Source: Gemmatimonadaceae bacterium
GTDB taxonomy: Bacteria; Gemmatimonadota; Gemmatimonadetes; Gemmatimonadales; Gemmatimonadaceae
DNA: 64,000 bases
NCBI GenBank assembly: GCA_019752115.1
Contig: JAIEMN010000019.1
Coordinates: 62,001 to 126,000, forward strand
Direction of reading: 5' to 3'
The notes below the pieces were generated by a model, which made no database searches, had not been told where the DNA came from, and was given only the letters and a program-made list of their open reading frames with translations. The stretch's first letter is position 1. Each line of letters starts with the position of its first letter. Below are positions 1 to 64,000 of the stretch, piece by piece. A program made the position numbers and the translations under genes.

Positions 1-2332
1 AGAAGCCGAGCGAGGCCGGCGTCGGCACCTGCAGAATCTGGTTCGTCGTGAGCGACTGGGCATAGGTCAGTTCCACGCCGAGCTTACCGAACAACGTGAA
101 ATCCGAGCCGAATTCGTTCTCGGTGGTCGTTTCGGGCTTGAGCTGCGAGTTACCGGCCTGGCCGAGTGAGCAGCCTGACGCCGCGCAGGAGTAGGTCTCG
201 TACTGCGCCGTGAAGCGCGGGGAGTTGCCGGCCGACCCGCGCGAGGCGCGGATACGCATATCCGACACCTTCGGGAGGCTGAACCACGACTCTTCCGAGA
301 GACGCCACACGCCGGAGAGACGACCAAAGTTCGCGAAGCGGTTACCGGCACCGAAGAGCGATGAGCCGTCGCGACGGAACGTGCCGTCGACGATGTACTT
401 GCCCTTGTAGTCCAGGTTTGCACCCGCAATGGCACCCACATTCTTGACGAGCTGGCTGCTGGACGACGTGGAGAAGTTCGTGGTGGTGTTGGACAGCGTG
501 TACACATCCTTCACCACGTACTGCTCACCGCTCGACCCGTTCGAGAGGATGTAGTCACGATCCATCAGACCGCGGATGTTCAGCTTGCCATTCAGGTCGG
601 CCATCAGCTGCTTGCGGAACGTACCAGAGACATACGCGTTCATGCTCTGGCGCGTCTGGTTATCGATGCTCTGGTTTCCGTTATTCGTGGCCGGATCCAG
701 CGTCTGCGTCCGATAGCCCTTCGAGACGTAGGAATTCGAGATGCGGTCGCGATTGTCAAAGCTGTACAGCGCTTCGAACGAGGCCCACGGTGCCGGTGTG
801 TAGGTGGTGTTGATCGACCCCTGCCAGCGGTCCGCATTGGTATAGGCGTTGAAGTACTGCTGCTGATACAGGAAGCTCCCGCCGCCGTTGCCAGTCGGGC
901 GGAAACCCGTGCCACCACCACGGAGAATCGGACGACCGAGGGTGTCGACGGCGGTATAGTCCGTGCCCGGTGTCGCACCGCGCAGGAGCTGGCCGAAAAT
1001 GCTGCCCTGACCGCCACCCGAACGATCGTCGACCGTGCTGCGGTTGAAGAGCGAGCTGACCGACACCGTGAGGTTCGGGCGTACATCGTAGTCGAGGTTG
1101 ACGCGGGCGCGGCGCTGCTGCGCACCGTTGAGACCCTTGATCGCGCCACCGTCGTTCGTGTACGATCCGGTCACGAAGTAGCGCACGTTGCCCACGCGGC
1201 CGTTCACATCCACCGTATTCAGCTGCGTCGGGCTATTCGTCGCGACCTGCGCCAAACCGTTGTAGTACTGGCCCGGCCAGATGCTGGACTGGTACACGTT
1301 CAGCAGCTCGCCACCCGAGGCCGCCGGCGCGTTCCACTGAATGTTCTGCTGCGTGCGCGTGGTATCTGCGTTGACGTTGTTGATGCGCAGGATTTCTTCC
1401 ATCCAACCAGTCGTACGCGAGCAGCTGGAAACCGCACCAGAGCCAGCAATGCAGAACTTCTTGCCCGTTTCGTCCAGCTGCAGCGGGTGATTCACCGGCT
1501 GAATGAGGCGGGACGAATTGAGGTCGGAGGTGCCGTACTCAATGCGGGCCCCGACGCGCGTTTCGTTGCGCGTCGCACCACGCTTGGTCTTGATGTTGAT
1601 CACGCCGTTGGCCGCCTGCGCGCCGTAGAGCGAGGCACCAGCGGCACCCTTCACGACTTCCACCGACTCGATGTCGAGACCGCCGATTTCGGCGAGCGAC
1701 TGATTGCGGAGGATCGTGCCGTCGACGATGATCAGCGGGCCCGTGCCACGGCCGCTCGCGTTGATCGACGTCGGGCCGCGGAGCATGATTTCCGGCGAGG
1801 CGCCCGGGCGACCGCTGGTCTGGGCCACGCGGAGACCGGCGACCTTACCCTGCAGCGCCGTTACCGGGTTCAGCGCGGGGACCGGAATGTCCTCGGCCGT
1901 CACACGACCGACGGCGAAGGCCACCTTGCTGCGCTCGGTGCCTTCCATGGAGCCGGAGACGACGACTTCGCTGAGGCGATTGACGTCCTTCTCGAGCGAG
2001 AAGTTCTGCGTCTGCGAGCCCGGCGTCAGCTTGATCGCCGCAAAGGCCGGCTTGAAGCCGACCGCACGCACGCGGAGGTTCACGGCCTGGCCGGACACAC
2101 GCGCCGCCGGAACCGTAATGGAGAAAATGCCCTGCGCGTTGGTCGGCACCGAGATCACGAGCTCGGTGATGTAGACGTTGGCGAACTCGAGGGGCTGGCC
2201 AGCGTCACCGAGCACCTTACCGGTGATGGTGGCGTTCTGCGCCTGCGCTCGGGCCGAGGGGATCACCGCGAACAGCCCCAGCAGGGCTGCAGCGATCGCT
2301 CTCGCGGGACGGGTGAAGGACTTGGGCAACAT
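1..2332 (-). CDS. SusC/RagA-type TonB-linked outer membrane protein (C-terminus cut by window edge)
   Basis: A TonB-dependent outer-membrane transporter, probably for oligosaccharide or peptide uptake. Reading from an ATG at 2332, about 777 residues are present and the frame is open to the window edge, so the end of the barrel is missing. The order is a signal peptide (about 1-30, ending in a QAQ-like site), a carboxypeptidase-regulatory-like beta-sandwich (about 34-110, beginning ATITGKV), a plug domain (about 125-235, with LRGPTSINASG, PLIIVDG and VEVVKGAAGASLYGAQAANGV), then beta-barrel sequence rich in aromatic and Asn/Ser strands. The plug sequence is typical of the SusC/RagA family. A SusD-like partner would be expected to the left, outside the window. 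The substrate cannot be read from the sequence. Confidence 0.93.
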   Translation of the reverse strand, partial: MLPKSFTRPARAIAAALLGLFAVIPSARAQAQNATITGKVLGDAGQPLEFANVYITELVISVPTNAQGIFSITVPAARVSGQAVNLRVRAVGFKPAFAAIKLTPGSQTQNFSLEKDVNRLSEVVVSGSMEGTERSKVAFAVGRVTAEDIPVPALNPVTALQGKVAGLRVAQTSGRPGASPEIMLRGPTSINASGRGTGPLIIVDGTILRNQSLAEIGGLDIESVEVVKGAAGASLYGAQAANGVINIKTKRGATRNETRVGARIEYGTSDLNSSRLIQPVNHPLQLDETGKKFCIAGSGAVSSCSRTTGWMEEILRINNVNADTTRTQQNIQWNAPAASGGELLNVYQSSIWPGQYYNGLAQVATNSPTQLNTVDVNGRVGNVRYFVTGSYTNDGGAIKGLNGAQQRRARVNLDYDVRPNLTVSVSSLFNRSTVDDRSGGGQGSIFGQLLRGATPGTDYTAVDTLGRPILRGGGTGFRPTGNGGGSFLYQQQYFNAYTNADRWQGSINTTYTPAPWASFEALYSFDNRDRISNSYVSKGYRTQTLDPATNNGNQSIDNQTRQSMNAYVSGTFRKQLMADLNGKLNIRGLMDRDYILSNGSSGEQYVVKDVYTLSNTTTNFSTSSSSQLVKNVGAIAGANLDYKGKYIVDGTFRRDGSSLFGAGNRFANFGRLSGVWRLSEESWFSLPKVSDMRIRASRGSAGNSPRFTAQYETYSCAASGCSLGQAGNSQLKPETTTENEFGSDFTLFGKLGVELTYAQSLTTNQILQVPTPASLGF

Positions 2333-2861
2333 CGCTCTCCCAGGGGTGAAGAAGACGGAACTGCGGGCCTACGAAAACCACCGGTCTATGCGAAACCGAA
2401 AACCGACGCACAGTGGTCGCCCCGTTCGCTCGCGATTCGGCGCGCGCGGACGGTCTGCACCACCACGTCAGTTGTCGGGGAAAGCGAGGGACTGCCTGGA
2501 GGGACTGCGGAGGGACGAACAGCGCCCTTCCGGGATGACGGATCCACGGAGAAAAGCCATCCCGTGATCCACGACACCCGCACCGAGGGCAAGCGCCAAG
2601 GCTAGCCCGCGTCGGAAGGGTTGGCAAGTAGGGACAGACAGCGGGACGGGACGACACGCAGTCCCGAGGGGGGACGATGAGTCGAACCGCTGCGCTTCCA
2701 CGTCCAGAACAACGGTCGGGCGTGCGGCGTCACACGTCATTGGACGTATCAAACAGAACCGCCGCACCGGAACGGTTCGTCCCAGTGCGGCGGTTGATGT
2801 GGATCGTTTTCTGGCGAGCTCTTCTATATTGTGCCCCGCGCTCGCGAGGCGCCGGCCGATC
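2333..2861. other. Intergenic region upstream of the SusC gene
   Basis: This 529-bp stretch separates two minus-strand genes. The short open frames in it have no recognisable protein character and most are mirrored on several frames, as expected in GC-rich DNA. It should hold the promoter of the SusC-type gene, which I cannot place confidently, and near its right end a hairpin that probably ends transcription of the next gene upstream. Confidence 0.5.
2757..2795 (-). terminator. Probable terminator of the small outer-membrane protein gene
   Basis: AACCGCCGCAC at 2757-2767 pairs perfectly with GTGCGGCGGTT at 2785-2795 (11 bp, 17-nt loop). On the minus strand the stem is followed by CTGTTTG, a weak T-rich stretch, about 65 bp after the stop codon at 2862. 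Confidence 0.5.
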
Positions 2862-3539
2862 TCAGCGCCGCCCCGTTCCCGCCAGGGACGCTGGCGTCCA
2901 CCGGACGCCGATCGCGAACGTGTCGTCGCCAACAATCACGTCCGAGCCACTGAAGCTGGCGGCCGTCACGACGCCGAAATTCCGGGTCACCTGCCACAGG
3001 GCGCCGGCGTCGAAGTTCAGGCTGATCGTGGATCGACCATCACGGTCCGGCCCACCGCACCGGCTGCACACGTCCACCGAGGCGCGCGGATGGACGTACG
3101 GCGTGATCGCCATCCCCTGATCGAGCGCGAAGCGGTGCCCCACGCTGACGCCCACCGGGATGCGCAGCACGGTATTGTTGCCGCCAAACGCCGCCCCGAC
3201 GCCCGCGGTCAGCATCACGTCGAGCGGCTGCTCCGCCGAGGCGCGCGCCAACTCCTTGCCAAGACCGCCGCCCACGAAGAGCAGCGGATCCGCGCCGCCC
3301 TTGGGATCGGCCAGCCCCGCGTCGAGCTGCCAATGCATGCCGCGTGAGGCGCCCTCCCGCCACTGAAAGAGGAGCGTCGTACCGGCGCCGCCGACCAGCG
3401 CCGCGGTGTAATCACGCGTGCTCGCCTGCGGCGTCTGCAGCGAGGGATAGTTGTACGCCTGGGCCCGACCGAGCACCGGCGTCGCGAAGGTGACCGCACT
3501 GATCACGGCGGCCACGGACCAACGAGACCACACCTGCAT
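2862..3539 (-). CDS. Small secreted outer-membrane beta-barrel-like protein, unknown function
   Basis: 225 residues from the ATG at 3539. This start gives a clean signal peptide (MQVWSRWSVAAVISAVTF..., cleavage expected after GRAQA); the longer upstream frame is Arg/Cys-rich and implausible. The mature part alternates hydrophobic and polar residues in strand-like blocks (TLLFQWREGA, GVGAAFGGNNTV, VGVSVGHRF, ISLNFDAGALW, FAIGVRWTP), with a Gly/aromatic pattern as in 8-stranded outer-membrane barrels. A CSRCGG pair of cysteines lies near residue 155. It sits just downstream of the LytTR regulator gene in the same direction, so the two may be co-transcribed. No specific family was recognised. 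Confidence 0.7.
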   Translation of the reverse strand: MQVWSRWSVAAVISAVTFATPVLGRAQAYNYPSLQTPQASTRDYTAALVGGAGTTLLFQWREGASRGMHWQLDAGLADPKGGADPLLFVGGGLGKELARASAEQPLDVMLTAGVGAAFGGNNTVLRIPVGVSVGHRFALDQGMAITPYVHPRASVDVCSRCGGPDRDGRSTISLNFDAGALWQVTRNFGVVTAASFSGSDVIVGDDTFAIGVRWTPASLAGTGRR

Positions 3540-3621
3540 GAAAGCTCCCGGAGAACGTGACGCCGAACAATACGCGCGCACGGCGTCCACGTTCCACCCG
3601 GTGCCCCGGACAATCGGTGAT

Positions 3622-4575
3622 CTAGCGCACGCGCGCGCGGTAGGTGCGCGACAGGCGCAGCGTCGAGCCATCGCCCAGCACGAGCAGCCCATCGCCGCCG
3701 GGCAACGGGCTCATCTCGCGCACGCGATCCATGTTGACCACGATCCGACGGTGAATGCGCACGAACTGCCGCGGATCGAGGGCGTTCTCAATAGCCGTGA
3801 TCGTCCCGCGCGTGCGATAGGTTTCGCCGGCCGCGTGCACGCGGATGTAGTTGCCATCCGCCTCGAACCAGTCCACCTCGGCCAGCGGCACGAACCGCGT
3901 GCGGCGCCCCTCGCGCACCAGCACGCGAAGTGGCGGCGTCGCCTGTCCGGCCCGCCCCCCATCCTCGCGGGACAGATCGAGCACCGACTCATCACCGGCG
4001 CCAGCCGCACGGCCGCTGCGCGCATCCGGCCGGCTGCCATTCCGCCACGGATTCGACGCCACCAAGGTGCCGGTGGCCGCGCCGCCAAAGTGCCGGCGGC
4101 GACGCCCGTCGCCCGCCGCTCCGGCGACCGGTTCGAGCACGCCCAGCGCGCTCGCTTCGCCAATGAGCCGCTGCAGTTCATCGGCCGTACGCGCCAGCGC
4201 CCGGTGCACGACCACCTGGCGGGCACGCGTGAGCGCCTCCTCCACGCGGGAGGCGTCGGCGGGCCAGAGGACAAAGTCCGTGGCCTGCACGTCGAAGGCG
4301 GCGACGGCCTCCTCCTCCTTCGTGCCGATCGCCACCAGCGCGGCGGGACGCTGCGCCGCCGGCAACTCCCGCACGAGCGAGAAGGCCGCGCCATCGGCCA
4401 AGGTCGCCGCCAGCAGCGCGATATCGGGGAGCGGGGTGGCCGTGAGCGCGGCGAGGGCCGCGCGACGATCCGTCGCCTGGGCGACGAGTGACAGGTCCAT
4501 CGCCGACAGCATCGCCGGCAACTGGGCCGCCAGAGGGGCGGGCACCTGTCCGAGGACTACGACACGGAGTGACAT
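3622..4575 (-). CDS. LytTR-family DNA-binding regulator with degenerate receiver domain
   Basis: 317 residues from the ATG at 4575 (MSLRVVVLGQ). Residues 1-120 look like a CheY-type receiver, but where the phospho-acceptor should be (canonically LLD after PDI/PDL) the sequence reads PDIALLAATLADG, so the Asp is replaced by Ala; the acidic pair near the N-terminus is also absent. A linker of about 80 residues follows, rich in Gly, Arg and Ala. The C-terminal 100 residues form a LytTR DNA-binding domain (VPLAEVDWFEADGNYIRVHA, FVRIHRRIVVNMDRV, GDGSTLRLSRTYR). LytTR proteins bind direct repeats and often act with membrane histidine kinases; none is adjacent here, and the missing Asp suggests phosphorylation-independent control. 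Confidence 0.85.
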   Translation of the reverse strand: MSLRVVVLGQVPAPLAAQLPAMLSAMDLSLVAQATDRRAALAALTATPLPDIALLAATLADGAAFSLVRELPAAQRPAALVAIGTKEEEAVAAFDVQATDFVLWPADASRVEEALTRARQVVVHRALARTADELQRLIGEASALGVLEPVAGAAGDGRRRRHFGGAATGTLVASNPWRNGSRPDARSGRAAGAGDESVLDLSREDGGRAGQATPPLRVLVREGRRTRFVPLAEVDWFEADGNYIRVHAAGETYRTRGTITAIENALDPRQFVRIHRRIVVNMDRVREMSPLPGGDGLLVLGDGSTLRLSRTYRARVR

Positions 4576-4832
4576 GAGGCAGGAGGGAGACGACAGCCGA
4601 CACGCTGCGTGCAGGCAGGAGGGCAGTGCGTGGCATCGTGCCACGCGACATCTGCTCTACGGCGCATACCGTGGTGACGTTGCACCACTGAGAAAGCGAC
4701 TCCGGAGAGATCCTCGCCTCCGACATTTGGTCGCCGCGGTGGTTCGTCGGGCACCGCTCTGCACGACGAACCCCGCGAGGACACACGCAGGAAGCGCCCG
4801 AAGGCACCTCAACCGCGTCACTGCATTGGCCG

Positions 4833-4852
4833 CGCCACCGATTCCGGTGGCG
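4833..4852 (-). terminator. Hairpin after atpC
   Basis: CGCCACCG (4833-4840) and CGGTGGCG (4845-4852) form an 8-bp stem with a 4-nt loop about 10 bp past the atpC stop. There is no T-run, so an intrinsic terminator is likely but not certain. The rest of 4576-4861 holds nothing else I can identify. Confidence 0.4.
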
Positions 4853-4861
4853 GGGTGTGTC

Positions 4862-5119
4862 TTATTGCGTCGCGTGTTCCGTGACGACGCGCACGGTGTC
4901 ATCGACGACCTGCAGGAAGCCGCCGCTCACCGTGAACCGCTGCTCGCCGGCGGTCGTGTCCACGCGGAGCGTGCCACGGCCGAGGAGCGTCATCAGCGGG
5001 GCGTGCATCGGCAGGATGCCCACCTCACCGTCGAACGCCGGCGCCACCACCCCGCGCGCGGTGCCTTCGAACAGCACGCGCTCGGGGGAGATGACGGACA
5101 CCTTCAGGGAGTCGCTCAC
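4862..5119 (-). CDS. atpC: ATP synthase epsilon subunit (short form, beta-sandwich only)
   Basis: 85 residues, with the family core motifs SVISPERVLFEG, VVAPAFDGEVGILPMHAPL and GGFLQVVDDTVRVV. Epsilon is part of the F1 central stalk and couples the rotor to the c-ring; in many bacteria its C-terminal two-helix domain inhibits ATP hydrolysis. Here the protein ends right after the beta-sandwich, where E. coli epsilon would continue for about 50 residues, so the inhibitory helices are absent. It is the last gene of atpAGDC, with 3 bp between the atpD stop and this start. Short epsilon subunits occur in several phyla, so this need not be a defect. Confidence 0.93.
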   Translation of the reverse strand: MSDSLKVSVISPERVLFEGTARGVVAPAFDGEVGILPMHAPLMTLLGRGTLRVDTTAGEQRFTVSGGFLQVVDDTVRVVTEHATQ

Positions 5120-5122
5120 GAA

Positions 5123-6580
<1,458 letters not shown>

Positions 6581-7450
6581 TCAGCCCTGCAGTGCCGATG
6601 CACCGCCGACGATTTCGGCGATTTCCTGCGTGATCTGCGCCTGACGCACCGAGTTGTACGTGCGCTTGAGCAGCTGCAACATCTCGGTCGCGTTGTCGGT
6701 CGCGTTCTTCATGGCCGTCCGGCGCGCGCCCTGCTCGCCGGCCGCCGTCTCCACGAGGGCGCGATACACCGTATTGCGCACATAGAGCGGCAACAGCGCC
6801 TCGAGGATTTCTTCGGCCGACGGCGCGAGAATGAAATCGCGCATGCCGGCCGCCCCGTCCGCCGTCGGCGCCACCACCGGAAGCACCTGCTCCGTGGCCG
6901 GCGGCGTGGACAGCGCACTCTTGTACTTCGCGTACGTGATGTACACGGCGTCGATGTCACCCGCCGCGTAGCGCGCCATGAGCGCGTCGATCAGCGACGC
7001 CGCATCATCGGCGCTCGGACGGTCACCAATGTCGGCGCGCGACGTGGCGAGGTTCCGGCCCAGATACTTGAAGAAGCCGATGCCCTTGCGCCCCACGATG
7101 TGCAGCTCGACGCTGATGCCCTTGCCTTCCCACTCGGCCAGGCGGGCGCGCGATTCACGGATGAGGTTCGTGTTGAACGCGCCGCAGAGGCCACGATTGG
7201 CGGTGAGCACCACCAGGGCGGCCTTGCGCACCTGCGCCGGGCGCCGGAGCAGCGGGAACTGCTCCGCGAGCTCCGGCGAGTACACCCGCGACAACACCTC
7301 GCCGAGCGCCAGCGCGTACGGACGCGCCGACGCGACGCGGTCCGCCGCGCGCTTCATCTTGGAAGTGGCCACCATCTCCATCGTGCGCGTGATCTTGCGC
7401 GTGTTCTCGACGGACTTGATGCGCCCCTTCAGTTCGCGGCCTTTGGCCAT
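6581..7450 (-). CDS. atpG: ATP synthase F1 gamma subunit
   Basis: 289 residues; the rotating central stalk of F1. The N-terminal coiled-coil helix (MAKGRELKGRIKSVENTRKITRTMEMVATSKMKR...) and the C-terminal helix (NATEMLQLLKRTYNSVRQAQITQEIAEIVGG) are both well conserved, and the middle Rossmann-like part includes LTANRGLCGAFN. It lies between atpA (17 bp after the atpA stop) and atpD in the usual A-G-D-C order. Confidence 0.96.
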   Translation of the reverse strand: MAKGRELKGRIKSVENTRKITRTMEMVATSKMKRAADRVASARPYALALGEVLSRVYSPELAEQFPLLRRPAQVRKAALVVLTANRGLCGAFNTNLIRESRARLAEWEGKGISVELHIVGRKGIGFFKYLGRNLATSRADIGDRPSADDAASLIDALMARYAAGDIDAVYITYAKYKSALSTPPATEQVLPVVAPTADGAAGMRDFILAPSAEEILEALLPLYVRNTVYRALVETAAGEQGARRTAMKNATDNATEMLQLLKRTYNSVRQAQITQEIAEIVGGASALQG

Positions 7451-7467
7451 GAGTCAGATACCCTGGC

Positions 7468-9039
<1,572 letters not shown>

Positions 9040-9082
9040 ATGGGCAGGCTTGGAAAGCGTTGGTAACGTTTTTTGGGGACAG

Positions 9083-9102
9083 CTTGTGAAAATTATCACA
9101 AG
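9083..9102. promoter_or_regulatory. CRP/FNR-type palindrome upstream of atpA
   Basis: CTTGTGA (9083-9089), six spacer bases AAATTA, then TCACAAG (9096-9102): a perfect inverted repeat containing the classical TGTGA-N6-TCACA half-sites of CRP-family regulators. It lies 43 bp before the atpA start codon in an AT-rich island within GC-rich sequence. Whether a CRP-like protein binds here, and whether it activates or represses, is inference. Confidence 0.55.
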
Positions 9103-9140
9103 GGGGTGGGGTGGGGCAACCGCCGGACGGCAGGAACCCA

Positions 9141-9240
9141 TCAACCCCAAACCTCCTAACTCCGAACCCCGAACTGATCAGTTTGGGGTTTGGGGTGGTG
9201 GAGTTTGGGGATATCGGGTTGGGTTGGGGGTGGGGATGCG
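9141..9240. repeat. Copy 1 of a CCCCGAAC-rich hairpin repeat
   Basis: A low-complexity stretch of ACCCC/GGGGT units centred on AACCCCGAAC (9165-9174), TGATCA, GTTTGGGGTT (9181-9190). The two arms pair with G:U wobbles. The same core, with the same six-base centre except one base, recurs at 16711-16752. It lies at the 3' end of the glycosyltransferase gene, whose last codons (PTPNPTRYPQTPPPQTPN) are written in the repeat, and upstream of atpA. Confidence 0.6.
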
Positions 9241-11247
9241 TTCCAGACTCACCCCTCTTCCCCGGTTCACTGCCACATACCAGGGCCGGTCCCCGAATCG
9301 TGGGATGAGCCGGCTGTTGGCTGGCCCAAGATCGGCGGCGTAGACAATCGGACCGGCGACGTGGCCCGTGGGGTCAATCGGTTCGAGCGGCAGTCCCACC
9401 CCGAACGCGACAAAGCCTCCGGTTGTGTCCGCGTCGAATTCCGTGCGGCAGGCGGGGTCGAGCGAGCCGGGGCCGTTGAGCGCCAGCACGCCGTCGCTGC
9501 TTGCCATGGCGGTGTCGCTTGCCACGATGCGCGGCGTCGCGGCCAGAACGCCGCGAACGGCGCTCACAGGTTGTGAGGGCGCCGCCTCGAATTGCGCGAC
9601 CACCGCGTGCACCGCACAGGCGTCATGCGCGGCGAGCAGTTGTGCGGTCTCGTCGCGACGGAGTCCGAGGCCCCAGAGGCGGCGCGTGAGTCGGGCGCTG
9701 AACGGCTCGCGCAGAAAGACAACCGCGCTGTCGATGCTGGCGGCCTTCACTGCACCCTCCACATCGACCCGGAGGGCGACGCGCGATTGCCCCGCGATGC
9801 GCATCAGTCCGCGAACACCAAGGGTACTCGCAGGCGCGAGCCAGCTGATCGCCATCATGGCGGCAAATGCCATTGGCACGGCTGGCCGCCAGCCCGGCGA
9901 GACCCGCTCGCTCAGCTCGATGGGTAGACGCGCGATGAACACGATCAGCGTGGGCAGCGCCGTGAAAAGAAAGCGTGGACCGAGAAATTCACCGCGGCCC
10001 CAGTACATCACGTGCAAGCCCAGCTGGACAAGAAAGTGGCTCAATAGCAGGAAGTCCCACCGAGTGGGGCGCCTGACCAAGAGCAGCGAGACGCTCACGA
10101 GAACAATGGACGGGACGGGCCACGCCATTACGAACATGGCGATCTCGCCGAGATAAGTGAGCGCCTGCTCGATCCCCCGTTGCAGGGTGAATGCCCGGCC
10201 GTAAGGATCCATGTGGAATCCGATTGAGTGGCCAGCGCCCCACTGTACATCGTAGGCGAAGCGCAAGGCCGCCCCAGTCGTCGCCGATTGTGCAATGAAA
10301 AGTACGGCCACGCCTAGCAGGCCTCCGATGCTCTGTGACACCCACTCCACACTTCGGCTGATGTTCAACTTGAAGCGCGTGAGCTGAAACAGTCCCGTGG
10401 CGAGGGCGGCGGCCACGGCGTCGAGCGGACGGATCGTTGCCATCAATCCGAGCGAAAGTCCAATGAAGAAAGCGGTGAGATGGCGGCGTCGGGCGCTAAC
10501 CTGCGCTTCCCAGCGCGGCAGCAGCCACAGCACGGCTGTCCAAAGGAACAGCACGGGAACGTGATTCATCATGGTCCCGCCCATGATTACGATGCTCGGG
10601 GCAGTGGCCATGAGCAGCGCGGCGACCCGCGCGACCTTCTCGCCATAGACCGAGCGAGCAAACCAGTAGACCGACGCCGCGCTCGCCCCAGTCAGCAGCG
10701 TGTTGATGATCCACGGCGCACCGATCAGCATGCCGGGGGCAAGAAGGAGCGGTCCCCCAATCGGAAACTGCGAATACCAACGTTCGCCGTCCACGACGGT
10801 ATCGAGCGCGAAGAAGGCACGGTCCGGGTCTACGGGGAGGGCCCACCGGCCGGTCAACAGGATTCGCGCGTGCCAGAGCTGCGCGACTTCGTCGGTGGTG
10901 CTCGCCCTCGAACCGAAGACATTCCGGGCCATCCATGCTGCGGCACACGTCCCGACTATCGCCGTGAACAACGAGTAGGCAGTGGGCGACGAATCACTGA
11001 AGACGCCGACTCGGGCGCTCGGCTTGACCAAATTGAAGTGCGCAGGGACGAGTCGGACGAGCAGCGATAGAGCCACAACCATCAGGCCACCAACACCCCA
11101 GTACATCAACGCGCTTGAGGGATACGGATTGCCCCAGAGCACCGCCGGCACGATCGCCAGCACAAGCAACGCGACACCCAGGGTTCTTGTGATCCACTGG
11201 CGTGTCTTGCCGTCCGAGTTCAGGGTTCCGGGCACTTCATGACTCAT
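9178..11247 (-). CDS. GT-C fold membrane glycosyltransferase (ArnT/PMT-like)
   Basis: 689 residues from the ATG at 11247 (MSHEVPGTLNSDG); an upstream ATG at 11313 is also possible. The protein is polytopic, with roughly 10-12 hydrophobic segments in the first 500 residues and a mostly soluble C-terminal part. After the second or third membrane segment it has STTDEVAQLWHARILLTG, the acidic Asp-Glu motif of the first periplasmic loop in GT-C enzymes, followed by SQFPIGGPLLLAPGML as in ArnT-like proteins. Such enzymes move sugars from polyprenyl-phosphate donors to lipid or protein acceptors at the outer face of the inner membrane. The C-terminus runs into an intergenic-type repeat and may have been extended by it. 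The substrate is unknown. Confidence 0.8.
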   Translation of the reverse strand: MSHEVPGTLNSDGKTRQWITRTLGVALLVLAIVPAVLWGNPYPSSALMYWGVGGLMVVALSLLVRLVPAHFNLVKPSARVGVFSDSSPTAYSLFTAIVGTCAAAWMARNVFGSRASTTDEVAQLWHARILLTGRWALPVDPDRAFFALDTVVDGERWYSQFPIGGPLLLAPGMLIGAPWIINTLLTGASAASVYWFARSVYGEKVARVAALLMATAPSIVIMGGTMMNHVPVLFLWTAVLWLLPRWEAQVSARRRHLTAFFIGLSLGLMATIRPLDAVAAALATGLFQLTRFKLNISRSVEWVSQSIGGLLGVAVLFIAQSATTGAALRFAYDVQWGAGHSIGFHMDPYGRAFTLQRGIEQALTYLGEIAMFVMAWPVPSIVLVSVSLLLVRRPTRWDFLLLSHFLVQLGLHVMYWGRGEFLGPRFLFTALPTLIVFIARLPIELSERVSPGWRPAVPMAFAAMMAISWLAPASTLGVRGLMRIAGQSRVALRVDVEGAVKAASIDSAVVFLREPFSARLTRRLWGLGLRRDETAQLLAAHDACAVHAVVAQFEAAPSQPVSAVRGVLAATPRIVASDTAMASSDGVLALNGPGSLDPACRTEFDADTTGGFVAFGVGLPLEPIDPTGHVAGPIVYAADLGPANSRLIPRFGDRPWYVAVNRGRGVSLERIPTPNPTRYPQTPPPQTPN

Positions 11248-11483
11248 GGGGCGATCGATTGGCGGTGCAAATGGCGAGTCGCTCGCGAGGATTCTCTCGA
11301 AGCTCAGATGCAATGTGCGGTGGAGTGTCCGCGGGCGCCATCGCGTGTGGCTTCGCCGCGTGATGGCACATCATGCGTGACCGGTAGCCGCGGGCCGAGA
11401 CCGGCCAGCGTGCGCGGAATCACGGACGGCAGCGACCGTGCGACGTAGCTTGCGCCCTTCTCGCCTAGTTCAGCCAATGACTT

Positions 11484-12260
11484 GTGACGGAGTTGCGCAT
11501 GCCCGAACCCCGGGACGCGACTGTGCTCTCGCCCAGTCTCGAAAGGCGATTCGCCAGCGTCGCCGTTTCCGCCTCACCGCTTTCGATCGTTCCCGGCCAA
11601 GGGCTATTGCAGCGTCTCTCGCCTTCGATCGAGCGACTGTGGCTCGACCCACTCATGCTGACCAGAATGGATCAGCAGTCGCTGACCCGCTCCTCGACGA
11701 GTGCAGGCGTCGCCATTGTTATCTGTGGCCAGATGCGACGTGAATTCGCCGCTCGTGCACTCCCCATCGTGGCGCTTGGGCGTGCCTACCTCCTCGACGT
11801 CGAGGATCCAGAATGGGAGCTCCGCGCTCGATCCTTGTTGTCGGGCCCGTCGCTCGCTGATCGAATGCGGAGCCGGATGCTCGAGGATCTGTGCGAGCGC
11901 TTGAGTGTCCTCTCACTGCCGGCAAGGCTATGGCTACTGCAACTGTTTGCCCGCCCGTCGCCTCAGCGACGGGCTGCCCCGCCTGTTGCCGTCTATCAAC
12001 GCATCGCGCGCGAACTGCAGCAAGCGCGCCTCGCTTCCGCAGGCGCCATCGTATCCGTGCTCAGGCTTCCGCTCGCATGCGAGATGCTTGTGGTTCGGGA
12101 CTGGACGCTGGAGCGGTTATCGGTGGAAGCGGGGATCACATCGCCGAAGCGCTTACGTTCGCTTCTCGTTCGACACATCGGCTGGGGACCTCGCGAGTTG
12201 CGACGACGATTTGACGAGGGGTATGTCAGCGAGCGTCTGTGCGAAGCGCTTCGTAGATGA
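11484..12260 (+). CDS. Probable HTH transcriptional regulator, unclassified
   Basis: 258 residues. The last 60 residues contain a helix-turn-helix-like stretch (RDWTLERLSVEAGITSPKRLRSLLVRHIGWGPRELRRR) resembling the AraC pattern of a first helix, AxxxGx(S/T) turn and recognition helix. The first 170 residues are Leu/Arg-rich, with no recognised ligand domain. The gene is transcribed away from the glycosyltransferase gene (237 bp between starts) and is followed 137 bp later by a small secreted-protein gene in the same direction, a possible target. The start at 11484 and an in-frame ATG at 11499 are both plausible. Confidence 0.55.
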   Translation: MTELRMPEPRDATVLSPSLERRFASVAVSASPLSIVPGQGLLQRLSPSIERLWLDPLMLTRMDQQSLTRSSTSAGVAIVICGQMRREFAARALPIVALGRAYLLDVEDPEWELRARSLLSGPSLADRMRSRMLEDLCERLSVLSLPARLWLLQLFARPSPQRRAAPPVAVYQRIARELQQARLASAGAIVSVLRLPLACEMLVVRDWTLERLSVEAGITSPKRLRSLLVRHIGWGPRELRRRFDEGYVSERLCEALRR

Positions 12261-12397
12261 GGACAGCGCCAGAGCCGGAAGGATGTTGGGACAGAATCCG
12301 ACTGTTCTTGATCGCGAGCGGGGCTGACGGAAGGAGAGCACACCTCCATGGTGCACGCCCGGAGCGACGATTCCCCTTTCATCCGCAAGGAGGCTAC

Positions 12398-12916
12398 ATG
12401 TTTGCGCGAATCACGCTTTTGGTCCTGGCCCTCGTGTCCGAGACCGCCTCGCTCAGCTCGGGCACTGAGGCGAGATCCACCGTGCCTAATCCTCCGCTCG
12501 TAATCGCGGCAAGCGCGCCGCAGGACGGGGGCACGGACGCAACCTGCTCCACGTACCCGTGTCCGGCGGGCTACCGTTGGTACCGCTTCATCGATCCGAA
12601 CTGCCCGGACAATCCGGACACGTACGAAGCGTATGTTGAGTATTGGAATGCAGATAACAGCTTCGCGTACGACACCTATGCGGGACACGCCACTTACTGG
12701 TGCCTGGGCTATCAAGCCTCGACCGTGGGGAGTTCGGCGGTCTATCAGAACTGCGTGGCAAACTCCCCGTGGAACTGTCTGGACCTGGGGTACGAGGAGA
12801 GCCCGCACGGCTTGTTGGGTTTTGAATCCCTCGACGGTGTAGCCGCGGCTGTCACGCGCTACCGCACAATGGGGTTGCCTGAACGCGATCATGGTCAGCA
12901 ACACCACCGCTCCTAG
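12398..12916 (+). CDS. Small secreted cysteine-rich protein, unknown
   Basis: 172 residues from the ATG at 12398, chosen because AAGGAGG sits 6 bp upstream and because this start begins a signal peptide (MFARITLLVLALVSETASLS). The mature protein has six cysteines (TCSTYPC, PNCPDNPD, YWCLGY, QNCVANSPWNC), an even number consistent with three disulfides, and is rich in Tyr, Trp and Asn. The last 25 residues are His/Arg/Gln-rich. It resembles no family I know. It lies between an HTH regulator gene and a strong bidirectional terminator. Confidence 0.6.
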   Translation: MFARITLLVLALVSETASLSSGTEARSTVPNPPLVIAASAPQDGGTDATCSTYPCPAGYRWYRFIDPNCPDNPDTYEAYVEYWNADNSFAYDTYAGHATYWCLGYQASTVGSSAVYQNCVANSPWNCLDLGYEESPHGLLGFESLDGVAAAVTRYRTMGLPERDHGQQHHRS

Positions 12917-12925
12917 TCACAAGGG

Positions 12926-12960
12926 CGAGCGCCCCCTAACCGTGGTACAGGGGGCGCTCG
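12926..12960. terminator. Bidirectional terminator between convergent genes
   Basis: CGAGCGCCCCCT (12926-12937) and AGGGGGCGCTCG (12949-12960) form a perfect 12-bp stem with an 11-nt loop, placed exactly between the stops of the secreted-protein gene (12916) and the FAD-oxidoreductase gene (12967). Confidence 0.75.
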
Positions 12961-12966
12961 ACGCCG

Positions 12967-14421
12967 TCAGTCATTCGAAGCGACCCGCTGCTCCTCGTGG
13001 TACTCGTAATCCGTGTTCACTGCCCACACATCTGTCGGGGCCGCGCTCGCCAACGTGTTATCGACGGTCAGCATAGCGGTCAGCATCGAGTGATCTTGGT
13101 TGTTGTACTTGTGCATGCCATTTCGACCGATGGTGTGGAAGTTGTCCATCGTATCGAGCGCACGACGAATCACCTCGACGCGCCGGCGGTAAGACTCGTC
13201 GTAAATCGGATAGGCCTTCGGCATGCGCACGACCGCACCATCCAAGAACATCTCGTCCGCAATCAAGCCAAGCTGCCGAAGCTCGGCTTGTCCAAGCAGG
13301 ACGAGAGCGTCGTCCGGCATGGTCCACAGCTCATCGCCTTCGAAGCAGAAATACTCGAGTCCCAGACTCGTCACGCTCGGGTCGGGTACCATGTCGGAAC
13401 TCCAATTCTTGAAATTCTGAATACGCCCAACCCGAACCCCTGGCGTGTGGACATAAATCCAGTTGTCGGGGAAGACCTGCGGGTTGGCGACGACGAGGCT
13501 GACCAGTAGGAAGTCTCGATACCGAAGGCCACGTGCGCTCTCATGCACCGATTCACCGAGCGTCGGCGTCAGCAATGTCACCAACGCCCGGAGATCGGTT
13601 GTCGAAATCACGTGTTCCGCTGGAAAGTCCTGCTCACGCTCGCCTACCCGCGCCGTGACCGAGTGCACACCGCGGGCCGTTCTCGAGATAGCGGTGACCT
13701 CGGCATCAGTCAGGACCGTCGCCCCACCATTCAAGAGCCGTTCGCGAAAGGCCTCCCACATCTGGCCGGGGCCAAGCCGCGGATAGTGCATCGATGTGAT
13801 GAGCGACTTGATCGCGTGAGATCGCCTGTTGAGGCCGGCGGAACTGATAAGCGCACGCAAAAGAGAGAGCCCCTGAATGCGCTGAGCGGCCCATTCAGCG
13901 CTGATCTCCTCGCATGGGAGCCCCCACACCTTCTCGGTGTACGTCTTGAAGAAAATCTCGAAGAGTCTCCGACCAAACCGATTTACTACCCAATCCTCGA
14001 ACGTGCGCTCATCTCTCTTCGGATGAATCCGCGCGGCGCAGTAGCTCAGGATGATACGGATGGCTTCTATCGCTCCCAAGCCGCGGAGTGCATTCGCGGC
14101 CTTGAGCGGATAGTCGAAGAACTTACCATCGTAAAGAATGCGAGAAAGCCGCGGCACCGTGCGCAGCTCGGAACCGAGTAGCTCTTCCCACAGCTGTTGC
14201 ACGCGTGCGAACTTCGTGAAGAACCGGTGTCCTCCGATATCCAGCCTGACGCCCCTGAACTCGACGGTACGAGAGATCCCTCCAACCACGGTGTCCCGTT
14301 CCAAGACGGTGACGCGCGCCCCCGCGCGTTGCGCCAGCAGCGCCGCTGTCAGTCCCGCGGGACCAGCCCCGACGACAACGACACGATCTCCTTGATGCAG
14401 GCGCCTGACCGTTCGACTCAT
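12967..14421 (-). CDS. NAD(P)/FAD-dependent oxidoreductase (UDP-galactopyranose mutase/amine oxidase-like)
   Basis: 484 residues. The N-terminal FAD-binding Rossmann motif is complete (VVVVGAGPAGLTAALLAQRAGARVTVLE, residues about 13-41), followed by the second dinucleotide motif GGISRTVEFRGVRLDIGGHRFF. The middle (YDGKFFDYPLKAANAL, RTFEDWVVNRFGRRLFEIFFKTYTEKVWG) resembles the COG1232/UGM-like flavoproteins found in polysaccharide loci. The C-terminus has the usual FAD-closing segment (IGRNGMHKYNNQDHSMLTAML). Its start overlaps the stop of the AraC-like gene by 4 bp (ATGA), so translation is coupled. A role in cell-surface sugar or isoprenoid chemistry is plausible; the substrate is unknown. 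Confidence 0.8.
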   Translation of the reverse strand: MSRTVRRLHQGDRVVVVGAGPAGLTAALLAQRAGARVTVLERDTVVGGISRTVEFRGVRLDIGGHRFFTKFARVQQLWEELLGSELRTVPRLSRILYDGKFFDYPLKAANALRGLGAIEAIRIILSYCAARIHPKRDERTFEDWVVNRFGRRLFEIFFKTYTEKVWGLPCEEISAEWAAQRIQGLSLLRALISSAGLNRRSHAIKSLITSMHYPRLGPGQMWEAFRERLLNGGATVLTDAEVTAISRTARGVHSVTARVGEREQDFPAEHVISTTDLRALVTLLTPTLGESVHESARGLRYRDFLLVSLVVANPQVFPDNWIYVHTPGVRVGRIQNFKNWSSDMVPDPSVTSLGLEYFCFEGDELWTMPDDALVLLGQAELRQLGLIADEMFLDGAVVRMPKAYPIYDESYRRRVEVIRRALDTMDNFHTIGRNGMHKYNNQDHSMLTAMLTVDNTLASAAPTDVWAVNTDYEYHEEQRVASND

Positions 14422-15254
14422 TGCCCAGCGATGTCGTCGTCCGATTCTGGAGAGGTCGACGTCTTCTCAAAGCGGGCCAGCAAATCCACGGCGCGCAACC
14501 GCGACAGGCTCGATGCCTTGGCGCCCACGAGGCGCTGCGTGGTGCTCGAGAGATGCGACGAGCTGGCGAAGCCGAGCACCTGGGCCACGTCCCGCACGTC
14601 GTAGCCGGCGTTCTTGGACAACTCGGCGGCGGCCAGCACCCGGACCAGGTCGATGACCCGCTTGAGGGTGGGGGCCTGCCCCACCGCGAAGCTCCGGGAG
14701 AGGTGCTCGCGGGAGACACCGAGCTCCTTGGCCAGCTGGTCGGTGCGGACCGGACGCCCGGCACGGCGTACGACGCTGGCCCAGACGGCGATCTGGAGCG
14801 GGGTCTCGAGGTGCAGCAGCGCCGGCGGGGTCGCCAGCGCCTTCTCGAAGCGGGTGCTGAAGGCGCGGCGCACCACGAGGTCGCGGGCGGCGCTGTCGTC
14901 CACCCCTTCGATAAGGATGTCGCAAACGCCGGCATCAACCGCCTTGCTCACCACCGGCGCATCGGCCGGCAGCAGCGGCGAGATCAGCACAAATGGGATG
15001 CTCGAGAACTCCTCGGCCTTGGCCAGGAGCTTCTGCGCGTCTTCGCCGGCGCCGGCATCGATGATGACGGCATCGACGAGATCCTTGATGAGCTGCTCCT
15101 CCACGTCGGCGGCACTGCGCGCGCTGATGACGTGGGCGCGACGGCGCGGGAAGGCGCTGCGCACCATCGCGCGCGCCCGGTCCCGCTTGAGGAGCGCAAC
15201 GAGGCAGAGCGGCGCCGACGTGGCGTCGCCGGAGGGGCGGGCAACCTTCGTCAC
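14418..15254 (-). CDS. AraC-type regulator with receiver-like N-terminus
   Basis: 278 residues. Residues 15-135 look like a receiver-type alpha/beta fold: VDAVIIDAGAGED holds an Asp at the expected strand end, with later strands IPFVLISPLLP and VDAGVCDILIEG. The usual N-terminal acidic pair is replaced by KRDRAR, so phosphorylation is doubtful. Residues 165-260 form a two-HTH AraC domain (RTDQLAKELGVSREHLSRSF and DVRDVAQVLGFASSSHLSST). It overlaps the Nudix gene upstream and the oxidoreductase gene downstream by 4 bp each, so it sits inside a coupled operon and may regulate it. Confidence 0.75.
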   Translation of the reverse strand: MTKVARPSGDATSAPLCLVALLKRDRARAMVRSAFPRRRAHVISARSAADVEEQLIKDLVDAVIIDAGAGEDAQKLLAKAEEFSSIPFVLISPLLPADAPVVSKAVDAGVCDILIEGVDDSAARDLVVRRAFSTRFEKALATPPALLHLETPLQIAVWASVVRRAGRPVRTDQLAKELGVSREHLSRSFAVGQAPTLKRVIDLVRVLAAAELSKNAGYDVRDVAQVLGFASSSHLSSTTQRLVGAKASSLSRLRAVDLLARFEKTSTSPESDDDIAGQ

Positions 15255-15835
15255 GACTGCGGGAGCTCGCGCGGGGGCATCGCCGGATCGGCCGTCACGA
15301 CCGGCGACGCGATCGGCGTGATGACCGGTGTGCCGCCGGGTGTGCGGCGCGGTGGTTCGGCCGGGTCGAGCGACAGGTCGATCCCCTGCACCATCGCGTT
15401 GGCGCGCAGGAGCACCTCGCGCGCGTTGGCGTAGCTCACCAGGCGCGCGGCTTCATCGAACCGCGCCCACTTGCAGGCGGTGATCCCCTCTTCCTTCTGC
15501 GGCACCGTGTCTTCGCGCTCGGTGTGCATGAGGTAAAAGTGACAGACCTTGTGCACGAGCTTCCCGCGGAAACGAAAGAACCAGTCGATGGTATCGATTT
15601 CACCATCGAGCTCGACATCGTCGAGACCGGTCTCTTCGCGCACCTCGCGCACCGCGGCCACGTGCGGTGCTTCGGCGTCTTCGAGATGTCCCTTGGGGAA
15701 GCCCCAGTTGCGATAGCTGTCGCGAATGAGCAGGAACACCGGCTCGCCATTCTCGAGGCGATAGACCACGCCACCGGCGGACGTCTCCAGCTTGGCGCGG
15801 GGACGTTTACGCGGTTCGCCGGTGTGGCGTTCCAT
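15251..15835 (-). CDS. Nudix hydrolase
   Basis: 194 residues. The complete Nudix box is at residues about 49-71: G-HLEDA-E, seven residues, then REVREETGL, matching Gx5Ex7REUxEExGU, which binds the divalent metal for hydrolysis of nucleoside-diphosphate-linked substrates. The fold starts with SAGGVVYRLENGEPVFLLIRD and continues with WGFPKGH. The C-terminal 40 residues are Pro/Thr-rich and probably disordered. Its ATG shares a base with the stop of the MlaF-type gene (TGATG), and its stop overlaps the AraC gene. The substrate cannot be deduced. Confidence 0.9.
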   Translation of the reverse strand: MERHTGEPRKRPRAKLETSAGGVVYRLENGEPVFLLIRDSYRNWGFPKGHLEDAEAPHVAAVREVREETGLDDVELDGEIDTIDWFFRFRGKLVHKVCHFYLMHTEREDTVPQKEEGITACKWARFDEAARLVSYANAREVLLRANAMVQGIDLSLDPAEPPRRTPGGTPVITPIASPVVTADPAMPPRELPQS

Positions 15836-16638
15836 CAGCCGTGCGCCCTGGTGTGCACGTCGGCGGGCAGGCTGCCGGGCAGCCCGGCCACTAATTCGCT
15901 CTCGTCATCGAGCGTCGCCCGCCCCTCGATGAACTGGCGCACGATGGGATCGGTGCTGTGCTGGATCTCGTCGATGGTGCCGACGGTGCGCACCGTGCCC
16001 TCGTACAGCATGGCGATGCGCGTACCCACAGTGTAGGCACTGCGCATGTCATGCGTGATGACGATGCCGGTCACGCCGAGTTGTTCGCGCATGCGCACCA
16101 TGAGGTTGTCGATCGTCGCCGAGGTGACCGGATCGAGCCCCGTGGTGGGTTCATCGTAGAGGATGTACTTGGGGCGGAGCGCGATCGCGCGCGCGATGCC
16201 CACGCGCTTGCGCATGCCGCCCGACAGCTCGGCGGGCATGCGGCGCTGCACATCGGGGAGATCCACGAGTTCGAGCGCTTCGGTGACGCGCACCCCGATT
16301 TCCTTTTCCGAGAGCTCGCCTTGCTTGCGCAGCCCCATGGCGACGTTCTCGCCGATGGTCATGGAGTCGAAGAGCGCCGCGAACTGAAAGACGTAGCCGA
16401 TCTTCCCGCGCAGCGCATAGAGATCCTTGCGCGAGAGTTCGTCGACGCGCTTGCCGTCGACCCAGACCTCACCACTGTCGGGCTCGAGGAGCCCGACGAT
16501 GTGCTTGATCGCCACCGACTTGCCGGTCCCGGAGTAGCCAATGATGACCATGGTCTCGCCCTCGTTGACCGCGAGGGAGAAGCCACGGAGCACCTGCTTG
16601 GGTCCGAAAGCCTTGTGGACGTTCTTGAACTCGATCAT
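15835..16638 (-). CDS. mlaF: ABC transporter ATPase, MlaF/Ttg2A type
   Basis: 267 residues from the ATG at 16638 (MIEFKNVHKAFGPKQVLRGF). Walker A is GYSGTGKS, the signature is LSGGM and Walker B is YILYDEPTTGLDP followed by the H-loop ITHD. FQFAALFDSMTIGENVAMGLR and SGGMRKRVGIARAIA are typical of the MlaF subfamily, which with the permease MlaE and MCE protein MlaD moves phospholipids between inner and outer membranes. Neither partner is adjacent, so they are presumably elsewhere. It is the first gene of the operon MlaF-Nudix-AraC-oxidoreductase, an unusual set with no obvious pathway link. Confidence 0.85.
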   Translation of the reverse strand: MIEFKNVHKAFGPKQVLRGFSLAVNEGETMVIIGYSGTGKSVAIKHIVGLLEPDSGEVWVDGKRVDELSRKDLYALRGKIGYVFQFAALFDSMTIGENVAMGLRKQGELSEKEIGVRVTEALELVDLPDVQRRMPAELSGGMRKRVGIARAIALRPKYILYDEPTTGLDPVTSATIDNLMVRMREQLGVTGIVITHDMRSAYTVGTRIAMLYEGTVRTVGTIDEIQHSTDPIVRQFIEGRATLDDESELVAGLPGSLPADVHTRAHG

Positions 16639-16710
16639 GGGATCACAAATATGACAGCGGCGGGGGAATGTGGCTAGTTCGAAACCCGTAAACCCCAAAC
16701 CGAAAACCCC

Positions 16711-16752
16711 GAACCCCGAACCCCGAACTGATCCGTTCGGGGTTCGGGGTTC
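16711..16752. repeat. Copy 2 of the CCCCGAAC-rich hairpin repeat
   Basis: An 18-bp perfect inverted repeat: left arm 16711-16728 built from GAACCCC units, loop TGATCC, right arm 16735-16752. It is flanked by further CCCCAAAC/GGGTTC units from about 16685 to 16765. It lies between the sigma factor stop (16775) and the MlaF start (16638), so it may end sigma-factor transcription. The core matches copy 1 near 9165-9190. Confidence 0.75.
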
Positions 16753-16774
16753 TTGGGTTCGGAGTCGACGGGTT

Positions 16775-17662
16775 TTACGCCGCGAAGCTGCTCAGCGCCC
16801 GCCCCACATCCCCTTCCCGCAGGCGCTTGAGCGCCCGGTCGCGGAGCTGACGCACGCGCTCGCGGGTCACGCCAAGCATCGAGCCGATCTCTTCGAGCGT
16901 ATGCTCGCGCCCGCCTTCGAGACCGAAGTAGAGCCGGAGCACCTTGGCATCGCGCGGCGGGAGCGTGGAGAGCGCCTGCTCGATTTCATCGGTGAGGAAG
17001 CGATTCATGGCTTCCTCTTCCGTGTCGGGCATTTCATCGGCGACGAAGCGCTCGATGAGGGAGCGATCGCCATCCGGGTCCATCGGGGCGTCGAGGCGCA
17101 CATCGCCGGTATTGAGCGCAGCGAGCGACTGCACGACATCCACGGACAGGCCGGTGACCTGCGCGAGCTCTTCGGGCGACGGCTCGCGGCGCAGCTTCTG
17201 GCGGAGGATTTCCGACGCCTTGATGATGCGCGAGAGGTCGGCGGTCCGATTGAGCGGCACGCGCACCGTGCGCCCCTGGCGCGCGAGCGACGACAGGATG
17301 GCCTGCCGAATCCACCACACGGCGTAGGAGATGAACTTGACGCCCTGATCGGGATCGAACTTTCGCGCCGCGGTGAGCAGCCCGACGTTGCCTTCACCGA
17401 TCAGATCGATGAGCGGGAGGCCACGGTTCTGATACTTCTTGGCGACGGAGATGACGAAGCGGAGGTTACGCTTGACCAGCTCCTGCAGCGCATCCTGATC
17501 ACCGGCACGAATCTTCTTGGCGAGCTCGATTTCTTCCGCGGCCTTGAGGAGCGGATAGGTCGAGACCTCGTAGAGATACTGGTCGAGGATGTCGCGTTCC
17601 GGCTCGCTGGGGGCGATGCCCGCGGGGGTGGCCCGGCGGCGCTTCCGCTTGACTTCAGTCAT
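16775..17662 (-). CDS. Sigma-70 family RNA polymerase sigma factor (short RpoD-like)
   Basis: 295 residues. Region 1.2/2.1 begins DILDQYLYEVSTYPLLKAAEEIELAKKI. Region 2 is very well conserved (NLRFVISVAKKYQNRGLPLIDLIGEGNVGLLTAARKFD and KFISYAVWWIRQAI). Region 3 includes REPSPEELAQVTGL, and region 4 ends with the HTH TLEEIGSMLGVTRERVRQLRDRALKRLR. It lacks the long region 1.1 and non-conserved insert of E. coli RpoD, as do the compact primary sigma factors of Bacteroidetes. Whether this is the primary or a group 2 factor cannot be settled from one gene. Confidence 0.93.
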   Translation of the reverse strand: MTEVKRKRRRATPAGIAPSEPERDILDQYLYEVSTYPLLKAAEEIELAKKIRAGDQDALQELVKRNLRFVISVAKKYQNRGLPLIDLIGEGNVGLLTAARKFDPDQGVKFISYAVWWIRQAILSSLARQGRTVRVPLNRTADLSRIIKASEILRQKLRREPSPEELAQVTGLSVDVVQSLAALNTGDVRLDAPMDPDGDRSLIERFVADEMPDTEEEAMNRFLTDEIEQALSTLPPRDAKVLRLYFGLEGGREHTLEEIGSMLGVTRERVRQLRDRALKRLREGDVGRALSSFAA

Positions 17663-18005
17663 GGCGTTCTATGGACCTTGGGGTGCGCGCACGCACCCCC
17701 GACAGAGAGACGATGGAGCTGCAAAGCGAGTGGGCTCGGCTGGCCTGCACAACGATCGGCGCCTGAGGCCCGGCCCCACGGTTCGCGACGGCGTCAGCGC
17801 GAACGGCTCCAAAACCCAGCGCGATGGCGAGGTTGAAGCGCACAGCGGGGGAGCCATGCAAGATACGCCACCGGTGAGCTTTCGCCAGTGCGAATCGGGA
17901 AACTCTGCTTGACGCAGGACATACACCTGACTAGACTTCGCGGTTCCTGACGCCCTCGCTGGCGGGGAGCCGCCAGGCTCTCGCTTGGCGGGGGCGTTGG
18001 GTCCC
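17663..18005. other. Intergenic region between sigma factor and tRNA cluster
   Basis: The starts of the sigma factor gene (minus) and the tRNA operon (plus) diverge here. Open frames in the region lack protein character. The only clear element is the tRNA promoter near 17909-17937. Confidence 0.5.
17909..17937 (+). promoter_or_regulatory. Sigma-70 promoter of the tRNA operon
   Basis: TTGACG at 17909-17914, a 17-bp spacer, then TAGACT at 17932-17937, about 68 bp before tRNA-Ala. The -35 matches the consensus at five of six positions and the -10 at four of six. Confidence 0.6.
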
Positions 18006-18078
<73 letters not shown>

Positions 18079-18119
18079 TAGCAGGACAGCAGGATCGGTC
18101 AGGGTGACCGAGTTGGTAT

Positions 18120-18192
18120 GCGGGAATAGCTCAGTTGGTAGAGCACAACCTTGCCAAGGTTGGGGTCGCGGGTTCGAGTCCCGTTTCCCGCT
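18120..18192 (+). tRNA. tRNA-Gly (GCC)
   Basis: A 73-nt cloverleaf. Acceptor GCGGGAA pairs with TTCCCGC, anticodon loop TTGCCAA within stem CAACC/GGTTG, T-loop GGGTTCGAGTCCC, and the discriminator T is usual for bacterial tRNA-Gly. Confidence 0.97.
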
Positions 18193-18209
18193 CTGTAGGG
18201 CCGATGTCC

Positions 18210-18283
18210 GGGTCGTTAGCTCAGTTGGTTAGAGCGCCACGTTGACATCGTGGAGGTCACAAGTTCGAGTCTTGTACGACCCA
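18210..18283 (+). tRNA. tRNA-Val (GAC)
   Basis: A 74-nt cloverleaf. Acceptor GGGTCGT pairs with ACGACCC, anticodon stem CCACG/CGTGG around loop TTGACAT (anticodon GAC), T-arm CAAGTTCGAGTCTTG, discriminator A. Confidence 0.97.
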
Positions 18284-18384
18284 TGTAGTGCCAGTAGGTT
18301 GCGGGTCCTTCGCCGCAAGGCGGGGGGTAGGGCCCCTTCACGGGGATCCCCTTCGGGGGGTGCGGTTCCGGTTGGAAGTCCGTT

Positions 18385-18458
18385 GCGCCTGTAGCTCAAT
18401 TGGATAGAGCATCTGACTACGGATCAGAAGGTTGGAGGTTCGAGTCCTTCCAGGCGCG
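18385..18458 (+). tRNA. tRNA-Arg (ACG)
   Basis: A 74-nt cloverleaf. Acceptor GCGCCTG pairs with CAGGCGC, anticodon stem TCTGA/TCAGA around loop CTACGGA (anticodon ACG, expected to be edited to ICG), T-arm GGAGGTTCGAGTCCTTCC, discriminator G. Confidence 0.97.
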
Positions 18459-18494
18459 TTGCAGTAGCGGTGTAGTATCTGGTACGGAATCGCA

Positions 18495-18568
18495 CGGGGC
18501 GTAGCTTAGCCCGGTAGAGCGCCTGCTTCGGGAGCAGGAGGTCGCTGGTTCAAATCCAGTCGCCCCGA
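18495..18568 (+). tRNA. tRNA-Pro (CGG), island integration target
   Basis: A 74-nt cloverleaf. Acceptor CGGGGCG pairs with CGCCCCG, anticodon stem CCTGC/GCAGG around loop TTCGGGA (anticodon CGG), T-arm CTGGTTCAAATCCAG, discriminator A. Its 3' 44 nt plus three further bases are repeated exactly at 42751-42797, showing that an element integrated at the 3' end and restored the tRNA. Confidence 0.97.
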
Positions 18569-18571
18569 CTG
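18525..18571 (+). repeat. attL: left 47-bp direct repeat of the island
   Basis: A 47-bp stretch running from the anticodon stem of tRNA-Pro to three bases beyond it, identical to 42751-42797. The flanking bases differ on both sides (T against G on the left, A against T on the right), so the repeat is exactly delimited. Confidence 0.93.
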
Positions 18572-18582
18572 AGAGAAGATAG

Positions 18583-18635
18583 AAAGCAGAACGGCCAACT
18601 CGTTGATGTTCAATGGGTTGGCCGTTTTGCTTTTT
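18583..18635 (+). terminator. Terminator brought in by the island behind tRNA-Pro
   Basis: Left arm 18583-18599 (AAAGCAGAACGGCCAAC) pairs with 18617-18633 over 17 bp with one G:U, followed by TT. It stands 15 bp after the tRNA gene, just inside the island, and so replaces the displaced chromosomal terminator at 42811-42843. Confidence 0.75.
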
Positions 18636-18759
18636 CGACGCTTCCGCCGGTCGCGGAAGAACGAGAATCGGCTGCTTTCCCAGTTTTTCGGCAGGACCAT
18701 CCTCAGTCGGTTGCGGCGCTGGCGCTTTCCAGGATTGCAGCCGCTTCCAAGCGGGGCAA

Positions 18760-19716
18760 CTACACCCACCGCTTTTCCGCCGCGAGACCACCCAAGCCGA
18801 CTCTGGCGCAATGCTCGCCGAGACGCCGTAGCCTCCCGCGAGCCCCCGAAGCTTCTGCCGCTCGAACGATCTGACGTTCGGAACTGACCACGTAGACTGG
18901 CGCCCCGAAGAAGACATTTCCGGGCCGCAACAGCGCCCGATGGTCGATGAGGGCACAGACATGCGAGTCCCAGACGCTGTTCGCATGCTTCGATTTGCTC
19001 GGGTCAATCTCGCCCCCGGCCGACAAGACCAGTTGGTTATGAATGAAAGCGATCGACGTGCCGGCGTGCTCCAGCATCCACTCAGCCTCCGGCGCGAGAA
19101 TCGACTCAGGCGAGTCCTCATCGATGTGGGGGTGGAACATCGCAAGGATTTCCGCGGTGAACGTACTCCCACGCTCACGGAGGAACCGCATGGTCTCGAG
19201 CTGGGCCTCTCGATCCGATTCCACGTTCGCGTGAGCTTTCATCAACTCGGCACCGTCCGATGCCGCCTTCGCGAGAGACGCCCCGTATGCCTCTTCTCGC
19301 GCCAGAACCCAAGCGCGAATCTCCTCGCACGCCTCTGCAAGCTCAGGCTCCAGTGGCAGCTTCTGCACCTCGGCAAGCCGCAGCAAGAACGTTCCCAGCC
19401 ATCGGACAAACGCCTCATCCGATCTCGTGTTGTCAAATGCTACAAGCCGCTGATCGATTGGGGATCGAACGAAGGGGATGTACGTGCCGTGATCCCATAT
19501 TTGCGTAAGCCGCGTCAAGGCGACCACACCGTTGAGCCCCGCCACGGCATCCACCGGATCGGCGCCGCCAATCGCGCTGATCAACTCGAGAGCGACGATC
19601 GTCGAGGCCAGGCTCGCGATCGAATGCTTACGGTGAGCGGCGACGAGCTCGTCAACGTGACGGCGCCCCACACTTCGAAGCGCATTTGTATCAAAGATCA
19701 CGACCTCGCGAGGCAT
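18760..19716 (-). CDS. PIN-like domain protein
   Basis: 318 residues. The N-terminus VVIFDTNALRSVG has the first catalytic Asp of PIN-type metal-dependent RNases, a conserved Glu follows in STIVALELISAIGG, and a later Asp lies in NSVWDSHVCALID before the typical final strand and helix (VYVVSSERQIVRAAEASG). At over 300 residues it is longer than toxin PIN proteins (about 130) and has a large helical insert (about 110-240). It is the last gene of the minus-strand cluster starting at 24187, 13 bp after the PD-(D/E)XK-like gene. RNA cleavage as a defence effector is inference; no small antitoxin gene is adjacent. Confidence 0.65.
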   Translation of the reverse strand: MPREVVIFDTNALRSVGRRHVDELVAAHRKHSIASLASTIVALELISAIGGADPVDAVAGLNGVVALTRLTQIWDHGTYIPFVRSPIDQRLVAFDNTRSDEAFVRWLGTFLLRLAEVQKLPLEPELAEACEEIRAWVLAREEAYGASLAKAASDGAELMKAHANVESDREAQLETMRFLRERGSTFTAEILAMFHPHIDEDSPESILAPEAEWMLEHAGTSIAFIHNQLVLSAGGEIDPSKSKHANSVWDSHVCALIDHRALLRPGNVFFGAPVYVVSSERQIVRAAEASGARGRLRRLGEHCARVGLGGLAAEKRWV

Positions 19717-19729
19717 TAGGGCACACCGC

Positions 19730-20557
19730 TCATGGCTTTATCGTGCTGTTGGTCGCGATACCGTGGCGCGAGTTGAAAAAGAGGCATCGCTCGTAGAACT
19801 CTGTCAGCGCCGCAGCATCTTCGGCAGCATGGATCCTCACGTGGTTCAACACCGATTCCCACGAAATCAACTGTACGTCGATGGCCGACACGGTGGGAAG
19901 AAACGTCTGCTGGAACCATTCATCGCGGTCGCCATTGTAGGCGACAACCCGCGCCCGAACCACTTCGATGATGTGTTCCTTCTTGCAGCAATCGCCAAAA
20001 ACCCCGGCGTCGATCTGAGATGCGGGGGCCACCACCACGAAACCCGCGCGTATACCGGCAGGACTCACCCCTCCCTGCTGTAGAGCGGTAGCCAGACATG
20101 CCACATTTCGCGCCGCTTGATTGTATGTGGCGGCCCGCTTGGTCCCCGCTGAAAGCCCGGACATGAGCTTAGCCTCTACCACCACGAACTGCTTCGTCTC
20201 GTGGGCGGGGAGCACGTCGCCGCGCCCCGAGCCTCGCCGGGTCGCCCCAATAACCGCATCCGCGTGGGTGAAGGATTCCGCGAGCTCGTCGCCGCGGCGC
20301 CGCGGTAGAAACGCGGACGGCAAGAGGACCTCGGATCGCCATCCGTGCCCCGGTAAAACATCCAACGGGTGCTCGACCGGCGCCTGACGCGCAAACCAAT
20401 CAAGCACGAGTCGAAGCATCCATCCCTCGTTGTACAGTGCCGTCGGAGGCAGGATGCCCGCGCGGGTGCCTGAAGACAGGAACAGCTGCCCCACTCTTTC
20501 CAGCGCTGCTCCGAGGGGAGCGTGCGCTCCCGTATCTGCGTTATCTGATTTTGTCAT
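19730..20557 (-). CDS. PD-(D/E)XK nuclease-like protein
   Basis: 275 residues from the ATG at 20557. The central part shows a restriction-fold pattern: SFTHADAVIGATRRG supplies a candidate catalytic Asp, then KQFVVVEAKLMSGLSAG gives E-x-K on a hydrophobic strand, followed by a helix with NQAARNVACLATAL. The C-terminal half (RAGFVVVAPASQID, IDVQLISWESVL) looks like further alpha/beta structure. It starts 51 bp after the VirD4-like gene stop and ends 13 bp before the PIN-like gene. The probable role is DNA cleavage, but it could be a catalytically poor structural relative. Confidence 0.6.
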   Translation of the reverse strand: MTKSDNADTGAHAPLGAALERVGQLFLSSGTRAGILPPTALYNEGWMLRLVLDWFARQAPVEHPLDVLPGHGWRSEVLLPSAFLPRRRGDELAESFTHADAVIGATRRGSGRGDVLPAHETKQFVVVEAKLMSGLSAGTKRAATYNQAARNVACLATALQQGGVSPAGIRAGFVVVAPASQIDAGVFGDCCKKEHIIEVVRARVVAYNGDRDEWFQQTFLPTVSAIDVQLISWESVLNHVRIHAAEDAAALTEFYERCLFFNSRHGIATNSTIKP

Positions 20558-20608
20558 GCTGAATCATTATCCGAGGGGGCTGACAGTCACGCTACACCGC
20601 TACCGAAT

Positions 20609-21976
20609 TCATTGAAGCCTGACCTGCCCGTAGCCGAATCGTCCTTCCGAGAACCAGTAAGCCTGCCCTGTTTTCAGCATACTGATGGGTCGGACGGTCA
20701 GTACATGTGGGTATTCTACGACCGGTGGCCGGCTGATGAGCGTCAACCACGCGTTAGTCGTGTGGGGATCCGGCGACATGAACTGCACTCGCGTAGAGAG
20801 GTTCTCCATGATCGCCTGTGCCTCGAGCTCCTTGCCAGGACCGAGCGCCTGTACCAACGCGGCCTGACTCTGAGATGCGACGATCGCGTGCCCGGAAGCC
20901 GATCGCATAACGTCGAAGTACATCTCTTCCCCGCCGATAAACCGCTGGAACTCATCGGCAATGTAGAAGGCGCGTCGTTGCGGGACCCCGTGTGCATCGC
21001 ATGCGGCGCCCCGAATGATGGCCCGTAGATATGCTCGTTTGATCGCGCGACCAATCATCGCGTTCTCATCACTGATCTCGCGGGGCTGGTACGCCATCAA
21101 GAGTCCATCCCTGATCGCCTCGTCCATGCTGAGCCTATAGCGAGCCGACGGCCACGGGCTTGGGTCGAAGTCAATGCTGTCTTGGACGCGGGAGTCCGTC
21201 AGCGGTCCCAGCACAGAGGCAACCGTGCCGACCACGCTGGTTCCAGTCTCTGGCGCGAGACTGTGCACGCTCAGTAGGTCCGCGGGGTTGTATGTCGGAA
21301 CGTGCAGCTTGATCACCTGCGCGAGCTGCTGCGGAAGCAACTCGGATGTATCGTTGGACGTTCGCTGCAGCAGTCGACACAACGCCATGTATCGGCTCCA
21401 CGGCCGATCGTTTTGCAGCAATGATTCCGTAGCACCTGTTTTTCCACCGGCGCGCGAATCGAATACCTTTGCCAAAGCACGCCAAAGTAGCTGCTGTTGC
21501 AGTCGCGCCTCCTCCTCACACGTGGCCTCTGCATGGACGGTCGTGTCGAGCAGCAGGCACGCACGAAGCAACGATCGTGCGCTCGATCGCCAGAAAGGAT
21601 CGCGCGCGAAGGGAGTAGCACCCGGACTGAGGGCGAGCGCCTCGTCCAGGAGTACGCCCGCGTCCGAGCGGTCGATGGAATCGTCGTAGAATCGGATCGG
21701 TATGCTGCCCTCTTGACCCAAGATCAGGACGTGGTCGTCCATCGACTTGATCAGCTCACGCTTGGGATCAATCACGAGCATGCAGTCCCGTTTGCCTTTT
21801 TCTGAGCGCTCCCACTGCTGCCGCACCGCAGCAAGAATGGGGAGGATGGCCGACCGACTCTTCCCTGTCCCGCTCGCTCCGAGTATCAGGACACCCCGGT
21901 TAAGTGTCGAGCACTTCAAGTCAAGACCGATCGACGCAAGCTCCGGAACGCAGAACTCTTCGGTGTCCCGGCTCAT
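20609..21976 (-). CDS. VirD4/TraG-like (FtsK-HerA superfamily) ATPase
   Basis: 455 residues. Walker A is LILGASGTGKSRSAILPIL near residue 35, followed by MLVIDPKRELIKSM, typical of type IV coupling proteins (a DPK/DPR element). Walker B is RAFYIADEFQRFIG near 345, with the sensor stretch GHAIVASQSQAALVQAL after it. Unlike VirD4 it has no N-terminal membrane segments, so it would be cytoplasmic or tethered by partners. Its ATG overlaps the stop of the 127-residue gene (ATGA). It is encoded with a 4-TM protein and a VWA lipoprotein, suggesting an envelope-linked DNA- or protein-handling machine; no relaxase or VirB genes are present. Confidence 0.75.
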   Translation of the reverse strand: MSRDTEEFCVPELASIGLDLKCSTLNRGVLILGASGTGKSRSAILPILAAVRQQWERSEKGKRDCMLVIDPKRELIKSMDDHVLILGQEGSIPIRFYDDSIDRSDAGVLLDEALALSPGATPFARDPFWRSSARSLLRACLLLDTTVHAEATCEEEARLQQQLLWRALAKVFDSRAGGKTGATESLLQNDRPWSRYMALCRLLQRTSNDTSELLPQQLAQVIKLHVPTYNPADLLSVHSLAPETGTSVVGTVASVLGPLTDSRVQDSIDFDPSPWPSARYRLSMDEAIRDGLLMAYQPREISDENAMIGRAIKRAYLRAIIRGAACDAHGVPQRRAFYIADEFQRFIGGEEMYFDVMRSASGHAIVASQSQAALVQALGPGKELEAQAIMENLSTRVQFMSPDPHTTNAWLTLISRPPVVEYPHVLTVRPISMLKTGQAYWFSEGRFGYGQVRLQ

Positions 21977-22356
21977 GAGCGTCGACGGGTGCGGGGTTTG
22001 GTGGGGGCGTTGACACGAAACCCAATGGATCGGGTTACGGCCTCGCGCTTCGGCGCCGTACCGAGGAGCCTATCTCGCAGGGTCGATGGCCCCTCGATGC
22101 TCACCTGCATTCCCGTGGTCAGTTCGTCCGACAGTGACAACTTGAGGTGCTCAGCGGCGGCTGTTGTGACCTGCGCGGCACAGAACCGAAGCCTTACTTC
22201 CCCGTAGCAGTAGTAGTCGCGTGCCAAGCGAAGCAGCTCGGCGATTTCTACAGCGTGAGCGGCACGGAGCGCACCCGTGCACGCGATGTCAAGGCGTTCC
22301 GGGCGAAACGACGGGGTAATTGTACCGAGTGATGGCATCGGGCTGTTCGTCCTCAC
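21973..22356 (-). CDS. Small unknown protein of the VirD4/VWA cluster
   Basis: 127 residues from a GTG at 22356; an in-frame ATG at 22338 (MPSLGTITP) is an alternative. The middle is predicted helical (AVEIAELLRLARDYYCYGEVRLRF), followed by AQVTTAAAEHLKLSLSDELTTGMQVSIEG, and the C-terminus is strongly basic (APTKPRTRRRS). There is no signal peptide or recognised domain. It overlaps the VWA gene (GTGA) and the ATPase gene (ATGA) by 4 bp each, which indicates co-translation and probably a stoichiometric partner or adaptor. Confidence 0.6.
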   Translation of the reverse strand: MRTNSPMPSLGTITPSFRPERLDIACTGALRAAHAVEIAELLRLARDYYCYGEVRLRFCAAQVTTAAAEHLKLSLSDELTTGMQVSIEGPSTLRDRLLGTAPKREAVTRSIGFRVNAPTKPRTRRRS

Positions 22357-23123
22357 GAAAGGAGAGTGCTAATTGGGGCGGTCACGATATCGCTTGGACT
22401 GATCCGTAGACCCATCGATGTGAGGACGATGGTCCACCAGCGAATGAGCCCGGCGGTATCAAGTCGATGTCGGACTCCGACCATGCGGAGAGTGAGCAGA
22501 TCGGATGGTGCATGACACTGACCGAGCGCGCCGAGCCGTGCGGCGAGTGGAGCGGCCGTACGAGCATCCGGAATGCGACGCGCATGATTGATCAGCGGGG
22601 ATTCCTCAATGCCATCTGTGAGCAACACGGCGATCACGCGTGTACTCGCTACGTGTGACTCTGCGCGCTGCGCTCGCGCCAGGGTGGTGGCATGACACAC
22701 AGCGTCTACGAGCCGAGATTCCGGCGCGCGGCCGCGCTCCTGCACGGCGCGTTGTATGGCATCGACCACGGCCATATGGAGAGCGTGCCGACGTTCATCA
22801 GCCACCTCGGCATTGCGGCCGACCTCCAATCCAGCCCCCTGGACCCAAGCGTCGAGCCGTGTTCCAGGGAGCACGCTATCCAGCACCGGTCGTATTTCAC
22901 CCAGCTCTCGGCCAGTGGGAATGAGGAGCAGCCGGTCTCCGGCCCGCAGCTCGCGAGCGAGCTGCGCGATGGCTGCCGAGTCCTCCTCGATGCGGCGACT
23001 CGCTGACACGTCCACGTACACGGCCACGACGCGTCGCATCAGCAGTGGGGTCGGTCCTGGCGACGAGCAGGAGCATAGCAGCGAAAGCGCGGCGCACATC
23101 AGTATCGATTTGCGCCAGCTCAT
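22353..23123 (-). CDS. VWA-domain lipoprotein
   Basis: 256 residues from the ATG at 23123 (MSWRKSILMCAALSLLCSCSS), chosen because it begins a lipoprotein signal ending in LLCSC. The mature part is a von Willebrand A fold: VVAVYVDVSASRRIEED carries the metal-site DxSxS, and VIAVLLTDGIEESPL the TDG motif. VWA domains mediate metal-dependent protein contacts. The C-terminal stretch has a hydrophobic segment (IRWWTIVLTSMGLRIS). It overlaps the 4-TM gene by 4 bp and the 127-residue gene by 4 bp. It probably sits on the periplasmic or outer-membrane side of a complex with the membrane protein. Confidence 0.78.
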   Translation of the reverse strand: MSWRKSILMCAALSLLCSCSSPGPTPLLMRRVVAVYVDVSASRRIEEDSAAIAQLARELRAGDRLLLIPTGRELGEIRPVLDSVLPGTRLDAWVQGAGLEVGRNAEVADERRHALHMAVVDAIQRAVQERGRAPESRLVDAVCHATTLARAQRAESHVASTRVIAVLLTDGIEESPLINHARRIPDARTAAPLAARLGALGQCHAPSDLLTLRMVGVRHRLDTAGLIRWWTIVLTSMGLRISPSDIVTAPISTLLS

Positions 23124-24187
23124 CGTTCCGATGACCCGAAAGTGCCGATCGCCAGGACCGGAGCCCTGCCACCGTCGTCGTTGGGGCGACGGAGATTCAC
23201 GCGTTCCGGCTGCTCCGTCTTCAGCGCCGGCGGACAGTACACCGACCACCAGTAGTCGAGCGCGGACAGCGATTCATTGAGGCGAGCGTCCAGCTGCTGC
23301 TCGAACCGTCGTTCCCGTTCGTTGTCCTCCTGCAGCTGCCGGACGGTCCGTGCGAGCTGAGCTGTCAGTCGCGCCTCGCGTGCGGCCGCTGCGGAAAGCC
23401 CGGGGACAGGGTCTGCGCTGAGCCACCCAAGGATGCCAGGGAGACCGAGGAGGCACGCTTGTAGGCCAGCTCCAACGGCGACCGTAGCGAGGCGGTGGTC
23501 CGGTCGAGTATCGGGGATCGCGCCAAGGCGGCTTAATACAATCCCCACCCCAAGAACGCTGGGACCGATCAGGCATACTGCGATCGCGAGTCCGTCCTGC
23601 CAGCGCAGAGCTTGCGACCATGTCGCGCGCCGAGCCAGTGTTCCCGCCCGATGCATTAGAAGGGCTGCGAGCGGAGCCGCGACCAGCGAGGCAAGGAGCA
23701 GAGGAACCGGCTGTTCCGGGAGGGTGGCCGAAAGGGCCGCGTACGTGAGCCAGCCCTCCGCTGCCAGAGCAACCGCCATGAGGAGGCCGACCGCGGAGCT
23801 TTCGCGGTCGGGAATTGCATGGTGTGGCAGCGCCGCCTGCAGGCGGCAACGTTCGTCAGCGGCGCGGCGGACGACCTCCTGGAGGGCATCGGCACGGGCA
23901 ATCCGGCGGGCCCTCATCCAGGCGCGGTGGCCTGGCTCACTCGCCAAGCTTAGTCGCTTACGGGCGCCGGTCAGCTGTCCCCGGGCGGCATCGATACCAT
24001 GGTGAACGGTTTCGGGATTGGCCGTCGACAGAGCCGCCCCCAGCCTGCGAGCGGAGGATGGATTAAGACGGACGCCGATCAGGCCGATCATCGTCCGGGC
24101 CCACGCGGCACGGATTCGGGACCATACGGCGGGGGAAGCGGAATGGCGCACTTCTAACACACAGGGCTCCTGGGTTGAGGGCGCCAC
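23120..24187 (-). CDS. Four-TM membrane protein with C-terminal coiled coil
   Basis: 355 residues from a GTG at 24187. The N-terminal 130 residues are Arg-rich and helical. Hydrophobic segments lie near residues 131-150, 158-175, 195-215 and 230-255. After the last one comes a heptad-like charged helix (AAAAREARLTAQLARTVRQLQEDNERERRFEQQLDARLNESL broken by few residues), then ALDYWWSVYCPP and a polar tail. No family was recognised. It is the first gene of the six-gene cluster, overlapping the VWA lipoprotein gene by 4 bp. A membrane scaffold role for the VirD4-like ATPase is inference. Confidence 0.65.
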   Translation of the reverse strand: MAPSTQEPCVLEVRHSASPAVWSRIRAAWARTMIGLIGVRLNPSSARRLGAALSTANPETVHHGIDAARGQLTGARKRLSLASEPGHRAWMRARRIARADALQEVVRRAADERCRLQAALPHHAIPDRESSAVGLLMAVALAAEGWLTYAALSATLPEQPVPLLLASLVAAPLAALLMHRAGTLARRATWSQALRWQDGLAIAVCLIGPSVLGVGIVLSRLGAIPDTRPDHRLATVAVGAGLQACLLGLPGILGWLSADPVPGLSAAAAREARLTAQLARTVRQLQEDNERERRFEQQLDARLNESLSALDYWWSVYCPPALKTEQPERVNLRRPNDDGGRAPVLAIGTFGSSER

Positions 24188-24226
24188 ACCCTAGCGGCGT
24201 GTCTGCGCCGCGCCACGCGGCCCCTG

Positions 24227-24244
24227 CCGCGGATCCCTCACCGC
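24227..24244. repeat. Island repeat CCGCGGATCCCTCACCGC, copy 1
   Basis: An 18-bp sequence identical to 36954-36971; 17 bp of it recur inverted at 39596-39612. This copy lies just upstream of the first gene of the VirD4/VWA cluster. Confidence 0.7.
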
Positions 24245-24291
24245 GCATCGTTCCGCGCTCTCGCCAGCTATTGGCTCACTTTTTCGAAGAA

Positions 24292-24331
24292 AGCATGTAT
24301 CGCCGCTCGGGTTTGTGCGGCGATACACGCT
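24292..24331. other. Hairpin between the divergent island operons
   Basis: TGTATCGCCGC (24296-24306) pairs perfectly with GCGGCGATACA (24317-24327) around a 10-nt loop; AGC/GCT extends the stem past one A-C mismatch, and TTTT follows on the plus side. It lies between genes starting at 24187 (minus) and 24422 (plus), so it is either an operator-like palindrome or an attenuator in a leader. Confidence 0.5.
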
Positions 24332-24421
24332 TTTGCGCTACCTGCCATCGCTAAGTCATTGTGCGGCAACGACCGGGCTGACCAAGCGAAGTGTGATAAA
24401 CACCGCCAGTCATAGGCGAAA

Positions 24422-25096
24422 ATGCGGTTTTTTCACGCCCTTCTGGGGAGCCCGACGGCACGCCTATGGTGGATCATGACACCACCGCATTCATACTGGC
24501 CGACCTGGCTCTCCGTCCTTCGGGTACTCAAGAGCCTTGGTGACGACGCCCCTGTGACACTCGAGTCTTTTCGGGCCACGGGGGAAGAGCACGTTTGGCA
24601 CTGGGCAGTACGAGCCCGTGGCCCAGACGGTCCCAGTGGACCACACCCCGGACCCAGCCCATGGCTAACGCTTGTCGCTGGCCAATGCGCTCGCGACGTC
24701 CGGATTGCCCTGCCGCTCTTCGTGGCCAACCGATGCCTGCCACGAGTCACCGTCAAAGACATCACCCAAGAAGCGATTCGGAGCCCCGACCTTCAGCGCC
24801 GGCATCGGCTGGGGTACATGGTGGCCGGAGCACTTGCCAAGCATCCGGACGATTGGCGGTGGCTATCAGAGCTGCTTTCAGCGCTCGACCCAGACCCCTT
24901 CGGCGGGGACGGGGACGACAGCCGCGACGTGCTTGAGGATCTCTTCGGCGATCGGCCACGCAGTGCAGCCAAACGGAGCCCATCCGCAGATCCCCCAAAG
25001 GCTCCACCAATCAGTGTGTCGGGCTCGCCTCAGTCCGGGGGGCACACGCGCTCTACACGCCCAGTCCTGAGGAGGCTTCGTGAGAGAGATCAATAA
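24422..25096 (+). CDS. Unknown island protein, 224 residues
   Basis: No family was recognised. The first 180 residues are Trp/Leu-rich and look globular (PTWLSVLRVLKSLGDD, WLTLVAGQCARDVRIALPLF, RHRLGYMVAGALAKHPDDWRWLSELLSAL), followed by an acidic patch (DPFGGDGDDSRDVLEDLFGD) and a disordered Pro/Ser/Arg tail. There is no signal peptide or clear membrane segment. It is transcribed away from the VirD4/VWA cluster and overlaps the next gene by 17 bp, so the two form an operon. The start is uncertain, since no strong ribosome site is visible. Confidence 0.5.
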   Translation: MRFFHALLGSPTARLWWIMTPPHSYWPTWLSVLRVLKSLGDDAPVTLESFRATGEEHVWHWAVRARGPDGPSGPHPGPSPWLTLVAGQCARDVRIALPLFVANRCLPRVTVKDITQEAIRSPDLQRRHRLGYMVAGALAKHPDDWRWLSELLSALDPDPFGGDGDDSRDVLEDLFGDRPRSAAKRSPSADPPKAPPISVSGSPQSGGHTRSTRPVLRRLRERDQ

Positions 25097-25691
25097 ATTG
25101 CTCCGATTGCTTTCGACTCGAGCGACGCATCATCCACCGTTATCGGCGTCATGGGCGGTAACGGAGAGCGTCTTTGGCCTTACGCTGGGCGGCGACACGC
25201 TATTCGCCGCCACCATCAATGCGCCTGTCGAGACCATGCACAGCCTCGTCCTTATCGAGGCGTGGTCTGAAGCGGGGTGCGTAGACACTCGTGAGATCCA
25301 GCCGGATCGGATCGGCAGCAATCATTTTGGGATCGCGGCGATCTACTTCGGTGCCTGTACTCGACAAATCGACCACGTGCGCATCCGTTGCGCAGGGCTC
25401 GAAGGGGCACCTTTGCTAGTGCGGCGTCCACCGATCACTGATCGAACACGGATCGTACTTGTGCTGGGACGGCCGGTGCTGATTCCCGGCGCACTGCACA
25501 TGCTGCGGCTACGCGACGGCGAAATGCTCCATGATCGGCACTGCCCTATGCTCCGGTGGATATCGGACTCGCGACTGATGCCCGCGTCGCGACTCGAGGA
25601 CATTCTGGGCTGGCCAGTACGCACCTGCCAGATCTGTCTTCCCCTACCGCCCCGATTGTGCGGTCAAAGCGCAGCGACGCTCGAACCGTGA
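25080..25691 (+). CDS. Unknown island protein, 203 residues
   Basis: The protein has repeated beta-strand-like segments (SVFGLTLGGDTLFAATI, MHSLVLIEAWSEAG, TRIVLVLGRPVLIPGALHMLRL) and a Cys-bearing C-terminus (RTCQICLPLPPRLCGQ). No domain was recognised. It starts inside the end of the 224-residue gene (17-bp overlap) and ends 29 bp before the convergent nuclease gene, so it belongs to the two-gene divergent unit. Confidence 0.5.
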   Translation: MREINKLLRLLSTRATHHPPLSASWAVTESVFGLTLGGDTLFAATINAPVETMHSLVLIEAWSEAGCVDTREIQPDRIGSNHFGIAAIYFGACTRQIDHVRIRCAGLEGAPLLVRRPPITDRTRIVLVLGRPVLIPGALHMLRLRDGEMLHDRHCPMLRWISDSRLMPASRLEDILGWPVRTCQICLPLPPRLCGQSAATLEP

Positions 25692-25719
25692 ATTCGCGCC
25701 AGGACGTTATCTAGCACCT

Positions 25720-26808
25720 TCATAGCGCCTCAAGCTTTTCCGGGCTGGTGAAGGCATTCAGTTTAATGCTCGGACGCCGCCTTAGTGCACCCGGAGGAAT
25801 GGAGTTCGGGACAATCGCATTGAGCTCGGCTGCAATTGATTCGCGCGCTGACTCATCGGCGAACTCGGGCTTTCGAGCCAGCCACTGGAACTGGACCTCC
25901 ATTGCTCCAGTGGTCCAAAGGCCGAAGATCTGGTAGCTCAGGCCATTGGCATCGATCACTGGGAAGCAGGATCCTGCGGTCTTGCCCTGCCCCCACCAAA
26001 AGCGCGCGTGATTCTTCATACCCCAATCGACGAGCGCCCGCGCGACGGGAATCGCTGCTGAATCCGTCCTCGAGAGCGCGGCAAAAAAGCTCTCTTCGGT
26101 CCACTGTGTGGCACCATTGCTGCCCGCCCCTTTTCGCTGCGCCGCCTCTGCCGTCTGCCCGATCACCGTTGGGATGATTGTGGTCATTCCGGAGGCTGCA
26201 TACTGCCGTAGCTCAATGGCGAGAACCTCAGCTGGGTCCATCTGCTGGTTGAGGAACTCCACAATGCGGCGAAGCTCCCGCGGTATCCGATCAGCCACAA
26301 AAACCAGTCGGATGCGGCCCGCCTGAAGATTGGTTTTGACCTGCTGCCAGAAAGCATCAACCCCACCAAGCGCTTCTCCGAAGGTGCCCTGCAAGGTGTC
26401 GCTTGGATCAACGCCGTCACGGACACACCGATTTTCGTACTCAGATCGGACACGTTCGACGGGCCAATAGGCTACTGCATTCGCGGCGTAGTCGAGCATC
26501 TGACCGACCACCTCCCGTCTGATCCGAAGATCACTTGCGCGTTTTACCTCGATCAGCGTGGGCACCCCATACTCATCGAGGAACAAGTGATCGAGTGACC
26601 AGCGGGACGATCCGTCCAGTTCGTCTGGTACCCCGACCTCGCGAGAGACCAGCAGCCATCGGCGAGGAGCACTCTCGTCTGTGGCTGTGCCGAGAAGCGC
26701 GGGGTATCTCGCGAGCAGCTCTTGAAGAGACGCTTCTGAGAGAAACGCCTGCTCTTCGAGCTCTGACAATTCGTTGGAAGCGTTCAGCAGGAAGATGCTC
26801 TGACTCAT
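25720..26808 (-). CDS. PD-(D/E)XK nuclease of the Hma-like defence operon
   Basis: 362 residues from the ATG at 26808 (MSQSIFLLNASNELSEL). Residues 65-115 show the restriction-fold core: WSLDHLFLDEYGVPTLIEVKRASDLRIRREVVGQMLDYAANA, with Asp in LDHLFLD and the E-x-K of IEVKR on the next strand, followed by the long helix seen in NucS/DUF91-like nucleases. The C-terminal half (TQWTEESFFAALSRTDS, WWGQGKTAGSCFPVID) resembles a substrate-sensing domain. It starts 7 bp after the helicase stop and is the last gene of the operon, so it is a likely DNA-cleaving effector. Confidence 0.75.
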   Translation of the reverse strand: MSQSIFLLNASNELSELEEQAFLSEASLQELLARYPALLGTATDESAPRRWLLVSREVGVPDELDGSSRWSLDHLFLDEYGVPTLIEVKRASDLRIRREVVGQMLDYAANAVAYWPVERVRSEYENRCVRDGVDPSDTLQGTFGEALGGVDAFWQQVKTNLQAGRIRLVFVADRIPRELRRIVEFLNQQMDPAEVLAIELRQYAASGMTTIIPTVIGQTAEAAQRKGAGSNGATQWTEESFFAALSRTDSAAIPVARALVDWGMKNHARFWWGQGKTAGSCFPVIDANGLSYQIFGLWTTGAMEVQFQWLARKPEFADESARESIAAELNAIVPNSIPPGALRRRPSIKLNAFTSPEKLEAL

Positions 26809-26815
26809 GATCTCG

Positions 26816-29800
26816 TCACGTGGGCCCAACTGTACTGACCAGCGGAAGCCTGGCAAGCGTGGAACGTGCCATCCAGCGAGGGTCCTTGATGGCGGCTTCG
26901 AGCGGAGTGGCAAGCAGCACATTCTTCCGCTGATTGGCGCTCAGCGACAGTGCCGCCCGCTCCGACTCCGCAACTTCGGCGTCCGACCACTCAGGGTAGC
27001 CGATCAGATCGTGCGCCTGCGCGAGGAGCGCGGCGACTTGCCCCCCACGCTGCATCCAGCGGTGGAAGGCTGCGTTGTAGTCTTGACCGGCGTCACGCGC
27101 ACACGCGAGGAAGCGCCCAACCTCGCGACGAAGCCTGACCGATGCGGCCTGCACCTGTCGTTCAAGCCCGGCGCGTTCTTCATCAAGGGCACGTCGCGCC
27201 ATAGCTGCAACCAGTTCGCTCGCACGACTGCGAGCTGCCGCATGAGCGGCCTGCCAGTCCTTGTCGGACACGGGCTGGCCATTCCACTGTCCCAAGAGCG
27301 CTTCGAGTCGTTCCGCACGGTCCAGCAACTCCGGGCCCTCCACGCTCGCCCATGCCGCGACTGCGACACGAAACGCGTCCTGCTCCACCACTGCAACAAC
27401 CAGCGGAAGCAGGTCCCCAGACCCCTCGCCGATAGGTTGTAGTCGGCGGAATACTGGATCGAACGGTGATAGCGGCAGTGTCTCCGTGCTCCCCGCCAGT
27501 TCACGCGCAGTCACGACTGCCCGTCGACGCCCGTTGGGCGTTTCCACCTCGCCATGCGCACGAATTCCGGAGAACGCACGGGCAAGGTCATGAATGGTTA
27601 CTCCTGGGGGAAATGCCGGCGGGGGTGGGAGTTCATTGGTAGAAAACGCAGCCGCAGCGAGGTGATCCGCTTTCGCTCGGTCGACCTCGGAGTTCAGCGC
27701 CTCCGACGAGAATGGTTCAATACCGAGCAGCATCCGTCGCGCCACAGAGAGCACAGGCTGCATGGTGCCGACGAACGTTCGGAAGAGATCGCATCGTTGC
27801 CCCAAGACCGTGTACACGCGCTCGTCCACACTGTCTTTGAGGAGAAGGTTGACGATTCGAAGCACCCCGGCCTTTTGCCCGATGCGATCGATACGGCCGA
27901 TACGCTGCTCCACTCGTGCTGGGTTCCATGGCAGGTCATAGTTGATCAGCGCGCTGGCGGACTGCAGGTTGAGCCCTTCGCTCGCGGCATCTGAGCATAG
28001 GAGCACCCGGATGTTGCCTTGCGCGAGCCGTTCCGTGATGGTGGCCTTCGATACCTGGACCCATTTTCCGTCCTCGCGCACTGTACCACCCTCCCCCGTG
28101 TAGCAGGCGAGCGCGCTACCGTAACGTGGCACCAAGGCATCTCTCAGATAACTCACTGTATCCGTGAACTCTGAGAACACCAGGCAAGGGCGACCGTCGT
28201 CGGTCGCCAAGTCGAGTGCACGCGCGAAGTGCTCGAGCTTGGAGTCACGCCCCTGCAGCGCCCGCAAGCGTTCCAGCAATCGCGTGACGTCTCGAAGCTC
28301 GGATCGAGCAACGACAGGGTCTTCGGGAAGCGACGACGGCAGGCGCATCGTCCGTTCCGCACCGATCAGTTCATCTAGGTCCTGCTGATCAGACGCTTCG
28401 ATCTCATCCACCTGGGATGCAGCCGCGCCCTTGATTACAAGCTCCAATCCATGGCGGCGACGCTCAAGGCTGCGCTCAAGCGCCATCGGCGAACTGGCGG
28501 CACGACGTCGGTAGACCGTCATGACAAAGCCCTTCCCAGGTCGCTCCGCCTCCAGCTGAGCAAACCGACGCTCTACGTACGTCTGAACGCCGTCATAGAC
28601 CTCTCGTTCTTCCACGGTCGCAAAGTCATACGAGACATCCTGAATAGCACGATCAGCGGGCGGACGGTCGATGAGCCCCATGGCGAAATACGTCCGCAGC
28701 GTGGCTCTGGTGTTCCGATGCATCCGCCGTCCGAGCGGGGCACCATCGCGCAGTGCTCTCGTGATACGGCTTCGCTCGGCCCCTGGGGCTACGAAAAGCT
28801 TGGTAGGAAGGTGCTCAGGTACGGCCGGCAGAGCGGGGAAACTACTGTCCATCCCGACGATGGCACTGACGGCGCGCCCCTTTTCCAAGGGAAGTGGGCC
28901 TTTCTCGGCCATATCCAGCGCCCCGTAGAAGTCGCGGACCACACGGAAATCGGCCATCCAGGGTGCCCCCTCACCGAGCACGCCGAGGAGATCCCATGGC
29001 TCCCACGGTTGCGTCTGCATTGGGGTGGCACTGAGCAAGAGGAGACTGCGCGCCTGCCCTCGCAGCTGCAGGCTACGCAACAGCCCAAGCAGCAGCGTGG
29101 CCGAGTTGTACTCGGTCTCCACCTGGCTCGCGCGGCGGGCCGCATGTGCTTCGTCAAGCAGCACCAGGTCCCAGCGGGGGGCCTGCATCAGCACCTCCGC
29201 GTTCTGCTCAAGGCGCGCCAGTTCTCGGCTTACGAGCAGAACCGGCTCGCGCAGCGCATCCGCAAAGCTGTCGCGCTGCTGTACGCGCCCATCCGGCCAC
29301 ACCAATGTGCTCTGTCCCTCCAGTCTCGGAACGAGCAGCCCGCCTTTCTCGCGGAGCTCGCCCTGCCACTGGCCTACAATGCCGGCGGGTACAAGGAGCA
29401 ATGCGCGCCTCACCCCGCGACCCGCCAGGAGGCGACGAAGGACCATGATCGCTTCCACGGTCTTGCCCATGCCTACTTCGTCGCAGAGCAGTCGGCCGGC
29501 AGGCCACGCCTCCGCGCTCTCTTCGACGACACGCATCTGGTGCGGCCATAGCGCCACGTCTGGCGCCGTGGCATCACAATTTCGCCCACCTTCGGGGAAC
29601 CACGGGGCTTCGATTGCAAACCGCCACCGCATTGCCGCTTCATCGCGCTGGCGCCCTGTGAGGGGCACCGGCATCTGCGGTCCAGTCGGCACCATGGCAG
29701 GTTGATCCGCTGACGGCTCCGCGTAGCGGATGAGATTCTGGCGTACGGCCTCCGGCAGCGCGATCACCGCCAATTGTGGGTCGTTGCCGTTCCACATCGT

Positions 29801-30394
29801 TTCAAACTCGAGGCGATAGTGCTCGAATCGTTCTCGGTCATCCCAGCTGCCACTCAGCTCGAGGCTCTCGAAGTTCTGTGTGAGGCCCGATGCCGATTCG
29901 TTGCTACTCCCGCTGAACACCAGAGTATCGCCCGCGGCATCGGCGACGAGACCGAATTTGGCATGGAGAATACCGCGACCTGATCGGAGCACGCCGACGC
30001 GCACCTCGAGCAGGCCGCGCTGCACGAGCAACCCCAAGAGCGCCAGACGCTCGGCTTCCAGCGCATCCCGTGGTTCTACCAGCCCCCGCGACAAGCGCTC
30101 AGCCAGCGCGTCGGCCCCGTGGGCATACAGCATCGCATCGACGTCATCCTGTGAGAGCTCTTCGTTCACGAGCAAACGCACAGGCGGCGCTGATGGAGAC
30201 GGAGTGAGCGCCAGCAGGCGGTCTACGAACGGCGCAAACCCTCTTGCGGCAGCGGCGAGTACACTGGAGGAGAAATAGGCACAGCAGCGATCGTAGCTGA
30301 CGGCTTCGCGAAGCGCCGGCTCGTAAAGCTCTGTGACGAGGCGAGGATCAGGCCCCTTGAGAAACCGGGGCCAGTCCCGTTCGCGGAGCCCCAT
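26816..30394 (-). CDS. PLD-domain plus SNF2-type helicase (defence)
   Basis: 1192 residues. The first 210 residues are a phospholipase D-like domain (SYDRCCAYFSSSVLAAAARGF; HAKFGLVADAAGDTLVFSGSSNES gives HxK, then Asn/Ser/Glu) with one clear HKD-type motif. Then comes a superfamily 2 helicase: LLCDEVGMGKTVEAIMVL (Walker A), LVLLDEAHAARR (DEAH), LLLLSATPMQT (SAT), LVFSEFTDTVSYL and QRIGRIDRIGQK (motif VI), as in SNF2/RapA-like ATPases. A long C-terminal helical region follows. Its ATG directly follows the methylase stop (TAGATG). It probably translocates on invading DNA; the PLD part may bind or cleave it. Confidence 0.88.
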   Translation of the reverse strand: MGLRERDWPRFLKGPDPRLVTELYEPALREAVSYDRCCAYFSSSVLAAAARGFAPFVDRLLALTPSPSAPPVRLLVNEELSQDDVDAMLYAHGADALAERLSRGLVEPRDALEAERLALLGLLVQRGLLEVRVGVLRSGRGILHAKFGLVADAAGDTLVFSGSSNESASGLTQNFESLELSGSWDDRERFEHYRLEFETMWNGNDPQLAVIALPEAVRQNLIRYAEPSADQPAMVPTGPQMPVPLTGRQRDEAAMRWRFAIEAPWFPEGGRNCDATAPDVALWPHQMRVVEESAEAWPAGRLLCDEVGMGKTVEAIMVLRRLLAGRGVRRALLLVPAGIVGQWQGELREKGGLLVPRLEGQSTLVWPDGRVQQRDSFADALREPVLLVSRELARLEQNAEVLMQAPRWDLVLLDEAHAARRASQVETEYNSATLLLGLLRSLQLRGQARSLLLLSATPMQTQPWEPWDLLGVLGEGAPWMADFRVVRDFYGALDMAEKGPLPLEKGRAVSAIVGMDSSFPALPAVPEHLPTKLFVAPGAERSRITRALRDGAPLGRRMHRNTRATLRTYFAMGLIDRPPADRAIQDVSYDFATVEEREVYDGVQTYVERRFAQLEAERPGKGFVMTVYRRRAASSPMALERSLERRRHGLELVIKGAAASQVDEIEASDQQDLDELIGAERTMRLPSSLPEDPVVARSELRDVTRLLERLRALQGRDSKLEHFARALDLATDDGRPCLVFSEFTDTVSYLRDALVPRYGSALACYTGEGGTVREDGKWVQVSKATITERLAQGNIRVLLCSDAASEGLNLQSASALINYDLPWNPARVEQRIGRIDRIGQKAGVLRIVNLLLKDSVDERVYTVLGQRCDLFRTFVGTMQPVLSVARRMLLGIEPFSSEALNSEVDRAKADHLAAAAFSTNELPPPPAFPPGVTIHDLARAFSGIRAHGEVETPNGRRRAVVTARELAGSTETLPLSPFDPVFRRLQPIGEGSGDLLPLVVAVVEQDAFRVAVAAWASVEGPELLDRAERLEALLGQWNGQPVSDKDWQAAHAAARSRASELVAAMARRALDEERAGLERQVQAASVRLRREVGRFLACARDAGQDYNAAFHRWMQRGGQVAALLAQAHDLIGYPEWSDAEVAESERAALSLSANQRKNVLLATPLEAAIKDPRWMARSTLARLPLVSTVGPT

Positions 30395-33370
30395 CTATTC
30401 CTCCTCCTCCTCTTCCTCCTCGTCGGTATCGTCTACTTCCGTTTCATCCTCCGCGTCGTCGGCCGTGGCCGCAAAGAGCCCCAGCTCCGACTGATCTGGA
30501 ATCTTCTCCGTCCAATCGGGGGCCGGGATTCCGAAGAGTGGGAACAGCAAGGCATGCCACGCACGGAACTCGGGAAACTTCGCGGCGGCGCTAGTCTTGC
30601 CACGTTCAATCCGCACACCGTGCGGCGCTGCCTGCACAAGCGCGGCGAGCAGCCTCGCCACCGCCGAATCCTTGTCCCAGCCTTGTTGACGGGCCAACGA
30701 GCGCGCAGCACCGATTCCTGCGGCCCCGCCGCCAGCATCTATGTATCGCATAGCTAGCGCGTGGCAACCGTCGATCGCCGTTCGGAAGGCCTGATCATTG
30801 GGGTGCACCTTTCCACCTTTTCCCGCGTCCGACGCATCGTCTGCAGCCTGGGGACGTCGCCGGTCTCGGGCCGACAGCATCGTGATGTTGTCCGCCTTTC
30901 GGCTCACGAGCCCAGCATCCGCCAGCTGCCCAACATCCATACCTACTGCGTGCCCCAACAACTTTGCTTCATTGAAGCGAAATTCCGCCGCACCCAGCAC
31001 GTCCCAGCAGAGCAATGCAAACCGTCCTTCGGGCTCGACCCCTTCGAGACCGCGGCTCGCCAATTGTTGAATGCGCCAGCTGCTCACCGCATCGGAGGCC
31101 AAATCGATGGCGCGATCGACCCCAACTTCATCGCCAGTATCGGTGAAGACCTCCGCGTAACGACTGTAGACTTCGAGAGCAGGACCAAACGAACCAACTA
31201 GCTGGTCCACCGCATTCAGCCCCTCCTTCTGCAGTCGATCCGCCGCCGCCTCTGCGCGCTGACGGATCTCCGTCTGCATAGACCGATCGAAGTAGCCCGC
31301 CCCCGCTTGCGGATCACGCTTGCGCGCCACCAGTACGACAGTGCTCTGCGCTGCGTTCTTCTTGGCTTGGTGCAGACTGTGCTCGCTCTCCGTCTTGATC
31401 GGCCATGTAGCCGTAATGGTGAACCCAGAATGGATCAGCGCGGTGAACAGCGCCTCCCAAGCCTCCTGCTTCTTGTGAGTGAACATCACCGTCAGCACAC
31501 CGTCGTCCGCTAGTACCCGATGGCACTCGCGGAACGAACCGGTCATCATTTCGCGATAGTGATTTCGTGCCTTATCTCGTGCAGCTTTCGCCGTCTCACC
31601 TTCATCGCGAAACCTGCTGACATTGACCACGGCCTCTTCGTCGTGGTCACACAGGTACCCCGCAAACCAGTCGGGATGACGGTGCCCTTGCGTTCGTTTA
31701 AGCCAGACGTAGAAGAAATCGGCCAGCTCAGAATACTGAACGTTGTCATCATAAGGCGGATCAACGACGACAGCCGAGAGTGAGCGGTCCGAAATAGACG
31801 GCAGCGAGGTAGCTGAGCCGAGAGTCGTGGTAACAGCTCTCGCCTCTGGTGCACGCGGGAGACCAGCGATTTGCTCCCATGCCTCAACCACACTTCGTAT
31901 GGCCCACTCCAGACCGGCGCCTGCACCGCAGGGAGACATCTCGGCGTAAGTAGCCTTCCATGCGAAGTCATGACGATCAAAAACGCTTCGTAGGGTTTGG
32001 GCTTTCACATTCCACGACGAAAGGCCTGCGTTCCAATTGGCGAATTTGTCGATCACGAACGCCAACAAGTGCTCAATCGCTGCTGCGCGCTCCTCGCCCT
32101 CCTTGCTGATGATTTCCGAGCGCAATGAATTGAGCTCCTCGACGAGCACACACATTGCGAGCAGTTGGCGATCTGAGAACATGTCCGCCCACCGCGGCAT
32201 TCCGTAGTTGCGCGGCCGAGGGTCACTTGACACCGATGGATATAGCTCGGTTGGGAGAATCCCACCACGTTCCCAGGATGAGCGATACTTTTTCAGTTCA
32301 GCCGAAGCTGATGCGATCGCCACCAGATCTTGCTGGACTGGTGGTTCGAAGGTGAGTCCTTGTGGCAGCTTCACTGCTACGGCATACAGGTGGCTTCGCA
32401 TTTCACCGGCTTGCGCCTTGGCTTTGATGTAATCGGCCGGGATCACATTGCCGGTGAAAAGGGATACCCCTTTCCCCTTTTTATATGTCGGGGGCGGTTG
32501 ATGCCGTAGCTGACCGCGGCCCTCCCCAATCTCTCGGACGCGCACCGTCCACGTGCCCTTGCCTTCATCGACCACCGGCTCAGCCACGACCTGCCGACCA
32601 GCTCGGGGCTTAAGGAGTGACCAATCAGGCACGAGGGGCGTGTCGTATCCGGTATCTGGACAGGGAACCGTCCGAGCGAAGAGAAACGTGTGGCGCGGGA
32701 TCTTGTCCTTGCTGGGAAAGAATTGCTCCATCCTGCTGTTGAATCGTTTACGCCACTCGGAGCCCCAGCGTCGCGCTGCCTCTGCTAGAGTTTCATCGAA
32801 CCGAAACGGATACTCTAAGGTCGCCTCAAGAACCGAACAGGCGACGGGGTTGTATTCGTTTGCAAGCGTACGAATTCCAAGGCGAGCGGCTTCGAGCGGT
32901 ATGGAGCCACCACCGGCCATCGGGTCGATCAGGGCGACGTCTCTCCCCCACAATCTCTCCATGGCCTTGTGGGCGGCTTGAATGTCCCTCTCAAGGATGG
33001 GACGTCGGAATGCACGCGCACCGTGTGGATTCGGCACCTTTTTCCCGGCCGCACGCGCCCAGTCAAGATACCGCTGAGCACTCTGGACCTGTTGTGACGT
33101 CCCCCAGAACCCCAACAATCGCTCAAATGCGTCTCTAGGAAAGTCTGCTGGCAGAAGTGAGCCAAGCACTGCGGCCCGAGCGGCTGTCAGGGGTCGCCGC
33201 GCCCACCAAACGTGGAGGCGCTTGTCAGGTGGCTGCTGGCCCGTTGCCCTCTCCCGGATGCACTCAACACCGATGGCCGACGCTGGCAGCCACTCTTCGA
33301 TGAGCAGCCGCGGCCGCCCCGCCGTGCCCGTTATCGCGCTTGTTGAGTTGTCGCTCTTCATCGCAGTCAC
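30395..33370 (-). CDS. DUF1156-type adenine-specific DNA methylase
   Basis: 991 residues. The N-terminus is the DUF1156 signature (LLIEEWLPASAIGVECIRERATGQQPP, LHVWWARRPLTAARAAVL). SAM-binding motif I follows (LIDPMAGGGSIPLEAARLG) and the catalytic motif IV DPPYDDNVQYSELADFFYVWLKR near residue 548, the DPPY of amino-methyltransferases. Such large methylases are known mostly from defence islands. The start is the GTG at 33370, overlapping the 143-residue gene (GTGA), or the ATG at 33361. The protein ends in an acidic tail with eight final Glu residues, whose GAG/GAA codons create a Shine-Dalgarno-like tract for the helicase gene. It presumably marks self DNA. Confidence 0.92.
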   Translation of the reverse strand: MTAMKSDNSTSAITGTAGRPRLLIEEWLPASAIGVECIRERATGQQPPDKRLHVWWARRPLTAARAAVLGSLLPADFPRDAFERLLGFWGTSQQVQSAQRYLDWARAAGKKVPNPHGARAFRRPILERDIQAAHKAMERLWGRDVALIDPMAGGGSIPLEAARLGIRTLANEYNPVACSVLEATLEYPFRFDETLAEAARRWGSEWRKRFNSRMEQFFPSKDKIPRHTFLFARTVPCPDTGYDTPLVPDWSLLKPRAGRQVVAEPVVDEGKGTWTVRVREIGEGRGQLRHQPPPTYKKGKGVSLFTGNVIPADYIKAKAQAGEMRSHLYAVAVKLPQGLTFEPPVQQDLVAIASASAELKKYRSSWERGGILPTELYPSVSSDPRPRNYGMPRWADMFSDRQLLAMCVLVEELNSLRSEIISKEGEERAAAIEHLLAFVIDKFANWNAGLSSWNVKAQTLRSVFDRHDFAWKATYAEMSPCGAGAGLEWAIRSVVEAWEQIAGLPRAPEARAVTTTLGSATSLPSISDRSLSAVVVDPPYDDNVQYSELADFFYVWLKRTQGHRHPDWFAGYLCDHDEEAVVNVSRFRDEGETAKAARDKARNHYREMMTGSFRECHRVLADDGVLTVMFTHKKQEAWEALFTALIHSGFTITATWPIKTESEHSLHQAKKNAAQSTVVLVARKRDPQAGAGYFDRSMQTEIRQRAEAAADRLQKEGLNAVDQLVGSFGPALEVYSRYAEVFTDTGDEVGVDRAIDLASDAVSSWRIQQLASRGLEGVEPEGRFALLCWDVLGAAEFRFNEAKLLGHAVGMDVGQLADAGLVSRKADNITMLSARDRRRPQAADDASDAGKGGKVHPNDQAFRTAIDGCHALAMRYIDAGGGAAGIGAARSLARQQGWDKDSAVARLLAALVQAAPHGVRIERGKTSAAAKFPEFRAWHALLFPLFGIPAPDWTEKIPDQSELGLFAATADDAEDETEVDDTDEEEEEEEE

Positions 33371-33798
33371 TGTGTAGCCTCAGTAAGGATTCGGAGTGCG
33401 CGGATGGCTCGGCGGCCGTCACGTCGCGTCATTGCCGCCAACCACCAAGCAGCTTCGGTGCCATCTGCCTCTTTAAGGTGGCCTGCCGACTTGGCGAGTC
33501 GGCCGCCGTTTCGCAGCCCACGAGAGACGAGCGTGTAGCACGCCACGCGTGCGCCCCAGTCAGCGTCGAGCGGGTGATAGGGCCCCGTGGCGAGACGCAC
33601 GCCGGCGGTGCCCCCGGAATTGCGGACCGCCGTGCGCAACAGCGGCATGGCAGCGCTGAAGGCCAATGGCGAAATCGCACCGATGCGTGTGAGCCGCTCT
33701 ACCCGCTTCGCAGTGAGCGTCCGTCGGTACAGGATGCCCGCGTCACCGCTGCGACGTCGCACCACGCGAAGCGCAAAGGAGGCCTCACGTACGTTCAC
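33367..33798 (-). CDS. Small protein between DUF499 and DUF1156 genes
   Basis: 143 residues from a GTG at 33798. It is Arg/Ala-rich and mostly helical (RRTLTAKRVERLTRIGAISPLAFSAA, WGARVACYTLVSRGLRNGGRLAKSAGHLKEADGTEAAWWLAAM, with basic clusters), so it may bind nucleic acid or bridge its neighbours. It overlaps the gene on each side by 4 bp (GTGA both times), a firm sign that it is a genuine component of the operon. I do not recognise the family; small helper genes at this position are usual in DUF499/DUF1156 operons. Confidence 0.7.
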   Translation of the reverse strand: MNVREASFALRVVRRRSGDAGILYRRTLTAKRVERLTRIGAISPLAFSAAMPLLRTAVRNSGGTAGVRLATGPYHPLDADWGARVACYTLVSRGLRNGGRLAKSAGHLKEADGTEAAWWLAAMTRRDGRRAIRALRILTEATQ

Positions 33799-36719
33799 GC
33801 CGCACTCCCGTTAGCCGGTCCGAAGCGACAGCGCACTGTGACCGACGAGGCACGGTCGGCCAACTGCTGCAACTGATCACCGGCCAACAACAATCCAGGC
33901 TCAAAGTCCATCGTGAGACTCGCTTCAAAGGAGGTAGCCGACGTCAGCGAATTTGCGATGGCGCTCGCCATATCGAGCGGTTTGGTGGGGTGCGTCGGCT
34001 TCACGCCATCGACCATCAGCGCCATGGTGCCGCCCCCCTTGCAGTCACCTGATACCGAGACCGTCAAACCGAGCGACGTCGCGCCAAAGGGTTGGGCAAA
34101 CTGCGTCAGAAGTTTGGCATCGGCCGTGGTGCGTGCCGTCAAGACGAGCCGTTCAAGAGGGCGCACCGCAGCAGCAGCGATGGCCGCCGCGAGGTCGGAT
34201 GTCTCCAGTGAAGCCGGGGGCTTGGGCGGCGCCGGAGGAGGCGGGGTCTTTGCATTGGAACCGTCCCCACTTGGCGGCGGTGCGTCTTCCGCAATCCAGC
34301 CACTGACCGCGGGTGCGGTCGGCAGGGCGACCAGCGTGTCGGCTGAAATCGGTACACCCGAGATGTGCTCACCCGCCACACGCCGACGTGCACCAGCGGG
34401 ACCCTGAACCACGCCTGCCGCATCGTAGGTGCGACCGTCGGCCAAACGCACAACGAGTTGGCCACCTCGGCTTCCTCGGGCCAGCGTCCGACGCGTGAAT
34501 TCCTCATCGGCGATCAGACGAAGCCCCGACGCGCTGAGAAGCCGCTCGTGGACTGCTGAGGCCGTCCACACGTCTGTTTCGCCGGACACAGGAACCGCCC
34601 CTCTGAGATACCGGGACACGAGCAGCTTGGGCTCGAGCGAGTCCGTGCCGTCGTAGATCAGTTCCTTGTCTTCGAGGTAGCGACGCAGGACATCCTGTCC
34701 ACGCGGAGCGGCGAGAATCTGATCGTCGCCGCCCTGGAACGACTCGTCGATCGCGAATGATGCACCGTCGGCCAGTACGACACGATCGAACGCGCGACGG
34801 GCCTGCACCCGAAATTGCTTCTCAATCTCCGGGCGAATGCGCTTGAGCTGTTCGCGTATCAATGCGCCCGATTCGCCAGACGCGTACTCGCGCCCCAGCT
34901 CTTCAGCAGCGATGAGTGACTGTGCCCGCGTGATTGCTGCCTTGTACGCGGCATCCGTGGGGGCTACAGCCACGATGGCGTTGATGAAGCGTCGCTTGAT
35001 CGGCGCCCCCTCATTCCGATCGTCAGCATTGGCAACGACCGATCGCGCCTGCGCTTCGGAGGAGGAGAGCACGACCTGAAACTGTGCCACGTCCGGTACG
35101 GCGTTCGCTGACTCCGGCCAATTGCGCAGCCGGAATCCAGCGCCGTGGAAGTACTGCTGCACCTCGGTCTGGACGCGCGACTCGGCGTCGGCAAGCGGCA
35201 CCCGATTGCGCCGTTCTTCGATCTGCTTTCGGACGTTCGGTTCAACCCGGAACTGATAGCCAGCACCGCCGTCCATCGGATAAGTGTGCCAGCACACGCC
35301 GATCAGGTGATCGAGCGCTTCGGTTGGTTCCTGGCCCGCCTCGTCAGGGCGAAGGACCGCCAGCGTGAGGTCATCCGGCGTCAAGCCGGCATGGCTGCTG
35401 GCTGGCAGGCTTTCCAGCATCAGCGCCGATGCCACCCGCGTGTGGACGCCGCGGCTTCCGCTGTCCAGTTCACCCGCGTGATGGAGCACGTCAGCAGACA
35501 CCGCGGCCTCGAACTGCTCCTTGTTCAGGCGCTGAAGCAAGTCGCCCTTGATTCGCGCGCTCGAGAAGTCGACATCGCCAGCGGTGATAAGGTCCACATC
35601 GTCCTTACGCTCCCAGAGATCACGGATGATGCGCGCAAACAATCGGAGCACCCCGCGCGAACGCTGGAACTCCGCCAGCGCACCGAGTCTGTCCTTCGCC
35701 GTGTCGAGCAGTCGCGGATGGAACGGGTACGACTCAGCGATTCGCTTGGCGTAGGCGTCCGTCCTCGCATCGGCCGGGACAAGGCCCGGATGCTCTTCGG
35801 CCACGCGCGCGTAGAGCGCCCGGTAGGCCTCAGCCGCTGCCGCACCGGCTGAGAGGTCGACGGACTCGAACAGTCGCCGCGCAATGACCTTGGCTGATTC
35901 GGTACCGATAGGGTCAAAGTCCGTAGTCTTGCGGCCCAGCAGCTCGTCGAGGCTGGTAGCAGCCGTCAGTACCTTACCCAGCGCCCCTGACTCCGCCGCA
36001 TACGTCATCTGTTGCCCGGGGTCTGTCACCACGACCACGGTCTGTGGGCGCCGAGCGGCGATGGACACCAGCTTGTTGACGATGTTCAGCGTGTTCTTGC
36101 GCCCCTGCTCGTCCAGACCGGACAGGTAGATCACCAGCTCATCGAGCAGGATGAGGACCGGACCCTCTGGCAGGAACGCCTCAATCGCCCCCTCGGTGGG
36201 CTGCGCCCGGACGTCGTCTGCGTCGCCCAGCTTGGCGACGGCCGCCGGCCCGCCAAACTGATAAGCCAGTTCGCCGGCCAGGCTTCGCACGGCCACCGCA
36301 CCGTGTTGAGCAAAGATGGGATGCCCCGCCTTCGCCCCGTCCACCGCAACCACGCTGACCTTCGCCGGCCGGAGCTTCGCCGGGAGCAGTTCGGTCCCGA
36401 GGCTATGGTCACCGGCATTTCGCGCGAGGTGCCATAGACTGAGCAGGGTATGTGTCTTACCGCCGCCGAACCCCGTGCTGAGACGAATGGCGATTCCGGG
36501 TTCATCCGTCCGTGTGAGGGACTGGAACACTTCGGCGACAATCTTGGTCAGGTCCCGCGCGGGGTGTGTATTGCGGAAGAAAGTCTTCGGGTCGCGGTAT
36601 ACCTCTGGGGCGCCGGGGTGCTCCGACACCACGTCACCAAAATCAGCGGCGAAGATGGCGTCCCGGAGGTCGCCAGACAGGACGTCAGCTCGGGGAGTGC
36701 AGCTCTGGAGAATACCCAC
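33795..36719 (-). CDS. DUF499-type AAA+ ATPase (defence)
   Basis: 974 residues from a GTG at 36719. The N-terminus GDLRDAIFAADFGDVV and then LSTGFGGGKTHTLLSLWHLA (P-loop near residue 83) are characteristic of DUF499/COG1483 ATPases. Walker B is PVLILLDELVIYLSG near 190, with QTVVVVTDPGQQM as a sensor strand. A Pro/Ala-rich linker (APPPSGDGSNAKTPPPPAP) separates the C-terminal 150 residues. DUF499 and DUF1156 proteins are a known co-occurring pair in defence islands. This is the first gene of the operon. The ATPase may control access of the methylase and nuclease to DNA. Confidence 0.9.
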   Translation of the reverse strand: MGILQSCTPRADVLSGDLRDAIFAADFGDVVSEHPGAPEVYRDPKTFFRNTHPARDLTKIVAEVFQSLTRTDEPGIAIRLSTGFGGGKTHTLLSLWHLARNAGDHSLGTELLPAKLRPAKVSVVAVDGAKAGHPIFAQHGAVAVRSLAGELAYQFGGPAAVAKLGDADDVRAQPTEGAIEAFLPEGPVLILLDELVIYLSGLDEQGRKNTLNIVNKLVSIAARRPQTVVVVTDPGQQMTYAAESGALGKVLTAATSLDELLGRKTTDFDPIGTESAKVIARRLFESVDLSAGAAAAEAYRALYARVAEEHPGLVPADARTDAYAKRIAESYPFHPRLLDTAKDRLGALAEFQRSRGVLRLFARIIRDLWERKDDVDLITAGDVDFSSARIKGDLLQRLNKEQFEAAVSADVLHHAGELDSGSRGVHTRVASALMLESLPASSHAGLTPDDLTLAVLRPDEAGQEPTEALDHLIGVCWHTYPMDGGAGYQFRVEPNVRKQIEERRNRVPLADAESRVQTEVQQYFHGAGFRLRNWPESANAVPDVAQFQVVLSSSEAQARSVVANADDRNEGAPIKRRFINAIVAVAPTDAAYKAAITRAQSLIAAEELGREYASGESGALIREQLKRIRPEIEKQFRVQARRAFDRVVLADGASFAIDESFQGGDDQILAAPRGQDVLRRYLEDKELIYDGTDSLEPKLLVSRYLRGAVPVSGETDVWTASAVHERLLSASGLRLIADEEFTRRTLARGSRGGQLVVRLADGRTYDAAGVVQGPAGARRRVAGEHISGVPISADTLVALPTAPAVSGWIAEDAPPPSGDGSNAKTPPPPAPPKPPASLETSDLAAAIAAAAVRPLERLVLTARTTADAKLLTQFAQPFGATSLGLTVSVSGDCKGGGTMALMVDGVKPTHPTKPLDMASAIANSLTSATSFEASLTMDFEPGLLLAGDQLQQLADRASSVTVRCRFGPANGSAA

Positions 36720-36951
36720 GCGAATGCCTCACGATGCGAAAGCCGATGGCAGGATATCGGCAGGGACCGACAATACCCCGACCGCCGAGGGACCGCCGGC
36801 GAGGCGGGGGGCGCATGCTCGGTTCAATACTGACGCAACCGAGTTCGGCGAATCTCGCGCGTGATACAAGCGCAAACCAGTGGCCGCGGACGAGTCGGCC
36901 GCAATTCCTTTATGGTGCCCACGTGTCGGATATCGATCCCGAGCGGCTGCT

Positions 36952-36999
36952 CCCCGCGGATCCCTCACCGCAGCATCGGCCGGCGAGGGATCCGCGGGG
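36952..36999. repeat. Island repeat copies 2a/2b forming a 15-bp stem hairpin
   Basis: CCCCGCGGATCCCTC (36952-36966) and GAGGGATCCGCGGGG (36985-36999) are perfect inverses around 18 nt. The left arm extends into the 18-bp island repeat (36954-36971). It sits 10 bp past the stop of the 130-codon frame at 37009 and upstream of the DUF499 gene, so it could terminate the former. Nothing else is evident in 36720-37008. Confidence 0.7.
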
Positions 37000-37008
37000 G
37001 CCACCATT

Positions 37009-37323
37009 TCAGATTCGGGCGAGGGCGTCCCGTACTGCCGCGTAGTTACCCGAGTCCAAGCGGTACCACAGCTCCTTTTCGTCAATCTCGACCGGGTCCC
37101 CGTCCCAAGTCGCACCGGCAATGGCTGCGGCGGCCTGGAGCACGAGGAACTCCCCGGTACACCAGTGCCCGAGGTTCAGGAGGCGCTCGAAGTCGACACC
37201 ATCGGGGCGCTCGAGGGCCCGCGTGATCGATCGATTCCCCCGAAACACTGGAGCGGTGGCCAGCAACTCACGGGCGATCGCGTGGCGACTCGAAACGGTA
37301 GGGGCAGCGGGCATCTGTGTCAT
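37009..37323 (-). CDS. Small unknown island protein
   Basis: 104 residues from the ATG at 37323; a second ATG at 37314 has GAGG at a better distance. The sequence is soluble and helical, with a distinct acidic C-terminal half (AIAGATWDGDPVEIDEKELWYRLDSGNYAAVRDALARI). There is no recognised domain. It lies upstream of the defence operon on the same strand, with a strong hairpin between them, and is divergent from the HTH-integrase unit. A regulator or antitoxin-like role is conceivable but unsupported. Confidence 0.45.
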   Translation of the reverse strand: MTQMPAAPTVSSRHAIARELLATAPVFRGNRSITRALERPDGVDFERLLNLGHWCTGEFLVLQAAAAIAGATWDGDPVEIDEKELWYRLDSGNYAAVRDALARI

Positions 37324-37604
37324 CCTCGTTATGAAGGGGTAACCGGCACGGCCTTCCGTACCGGCGTCCGCCACCATATCGGCGGCCTCGATGGCGCCCA
37401 ACGCCCCCCAAGAGCGCGTAGGGACGGCGCAATTGCGTTTCGTTTATTGGAATGTCGCGAATGAGGCGCCGCTTCACACGCCGTCAACGACGAGCAAGCC
37501 GCCCTCTGACCGGGGGATGTCGGCCGGAGTAGGGCCGGGAGGGGGCTTTGGCGCCGTGAAAAGCCACCGTTAATGCAATAGGGCCTCTAACCGCGGAGAC
37601 CCTG

Positions 37605-38069
37605 ATGGACCGTTCCTCGTCGCTCGAACTGGCGCTCACCCGCCCTGCGGGGGGCTTGCCCCAACGCACGGCCGATAAGGCGGCCGCTCAAACCGCCCAG
37701 ACCGCCCAGCAAGATCTTGGGGAGACCGAAACCAAGCCGAAGGCGGGTGCGCCTGACCGATTCGTTTCGGCGGCCGCGCTCCGCGCCGGTCTGTCCGAAT
37801 GGCGGGAGCAGCTTGAGCAGGCTGCCGTCCAGTTCCGGGTGGATGTCGACACGCAGCTCCATATGCTCGCCCGCTTCCATGGCCTGATCGAGAAGCTCTC
37901 CCGCGCTCCGGAGCAGATGTCGAGCCGAGAAGTGGCGGCTGCACAGGGCTGCTCAGTTCGGACCGCGCGCCGAAAGCTCGCCGAGATCAAGAAGAAGGGC
38001 CTGATCTACAATGCGGACAAGGCGCGCGCCGGCGCCCAGCGCCGGAACAGCCTGGGGGCCTCGCGATGA
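37605..38069 (+). CDS. HTH protein translationally coupled to the integrase
   Basis: 154 residues. The N-terminus (1-55) is low-complexity Ala/Gln/Thr. Residues 60-105 form amphipathic helices (LRAGLSEWREQLEQAAVQFRVD). Residues 107-140 hold a winged-HTH-like motif (MSSREVAAAQGCSVRTARRKLAEIKKKGLI). Its stop overlaps the integrase start by 4 bp (ATGA). Position and size suggest a partner of the recombinase, such as a directionality factor or a DNA-bending accessory protein, or a repressor of the unit; which of these cannot be told. Confidence 0.65.
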   Translation: MDRSSSLELALTRPAGGLPQRTADKAAAQTAQTAQQDLGETETKPKAGAPDRFVSAAALRAGLSEWREQLEQAAVQFRVDVDTQLHMLARFHGLIEKLSRAPEQMSSREVAAAQGCSVRTARRKLAEIKKKGLIYNADKARAGAQRRNSLGASR

Positions 38070-39523
38070 GTAAGGCCAAACTGGTGGATTGGAGCCTTCC
38101 GCTCTCCTCGAAGCCGAGCGTGTCCCTGTTTCTTAAAGACGCCGCCGGATACGTCCGCTGGACCGCCAAGAACAACAAGGGGAGCGAGATCATGTCCACT
38201 CTGCTCTCGCCGTTCGACGACCAGGGGGTGCTGCAGCCGGAATTGATGTCTCGGCTGGTCCGGGTCGCGACGGCCATGGCCGCTGCCGTTGCGCGCGATA
38301 AGTCCACGGCGTTTGTAGAGGCTGCCCGGGAGCAGGCGCGCAAGCTGCTCGATTCCCCGGGTGTTCCCCTGACGCTCCCGGAAGGGTGGAGCCTCAACCA
38401 GGGTATCGAATGCTACTTCGACCACCCCGGCACGAGCAGCAAAGACCAGCGGGCGGATGAACGCCGCGCCGTGACCACTCTGCTCGGGTGGATTCGGCAG
38501 GAAGCGCATATCGAGCTCTGGGCTCAGCTGGATTGGCCGGCGGTTCAAAAGGCTCTGAAGGGATGGGCGGACGACGCCCTGTCGAACCTGCGGACGCACG
38601 AGGCTGGCCTGGCATCGTCCAAGACCGGGGGGATGAAGGCCAACGCCGTTCGCACTGGCCTCCCGTACCTCCGAAAGGCACAAGTCGCCGCGCAGGTCTT
38701 GGCACGAATTGCCTCCTGGCTGCACGACCACCGGCCCGAGTCGGGCGCCGCGCCCCTCAAGGTGGGCAACGTCGCCCAGGTGGTGAAAAAGTTGTGGCAG
38801 GGGACCTTCAAGAAGGGCACGACGGGGGAGAAGCCTCGTCATAGCTTCGACGAGTACGCGCGTCTGATGCTTGCACTCTACGATCCAGAGACGCCGATCG
38901 ACCCGCGTGCTCGGCTGGCGTTCCTTATGAACGCCGAACGCCGCAGCGGCCAAGTACTTCGAGTGATGCGGACCGACATCACGATGCAGGACGGTCGGCC
39001 GGCCAGTTTTCACGTCAGTGCCACGGGCAACAAGCGGACGGCGGATTTGTACTTCTTCATCGATCGCGCGGCTGAGGAGCTCCAGCGCGCAATGAGCACG
39101 GGCTACCTCTGCAAGTTCGAAGAGGCGTTTCAAGCCGGCAGGATTGCGAACTACCCGATCTTTATCGGGGGTAAGCGAACCGCGGCGGGTTACATCAACT
39201 TCGATCCGCGCAAGGTGATGCGCGCGCCGTACAACGAGACGTCGCTCGGGGAGGCGTTCCGCGCTCTGGAGAAGCATTGCGGCATCACGTCCGTGCCGGG
39301 GCGCCGGTGGTATGGCCTCAAGCGATTCGCCAGCGACCTGGTCGACCTCCTGTCTGACAACGAAGAGCTGAAGCTCAAGTTCTTCTCGCATGGAAGTTCG
39401 GCCACGCTCGACATCTATCGGGACCTCGTGACCAAAGCGAAGCGCGAGGCGAAACAGCTGCTCATCCTGCAACAGCAGATGCGGCAGGCGGTGGCCAACT
39501 CCGACATACCCCCGTCAGAGTAG
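38066..39523 (+). CDS. Divergent tyrosine recombinase (island integrase)
   Basis: 485 residues, the right size for tRNA-targeting integrases. The C-terminal half shows a remote tyrosine-recombinase pattern. ERRSGQVLRVMRTDI (Arg 292/293) fits box I, GNKRTADLYFFID fits the beta-hairpin Lys, WYGLKRFASDLV (416-427) stands where HxLR is normal, with Tyr for His and Lys for Arg, and SHGSSATLDIYRDLV gives His 442 and the probable nucleophile Tyr 451. The N-terminal half is helical, as in arm- and core-binding domains. It is the only integrase candidate in an island with clean att repeats, which supports the assignment. A hairpin terminator follows. Confidence 0.72.
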   Translation: MSKAKLVDWSLPLSSKPSVSLFLKDAAGYVRWTAKNNKGSEIMSTLLSPFDDQGVLQPELMSRLVRVATAMAAAVARDKSTAFVEAAREQARKLLDSPGVPLTLPEGWSLNQGIECYFDHPGTSSKDQRADERRAVTTLLGWIRQEAHIELWAQLDWPAVQKALKGWADDALSNLRTHEAGLASSKTGGMKANAVRTGLPYLRKAQVAAQVLARIASWLHDHRPESGAAPLKVGNVAQVVKKLWQGTFKKGTTGEKPRHSFDEYARLMLALYDPETPIDPRARLAFLMNAERRSGQVLRVMRTDITMQDGRPASFHVSATGNKRTADLYFFIDRAAEELQRAMSTGYLCKFEEAFQAGRIANYPIFIGGKRTAAGYINFDPRKVMRAPYNETSLGEAFRALEKHCGITSVPGRRWYGLKRFASDLVDLLSDNEELKLKFFSHGSSATLDIYRDLVTKAKREAKQLLILQQQMRQAVANSDIPPSE

Positions 39524-39537
39524 GTGCACCGAAAGCT

Positions 39538-39572
39538 GAGGGGCGCGCAGCGAAACTGGGTGCGCGCCCCTC
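39538..39572 (+). terminator. Integrase terminator
   Basis: GAGGGGCGCGCA (39538-39549) and TGCGCGCCCCTC (39561-39572) form a perfect 12-bp stem with an 11-nt loop, 14 bp after the integrase stop. Confidence 0.65.
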
Positions 39573-39595
39573 GGATCACCGGGCGACGGGGGAAT

Positions 39596-39612
39596 CGGTG
39601 AGGGATCCGCGG
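39596..39612. repeat. Island repeat, inverted copy 3
   Basis: CGGTGAGGGATCCGCGG is the exact inverse of the first 17 bp of the 18-bp repeat at 24227 and 36954. It lies just after the integrase terminator. Confidence 0.7.
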
Positions 39613-40199
39613 GGGCGGGCCGGCTGGTGTGCCTGCCCTATGGGGGGCCTGCCTTTCGGGACCTATTCCAAGACTTGGCCCGGGCTTCTGCCCCCATGCT
39701 CAAACGCTCGCGGCTGTCAGGCCCCGGTGGCATCATGGAGCGATACGGCCCGACCAGACGGGCCTGTTCCAGCCTTTCGCGCTTCAGCCGAGGTGCCATT
39801 GACCACCGCTCGCCGAATCAAAATTGCGCCGGTTGTTGAGATGCTTGCCGCCGGCCCCCTCGATGCCCAGGTCATCGCCAAGTCGCTTGCCGCGACGGCC
39901 GAATTCCGATCCGTCGAGGCGTTCCCCAAGGAGAAGAGTTCGAAGTGGCCCCCCAGAAGCTGGTCGACGGGCGAGACGTCGCGCTCCTCGCTTAGCGCGA
40001 CCGCGTCTACGCGGCGGCGAGGGCACAGCGGCCGCGACTGGTCGCCCCTCGCGGCGGAGTCGCGCAATAGCCGCTCATACGACAACTACCTTGACACTCA
40101 CCGCCGCCAGCTACCCGGTCGAGGCGACCGAAAGCTCGGCCCGACAACCGCAGCTCCTCCCTTTCTCCTTAACGAACGCTGGTCATCGGACGCAGACAG
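39613..40199. other. Region without a confident gene, possible gene remnant
   Basis: About 590 bp between the integrase and the lower-GC operon. A stretch near 39799-39930 reads as plausible protein from a TTG (TARRIKIAPVVEMLAAGPLDAQ, AKSLAATAEFRSVEAF), then loses protein character. A different frame continues with GEEFEVAPQKLVDGRDVALLA to a stop near 39996, so this may be a small gene broken by a frameshift. The evidence is weak and I annotate no CDS. Confidence 0.3.
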
Positions 40200-40826
40200 C
40201 TACGCAGCTACCGAGCGATCTACGTTCTCTTGAAAGCGGCAAAAATGCACAGATAGCTTAATTAACAGGATATAGAAACCGTATTGAGTCAAGCGCGCTA
40301 CGAGGGATGGTTTGTGAGACCAAAAAAAGCTATCCGGTTGACTCTGCACACGATCAAACAGCACCACCATATCATCGCCCAAACCTGCAGCTTTGGGAAG
40401 GTAGAACATGCTGGAGACGGTCTGTTGCTTGATCGATAACACGCGGCTTTCAACTCGCTCGCGCGCTATACCCTTTTTTTGGAGTAGATCAGCGTACGCC
40501 GACAGACTCACGAGCGGCGCGACAGAAATCATCCGCTCGGTGTCCCGAGCGTTTTCTGGGTCGACGTCGCAGGAGTTTGAGAGCACTAAGGCCTTCGACG
40601 AGCGGATTTCGCTATCGACAATGTTGATGAACTTGACTGCATCAAATACATCTCCCTGCAGAATCTTGTCGCCCGTGTCGTGACCAAGGATGTAACGAGT
40701 GTTCGAAGGAAAATCCTTCAACTCTCGCCAGAGATCCTCCTTCAGTTTAGGCGTCAGATACTCCGGCAGATACCGTGATGCTAGCTCCTCGATTCTGCCC
40801 GCACCGGTCAAGCGAGAAGACTCCAA
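40200..40826 (-). CDS. Unknown protein, third gene of the TIGR04255-like operon
   Basis: 208 residues. It has convincing globular sequence: YILGHDTGDKILQGDVFDAVKFINIVD, then SSKALVLSNSCDVDPENARD, a strand followed by a possible Cys/Asp site, then a helix (LSAYADLLQKKGIARERVES) and a strand-rich C-terminus (DDMVVLFDRVQSQPDSFFWSH). There is no signal or membrane segment. The start overlaps the 127-residue gene by 19 bp. I recognise no named domain. Codon use is more AT-rich than in the flanking chromosome, consistent with recent acquisition. Confidence 0.6.
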   Translation of the reverse strand: MESSRLTGAGRIEELASRYLPEYLTPKLKEDLWRELKDFPSNTRYILGHDTGDKILQGDVFDAVKFINIVDSEIRSSKALVLSNSCDVDPENARDTERMISVAPLVSLSAYADLLQKKGIARERVESRVLSIKQQTVSSMFYLPKAAGLGDDMVVLFDRVQSQPDSFFWSHKPSLVARLTQYGFYILLIKLSVHFCRFQENVDRSVAA

Positions 40827-41191
40827 AAGTTCTCGGCTAGAATTCGCTGTTCATCTGCAGGAAGCGTCTCGGTCTGTGAGTGGAGTCTCCGCGCGATGCT
40901 GTTCAACTCGTTGACCACATCTGAGGTGTCGATCTTCCTCGCAAAACTGACCCCTAAACCGGTCTCATCAACACGAGAGCGAATGTATGTCGCGTACTCG
41001 GGAAGCACGATCTCCGGACCGTTGAAGTCCCTTGGATTGGGGATGTAGAAATGGTCGCCTACGCTCGGACTAACCATGGCCGGCCCAGGTAGCTCTCGCG
41101 TTCCCAGCGTAAACAACGCGGTGGCGAGAGTTGCTGCCGTGTCCAGGCGGGTGTAGCCCGTTGAGAATGTGGCGTTAGTTGCGGGAGTCAT
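40808..41191 (-). CDS. Unknown protein, second gene of the TIGR04255-like operon
   Basis: 127 residues. The middle is strand-rich (PGPAMVSPSVGDHFYIPNP, GPEIVLPEYATYIRSRVDETGLGVSFARKID) and the end helical (DVVNELNSIARRLHSQ, DEQRILAENFWSLL). No domain was recognised. It overlaps the TIGR04255-like gene upstream by 4 bp (ATGA) and the following gene by 19 bp, so the three are translated together. Confidence 0.6.
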   Translation of the reverse strand: MTPATNATFSTGYTRLDTAATLATALFTLGTRELPGPAMVSPSVGDHFYIPNPRDFNGPEIVLPEYATYIRSRVDETGLGVSFARKIDTSDVVNELNSIARRLHSQTETLPADEQRILAENFWSLLA

Positions 41192-41925
41192 GTCGCGTAC
41201 TCCGGATTGTAAGAAGCGAGAGCTTCCTGTGAGATCATGCCAAAAAACTCACTGCGAAGGACTTCGTGGCAACGATCAAGAGCACCTGCGGGTTCGCGAA
41301 GGAAGACTTCGGGAGGCGCAAGATCGATCACGTCGATTGCCAATAGCGTTCCGCTTCGTCCGTTATACGGATTAGCAAGCTGTACGCCGCGAGTCACTTG
41401 AATGATGGAAAGAATGTTGCCGTGCGCCCTCTCGAACCGGCACGAGAATCCGCGCTGATTGACGACCTCTCCCCCAACGGAAACAGTGAGGGTCAGTGGA
41501 TCGGCTCCATCTCCATCGATTCCAGGCACGATGTTCACGGCCTTTAGAGAGAAGCGTTCGACGGTATCTACCCCGCCGGCCTCCCGGAGTATTCCCGCGA
41601 TGTCATGACACGATTTACGAAAGTTTTCCCAGCCGTCGTAGGACCCCACACGCGCGAGCAAAACAACGTGTTCACCAACATTTACGGTATCTGTTTCTCC
41701 CTTGATGCTTACTGTTGGTACATAAAACAGGTCCGCCTGCTGTTTGCGCAATTCAAGTGGTATTGAGCCGGCCGGAAGCCCGACGAACTTTGTGAACTGG
41801 CCCCCGAATCGGCGGAGCAGCTCAGGAGGGAACACCTCAGGAACCGAAGCCGAACTACCGCCGAACCGAATCTCGAAAATCATTTCAAGAAGCGGCGAGT
41901 TCCGAAGTCGTATTGGGAGCGACAT
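41188..41925 (-). CDS. TIGR04255-family-like protein
   Basis: 245 residues. The N-terminus RLRNSPLLEMIFEIRFGG matches the start of the sporadically distributed TIGR04255 family (an NAPI-x-E-x-x-x-EIRF-like strand). The following pattern, with strand-rich middle VSIKGETDTVNVGEHVVLLARVGSYDGWENF and the helix-strand KAVNIVPGIDG, also fits. The function of the family is unknown; members often lie in mobile or defence regions next to other unknown genes. It is the first gene of a tightly overlapping three-gene operon near the right end of the island. Confidence 0.65.
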   Translation of the reverse strand: MSLPIRLRNSPLLEMIFEIRFGGSSASVPEVFPPELLRRFGGQFTKFVGLPAGSIPLELRKQQADLFYVPTVSIKGETDTVNVGEHVVLLARVGSYDGWENFRKSCHDIAGILREAGGVDTVERFSLKAVNIVPGIDGDGADPLTLTVSVGGEVVNQRGFSCRFERAHGNILSIIQVTRGVQLANPYNGRSGTLLAIDVIDLAPPEVFLREPAGALDRCHEVLRSEFFGMISQEALASYNPEYAT

Positions 41926-42750
41926 GAAGAGTCTTAATTACGAGAGGCGGGCTGACCGTGAAAAACTACACCGGGTAACTCATTTTGGGGACCTCGCTCC
42001 CCCCTGCGAGCCCCCCTTCGGCAGCCAACGTCTGCTGGACGACCCTAGGAGTCGTTAGGCCTTTACAGCGCCTTTCTAGAGTTTCCCCCGTCTCCCCCGG
42101 AAGACGCCTGCACGCCCCATGTTTCGCAGCATGCAACGAGGCCGACGGAAACCTCCGTGGTGTTCTTTCCGAGATGGAGTATCGGCAAGCCATTCCTCAG
42201 AACTTAGAAGGGGTGAATCGCCCTGGCTTTGGCGGGGACGCTTGCTGGCATCGAATCACTCAGTGGAGCAGCAGCGTGCTCGCTGGCGACCGTCGCCGTA
42301 TCCCCAACGGGATCGGCGCTCCACTGGGATCGCTTGGATGTCGACCTCAGCATCGCCGCTCTTGTGCGGGAGGCGCCGGGCGGTCAGGCGCTCCGCAGTT
42401 TGTTCGCCGCAGAGGGAAGCAGGTCGTAGAGCGAGCCGAAGGCTGTGGCAGCCCGTCTCAACGGTGCCAACGGGGGCGACTACTGAAGGAAAGCGGTTCC
42501 GTTCCCCTACAGAGACCCGGCGCCCGTCGCCAAGGAAGAGTGCGCGCCATGGAGGAGCGATACGAATCGTCGCGCCTGCGGCCAAGTCGGGGGATCGAGT
42601 CTCGCGCCCGCGCTCATAGCATCCGGGCGCCCCAGCCCCCTCCCAGTTCCTTTCCCAGTTTGGCGGTCACCACTCGGAACCGCATGGCCGCCGTGGCCGT
42701 CCGCTCCCTCTGCGGTGGCCGCGTTGACCGAGTCATAAAATCCCGCTCCG
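41926..42750. other. Right-end region of the island, degenerate
   Basis: Apart from the DUF2442-like fragment at 42217-42429, no open frame here has protein character. The first part should contain the promoter of the TIGR04255-like operon. The rest looks like decayed sequence from earlier insertions next to attR. Confidence 0.4.
42217..42429 (+). pseudogene. Remnant of a DUF2442-like gene
   Basis: The frame opens after a TGA at 42214 and has only a TTG start (42229). Its second half, TGSALHWDRLDVDLSIAALV, resembles the C-terminal signature of DUF2442 proteins (LHWPxLDxDxSVxxLL), which are usually part of two-gene toxin-antitoxin-like units. The N-terminal half of the domain is missing and no partner gene is intact, so it is probably a fragment. 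Confidence 0.4.
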
Positions 42751-42797
42751 GCTTCGGGAGCAGGAGGTCGCTGGTTCAAATCCAGTCGCCCCGACTG
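42751..42797 (+). repeat. attR: right 47-bp direct repeat of the island
   Basis: Identical to 18525-18571. It holds the 3' 44 nt of a tRNA-Pro (anticodon loop, variable and T-arm, acceptor 3' strand, discriminator) with no 5' half, so it is not a functional tRNA gene. Confidence 0.93.
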
Positions 42798-42810
42798 TGA
42801 TAAATAGAGA

Positions 42811-42843
42811 CCCCGCATCGACTTCGGTCGATGCGGGGTTTTT
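42811..42843 (+). terminator. Displaced terminator of the tRNA operon
   Basis: CCCCGCATCGAC (42811-42822), tetraloop TTCG, GTCGATGCGGGG (42827-42838), then five T: a textbook intrinsic terminator. It stands 14 bp beyond attR, and no gene in the plus direction ends nearby, so it most likely ended the tRNA operon before the island inserted. Confidence 0.85.
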
Positions 42844-42864
42844 GTCATCCGCCCCCCGTGCAGA

Positions 42865-43782
42865 CTACGGTGCCTCCGGCGCCCCGAGCACCTCGGTCGC
42901 CCGGCGGGCGAGCAGCGTGCGCAACAGCGGCGGCTGGTACTGCCGCGTCACGCTGATCGCGTAGAACTCCTCAAACAGGTCGGGGACCGCCACGTACTCC
43001 GTGAGCCGGCCGTCGCGCAGCTCATCGCGCACCACGACGGCGGGCACCAGCGTCACCACGTCGAGCTCCCGGGCCAGCACGCGCAGCATGGCCATGTCGT
43101 CGGCTTCGGCAATGATCGTGGGGCGGAGCCCGCGCTCGTCGCACAGCACATCGAAGGCGGTGCGGATCTCGTGGTCACGCGAGGGGAGGAGCAGCGGCAC
43201 GTCGGCCAGGTCATCGGGAAAGCGAAAGGGGATACGCCGAGCCGGCCCCACGAGGCTCACCCGCTGGCGGGCGATGCGACGGCTGCGCCAGGCGTGCTCC
43301 GCATCCTCGGGGACGCGCCGGTTGGAGAGCACCACGTCGAGCGTATGCGCCCGGAGCCGGGAGAGCAGCTCGGCGAGCGACCCGGACTGCAGCACCAGCG
43401 AGAGCGACGGATCGGTGAGCACCGGCGCCAGAAAGGCACGCTGGAAGTTGCGCGACAACGTGCCCACCGCCCCCACGCGCAGCACATGCCGCTCGGCGCG
43501 CCGCCCGTCCTTGAGGGTGCCCACCAGCTCGTTGCCGGCGGTCACGATGGTGTCGGCGTAGTCGAGGGCGATCCGGCCGGCCTCGGTGAGTGACAGCGTC
43601 CGCCCGCGCCGCTCGAAGAGCGGCTGCCCCAGCTGCGCCTCGAGCTGGCGGATCTGGGTGGAGAGCGCCGACGGCGCCACATGCAGCCGCTGGGCCGCCC
43701 GTGTGAGGTTCCCCTCCCGGGCCACCGCCCAGAAGTAGTGCAGATGGTGATAGTTGAGGCGCGCCGCGTTCAGCTCTTTCAT
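42865..43782 (-). CDS. LysR-family transcriptional regulator (probable regulator of dabBA)
   Basis: 305 residues from the ATG at 43782 (MKELNAARLNYHHLHYFWAV). An upstream in-frame ATG at 43809 overlaps a TATTAT -10-like sequence and is less likely. The N-terminal winged HTH is typical of LysR/NhaR-type proteins (NLTRAAQRLHVAPSALSTQIRQLEAQLGQPLFERRGR). The C-terminal effector domain has the usual two-lobed pattern (LRVGAVGTLSRNF, DVVLSNRRVP, LLLPSRDHEIRTAFD). It is transcribed away from the dabB-dabA pair, with only 90 bp between starts, the common arrangement for a LysR protein and its target. Confidence 0.9.
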   Translation of the reverse strand: MKELNAARLNYHHLHYFWAVAREGNLTRAAQRLHVAPSALSTQIRQLEAQLGQPLFERRGRTLSLTEAGRIALDYADTIVTAGNELVGTLKDGRRAERHVLRVGAVGTLSRNFQRAFLAPVLTDPSLSLVLQSGSLAELLSRLRAHTLDVVLSNRRVPEDAEHAWRSRRIARQRVSLVGPARRIPFRFPDDLADVPLLLPSRDHEIRTAFDVLCDERGLRPTIIAEADDMAMLRVLARELDVVTLVPAVVVRDELRDGRLTEYVAVPDLFEEFYAISVTRQYQPPLLRTLLARRATEVLGAPEAP

Positions 43783-43872
43783 TCGCTTTTCGTGAATGGT
43801 TTCTCTCATAATATGTATTTTGAGGAATTACCGTAACCGGCGAACTTCCCGGTGTCCTCCACTGGAGCTGCC

Positions 43873-45324
43873 GTGAGCCCACTGTTCGCCACCATTGCCC
43901 TCGTCCTGATCCCCCTGGGGGCCCTCGCGGTCGCGCCCGCCGTGGATCTGCTGACCGGCATCATGCTGTCGCTGGTCACCTTCATCGCGCTGGTGATCGA
44001 TCGGTATGCCCAGCGCTACCTCGACGGGCAGGCCGCGGCGCCGTTCTACCGGCGCTGGTTCGTCAGCACGATTGCGGCCACGTCGCTCCTGGTCACGGCG
44101 GGCGATCTCCGCCTCCTCGCGCTCGCGTGGACGCTGTCCAGTCTCTCGCTGCACCAGCTGCTGACGTTCTTCGCCGACCGGCCACAGGCGCAGGTCGCGG
44201 CGCACAAGAAGTTCCTGCTCAGCCGCCTCGCGGATGTGGTGATCTACGCGGCGGTGTTCCTGCTCGGTCGCAGCTTCGGCACCTATGACATCGCCGCGAT
44301 CACCGCGGCCGCGCCCACCCTGCCGCAGCTGCCCACGGCCGTGCACGCGGCAGGCTTCCTGCTCGTCGCCGGCGTCGCACTCCGCTCCGCGCAGCTCCCC
44401 TTCCACGGCTGGCTCATTCAGGTCATGGAAGCGCCGACGCCGGTGTCCGCGCTGCTACACGCCGGCGTGGTGAACATCGGCGGCTATGTGCTCATTCGCC
44501 TGGCCGGTCTCATGGGGCTGCTCTCCGGCCCGATGGCGGCGCTCGTGGCCATCGGCACGATCACGGCGGTGCTGGCAGCGCTCGTCACGATGACGCGCGT
44601 GAGTGTGAAGGTGGCGCTCGCCTGGTCCACCGCGGCGCAGATGGGCTTCATGCTGCTCGAGTGCGGACTCGGAGCGTGGGAGCTCGCGCTGCTGCATCTC
44701 GTGGCGCACTCCTGCTACAAGGCGTACGCCTTCCTCGGCTCTGGCGGTGTCGTGGCGGCGCATGCGCGTCGCGCGTTGGCGCCAGCCGCGCCCACGAATT
44801 CGGCGGCGCAATGGCTGCTGGCGCTGGCCGCCTCGGCCACCGTGGCGGCGGCGACGGCGCTCATCGCATGGCCCACACTGGCCAGCGATCGGCGCGCGTG
44901 GGTGGCGATCGGGTTGCTCGCCCTGGCGATCGCGCCACTGTTCGCGGCCATGCGCGGCGCCACGTGGGGCCGCCGCCTCGCGCTGGGTGGCGTGGCCGTG
45001 AGTGTGGCCGCGCTCTACTCGGGGTGGCATAGCCTCGCGACGGCGCTGCTCCCGGTGCCGGCCGCCGCCCCGGCGACGCCCACGATGCTGACGGTGGTGG
45101 TGACGCTGGTCGCGTTTGCGATGCTCTTCGCGGTGCAGACGCTGGTGGCGGTGCGCCCGACGGCGCGCTTCGCGCGGGCCCTGCAGGCGTGGGCCTTTGC
45201 CGGCTTCCACCTGGATGATCTGTTCACGCGCGCCACGTTCTTCGTGTGGCCGCCGCGCCATGTGCGGCAGTCGCCGACGCCGGTGCGTCCGTCGGCGCCG
45301 CGCCCCATCGCGAAGGCGGCGTGA
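43873..45324 (+). CDS. dabB: DabB-like proton-conducting membrane subunit (inorganic carbon transporter)
   Basis: 483 residues from the GTG at 43873, which has GGAG upstream; an earlier GTG at 43852 is in frame. It is a polytopic member of the NuoL/MrpA antiporter family. It carries the proton-channel core AHKKFLLSRLADVVIYA, ALRSAQLPFHGWLIQVMEAPTPVSALLHAGVVNIGGYVLIRL and STAAQMGFMLLECGLGAWELALLHLVAHSCYKAYAFLGSG (broken here by family variation). It is shorter than NuoL (about 610) and is followed by the DUF2309 gene overlapping by one base (TGATG), which identifies it as DabB of the DAB system, not a complex I subunit. It would supply the proton flow that drives CO2 hydration by DabA. Confidence 0.88.
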   Translation: MSPLFATIALVLIPLGALAVAPAVDLLTGIMLSLVTFIALVIDRYAQRYLDGQAAAPFYRRWFVSTIAATSLLVTAGDLRLLALAWTLSSLSLHQLLTFFADRPQAQVAAHKKFLLSRLADVVIYAAVFLLGRSFGTYDIAAITAAAPTLPQLPTAVHAAGFLLVAGVALRSAQLPFHGWLIQVMEAPTPVSALLHAGVVNIGGYVLIRLAGLMGLLSGPMAALVAIGTITAVLAALVTMTRVSVKVALAWSTAAQMGFMLLECGLGAWELALLHLVAHSCYKAYAFLGSGGVVAAHARRALAPAAPTNSAAQWLLALAASATVAAATALIAWPTLASDRRAWVAIGLLALAIAPLFAAMRGATWGRRLALGGVAVSVAALYSGWHSLATALLPVPAAAPATPTMLTVVVTLVAFAMLFAVQTLVAVRPTARFARALQAWAFAGFHLDDLFTRATFFVWPPRHVRQSPTPVRPSAPRPIAKAA

Positions 45325-47795
45325 TGCGCCACACCACCATTCGCCCCGGCCTGACAGCGACCGCGACCCAGACGATGCAGGCCGTTGAAGCGGCGTGCGC
45401 CCGCATCGCGCCGGCGTGGCCACTCGATCGGCTGATCGCGGTGAATCCGTGGTGGGGATACGTCGGCGAGCCGATCGCCGACGCCAGCGCCGAACTGGCG
45501 GCGTTGGGCGGCGCGCGGCTCACCATGCCCCGTGCGTGGTTCAGGGCCCGTTACTCGACGGGCGGGTTCGCCGACCGCCATCTGGCGAAGGCGATCGCGC
45601 AGCTCGGCGCGCCGATGAGCGTCGATCGGGTGCGGCAGTTGCTCGCGGAAGACGCGCCGGAGTTCCCCACGTGGCGTCTCATGACCGACGTGGTCGATGA
45701 GACGCGCGATGCGGTGCGTCAGGGCACCTGGCGCGAGTTCGTCGCCGAGCATGTGAGCCATGTGTGCGGCGCGTGGTTTGGTGAAGGGCAGGCGCGTTGG
45801 CCCGCGGAGCGCGACGGCGGGCTGTATGGCCTGTGGCGCGGCATGGCCGCGCAGGATGCCGGCGTGCGCTTGCGGATGGGGCTGCGCGGATTTCGTGAGG
45901 CCGCGGCGCAGTTGCCTGAGGATCCGCGTGCGTTGCTCGTGGATGGGCTCGAGGAGCTTGGCGTGCCCACGGCGCTGCGCACGGCCTATTGCACGGCGCT
46001 GCTCCTGAGCGTGTCCGGGTGGGCAGCCGCGTGCGCGTTTCAGGAGTGGGAGGCGCGTCTGGCCGGGCGCACGGATGATCATCTCATCCATCTGCTCGCA
46101 GCGCGGCTGGCGTGGGAACTGCTGCTGTTCCGTCTGGCCGCATCGCCAGCGCTCGCGTCGCGCTGGGAATCCGCGCGGCAGGAATGGCCCCGGCTCGCCG
46201 CGCCGATCCGCGATGCGCAGGCGGTGGACTGGGTGCTGCAGCAGGCGCTGGAGGTCGCGTATCAGGAACAGTCCGTGGCGCTGCTCGCCGGTGGGCGGAC
46301 GGCATCAGACGTGACGCCGGCGGCGCAGGCGGTGTTCTGCATCGATGTGCGCTCGGAGGTGATGCGTCGCGCGCTTGAGGGGGCGATGCCCGATGTGGCG
46401 ACGCTGGGCTTCGCCGGATTCTTTGGTCTGCCGATCGCGTATGCCACCGACAGTGCCGAGCGGCCGCAGCTTCCCGGGCTGCTCGCGGCGACGCTGCGGG
46501 TGGAGGATGCGGGCGACGGGGCCGACGAGGCGGCACGCGCGCGACGCGAAAACGCCGCGCTCGCGCGGGCGTGGAAGTCGTTCACGGGAGCGGCGGCGTC
46601 GGCGTTCACGGCCGTTGAGGCGACGGGGCTTGGTGCGGCTGTCTCGCTGGTGCGGGAAAGCCTGGGCGCTCGCGCGGCCGGATTCGACCCGCTGCGCGAC
46701 ACACTCGCGTCGGCCACGAGCCCGCTGGCGCCGCGCCTTGCCGATACGGCGCGTGATGGCAGCCCGGTGGATCTCGCGGCGCGCACGAAGCTGGCCGCCG
46801 GCATTCTGCGGGCCATGAGCCTGACGCACGGCTTCGCGCGCCTCGTGGCGCTCGTGGGGCACGGGGCCACGACGTGCAACAATCCGCAGGCCGCGGGGCT
46901 CGCCTGCGGCGCGTGCGGTGGGCAAAGCGGTGAAGTGAATGCGCGGGTGCTGGCCGCGTTGCTCAACGATGGCGCGGTGCGCGAGGCTCTGGTGACCCAG
47001 GGCATCACCGTGCCGGCGACGACGTGGTTCGTGGCCGGGTTGCACGACACGGTCACCGATGACGTCACGCTGTACGACACGGCAGCGGTGCCGGCGTCGC
47101 ATGCGGCGGACCTGGCGCGCTTTCGCGAGGCGTTGGTCGTTGCGGGGGCAACGGCCCGTCGTGAGCGGGCGCCGCGCCTCGGGCTCGGCGCCATCGCGCA
47201 CGACGACGCGCGCCTGCTGGCCACCCTGCGCCGCCGAGCGACGGACTGGTCTGAGGTGCGCCCTGAATGGGCGCTCGCGCGCAACGCGGCGTTCGTGATC
47301 GCGCCGCGCACGCGCACCCGCGGCGTGTCGCTCGATGGGCGCGCGTTCCTGCACGAGTACCGGTGGCAGGAGGACGCGGGCTTTGGGGTGCTCGAGCTGA
47401 TCCTGACGGCGCCGATGGTGGTGACGAACTGGATCAACCTGCAGTATCACGCGTCTACAGTGGACCCGGTGCGCTTCGGCAGCGGCGACAAGGTGCTGCA
47501 CAACGTGGCCGGCGGCAACGTGGGGGTGTTCGAGGGCGCCGGGGGCGACCTGCGCATCGGACTGGCCCTGCAGTCGGTGCACGACGGGACCGACTGGGTG
47601 CATGAGCCGCTGCGGCTGTCGGTCTTCGTGGAAGCGCCGGCCACGGCCATCGACGGCATTCTGGCCAAGCACGCGGTGGTGCGGCAGCTCGTGGAGCACG
47701 GCTGGCTGCATCTGTTCCGCATCGACCCGGTCGATCACCACGTATACCGGCGCCTGGCCACGTCGTGGGTGCCGGAGGGAAATCGAGCGCGCTGA
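45324..47795 (+). CDS. dabA: DabA (DUF2309) CO2-hydrating subunit
   Basis: 823 residues from the ATG at 45324. DUF2309/DabA proteins contain a beta-carbonic-anhydrase-like zinc site. Here the ligand motifs are visible as FCIDVRSE (Cys and Asp near residues 338-340) and GHGATTCNNPQAAGLACGACGG (His near 512, Cys near 527). The N-terminus PLDRLIAVNPWWGYVGEPI and the C-terminal VTNWINLQYHASTVDPVRFGSGDKVLHNV are also family signatures. With DabB it forms an energy-coupled system that traps CO2 as bicarbonate in the cytoplasm. Its presence without Rubisco genes nearby fits heterotrophs that need bicarbonate for carboxylations in air. Confidence 0.93.
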   Translation: MRHTTIRPGLTATATQTMQAVEAACARIAPAWPLDRLIAVNPWWGYVGEPIADASAELAALGGARLTMPRAWFRARYSTGGFADRHLAKAIAQLGAPMSVDRVRQLLAEDAPEFPTWRLMTDVVDETRDAVRQGTWREFVAEHVSHVCGAWFGEGQARWPAERDGGLYGLWRGMAAQDAGVRLRMGLRGFREAAAQLPEDPRALLVDGLEELGVPTALRTAYCTALLLSVSGWAAACAFQEWEARLAGRTDDHLIHLLAARLAWELLLFRLAASPALASRWESARQEWPRLAAPIRDAQAVDWVLQQALEVAYQEQSVALLAGGRTASDVTPAAQAVFCIDVRSEVMRRALEGAMPDVATLGFAGFFGLPIAYATDSAERPQLPGLLAATLRVEDAGDGADEAARARRENAALARAWKSFTGAAASAFTAVEATGLGAAVSLVRESLGARAAGFDPLRDTLASATSPLAPRLADTARDGSPVDLAARTKLAAGILRAMSLTHGFARLVALVGHGATTCNNPQAAGLACGACGGQSGEVNARVLAALLNDGAVREALVTQGITVPATTWFVAGLHDTVTDDVTLYDTAAVPASHAADLARFREALVVAGATARRERAPRLGLGAIAHDDARLLATLRRRATDWSEVRPEWALARNAAFVIAPRTRTRGVSLDGRAFLHEYRWQEDAGFGVLELILTAPMVVTNWINLQYHASTVDPVRFGSGDKVLHNVAGGNVGVFEGAGGDLRIGLALQSVHDGTDWVHEPLRLSVFVEAPATAIDGILAKHAVVRQLVEHGWLHLFRIDPVDHHVYRRLATSWVPEGNRAR

Positions 47796-47815
47796 CCGGC
47801 GCGCTTCCCTGCCCA

Positions 47816-48226
47816 TCAGGCCGACGCGTTCAGCGTCTCCGCCAGAACACGCAGGAGGCCAGCCGCGCCGATGGGTTTCCCAAGCACGCGGGTCGCTCCG
47901 AGCGCCATCAAGGCCGCATCGTCGGTATCGGCATAGCCTGTCAGGACGATCACCGGCACGGTGGAGCCCAGCGCTTTCAAACCGGCCAGCAGACAGGGGC
48001 CGTCGCACGTCGGCATCACCACGTCGGCCACGATGATGTCGAACGGGGTGTGCGCGACCAGCGCCAGCGCTTCCGCCCCGTCGGCGGCGAGGTGCACCTC
48101 ATAGCGCTCGGTTTCGAGTACGCGCGCCAGCATGCGCCGGAGCGCCGGCTCATCGTCAACGACGAGCACACGAGCGCTCTGGACGGCCGTGTCCGCTGCG
48201 TTTGTGGTGGCGAGGACGTCGATCAT
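47816..48226 (-). CDS. Single-domain response regulator (receiver only)
   Basis: 136 residues from the ATG at 48226 (MIDVLATTNAADTA). It is a full CheY-type receiver: VLVVDDEPALRR (acidic pair), DIIVADVVMPTCDG (phospho-acceptor Asp before VVMP), VPVIVLTGYAD (Thr) and RVLGKPIG (Lys). There is no output domain. It overlaps the histidine kinase gene by 4 bp (ATGA), so the kinase is its cognate donor or it is part of a phosphorelay. The target is unknown. Confidence 0.9.
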   Translation of the reverse strand: MIDVLATTNAADTAVQSARVLVVDDEPALRRMLARVLETERYEVHLAADGAEALALVAHTPFDIIVADVVMPTCDGPCLLAGLKALGSTVPVIVLTGYADTDDAALMALGATRVLGKPIGAAGLLRVLAETLNASA

Positions 48227-49359
48227 GCCGACGCGGAGGCGACGCGGGGAATCCGCACGACACATTCGTGTACGGGCGGCGCCGGCGTCCATGTCACGCT
48301 CCCACCGAACCGATCGGCCAACACGGTCAGCAATTCCGTTGGCGACAACCCGCCGATCCCGCTCGCGCTCGGCGGACTCTCGTCGCTCCCGTAGCGGCAC
48401 ACTACCTCGACGTGACTGGGCGTTGACCGCACGTGGAAGCGAATGACCCGCTCATCGGCCGTTCGCGTCCGCGCGCGATCGATCGCCAGGTCGAGCAGGA
48501 GCACCAGCGCCCGCAGCAGATCGGCGAGACGCGCCTGCGCACGGTCGGCGCCGGCACGATCGTCGATGGTGCACGTGATGCCCAGCCCCGCCAGCCGCGA
48601 CTCGAAGAGCGTGTGGGCAATTGCCAGTGCCCGCCCCACATCACCATCGTCGGCCGCGTCCGGCCCCGGTGCCGCGCTCTCGGCCGCTATTCCCGTATCC
48701 GTCTCGGAGGCCAGCAGACGCAACGCGCTGGTCACGCGACCGGCCCGCTCCACCATGTCCGCGATGGTGGCCACCGCGTCCTGATCGGCATCGGCGGATG
48801 GCCCCGACCGACGGCTCGCCGAGAGCACGTTCGAGGCGAGAAGAATCACCTGGAGCGGCGTGTTGAGTTCATGCGCCAACATCGCGGCCCAGTGCGTGAG
48901 CACCGCAATGCGCGCCTGCTGCTCGCGACGCACGCGTGTCTCCGCGACCTTGAGCGCCGTCACGTCCAGATGCGTGCCGGTAAAGCGGATCGGCGCGCCA
49001 TTCGCATCCCGGCCGGAGATGCGCCCGCGGTCCATGATGAATCGCCACGTCCCATCGGCGTGCCGCATTCGATGAACGTTCTGGTAGTGGTCCGTGCGCC
49101 CCTCCACATGAGCCCCGATGTCCGCGTAGCACCCGGCGATATCGTCGGGATGCACGCGCGAGGACCACGTCTCGAGCACCATGGGGGTCTCGGCATGGAC
49201 CAGCCCGAGCATCGTGCACCATCGCCGATCGAACTGCACGGAGTTGTCTCGCAGATCCCAGTCCCAGATGCCGAGATCCGCGCCCTCGAGGGCGAGGTCC
49301 AACCGCTCGATCAGGTCGGCACTCGAGAGTTCGTCGAGGAACTTGCGCGTGAGGCTCAT
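48223..49359 (-). CDS. PAS-domain histidine kinase, soluble
   Basis: 378 residues from the ATG at 49359 (MSLTRKFLDELSSADLIERL). Residues 25-150 form a PAS/PAC domain (ALEGADLGIWDWDLRDNSVQFDRRWCTMLG, ending TGTHLDVTALKVAE). The dimerisation helix carries the phospho-His in WAAMLAHELNTPLQVILLAS. The ATPase half is recognisable but atypical: there is no clear DxGxG motif, only GIGGLSPTELLTVLADRFGGSVTW with the final strands. No membrane segments, so it should sense a cytoplasmic signal. Its stop overlaps the receiver gene by 4 bp. Confidence 0.83.
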   Translation of the reverse strand: MSLTRKFLDELSSADLIERLDLALEGADLGIWDWDLRDNSVQFDRRWCTMLGLVHAETPMVLETWSSRVHPDDIAGCYADIGAHVEGRTDHYQNVHRMRHADGTWRFIMDRGRISGRDANGAPIRFTGTHLDVTALKVAETRVRREQQARIAVLTHWAAMLAHELNTPLQVILLASNVLSASRRSGPSADADQDAVATIADMVERAGRVTSALRLLASETDTGIAAESAAPGPDAADDGDVGRALAIAHTLFESRLAGLGITCTIDDRAGADRAQARLADLLRALVLLLDLAIDRARTRTADERVIRFHVRSTPSHVEVVCRYGSDESPPSASGIGGLSPTELLTVLADRFGGSVTWTPAPPVHECVVRIPRVASASA

Positions 49360-49640
49360 GCCACCGATGCGGTCGATTGTGCTGGTGTACCGCTCCGCCG
49401 AACGACATCGTACGGCGGTCGGCGCGAACACTCTTAGCGCTAGCTTAACTCGTCGCGGCGTTCTTTGTGCGACGGTTGCCTGTCGGACCATTCGATCGCC
49501 ATCAAAGCCCGTCGCGGGCGGCAATTCTCCCTCGCTGGTCGCCTTTGCGCGGCCGCGAGGGCCGGTGGCGATGCGATCGGTCCAGCGTGGGCGGGGAGGC
49601 CACCCCTATCCGCGACGTGAACCGGTCGGCAACGTAGAAC

Positions 49641-50978
49641 ATGACTTGGCATACGCCGCTCGTTCGCGAGGCCACCCGGCCCCTGGTGTTCACTGCCGTG
49701 CTGCTTGCCGCGACGGCGCTCGCGCTCTTCCCGGCTCGCGCGCGGGCGCGGGCACCGCAGGCGACGACGGCCGCCTATCGCTTCGCCCGGCTCGTGAATG
49801 GTGACGGGCGCATCATCACGGATGCGGTGGTCGTGGTCCGCAACGGACGCATTGTGCGCGTCGGCTCCGGCGCCGCCGCCATTCCGCCGGGTGCCGCGCT
49901 CACCGATCTGCGGCCACTCACCGCCATTCCGGGACTCATCGACCTGCATACGCACGTCACGTATTGGTGGGATCGGGCTCCCGGCACCCGGCCGTTCGGC
50001 CCCGGCACGCGCCGCACCCCCGCCGAAGTGGCGACGGTGGCCATGGAGAATGCGCGCCTGACGCTGGAAACGGGGGTCACCACCGCGCGTGATCTGGGCG
50101 CCACCGGCTACGCCGATGTCCTGATGCGCGATCGGATCGCGCGTGGCGAGGCGGTTGGCCCCCGACTGGTCGTGGCGGGCTTCGGCCTGCAGAAGGTGAT
50201 GCCCACGGCCGCTGCCGCCCCGACGCCGGCCGGCGCGTGGCGGCGCGGCCGCATCACCACGCTCGCGGACATCGACAGCGCGGTCCAGGCGCAGGTCGAT
50301 TCCGGCGCCGATGTGATCAAGATGTATGGCTCACGCGGCACCGGCGCCGACACGAGCACCACCCAGACCTTCACATTCGAGGAGATGCAGCGGGCGGTGA
50401 CCGCGGCGCGGCGGCTCCACCGTCGTATCGCGATTCACTCGTACGGGGCGAGCGGCGGCCGCGATGCCGTGCGCGCCGGTGCCACGACCCTCGAGCATGC
50501 GGTGGATCTCGACGACGCCACGCTCGCCCTGATGAAGGCGCAGGGCACGATCTACGTGCCGACGATGGACCACAACCGCTACTACGCGGATTTCCGCTCC
50601 GACTACGGCTACTCAGATGAGCAAGCGGCGGGGCTCGACGCGTATCGCGCGCGCAACACCGCCACGACGCGGCGCGCCATCAAGGCCGGCGTCAAGGTGG
50701 GGATGGGCTCCGATGCGGTCCACCTGATGTTCGGGCAGAACACACGGGAGCTCGGTCTGCTCGTCGAGGCGGGCATGACGCCGCTCGAGGCGCTGCGCGC
50801 CGCCACGCTGACCGGCGCCGAAGCGCTCGGGATGAGCGACCGCCTTGGTCGTGTCGCGCCAGGCTATCTGGCGGATATCGTGGCCGTGCGCGGCAACCCG
50901 GAGCGCGACGTGCGCGCCATCATCGACAGCGTGCGGTGGGTGATGAAGGACGGACGGGTGGTGGTCGACCGGCGTTGA
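49641..50978 (+). CDS. Secreted amidohydrolase-family metalloenzyme
   Basis: 445 residues. An N-terminal signal sequence (hydrophobic segment about 15-33, ending ARARARA) suggests export. The metal site follows the amidohydrolase pattern: GLIDLHTHVTYWW (HxH after strand 1), VIKMYGS (bridging Lys), IAIHSYG and LEHAVDL (His on strands 5 and 6), VGMGSDAV (Asp on strand 8). The subgroup is closest to imidazolonepropionase-like or prolidase-like proteins, which include Xaa-Pro/Xaa-Arg dipeptidases. The precise substrate is unknown. The gene converges on the symporter gene, with 16 bp between stops. Confidence 0.88.
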   Translation: MTWHTPLVREATRPLVFTAVLLAATALALFPARARARAPQATTAAYRFARLVNGDGRIITDAVVVVRNGRIVRVGSGAAAIPPGAALTDLRPLTAIPGLIDLHTHVTYWWDRAPGTRPFGPGTRRTPAEVATVAMENARLTLETGVTTARDLGATGYADVLMRDRIARGEAVGPRLVVAGFGLQKVMPTAAAAPTPAGAWRRGRITTLADIDSAVQAQVDSGADVIKMYGSRGTGADTSTTQTFTFEEMQRAVTAARRLHRRIAIHSYGASGGRDAVRAGATTLEHAVDLDDATLALMKAQGTIYVPTMDHNRYYADFRSDYGYSDEQAAGLDAYRARNTATTRRAIKAGVKVGMGSDAVHLMFGQNTRELGLLVEAGMTPLEALRAATLTGAEALGMSDRLGRVAPGYLADIVAVRGNPERDVRAIIDSVRWVMKDGRVVVDRR

Positions 50979-50994
50979 GCCGGCCGTTCGGTGC

Positions 50995-52560
50995 TCAGAT
51001 CAGATGCGGGAGCGCCAGCGCGAGACTCAGCATGGCCACGAAATAGCTCACCAGGATGAGCGCCTCCCGCCGCGGCACCACGACGCTCTGGATGGGCGGA
51101 GCGCCGCCATTCACGCGTGAGGCGGGGCCCAGGACGGCGACGGCCGTCGTCACCACGAAGCCGGTGAGGTTCCACCAGAACCAGAAGACCTTCGTGGGGA
51201 AGAAGACCCACAGGATGACGTTCGTCAGCACGCCGGCGACGATGCCCAGATTCATGCGGGTCGGAGAGACGCGCGTCGTGAGCATGGCCAGCACGAAGGT
51301 CGCCAGAATGGAGCCGTAGAAGAGCGACCCGACCTTGTTGATGGCCTCGATGACGGTGCTGGCGATGTTGCCGGCGGCAAAGGCGAACGCCATGCAGGCG
51401 ATGCCCCAGCCGGCGGTAATGAGCCGGCTCGTGCGGATGTAGGCCGCATCGGCCAGCGGCGTGGTGCGGCGCCGGACGATGAAGTCTTCGATGCTCACCG
51501 CCGCCAGCGAGTTGATCGTGGCACTCATGGCCGACATCCCCGCCGACAGGACCGCGATGATCAGCAGCCCCACGAGCCCGTGCGGGAGATACGTGGCGAT
51601 GAACGTGGGCACGAGGAGGTCCGGACGCGCCTCCGGGATGCTGGCGCGAAACGCCGGGGTCGTGATCGCGACCGTGCCAAGGATGAGCCCCATGGCACAG
51701 TAGAGAAACGTGAGCGGGAAGCGCATCAGCCCGTTGAAGATGAGCGCGCCGCGAATCTCGCCCAGATTGCGGCCGCTCAGCGCGCGCTGCGCCTGGCTCT
51801 GATCGGTGCCGTAGTACGAGGCATACAGGAAGAAGCCGCCCAGTACCATGGGCCAGAAGCCGAACTCGGCGCCGTCATTGATACCCAGGCCACCAAAGTT
51901 CACCGCCTGCAGCCGGCTCCGATCAAGCGCGACGGTGAAGGCGTCCCAGCCACCGATCAGGTGCAACCCGACCCCACCACATGCCAGGATCCCGAGGAAG
52001 AGGATCGAGAGCTGCACGATATCGGTGTAGACCACCGCCCGCATGCCGCCCATGACGGAATACACCGTGGTGACGCTGCCGGCGAAGATGATCATCGACC
52101 ACACCGGCACGCGCAGTACGACCGACAGCACCAGCGCCAGCGCGTACACCTTGATGCCCGTGGCGAACGCGCGGCTCAGCTGGAAGACGACGCTCACCAG
52201 CAAGCGCGTGCTGCCGCTGAACTGCCGCTCCAGGAACTCGTAGACGCTGATGACCTTCGACTGGTAGAGCGGCGGGATGATCACCGTCACCAGAAAGAGC
52301 ATCGCCAGCGGGACGGCGAACTCATAGCTGAGCCACTGCATGCCGCCACCGCGGCGGAGCCCGACGAACGCCGGCGCCGAGATGAAGCTCACCGCCGACA
52401 GCTGCGTCGCCATCGTGGACAGGCCGATCTGCCAGTAACTGAAGCCGCGTCCACCCAGATAGTACTCGTTGTGGTCGGTCTGGCTGCCGCTGGCGCGCCA
52501 TCCGATGTACAGCACGGCGCTGATGTACGCACCAACGACCAACCAGTCGAGCACATTCAT
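50995..52560 (-). CDS. Sodium/solute symporter (SSS family)
   Basis: 521 residues from the ATG at 52560 (MNVLDWLVVGAYISAVLYIGW). About 13 membrane segments; the SSS signature region includes YYLGGRGFSYWQIGLSTMATQLSAVSFI, FAVPLAMLFLVTVIIPPLY and VVYTDIVQLSILFLG. SSS carriers use Na+ to import sugars, amino acids or osmolytes. The ATG overlaps the stop of the GH63-like hydrolase gene by 4 bp, so the transported compound is probably a substrate or product of that enzyme. Confidence 0.9.
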   Translation of the reverse strand: MNVLDWLVVGAYISAVLYIGWRASGSQTDHNEYYLGGRGFSYWQIGLSTMATQLSAVSFISAPAFVGLRRGGGMQWLSYEFAVPLAMLFLVTVIIPPLYQSKVISVYEFLERQFSGSTRLLVSVVFQLSRAFATGIKVYALALVLSVVLRVPVWSMIIFAGSVTTVYSVMGGMRAVVYTDIVQLSILFLGILACGGVGLHLIGGWDAFTVALDRSRLQAVNFGGLGINDGAEFGFWPMVLGGFFLYASYYGTDQSQAQRALSGRNLGEIRGALIFNGLMRFPLTFLYCAMGLILGTVAITTPAFRASIPEARPDLLVPTFIATYLPHGLVGLLIIAVLSAGMSAMSATINSLAAVSIEDFIVRRRTTPLADAAYIRTSRLITAGWGIACMAFAFAAGNIASTVIEAINKVGSLFYGSILATFVLAMLTTRVSPTRMNLGIVAGVLTNVILWVFFPTKVFWFWWNLTGFVVTTAVAVLGPASRVNGGAPPIQSVVVPRREALILVSYFVAMLSLALALPHLI

Positions 52561-53933
52561 GCGGCGGTATCCGGCATGGGAGTCAACAGATCGAGCACCA
52601 GCGCGGCCGTCCACGAGAAGCCGCCGGTGCCGTACCCACCCCGCACGCCGTCGGGCAGCGCGACGAGCGGATGGAAGTACTCATGAAAGCCGCGCTGCTG
52701 CACCATGTCGAGCATGGCACTGCGCAGCTGTCCGGCCTCGGCGTGGTAGCCATGGCGACGGAGCCCGTGCCACGCCAACCATGAGGTGTTCATCCACGTC
52801 GGACCGCGCCAGTAGAGGTGCGGATCGAACATCGGCGCCGAGCGGGCCACGCTGGGATACGGCCAGAGGCGGTCGTTCTCCGTGCCACTGAAATCCGGTC
52901 CCTGCAGCGTCTCCACGATCCGGCGCACGCGATCCGGACTTGGCGCGCCGGTGATGATCGGCAGAAGCGACGAGATGGCGACCATCGGCATCCGTTCGCC
53001 GCTCACGCAGTCGATCGCATCGTAGCGCCCGAGGTGTTCGTTCCAGAGCCGCCCTTCGAGCCCCGCATGGGCAGCCGCCACCCAGTCCTGCGGCTCCGCC
53101 GCATCGAGCCCAAAATGCGTGCACAGCTCGACCAGTGCCTCGCTCGACCAGGCGAGCAGCGCATTGAAGAGCGGATCGATGACGCGGAAGGGGATCAGAT
53201 CGCGCGTCCGCGCCTCGTCGTAGCCGGTACTGCGCGCCACGTCCACGAGATGGACATAGCGGTCGTAGTCCCGATCGCTGGGCCGTTCACGCGGGTCATC
53301 GACATGCTGCAGATCCTGGCGCGTGTACGGCGGAATCGTGAGCTGCGACGGGTCGATGCGCGACAGGGGGATATCCCAGGTCGGCGCATTGTCGTTGCCG
53401 GATTCCCATGGGTGCCGGATGTAAACGAGCCCGAGATGATCCGGATCCCGCTCGCGGTACAGATGCCGATGCAACGCCAGGACCGCCGGGATCAGGGCCC
53501 GGATCGCATCGCGGTCGAGCCCGCGTGCGAGCAGCTGCTGCAGCACCATGCCGTGCACGGCCGGCTGCGTGATCCCGGAGGTCAGGCCATGCCGCGGCGC
53601 GTGCGCCGACCGGGTGACCTGCCAGAAATCCGGGCCAGGGAAGTAGCGCCCCAACCCGGCTTCGTTGAACACGATGTGCGGCAGCATGCCATTCGCCCAC
53701 TGCGCGGCGAAGAGCGTCTGCATTTCCGCGAGTGCGCGCTCGGGGCGATACGTCGCCAGCCCCAGCGCGATGAACCCCGAGTCCCAGTTCCACTGGTGCG
53801 GATAGAGCGTGGGCGAGGGCTTGGTGCTGGCTCCCAGCCAGTTGGCGTCCAGCACGCCCCGCGCGGACGCGATCAACGCGTCGCGCGAGGCGGCCGGCGC
53901 CGAGCCGGCCATGACGTCGGCGGTCATCCCCAC
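52557..53933 (-). CDS. GH63-like glycoside hydrolase (MGH1/mannosylglycerate hydrolase type)
   Basis: 458 residues with no signal peptide, so cytoplasmic. The (alpha/alpha)6 barrel motifs typical of the MGH1-like GH63 group are visible: SPTLYPHQWNWDSGFIALGLA, GMLPHIVFNEAGLGRYFPGPDFW, ITQPAVHGMVLQQL, HPWESGNDNAPTWD, and PMFDPHLYWRGPTWMNTSWLAWHGLRRHGY with Trp/Asp/Glu-rich active-site strips. The length matches mannosylglycerate and glucosylglycerate hydrolases (about 420-450). It lies between a TonB receptor gene (5-bp gap) and a symporter gene (4-bp overlap) under a LacI regulator. The exact glycoside is inferred, not shown. Confidence 0.82.
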   Translation of the reverse strand: MGMTADVMAGSAPAASRDALIASARGVLDANWLGASTKPSPTLYPHQWNWDSGFIALGLATYRPERALAEMQTLFAAQWANGMLPHIVFNEAGLGRYFPGPDFWQVTRSAHAPRHGLTSGITQPAVHGMVLQQLLARGLDRDAIRALIPAVLALHRHLYRERDPDHLGLVYIRHPWESGNDNAPTWDIPLSRIDPSQLTIPPYTRQDLQHVDDPRERPSDRDYDRYVHLVDVARSTGYDEARTRDLIPFRVIDPLFNALLAWSSEALVELCTHFGLDAAEPQDWVAAAHAGLEGRLWNEHLGRYDAIDCVSGERMPMVAISSLLPIITGAPSPDRVRRIVETLQGPDFSGTENDRLWPYPSVARSAPMFDPHLYWRGPTWMNTSWLAWHGLRRHGYHAEAGQLRSAMLDMVQQRGFHEYFHPLVALPDGVRGGYGTGGFSWTAALVLDLLTPMPDTAA

Positions 53934-53938
53934 CGGAC

Positions 53939-56683
53939 TCAGAAGTCGTAGCGCAGCGACACCATCACGCGGCGCGGCAGAATGGGCCGGAAGTTGAGGA
54001 ACGGCAGCGTGCTCGGATCGACACCACCCGCCAGACGCGGGTCGCCCTCGGTCACGCCACGATCGTCGAGGAGGTTGTAGATGTTGACGCCGACGCGGAT
54101 GCGCTGCGCCGTGTTGCGGCCGAAGGTGTAGCCGGCGCCGGCCGTCAGCACCCCAAAGCCCTCGAGCTTCTGCAGGTTGGCGTCGTCGGCGAAGCGACTG
54201 CCGATGTAGTTGTAGTCGAAGTTCGCGTCGAGCCCACGGCGCTGATAGTTAGCCGACAGGTCGGCCATCGTGTTCGGCTGGCGGCGGATCTTGCGCCCCG
54301 AGTTGCTCGTGACCGAGTCGCGAATCGCGCCGTTGGCATCGCGGAGGTAGATCGTCGGCACCTGCGGGAAGTTGAGCGCCTTGTGATCCTGATACGTGCC
54401 GGCCGCCTGGAACGTCCAGCCGGGCAGCGCCGACGGCGTGGCCACGAGCGTGGCTTCGACACCGGCGGTGCGCGTCTCGCCGACGGCGTCGGTGACGACC
54501 GCCGAGACGCCGCCGGGCAGGATGCGGAGATCGCTCTGCAGGCGGTTCTTGATGTTGACGTAGAACGGCGCGACGGTGAGGCCGGCCTGCTTGGTGGTGA
54601 GGCGGTAGCCGACTTCACCCTGCAGGAACTGCTCGTTCTTGGTCAGCTGGGGCTGACGGAAGTTGCCGTTGGCATCGAGCGCCAGCGACGTGAAGAACGA
54701 CGCATCCGGGATGCGGAAGCCGCGGCTCCCCGAGACGTAGAAATTCGACGTCGAGTTGATGGCATAGTTCACACCACCGGTGGCCGCCCAGTCGTCGAAC
54801 TTCACCACGCGGCGCACGAAGCGGCCGGTGCCAATGGCCACATTGCGGCCGGCTTCGGTGATCCCCACGGTCTGATTGGCCGTCTGCTCCTGCGAGATCG
54901 ACGTATTCTGGCGCTCGTAGCGGGCGCCGAGGTCCACGCGCCACTTGGTGCCGATCTGCATTTCATCGCCGGCGAAGAAGGCGGCGATGCCCGTCTGATA
55001 CTCGGCGTTGGTGTAGGCGCTCGACAGGCGCGTGAGGCCGTTCTGCGTGATGCGGCGCACGACGGTATCGCCGGCGGAGCCGGCCGGGCCGCCCCGGATG
55101 GTCAGGTCGAGCAGGCGCGGCTGCGACTGCACGTCGATCAGCGTAAGCGGCGAGAACTGCTGGTCGAGCTGCCGCGTGCGCGACAGGAAGCTGCCGAGCG
55201 TGAGGCTGTGCTGCGTCTGCCCCTGCACGATCTTGCGCTGCAGCTGCGTTTCGTTGGCGTACTCCGTGAACGGGCGATTGCGGTAGCGCGCGTCCTGCGT
55301 CATGACGTTCGCCGAGTTGAACGGCACCACGGCATTGTTGACGTACGAATACACCGGACGCCACGCCGGATTCGTGAGATACTGCGCAGCGAAGCCCGCG
55401 GCGGTGTTCGTATTCGAGCCGGGGAGGAAGATGTTGAACTCGTGCGCGATGTTGCTCATGCGCGTCCGCGACGTGAGCTGCCAGCCGGGCGCCACTTCGT
55501 TGCTGAACTCGAGCGTCGCCACCGGGCCCTTCACGAGAATGCCGTTGGCCATCTTCGACTGGAACGTCCCGTTGAAGAAGCCGCCGGTGAAGCCACTCAC
55601 GATCAGGTTGGCCGCTTCGGGGGTGTTGAGCGTGCCGGCGCGACCGACGGCCGCGACATCGGCGCCCTTCGCGTACGGGACCGGGAGGAAGAACTGCACC
55701 TTGTCGTCGATGATCTTGAGGTGCGCGCGGATATAGCCCTTCTCGAGCATGCGCGTCACGTTGGCCTTGAACTGCATGCCCTGCGTGGGCAGGCCGCCCT
55801 GCAGCGGACCGTCATCGAGGCGGAGGAAGCCGCCGACGTTGTAGGTGAGCTTGTCGCCCATCGGGCCCGAGCTGTTGTAGTCGAGGCGATAGAGGCCGCT
55901 CGGCGCCGTCGTCACCTGCAGCACATTCTGCTGCGTCGGACCACCGACCTTGTCGATGTAGTTGATGATACCGCCCGGCCGGCTCACGCCGAAGACGGTG
56001 GAGTTGCCGCCCTTCACGACCTCGACGCGATCGAGGTTCTGGTCCTGGCGCAGCAGCACGTCTTCAGCCGACAGGTTGATGGCGCTCTGCACGGGCATGC
56101 CGTTCTCGAGCATCATCAGGTAGCGCTGCTGACCCGGCGACGGGATACCGCGCACGAACACGTTCGACGCGAGCTCACCGCCACCGTTCTCGGCGTGAAT
56201 GCCGGGGATGGTGCGCACGGCGTCGGCGATGTTGAAGTTCGGCGCCAGCTTGGTGAGCTGCACGTTGTCGATGACTGCCGCGGAGACCGTGGCTTCCTTG
56301 GTCACGCGCTCGGAGCGCGTACCGGTCACGACGACAGCCTCGGCGCGCATCGGGTCGGAGGCGAGGTCGAAGTTCACCTCGACGCTGCCGCCGGCCGGCA
56401 CATCCACGACCTTGCTGTCGGGGCGATAGCCAATGGCGCGCACCCGCACCGTCTGCTTGCCGGCGGGGACGCGGGCGATGACGTAGCGCCCCGTGCCGTC
56501 GGCCGTGCCACCGATCATGGTGCCATCGATGCGCACCGAGGCGCCAAAGACGGCGTCGCCTTCGGGGTTCTTGACGACACCCCGGACGGTGCCGGTGGGG
56601 GCTTGAGCGGCGAGCGGGATGGCCGCGACCAGGGCGAGGAGCCCGGTGGCGAGCGAGAGCATACGAGCCGGGAGCGCGCGCAT
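53939..56683 (-). CDS. TonB-dependent receptor (LacI-controlled uptake locus)
   Basis: 914 residues from the ATG at 56683 (MRALPARMLSLATGLLALVAAIPLAAQAP, signal peptide); the longer frame upstream runs through the operator. A carboxypeptidase-regulatory-like domain (about 31-110, TGTVRGVVKNPEGDAVFGASV) comes first. Next is a plug (about 120-240, VVVTGTRSERVTKEATVSAAVI, DRVEVVKGGNSTVFGVSRPGGIINYI), then a 22-strand-type barrel ending in VMVSLRYDF, the expected terminal Phe for outer-membrane insertion. It brings a scarce solute into the periplasm. It is followed at 5 bp by the GH63-like gene and then the symporter gene, in one operon. Confidence 0.93.
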   Translation of the reverse strand: MRALPARMLSLATGLLALVAAIPLAAQAPTGTVRGVVKNPEGDAVFGASVRIDGTMIGGTADGTGRYVIARVPAGKQTVRVRAIGYRPDSKVVDVPAGGSVEVNFDLASDPMRAEAVVVTGTRSERVTKEATVSAAVIDNVQLTKLAPNFNIADAVRTIPGIHAENGGGELASNVFVRGIPSPGQQRYLMMLENGMPVQSAINLSAEDVLLRQDQNLDRVEVVKGGNSTVFGVSRPGGIINYIDKVGGPTQQNVLQVTTAPSGLYRLDYNSSGPMGDKLTYNVGGFLRLDDGPLQGGLPTQGMQFKANVTRMLEKGYIRAHLKIIDDKVQFFLPVPYAKGADVAAVGRAGTLNTPEAANLIVSGFTGGFFNGTFQSKMANGILVKGPVATLEFSNEVAPGWQLTSRTRMSNIAHEFNIFLPGSNTNTAAGFAAQYLTNPAWRPVYSYVNNAVVPFNSANVMTQDARYRNRPFTEYANETQLQRKIVQGQTQHSLTLGSFLSRTRQLDQQFSPLTLIDVQSQPRLLDLTIRGGPAGSAGDTVVRRITQNGLTRLSSAYTNAEYQTGIAAFFAGDEMQIGTKWRVDLGARYERQNTSISQEQTANQTVGITEAGRNVAIGTGRFVRRVVKFDDWAATGGVNYAINSTSNFYVSGSRGFRIPDASFFTSLALDANGNFRQPQLTKNEQFLQGEVGYRLTTKQAGLTVAPFYVNIKNRLQSDLRILPGGVSAVVTDAVGETRTAGVEATLVATPSALPGWTFQAAGTYQDHKALNFPQVPTIYLRDANGAIRDSVTSNSGRKIRRQPNTMADLSANYQRRGLDANFDYNYIGSRFADDANLQKLEGFGVLTAGAGYTFGRNTAQRIRVGVNIYNLLDDRGVTEGDPRLAGGVDPSTLPFLNFRPILPRRVMVSLRYDF

Positions 56684-56773
56684 GACTGAGCCTCTGAGGA
56701 GGGAAAGGCGGGACACCGGCACGGGCCGGCGCGAAGGAGGGCGGAGGCGAATGTAGGAGTGCCACCGGATTTG

Positions 56774-56787
56774 TGCAATCGATTGCA
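56774..56787. promoter_or_regulatory. LacI-type operator upstream of the TonB receptor gene
   Basis: TGCAATCGATTGCA is a perfect 14-bp palindrome matching the general LacI/GalR operator pattern TGnAAnCGnTTnCA. It lies 90 bp upstream of the receptor start codon, and the LacI-family gene is next door, so autologous control of the receptor-hydrolase-symporter operon is likely. Confidence 0.75.
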
Positions 56788-56872
56788 TAAAACCCGGCAT
56801 TCCGAAATGCGGTATACTTTTGAACGTCCTGGAATACGCTTGGAACGGTTCAGCCCGAACAGGGGCCAACCG

Positions 56873-57982
56873 TCACCGTGGACGGGTCGATTCGCGAACG
56901 ACGAGCTGGACCGGGAGTTCGGTGGACGGCGCGTCGCGACCGGCGATGCGATCGAGGAGATGGTCCACCAGCAGGCGGGCGCCGGTCACGACGTCCTGCC
57001 GCACCGTCGTGAGCGACGGCGAGATGATGGTCGCGGCCGGGATATCGTCGAACCCGACCACCTGGACCTCGTCGGGGACGCGTCGACCTTCGGCGCGGAG
57101 CACCTGCAGGGCGCCAATCGCCAAGGTGTCACTGGCCGCCATCACGCCGTCGAATTCGGCGCCGGCGGCCAACGCCCGCGTCATCGTCTGCTGGAGATCG
57201 TGGCGGGAGTAGCGCGCCATGAGGTCGAGCGGTGTCATCCCCGCTTCCCGCAGGGCGCGCTGGTAGCCCTGATAGCGCGCGTTGTACTCGGGTAAGGCGC
57301 GGTCGCCGACATACGCAATGCGGCGACATCCGCAGGCGATCAGATGGCGCGTCGCGAGCTGCCCACCGGCCTGATTGTCCGAGCCGATCGCGAGGTAGTG
57401 CTGATCGGGGAGGCGCTGCCCCCACACCACCAGATTCCGGTACGACTCCGACACGGCATTCAGCAGCGGATGCAGCGTGCTCTGGCGCAACACGATCAGC
57501 CCATCGGCACGGCCGGAGTCGAGCACGTCGCGCGCGAGCGACTCGATATCGGGGGAATGGCGGACAAGCAGCAGATCGAGCCCCCGCTGCGTGAGCACAT
57601 CGCCGATGCCGGCGAGGAGCCCGAGCAGAAAGGGATGGGCGCCGTACTGTTCGAGGCCGTGCCCCATCGGCAGCACGATGCCGATCGTTTGCGCGCGTCG
57701 GGTGCGCAGACGGCTGGCCGAACTGTGCACCCGATAGCCGTGCGCGGCCGCCAGCGCTTCCAACCGCTGGCGCGTGGCCTTGGAAATGGCCGCGTGTCCT
57801 GCCAGCGCGCGTGACACGGTGGATTCCGACACATTCGCCAGCCGCGCCAACTCGGCCATGCTGCTCAATCGGCGGGGCGGCGGGGTCTCCGCGTCGGCGG
57901 GCGTCGGCGGCGGGGGCTGTTTGCGACGCGGCATTCCGGCAATATCGTCCCGCATGGGCAGCGCGACAACGTGCGCGTCCAC
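56873..57982 (-). CDS. LacI-family transcriptional regulator
   Basis: 369 residues from a GTG at 57982; ATGs at 57955 and 57934 are in frame. The DNA-binding headpiece follows a basic Pro-rich lead: SMAELARLANVSESTVSRALAGHAAISKATRQRLEALAAAHGYR. The sugar-binding core is complete (IGIVLPMGHGLEQ, DGLIVLRQST, CRRIAYVGDRALPEYNARYQGYQRAL, DGVMAASDTLAIGALQVL, VQVVGFDDIPAATIISPSLTTV). It probably represses the downstream TonB receptor, hydrolase and symporter genes until the sugar or glycoside ligand is present. Confidence 0.93.
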   Translation of the reverse strand: MDAHVVALPMRDDIAGMPRRKQPPPPTPADAETPPPRRLSSMAELARLANVSESTVSRALAGHAAISKATRQRLEALAAAHGYRVHSSASRLRTRRAQTIGIVLPMGHGLEQYGAHPFLLGLLAGIGDVLTQRGLDLLLVRHSPDIESLARDVLDSGRADGLIVLRQSTLHPLLNAVSESYRNLVVWGQRLPDQHYLAIGSDNQAGGQLATRHLIACGCRRIAYVGDRALPEYNARYQGYQRALREAGMTPLDLMARYSRHDLQQTMTRALAAGAEFDGVMAASDTLAIGALQVLRAEGRRVPDEVQVVGFDDIPAATIISPSLTTVRQDVVTGARLLVDHLLDRIAGRDAPSTELPVQLVVRESTRPR

Positions 57983-58103
57983 TCTTCGTTTTTCCGGGCT
58001 CTCGCGCGGGCGCGTGATGTCGGGGAATCCCTCCTGACATCCGACTGTATTACTGAATAGTTATATAAGGCCCGCAATCGGCAACCCGTTCCCGGAGAAC
58101 GTT

Positions 58104-58628
58104 ATGCGTGCCTCTCACATCGCTTCGCTGTTGCTGGGTCTCACCTGCCTCTCCGCCATCGCGCCGGCGCAGGGCGCGCTGGGCGGCATGAGTCCCGGCA
58201 TGGGACGCGGCATGATGGGCGATTCTGCCGCTGCCGTCATCATGCCGATCGTGCATGACCTGATGACCAATCACACCAAGCTCCGCCGAACGGTAACCAT
58301 CCTGCCGAATGGCGTGCGAACGGTGACCGAATCGGACGACAGCACGATGATGTACCAGCTGCGGAAGCACGTCTCGACCACCGGTGGCCTGGTGGCGCGC
58401 AGTCAGGATCTCAATGTGCCGCCCGCCTCACCGGTGTTGCACGCGCTGCTGCAAAACGGCGCGAAGATCGTACGGACCGTGTCCCCCACGCCGAAGGGGG
58501 TGGCGGTGACCGAGACCTCCGAGGATCCGGCGGTGGTGCGCCTTCTGCAGGACCATGCGGCCGAGGTCACCGCGCTCGTAGAGCGTGGTATGGCGGCCAT
58601 GCACGAGTCGATGATGAAACGGAAATAG
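58104..58628 (+). CDS. Small secreted protein, unknown
   Basis: 174 residues, preceded by GGAG. Signal peptide 1-23 (MRASHIASLLLGLTCLSAIAPAQG), then a Met/Gly-rich segment (GGMSPGMGRGMMGD). The rest is a mixed alpha/beta part with two similar beta-hairpin-like units (RRTVTILPNGVRTVTESDD and VRTVSPTPKGVAVTETSED), each followed by a helix (MYQLRKHV, VVRLLQDHAAEVTALVERGMAAMHESM). It resembles periplasmic unknowns near metal-handling genes. The Met-rich stretch could bind copper, but that is speculation. Confidence 0.65.
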   Translation: MRASHIASLLLGLTCLSAIAPAQGALGGMSPGMGRGMMGDSAAAVIMPIVHDLMTNHTKLRRTVTILPNGVRTVTESDDSTMMYQLRKHVSTTGGLVARSQDLNVPPASPVLHALLQNGAKIVRTVSPTPKGVAVTETSEDPAVVRLLQDHAAEVTALVERGMAAMHESMMKRK

Positions 58629-58631
58629 GCG

Positions 58632-60868
58632 TCAGAACGCCAGCATCTGCGTGTACTTCACGATCACGCCAAAGCCCGAGGGCGGCGCATCCGGCATGGT
58701 GATGCGCTGCTGATTCAGCACCACGAAGAGATCGCTCAGCGGGTGGTGAATGAGGTTGAAGCGGATGTTGGCGTTGAGCAGGTGCGCGTGCGGGTCGTAC
58801 TGCGCGAGGCCGTCCACAAACTTGTTGGTGGCCAGCGAGTAGTTCGCGCGCATCGTCCACAGCGTCGCTTCGAAGCTCGCGTGCGGTACGGCGAGCGATG
58901 CCGCCGTGTGCGAGATCCCGACCGTGCTGCTGAACTTGGCGGACGGGCGCACGGCCACGCCGAGTTGCTGGGAGTGCTGGTGCCCGCTCCAGAACTGCCC
59001 CTCGGTGAGCGTGAACGTCAACGCCAGCGGTCGGCTCAGGTCGGTGGCGCCCTTGAAGGCGATATCGGTCCACGGATACGCGCCCGCGGGGATGGCCGGA
59101 ATGCTCTTGCTGATGCGAAATGGGGTCTCGATGCGCTGGAAGCGCGGGTTCACCGAGAGCTCGTAATAGGCACCACTGCTGTTGAAGACCGTGAAGTCGC
59201 TGTGCAGGTCCTTCGCGGTGATGCGGCCGCGCAGATCCTCGTAGTAATTCCAGGTGATGTGCGGGTGCAGCTCACGGGCCTTGATCCGGGGCAACCACTG
59301 CGGACGCGGACGAAGTCCGAAGTCGATCAGCCACTTGCGCGTGTCGGTCCGACGGAAGTAGCCCAGATCGTCCTGAAAGCCCTTCCCACCTGCAGCGCGC
59401 CCGCCTTGAGGTGAAGGAAGTTGCCTTCGTGGTTAATCCTGCTGCGCCACGCATACTGCCCCTCGGACTTGCCCGCGGTGCGCGTGCCGACCGCGTAGCT
59501 GCTCCAGTCCCAGACCCCCGGAAGGCGGAAGGTGGCATCGACACCAGCGACCCGATTCCAGCTGTTCTGTCCGCGCGCGCCGAGCCCTTCGCGGTCGAGC
59601 ATGATCAGCCCCACATCCGAGCCGGGGCGCAGATTGCGCCGCAGTCGCAGGGCGCCATAGCGATTGGCGGGCGCCGTGGGCGTCGCCTGCGACTGCATGC
59701 CGAGGGCGCCGATGGTGAGTCCCGCCGCCGATCCCGTGAGCCGCACGCCGCCCGGAATGGGAACAGAGCGACCATCCGCCGAGAGCCCGATACGACGACT
59801 GAAGAAGAGCAGCATGTCTTCGTCGGGCGTCGGCGCCAGATTCACGCGATTGTTGCGCGCCGCATCCCCCACGTAGAAGATGCCTGAGTTCTCGAGGAAG
59901 AACTCGCGCTTCTCGGGGAAGAACTGACTGAACTGGGTGAGGTTGACCTGCTGCTCGTCGGCCTCCACCTGCGCGAAGTCGGGATTGAGCGCCACATTGA
60001 GCGCGAGCTTGGGCGTCACGCCATAGGTGACATCGAGCCCGCCGGCTTCGGCCAGCGTCGCGCGTGCGGTTCGGGCGGGCGCGACCGGCAGATCGCGCAC
60101 ATCGCGCGCGAGGAGATACGGCTTCACACGGAGATCGCGCGACCCCCCGCTGGGCTCCACGCCTTCGAGCGTGCCGGCGAGCGACGCGCGCGTGATGGTG
60201 AACGCGCGCGGTATCGGCGCCCAGTACGTCGTCTCGTTCCGATGGCGGATGCGCCGCGCGAAGTTGATCCCCCACCCGTCGACGTCGCCTAACCGATAGC
60301 GCAGCGTCTTGAAGGGAATCGCCATTTCGACGATCCACTTGTCGGCGAAACGGCGGGTCTTCACCGTCCACACGCCGTCCCAGCTGGTGTTCACCTCGCG
60401 TCCTTCATTCGCCATCTGCCGATCGGCGCGCGCGCCGGCCGCATTGGTCAGAAAGACGTAGCCATTGCGACGATCATGAAAGGTGTCGAGGAGGACTTCG
60501 AAGTCGTCCTGATCGTCTTCCTTGAAGTCCTTCTTGATGTCGGCGACGACGAGATTGGCGGCATCGGGGTCGTGCAGCACCGCGCCGATGTAGAGCGCGC
60601 TGCCGTCGAAGAGGACGCGGACCTCGGTGGCCTCGGTGGCCGGCTCACCGGTGCGCGGTTCGCTCTGCACGAAATCGGTGGCGAGCGGGGCGCGGGCCCA
60701 ATCCGGTTCGTCGAGGGTCCCGTCGATCGTGACGGGCGCCGACGTGCGCGTGGCCCGGATGCGCTTCTCGGCGCGGGGCGGATCAGACGCGCGGGGCGTG
60801 GCGCGCGCGACGGCGGGGAGGAGACACGCCGCCGTCAGGAGACGACACACGGGACGAAACGATGGCAT
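58632..60868 (-). pseudogene. DUF5916/CBM9-like outer-membrane protein gene with a frameshift
   Basis: Read from the ATG at 60868 the protein has a signal peptide, a CBM9-like domain (VTIDGTLDEPDWARAPLATDFVQSEP, VLFDGSALYIGAVLHDPD) and DUF5916 barrel sequence (LNPDFAQVEADEQQVNLTQFSQFFPEKREFFLENSGIF). After LHLKAGALQVG the frame goes wrong and stops at 59327. The neighbouring frame continues the family sequence (GKGFQDDLGYFRRTDTRKWL, then down to YTQMLAF at 58632). A single-base loss near 59385, in the run GTGGGAAGGG on the coding strand, explains both. Intact it would be about 740 residues. It could be a real mutation or a sequencing error. Confidence 0.83.
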
Positions 60869-60915
60869 ACACGACAATATGCCATCGGTTCGTCCCGCTC
60901 GCGGCGGGACTCAGG

Positions 60916-61365
60916 TCAGGTGCCGGACCCGGTCCACACCGTGACCAGCCGCGCCCACGGCAGCACGGCCGCGATGAGGAGCATCGTGATCAGCGTGCCC
61001 ACGAGCGCCTTCTTGGCCTTGGCCGGTGCATTCGGGGCCTTCTTCACCAGCACGCCGGACACGGTGGCCGCAATGACCGCGGCGAGCATCAGCGTGGGGT
61101 GCTCCACGAGCAGGCGGCGCAGGTTCGGATCCTTCATGCTGTCGCCCATGCTCTGACGTGCCTGGGCAATGGTGGGGCTGGTGAAGAACAGCCCCAGGCC
61201 AGCGAGCAGCTGCAGATGCACGAACAGCGTCAGGCGCCGCACCCACGCGGTATCGCCGTCGTTCCACGTCTGCTGGCGCGTGGCGGCCTTGACCAGCACG
61301 AAGATGCCGGTGGCCAAGACGGCCCACGCCACGATGTTGTGCACACCAATCAGAATGCCGTACAT
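60916..61365 (-). CDS. Small membrane protein, unknown
   Basis: 149 residues from the ATG at 61365 (MYGILIGVHNIVAWAVLATGIF). Four hydrophobic segments lie near residues 5-25, 45-62, 90-107 and 121-137, a compact 4-TM bundle with short polar loops (RQQTWNDGDTAWVRR, MGDSMKDPNLRRL, KKAPNAPAKAKK). It resembles small unannotated inner-membrane proteins common in Bacteroidetes and Gemmatimonadota. A longer open frame upstream is antisense to the symporter gene and not part of it. Confidence 0.7.
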   Translation of the reverse strand: MYGILIGVHNIVAWAVLATGIFVLVKAATRQQTWNDGDTAWVRRLTLFVHLQLLAGLGLFFTSPTIAQARQSMGDSMKDPNLRRLLVEHPTLMLAAVIAATVSGVLVKKAPNAPAKAKKALVGTLITMLLIAAVLPWARLVTVWTGSGT

Positions 61366-61510
61366 CCGTCCCCACAGGTCATCAGGTAGCCGCGCGGGCG
61401 GAGTGCCGGGCGCGGGCGATGACGGAGGATGCCACGACCGGGGGCCCGGGGCAATCGGACCCGAGCGGTCGGAATGGCCTTCGGGGCGCCGCCGGTCTAG
61501 CTTCGCCGCC

Positions 61511-62770
61511 ATGGCCCGACTCTCCCTGACCACGCGCGTCCTGCTCGCGCTCGTTGCCGGCCTTGGGCTTGGCGTTGTCATCGCCACCTCCGGCTCCCCC
61601 GCCCTGCTCGCGGTGGGGAAGGCGCTCGAGCCGTTGGGGACGCTGTTCGTGAATGGCATCCGGATGACGATCATCCCCCTCGTGGTCTCGAGCCTCATCG
61701 TGGGGATCGCGGCCGCCCCCGACGCGGCGACGATTGGCCGCCTGGGTGGGCGGGCGTTGCTGTTCATGGTGGTGAGTGTGGCCGTAGCGGCGGCGCTCGG
61801 CGTGACCGTGGCTGGCCCGTTGTTCGATGCGTTTCCGATCGATCCGGCGGCCACGGCGGCGTTGCGGACGAATGCGGCGGGGGCGGGCGACGCGGCAGCC
61901 CAGAGTGCCAAGGCCGTCCCCGGCTTTGCGCAGTGGCTGACCGACCTCGTGCCGGTCAATCCGGTGAAGGCGGCGGCCGACGGGGCGATGCTGCCGCTGA
62001 TTGTATTCAGCGTGGCCTTCGGGATTGCGGTGACGCGCCTCGAGCCCACGCGACGCGCGGCGCTCGTGCCCGTACTCGAGGCCATTCAGGACGCGTCGCT
62101 CACGCTCGTGCGCTGGGTGCTGGGCTTTGCGCCCCTGGGCGTCTTTGGCCTCGCGGTGCCGCTGGCCGCGAAGCTGGGCGTGAGTGCGGTGGGCGCCTTG
62201 GCCACGTACGTGGGCGTGGTCTCGGTGCTGTCGATCGTCCTGATTCTCCTGCTCTACCCGGTGGCGGCGGCGCTCGGGCGCGTGTCGCTCGCCACGTTCG
62301 CGCGTGCCGCCCTGCCCCCGCAGGCGATGGCGTTCAGCGGCCGCTCGTCACTCGCTGCGATGCCGGCGATGATCACCGCCACGCGCGATACGCTCGCGCT
62401 GCCGGCGCAGATTCCGGGATTTCTGGTGCCGCTCCTCACCTCCACCTTTCGCGTCGGTGCCGGCATCGGACAGACGGTGGCGGTGGTCTTCGTCGCGCAC
62501 CTCTACGGCGTCGCGCTCACGCCCGCGCAGCTGGCCACGGTGGCGGTGACGACGGTGATCAGTTCCTTCTCGGTGCCCGGCATTCCCGGCGGCACGATCG
62601 TGGGGATGATCCCGGTGCTGATGGCCGCCGGCGTACCGGTCGAAGGCGCCGGCATTCTGCTCGGCGTGGACACGATCCCCGACATGTTCCGGACGACGGC
62701 GAACGTGACGGGGGATATGGCGGCGGCGGTGGTGCTCGGCGGACGCGAGGTCGCTTCGCGGGACAACTGA
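61511..62770 (+). CDS. Dicarboxylate/amino acid:cation symporter (DAACS family)
   Basis: 419 residues from the ATG at 61511 (MARLSLTTRVLLALVAGLGLGVV). It shows the hallmark features of the glutamate/C4-dicarboxylate transporter fold. TLFVNGIRMTIIPLVVSSLIVGIA is in the scaffold, the HP1-like SGRSSLAAMPAM stands where the Ser-rich motif is, VPLLTSTFRVGAGIGQTVAVV lies in TM7, IPGGTIVGMIPVL in HP2, and VDTIPDMFRTTANVTGDMAAAVVLG in TM8, with the conserved Asp and Arg/Thr substrate contacts. It takes up glutamate, aspartate or dicarboxylates with H+ or Na+. Single gene, no evident operon. Confidence 0.92.
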   Translation: MARLSLTTRVLLALVAGLGLGVVIATSGSPALLAVGKALEPLGTLFVNGIRMTIIPLVVSSLIVGIAAAPDAATIGRLGGRALLFMVVSVAVAAALGVTVAGPLFDAFPIDPAATAALRTNAAGAGDAAAQSAKAVPGFAQWLTDLVPVNPVKAAADGAMLPLIVFSVAFGIAVTRLEPTRRAALVPVLEAIQDASLTLVRWVLGFAPLGVFGLAVPLAAKLGVSAVGALATYVGVVSVLSIVLILLLYPVAAALGRVSLATFARAALPPQAMAFSGRSSLAAMPAMITATRDTLALPAQIPGFLVPLLTSTFRVGAGIGQTVAVVFVAHLYGVALTPAQLATVAVTTVISSFSVPGIPGGTIVGMIPVLMAAGVPVEGAGILLGVDTIPDMFRTTANVTGDMAAAVVLGGREVASRDN

Positions 62771-62850
62771 ACTGGGGGACAACGAGCGAGGGGCGGGACG
62801 ACGCACGAGGATTGGGGTGGGGGCTGACCCTTCGCTCGCGACGCCTCTCG

Positions 62851-64000
62851 TCAGTGGTCCCTTGCCTCGTCAGTTGTCCTCAGAAGAAGCCAGGATTCGG
62901 GGACGCGGCTCGCGACGGCCCGCACCGATTCCAGCCCCGCGGCAAACAGCGGCAACTGCTCGGCGTCGGCGAAGACACGCTCGAAGTCGTCGGGGGTGAA
63001 GGCGCGCGCGAGCCGCGTGGCGAAGGTACGGCGCAGCAGCGCGGCGTAGTAGGCGCGGTCGTAGTCGCGCGGGTCGTGCTCAACGTGCGCTTCCCCGTCG
63101 AACTCGTCGATCACGCGACCGCCGGTGGGCGTGCGATAGACGCGCACGCGTTCGTTCACCGCCCAGTGGGTACGCCCGCTCTGCAGCATGGCCTCGTAGG
63201 CAAACTCACGACGGCTGTCGCGCGACTCGGCGTAGGCGCGCGGTGACTTTCGCAAACGCACGCGTGACGCGACCTCGAGCGTAGGGATCGCGGCGCGATG
63301 CAGCGCGCCGAGCGTCTCCAGATACGCGGCGCGGACCCCGGGGATGTCGCCGGCCAGCAGGCGCGCGATGGCGACGCGCAGAAACTGCTCCCCGAACGGT
63401 TCGGCGCGACTGGAGCGGAACGCGACGCCCTTGAGCAGCAGGCGGCCGTCGAACGTGAGAAGCGCGTAGTTCTTGGGCTCGTGCGACAGCATGGCGGCGT
63501 AGCGCCCTTCGAACTCGAGCTTCACCATGGGCGGCAGCATCGCCGCGACTTCATCGACCACGCGCCGTTCGTCGGCTTCGGACCACGTATCCGGGACGGC
63601 GAAGTAGATGCCGTCGGTGTCGGCTTCGAGCAGTTCGGCGCCGCGATCGGCGAGTGCGCGGCACATCTGCATGAGCGTGGCGCGGCCGCGGCGTGTGACC
63701 TCGTTGGCGGCGTGCACATCGGCGAAGCGGGTGAGCCCCTCGCCGGCGGCGAGATATCCATAGGCGGAGTTCACGACAAGCTTCATGGCCGCCGAGAGCG
63801 CATCGTTCTCATGACGCGCATCGGTGCCGGCTGGGGCAGCCTTTCCGCGTTGCTTCGCGGCGAGTCGTTGTTCGACCAGGCGATCGACCAGAAACAGCAG
63901 CGCCTGCAGATGATCGCGCTTCGGGCCGATAGCAAAGGCGCGCATCAGCGACGGGTACAGACTCGCGACGTCCACCTTCACCACGCGATGGGCCACGCCG
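62851..64000 (-). CDS. Family B DNA polymerase, C-terminal part (N-terminus outside window)
   Basis: About 383 residues are inside the window and the frame runs off the right edge. The three polymerase motifs are intact: motif A KVDVASLYPSLMRAF (DxxSLYPS), motif B AMKLVVNSAYGYLA (KxxxNSxYG) and motif C EADTDGIYFAV (DTDG). The N-terminal and 3'-5' exonuclease domains should lie to the right. Bacterial family B enzymes (PolB/Pol II type) act in repair and translesion synthesis. The C-terminal region after motif C has family-like FEGRYAAMLSHEPKNYALLTFDG. It converges on the symporter gene. Confidence 0.92.
   Translation of the reverse strand, partial: GVAHRVVKVDVASLYPSLMRAFAIGPKRDHLQALLFLVDRLVEQRLAAKQRGKAAPAGTDARHENDALSAAMKLVVNSAYGYLAAGEGLTRFADVHAANEVTRRGRATLMQMCRALADRGAELLEADTDGIYFAVPDTWSEADERRVVDEVAAMLPPMVKLEFEGRYAAMLSHEPKNYALLTFDGRLLLKGVAFRSSRAEPFGEQFLRVAIARLLAGDIPGVRAAYLETLGALHRAAIPTLEVASRVRLRKSPRAYAESRDSRREFAYEAMLQSGRTHWAVNERVRVYRTPTGGRVIDEFDGEAHVEHDPRDYDRAYYAALLRRTFATRLARAFTPDDFERVFADAEQLPLFAAGLESVRAVASRVPESWLLLRTTDEARDH

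What the first reader, a model, noticed from the sequence alone, without database searches (positions are those of the whole stretch)
18760..24187. Candidate undescribed system: 4-TM protein, VWA lipoprotein, small basic protein, VirD4-like ATPase, PD-(D/E)XK and PIN proteins
Six same-strand genes, four of them overlapping by 4 bp (starts/stops at 23120-23123, 22353-22356, 21973-21976), join an envelope-associated pair to a soluble VirD4/TraG-like ATPase and end in two nuclease-like proteins. No relaxase, VirB4 or pilus gene is present, so this is not a working conjugation system. The combination could be an envelope-anchored DNA-sensing defence machine. The module matches no named defence system known to me.
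Basis: partly seen in the sequence, partly recalled or inferred. Interest (0 to 1): 0.72.

Follow-up and report, generated by a model that had tools for sequence, protein, structure and literature searches.

The report
Membrane-linked VirD4 ATPase with half-ClpP
A small, repeatedly inherited gene cassette in Gemmatimonadaceae bacteria joins a DNA-pump-like ATPase to a stripped-down relative of the ClpP protease and to two envelope proteins, and travels next to known anti-virus systems; it is probably an undescribed defence module, but that function is untested.

Summary
TM4, VWA lipoprotein, small protein and soluble VirD4-family ATPase overlap by 4 bp each and recur together at every Gemmatimonadaceae locus long enough to show them, down to about 34% identity, except one natural deletion copy. 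VWA never occurred without the ATPase among 298 genomes. The PD-(D/E)XK-like and PIN-like genes are accessory: one other genome has them. New here: the "small basic protein" is most likely the N-terminal half of a ClpP-like protein. Beta-proteobacterial relatives of the ATPase are each followed by a full-length ClpP-like peptidase; the small protein matches its N-half (hhalign E 4.6e-7), not the STAS or housekeeping-ClpP controls, and lacks the active site. The cassette sits in a 24.2-kb tRNA-Pro island beside an Hma/BREX-related system; relatives lie beside DISARM, type III restriction or CBASS. VirB4 is absent from 11 host genomes and MobA/VirD2-type relaxase from the six Gemmatimonadaceae ones. 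No PADLOC system fits; the ATPase weakly resembles Mad8. Defence by an envelope-anchored ATPase complex is the likeliest reading, but untested: an uncharacterised, rare variant of the ATPase-plus-partner theme.

The parts
23120..24187 (-). TM4: 355-aa protein with four TM helices flanked by long helices (core)
   Evidence: homologues in L010, L012, L013 (frameshifted there), L015 (cut by contig end), L017
22353..23123 (-). VWA-type lipoprotein, 256 aa; lipobox-like SLLCSC, invariant DxSxS and DG motifs (core)
21973..22356 (-). half-ClpP: 127-aa relative of the N-terminal half of the VirD4-linked ClpP-like family, no catalytic Ser/His, SPGG lost (core)
20609..21976 (-). soluble VirD4/TraG-family ATPase, 455 aa, Walker A GASGTGKS, Walker B DE (core)
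19730..20557 (-). PD-(D/E)XK-like protein (motif level), accessory; present in one other locus (G250)
18760..19716 (-). PIN-like protein (motif level), accessory; present in one other locus (G250)
24422..25096 (+). divergent conserved gene of unknown fold, part of the module (homologues beside VirD4 in L010, L011, L013, L015, L017)
25080..25691 (+). second divergent gene, shared only with L017
18525..18571 (.). att-like repeat: 47-bp exact direct repeat, 3' part of tRNA-Pro gene (18495-18569 +)
42751..42797 (.). second copy of the 47-bp att-like repeat; other end of the 24.2-kb island

Best explanation
A mobile, accessory defence-island module. Shown: four overlapping genes conserved as a unit (4-TM protein, VWA-type lipoprotein, half-ClpP, soluble VirD4-family ATPase) plus a conserved divergent gene, inside a tRNA-Pro island next to a known defence system. 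Inferred: the VirD4-like protein forms a cytosolic hexameric ATPase of the HerA/FtsK class; the half-ClpP, related to a ClpP-like peptidase that still sits beside the ATPase gene in beta-proteobacteria, keeps only a non-catalytic role (an adaptor or ring cap for the ATPase); the 4-TM protein docks the complex to the inner membrane and the VWA lipoprotein senses or binds a ligand on the envelope side. On phage attack the assembled ATPase would act on incoming DNA or protein and, in the tRNA-Pro clade, work with the PD-(D/E)XK-like and PIN-like proteins as nuclease effectors. The confidence given is for a defence-island module built round this ATPase and its ClpP-fold partner; the detailed wiring is perhaps 0.25.
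For: Core synteny and open frames over deep divergence; VWA found only in genomes that have the ATPase; half-ClpP matches the ATPase-linked ClpP family at E 4.6e-7, prob 92.6%, against prob 0.9% for STAS and nothing for housekeeping ClpP, with a shared YYxY motif; ATPase and ClpP-like genes adjacent in six beta-proteobacterial loci. Defence neighbours: Hma in the window, DISARM in G250 at the same tRNA site, type III restriction in G079, type II CBASS in Limnohabitans. att repeat. Patchy: 6 of 395 phylum genomes, with a natural 3.8-kb deletion copy in this genome. ATPase weakly matches Mad8 of MADS. Precedent for an ATPase hexamer working with a dedicated partner: DUF4297-HerA (PMC11291478).
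Against: No activity was measured. The L013 locus and its deletion copy L011 have no defence neighbour in the stretch read. Defence-island location does not prove defence. VWA, PIN and PD-(D/E)XK calls are motif-level. Structure search cannot separate a ClpP half from a STAS fold; STAS chains fit well (Z up to 9.9), and the profiles behind the ClpP match are shallow (Neff about 2). Beta-proteobacterial hosts G404 and G405 carry a relaxase 8.8 and 22 kb from the ATPase.
Confidence: 0.5

Rival explanations
1. Part or remnant of a mobilisation machine: the VirD4-like protein is the coupling protein of an integrative mobilisable element, with TM4 and VWA as its membrane adaptors.
For: Family relationship to TraG/TrwB; element integrated at tRNA-Pro; relaxase 8.8 kb from the ATPase in G404 and 22 kb in G405.
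Against: No VirB4-type gene in 11 hosts and no PF03432 relaxase in the six Gemmatimonadaceae hosts; no matches on 72,556 plasmid records; the ATPase lacks the N-terminal TM helices usual in coupling proteins; a ClpP-fold partner is not a known coupling-protein feature.
Confidence: 0.15
2. A non-immune envelope stress or quality-control machine: ATPase plus ClpP-like peptidase (or its inactive half) handling envelope or membrane proteins, carried by genomic islands.
For: ClpP-like partner with invariant Ser and His in beta-proteobacteria; an M41 peptidase gene close to it in L019 and a homologous-looking HEAGH protein in L020; chromosomal context of L013 away from defence genes.
Against: Patchy distribution, repeated placement beside different defence systems, natural deletion, the same tRNA site with different defence cargo.
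Confidence: 0.2
3. Accessory genes of the neighbouring Hma/BREX-related system rather than a separate system.
For: Same island, next to the Hma genes, separated by a PDC-S11-like gene and two divergent genes.
Against: The same core occurs with DISARM, with type III restriction or with no defence neighbour, without the Hma genes.
Confidence: 0.05

Closest known systems
VirD4-like ATPase + ClpP-like peptidase pair of beta-proteobacteria (L019, L020, L022-L024, L057; unnamed)
   Same: Related ATPase (24-33% identity) encoded next to a ClpP-fold protein; island setting, once beside type II CBASS
   Different: There the ClpP-like protein is full length with invariant Ser/His and follows the ATPase gene; most of those ATPases have about 200 extra N-terminal residues; TM4 and VWA genes were not seen beside them
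MADS defence system (Mad8 ATPase)
   Same: The window ATPase hits the mad8 profile (E 7e-12)
   Different: No other mad gene matched among the island proteins scanned
HerA-DUF4297 / HerA-Sir2 defence systems
   Same: Theme of a HerA/FtsK-class ATPase with a dedicated partner
   Different: ATPase is TraG/VirD4-like, the partner is a ClpP-fold half, and two envelope proteins are added
Type IV coupling proteins (VirD4/TraG/TrwB)
   Same: Shared ATPase domain family
   Different: Soluble; no VirB4 genes in the host genomes; no PF03432 relaxase in Gemmatimonadaceae hosts
Hma / DUF499-centred BREX-related systems (PMC12839542)
   Same: Neighbour in the same island (26816-36719)
   Different: Separate genes; the module occurs without them elsewhere

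Membership tests
Type IV coupling protein / conjugation system | VirD4/TraG-type ATPase domain | tested here: met
   Pfam TrwB_AAD_bind 3.7e-6 above cut-off
Type IV coupling protein / conjugation system | N-terminal TM anchor on the coupling protein | tested here: not met
   no hydrophobic segment in the window protein or in L023
Type IV coupling protein / conjugation system | VirB4-family ATPase in the element or genome | tested here: not met
   PF03135 absent from 11 host genomes
Type IV coupling protein / conjugation system | relaxase | tested here: inconclusive
   PF03432 absent from six Gemmatimonadaceae hosts but present 8.8 and 22 kb from two beta loci; other relaxase families not tested
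MADS | Mad8-like ATPase | tested here: met
   mad8 profile E 7.4e-12, 43 bits; a weak match
MADS | mad1-mad7 genes in the same locus | tested here: not met
   no other mad hit among the island proteins scanned
HerA-DUF4297 / HerA-Sir2 | HerA ATPase with DUF4297 or Sir2 partner | tested here: not met
   no PADLOC HerA hit for the window ATPase up to E 0.1 and no such partner
ClpP-like family linked to VirD4 | homology to the ClpP-like N-half | tested here: met
   hhalign E 4.6e-7, prob 92.6; controls negative
ClpP-like family linked to VirD4 | catalytic Ser and His | tested here: not met
   the match ends before these positions; SPGG motif absent
STAS domain | sequence-profile match to STAS | tested here: inconclusive
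   prob 0.9% against four STAS proteins of the same genome, but the predicted fold is compatible with STAS
Anti-phage defence system (any) | reduces phage infection | not testable with these tools
   needs plating assays

The most novel reading that the evidence does not exclude
VirD4-class ATPases have founded a family of immune machines by pairing with ClpP: in beta-proteobacteria an ATP-driven peptidase built on a DNA-pump-type motor instead of a Clp unfoldase, and in Gemmatimonadaceae a branch that discarded the catalytic half of ClpP, moved to the envelope with a VWA lipoprotein and a 4-TM protein, and in one clade borrows nucleases as effectors.
Probability: 0.25. Interest if true: 0.82.

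Novelty: new variant of a known kind. Interest (0 to 1): 0.6.

Why it matters
If true it would add an envelope-linked branch to the ATPase-plus-partner defence theme and would show a VirD4-type motor, known for moving DNA in conjugation, working with a ClpP-fold protein. The beta-proteobacterial two-gene version (ATPase plus intact ClpP-like peptidase) makes the question directly testable with two genes: does a DNA-pump-type ATPase feed or gate a ClpP-like peptidase?

Tried and rejected
The single-sequence scan of genome contigs found nothing; the alignment version found the beta-proteobacterial relatives. No hits in plasmids, phages, or for the ATPase in viral contigs; two viral-contig hits to the ClpP alignment (L055, L056) show no VirD4-like gene among the called neighbours. 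STAS identity of the small protein was considered because the model fits STAS folds, then set aside on profile evidence. Fold search of TM4 gave nothing below E 0.001. Searches for the VWA, PIN-like and PD-(D/E)XK-like proteins among solved structures gave nothing useful. Substitution ratios: the half-ClpP pair and the VWA pair have too few differences to judge (6 and 8); ATPase, PIN-like and PD-(D/E)XK-like genes look under purifying selection (dN/dS 0.10-0.20). Literature searches for a ClpP plus VirD4 defence pair found no description in the open-licence library; subscription papers and preprints are not held, so the absence is weak. Census limits: the genome searches sampled the phylum (395 and 298 genomes) and Pseudomonadota (398), scoring only the top few candidates per genome.

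Full report
Observation. The VWA gene most likely starts at 23123 (ATG), giving a lipoprotein signal with a lipobox-like SLLCSC. The TM4 protein has four predicted TM helices; its model shows long helices on both sides of them (pLDDT 72, pTM 0.49, so low confidence). The ATPase has a TrwB-type domain, Walker A and B residues invariant over six homologues, and no TM helix.

Host and setting. The window is contig C19:62001-126000 of a 5.17-Mb genome. A same-genus genome, G331, has a contig of the same length and content as the record titled 'Gemmatimonadetes bacterium isolate GEMMA1' (L021), which places the host in the Gemmatimonadota. A 47-bp exact direct repeat, the 3' part of the tRNA-Pro gene, lies at 18525-18571 and 42751-42797, so the module is the left part of a 24.2-kb tRNA-Pro island. 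The rest of the island holds an Hma-type triad: PLD-SNF2 helicase (26816-30394), DUF1156 methyltransferase (30395-33370, HmaB 3e-86) and DUF499 ATPase (33795-36719, HmaC 2e-68), the kind described as DUF499-centred BREX-related systems (PMC12839542).

Conservation. A search of 395 genomes of the phylum found the ATPase in six. TM4, VWA, small protein and ATPase recur in the same order in L010 (a second copy in this genome), L012, L013 and G250 (whose ATPase gene is split between two contigs, L016 and L017), and as far as the contig reaches in L015 (the small gene of L010 was found by reading the gap). The divergent gene 24422-25096 has homologues beside the ATPase in L010, L011, L013, L015 and L017, in either orientation. 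VWA searched alone in 298 genomes hit only genomes that have the ATPase. The PIN-like and PD-(D/E)XK-like genes are shared only with G250 (83-86% identity, same tRNA site), so they are accessory. L011, another site in this genome, is a copy of the L013 locus with a 3.8-kb deletion that removed TM4, VWA, the small gene and the 5' part of the ATPase gene.

Defence neighbourhood. Window: Hma. G250: drmA, drmB, drmC and a PDC-S34 gene, at the same tRNA site. G079: type III methyltransferase and restriction enzyme plus an HKD-SNF2 gene on one side and an integrase on the other. The L010 copy is followed by an integrase gene two genes further on. L013 has no defence neighbour in the stretch read. 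The association is suggestive but rests on four or five loci.

What the small protein is. A profile scan of GTDB contigs found relatives of the ATPase in Rhodoferax, a beta-proteobacterial MAG, Tepidicella, Limnohabitans and Comamonas, and a second copy in the MAG (L057). In all six loci the next gene encodes a ClpP-like protein (PF00574, E 1e-7 to 1e-13 in the four scanned; related to solved ClpP structures), with SPGG, the Ser of AxSAAA and a His invariant over the five aligned. The small protein aligns colinearly with residues 6-82 of that family (prob 92.6%, E 4.6e-7), sharing the YYxY signature, while STAS proteins of the same genome give prob 0.9% and its housekeeping ClpP nothing. Its model (pLDDT 79) has the strand and helix order common to STAS and to the ClpP core; structure searches list STAS and ClpP-fold proteases alike and cannot decide. 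Sequence profile plus gene adjacency favour a ClpP half that has lost the catalytic part. The caveat is that the profiles are shallow (Neff about 2).

Not conjugation. No VirB4-family gene in 11 host genomes. No PF03432 relaxase in the six Gemmatimonadaceae hosts; relaxase genes lie 8.8 kb (weak match, 210-aa frame) and 22 kb from the ATPase in two beta-proteobacterial hosts, so those islands may be mobilisable. No plasmid matches.

Mechanism. Shown: gene set, overlaps, conservation, profile match of the small protein to a ClpP half, island. Inferred: ATPase hexamer, half-ClpP as adaptor, membrane docking by TM4, envelope sensing by the VWA lipoprotein, nuclease action in the tRNA-Pro clade, and defence as the purpose. 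The closest precedent for an ATPase hexamer that becomes active with its partner is DUF4297-HerA (PMC11291478); this is an analogy, not a test.

Novelty. No PADLOC system fits; there is only a weak mad8 hit for the ATPase. No description of a VirD4-ClpP defence pair was found in the searchable literature, which is incomplete. I rate it a new variant of the ATPase-plus-partner theme.

Noticed in passing
window 26816-36719 (-): Complete Hma / BREX-related triad (PLD-SNF2 helicase, DUF1156 methyltransferase, DUF499 ATPase), with a PDC-S11-like protein at 25720-26922.
   Followed up: partly
window 18519-18577 and 42745-42803: tRNA-Pro att-like direct repeat bounding a 24.2-kb island; the island's integrase was not identified (38066-39523 + has no Pfam, PADLOC or PHROG hit but looks recombinase-like by eye).
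   Followed up: partly
L019:7686-14482 and L020:7215-16011: Shared block of a ~650-aa protein, VirD4-like ATPase, ClpP-like peptidase, a ~90-aa ORF and an M41-family peptidase (PF01434 3.6e-20 in L019) in two different chromosomal surroundings.
   Followed up: partly
L011:9651-9652 versus L013:5975-9803: Clean 3.8-kb deletion of most of the module in another site of the window's own genome.
   Followed up: yes
L013 about 7690: TM4 gene is split by a frameshift in G331 (low-coverage assembly, so possibly a sequencing error).
   Followed up: partly
window 40200-41925 (-): Three genes (208, 127 and 245 aa) at the right end of the island with no Pfam or PADLOC match, in a stretch of lower G+C (0.55).
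   Followed up: no
L010:5143-7020 (-): 625-aa protein between the module and an integrase gene, no Pfam or PADLOC match.
   Followed up: no
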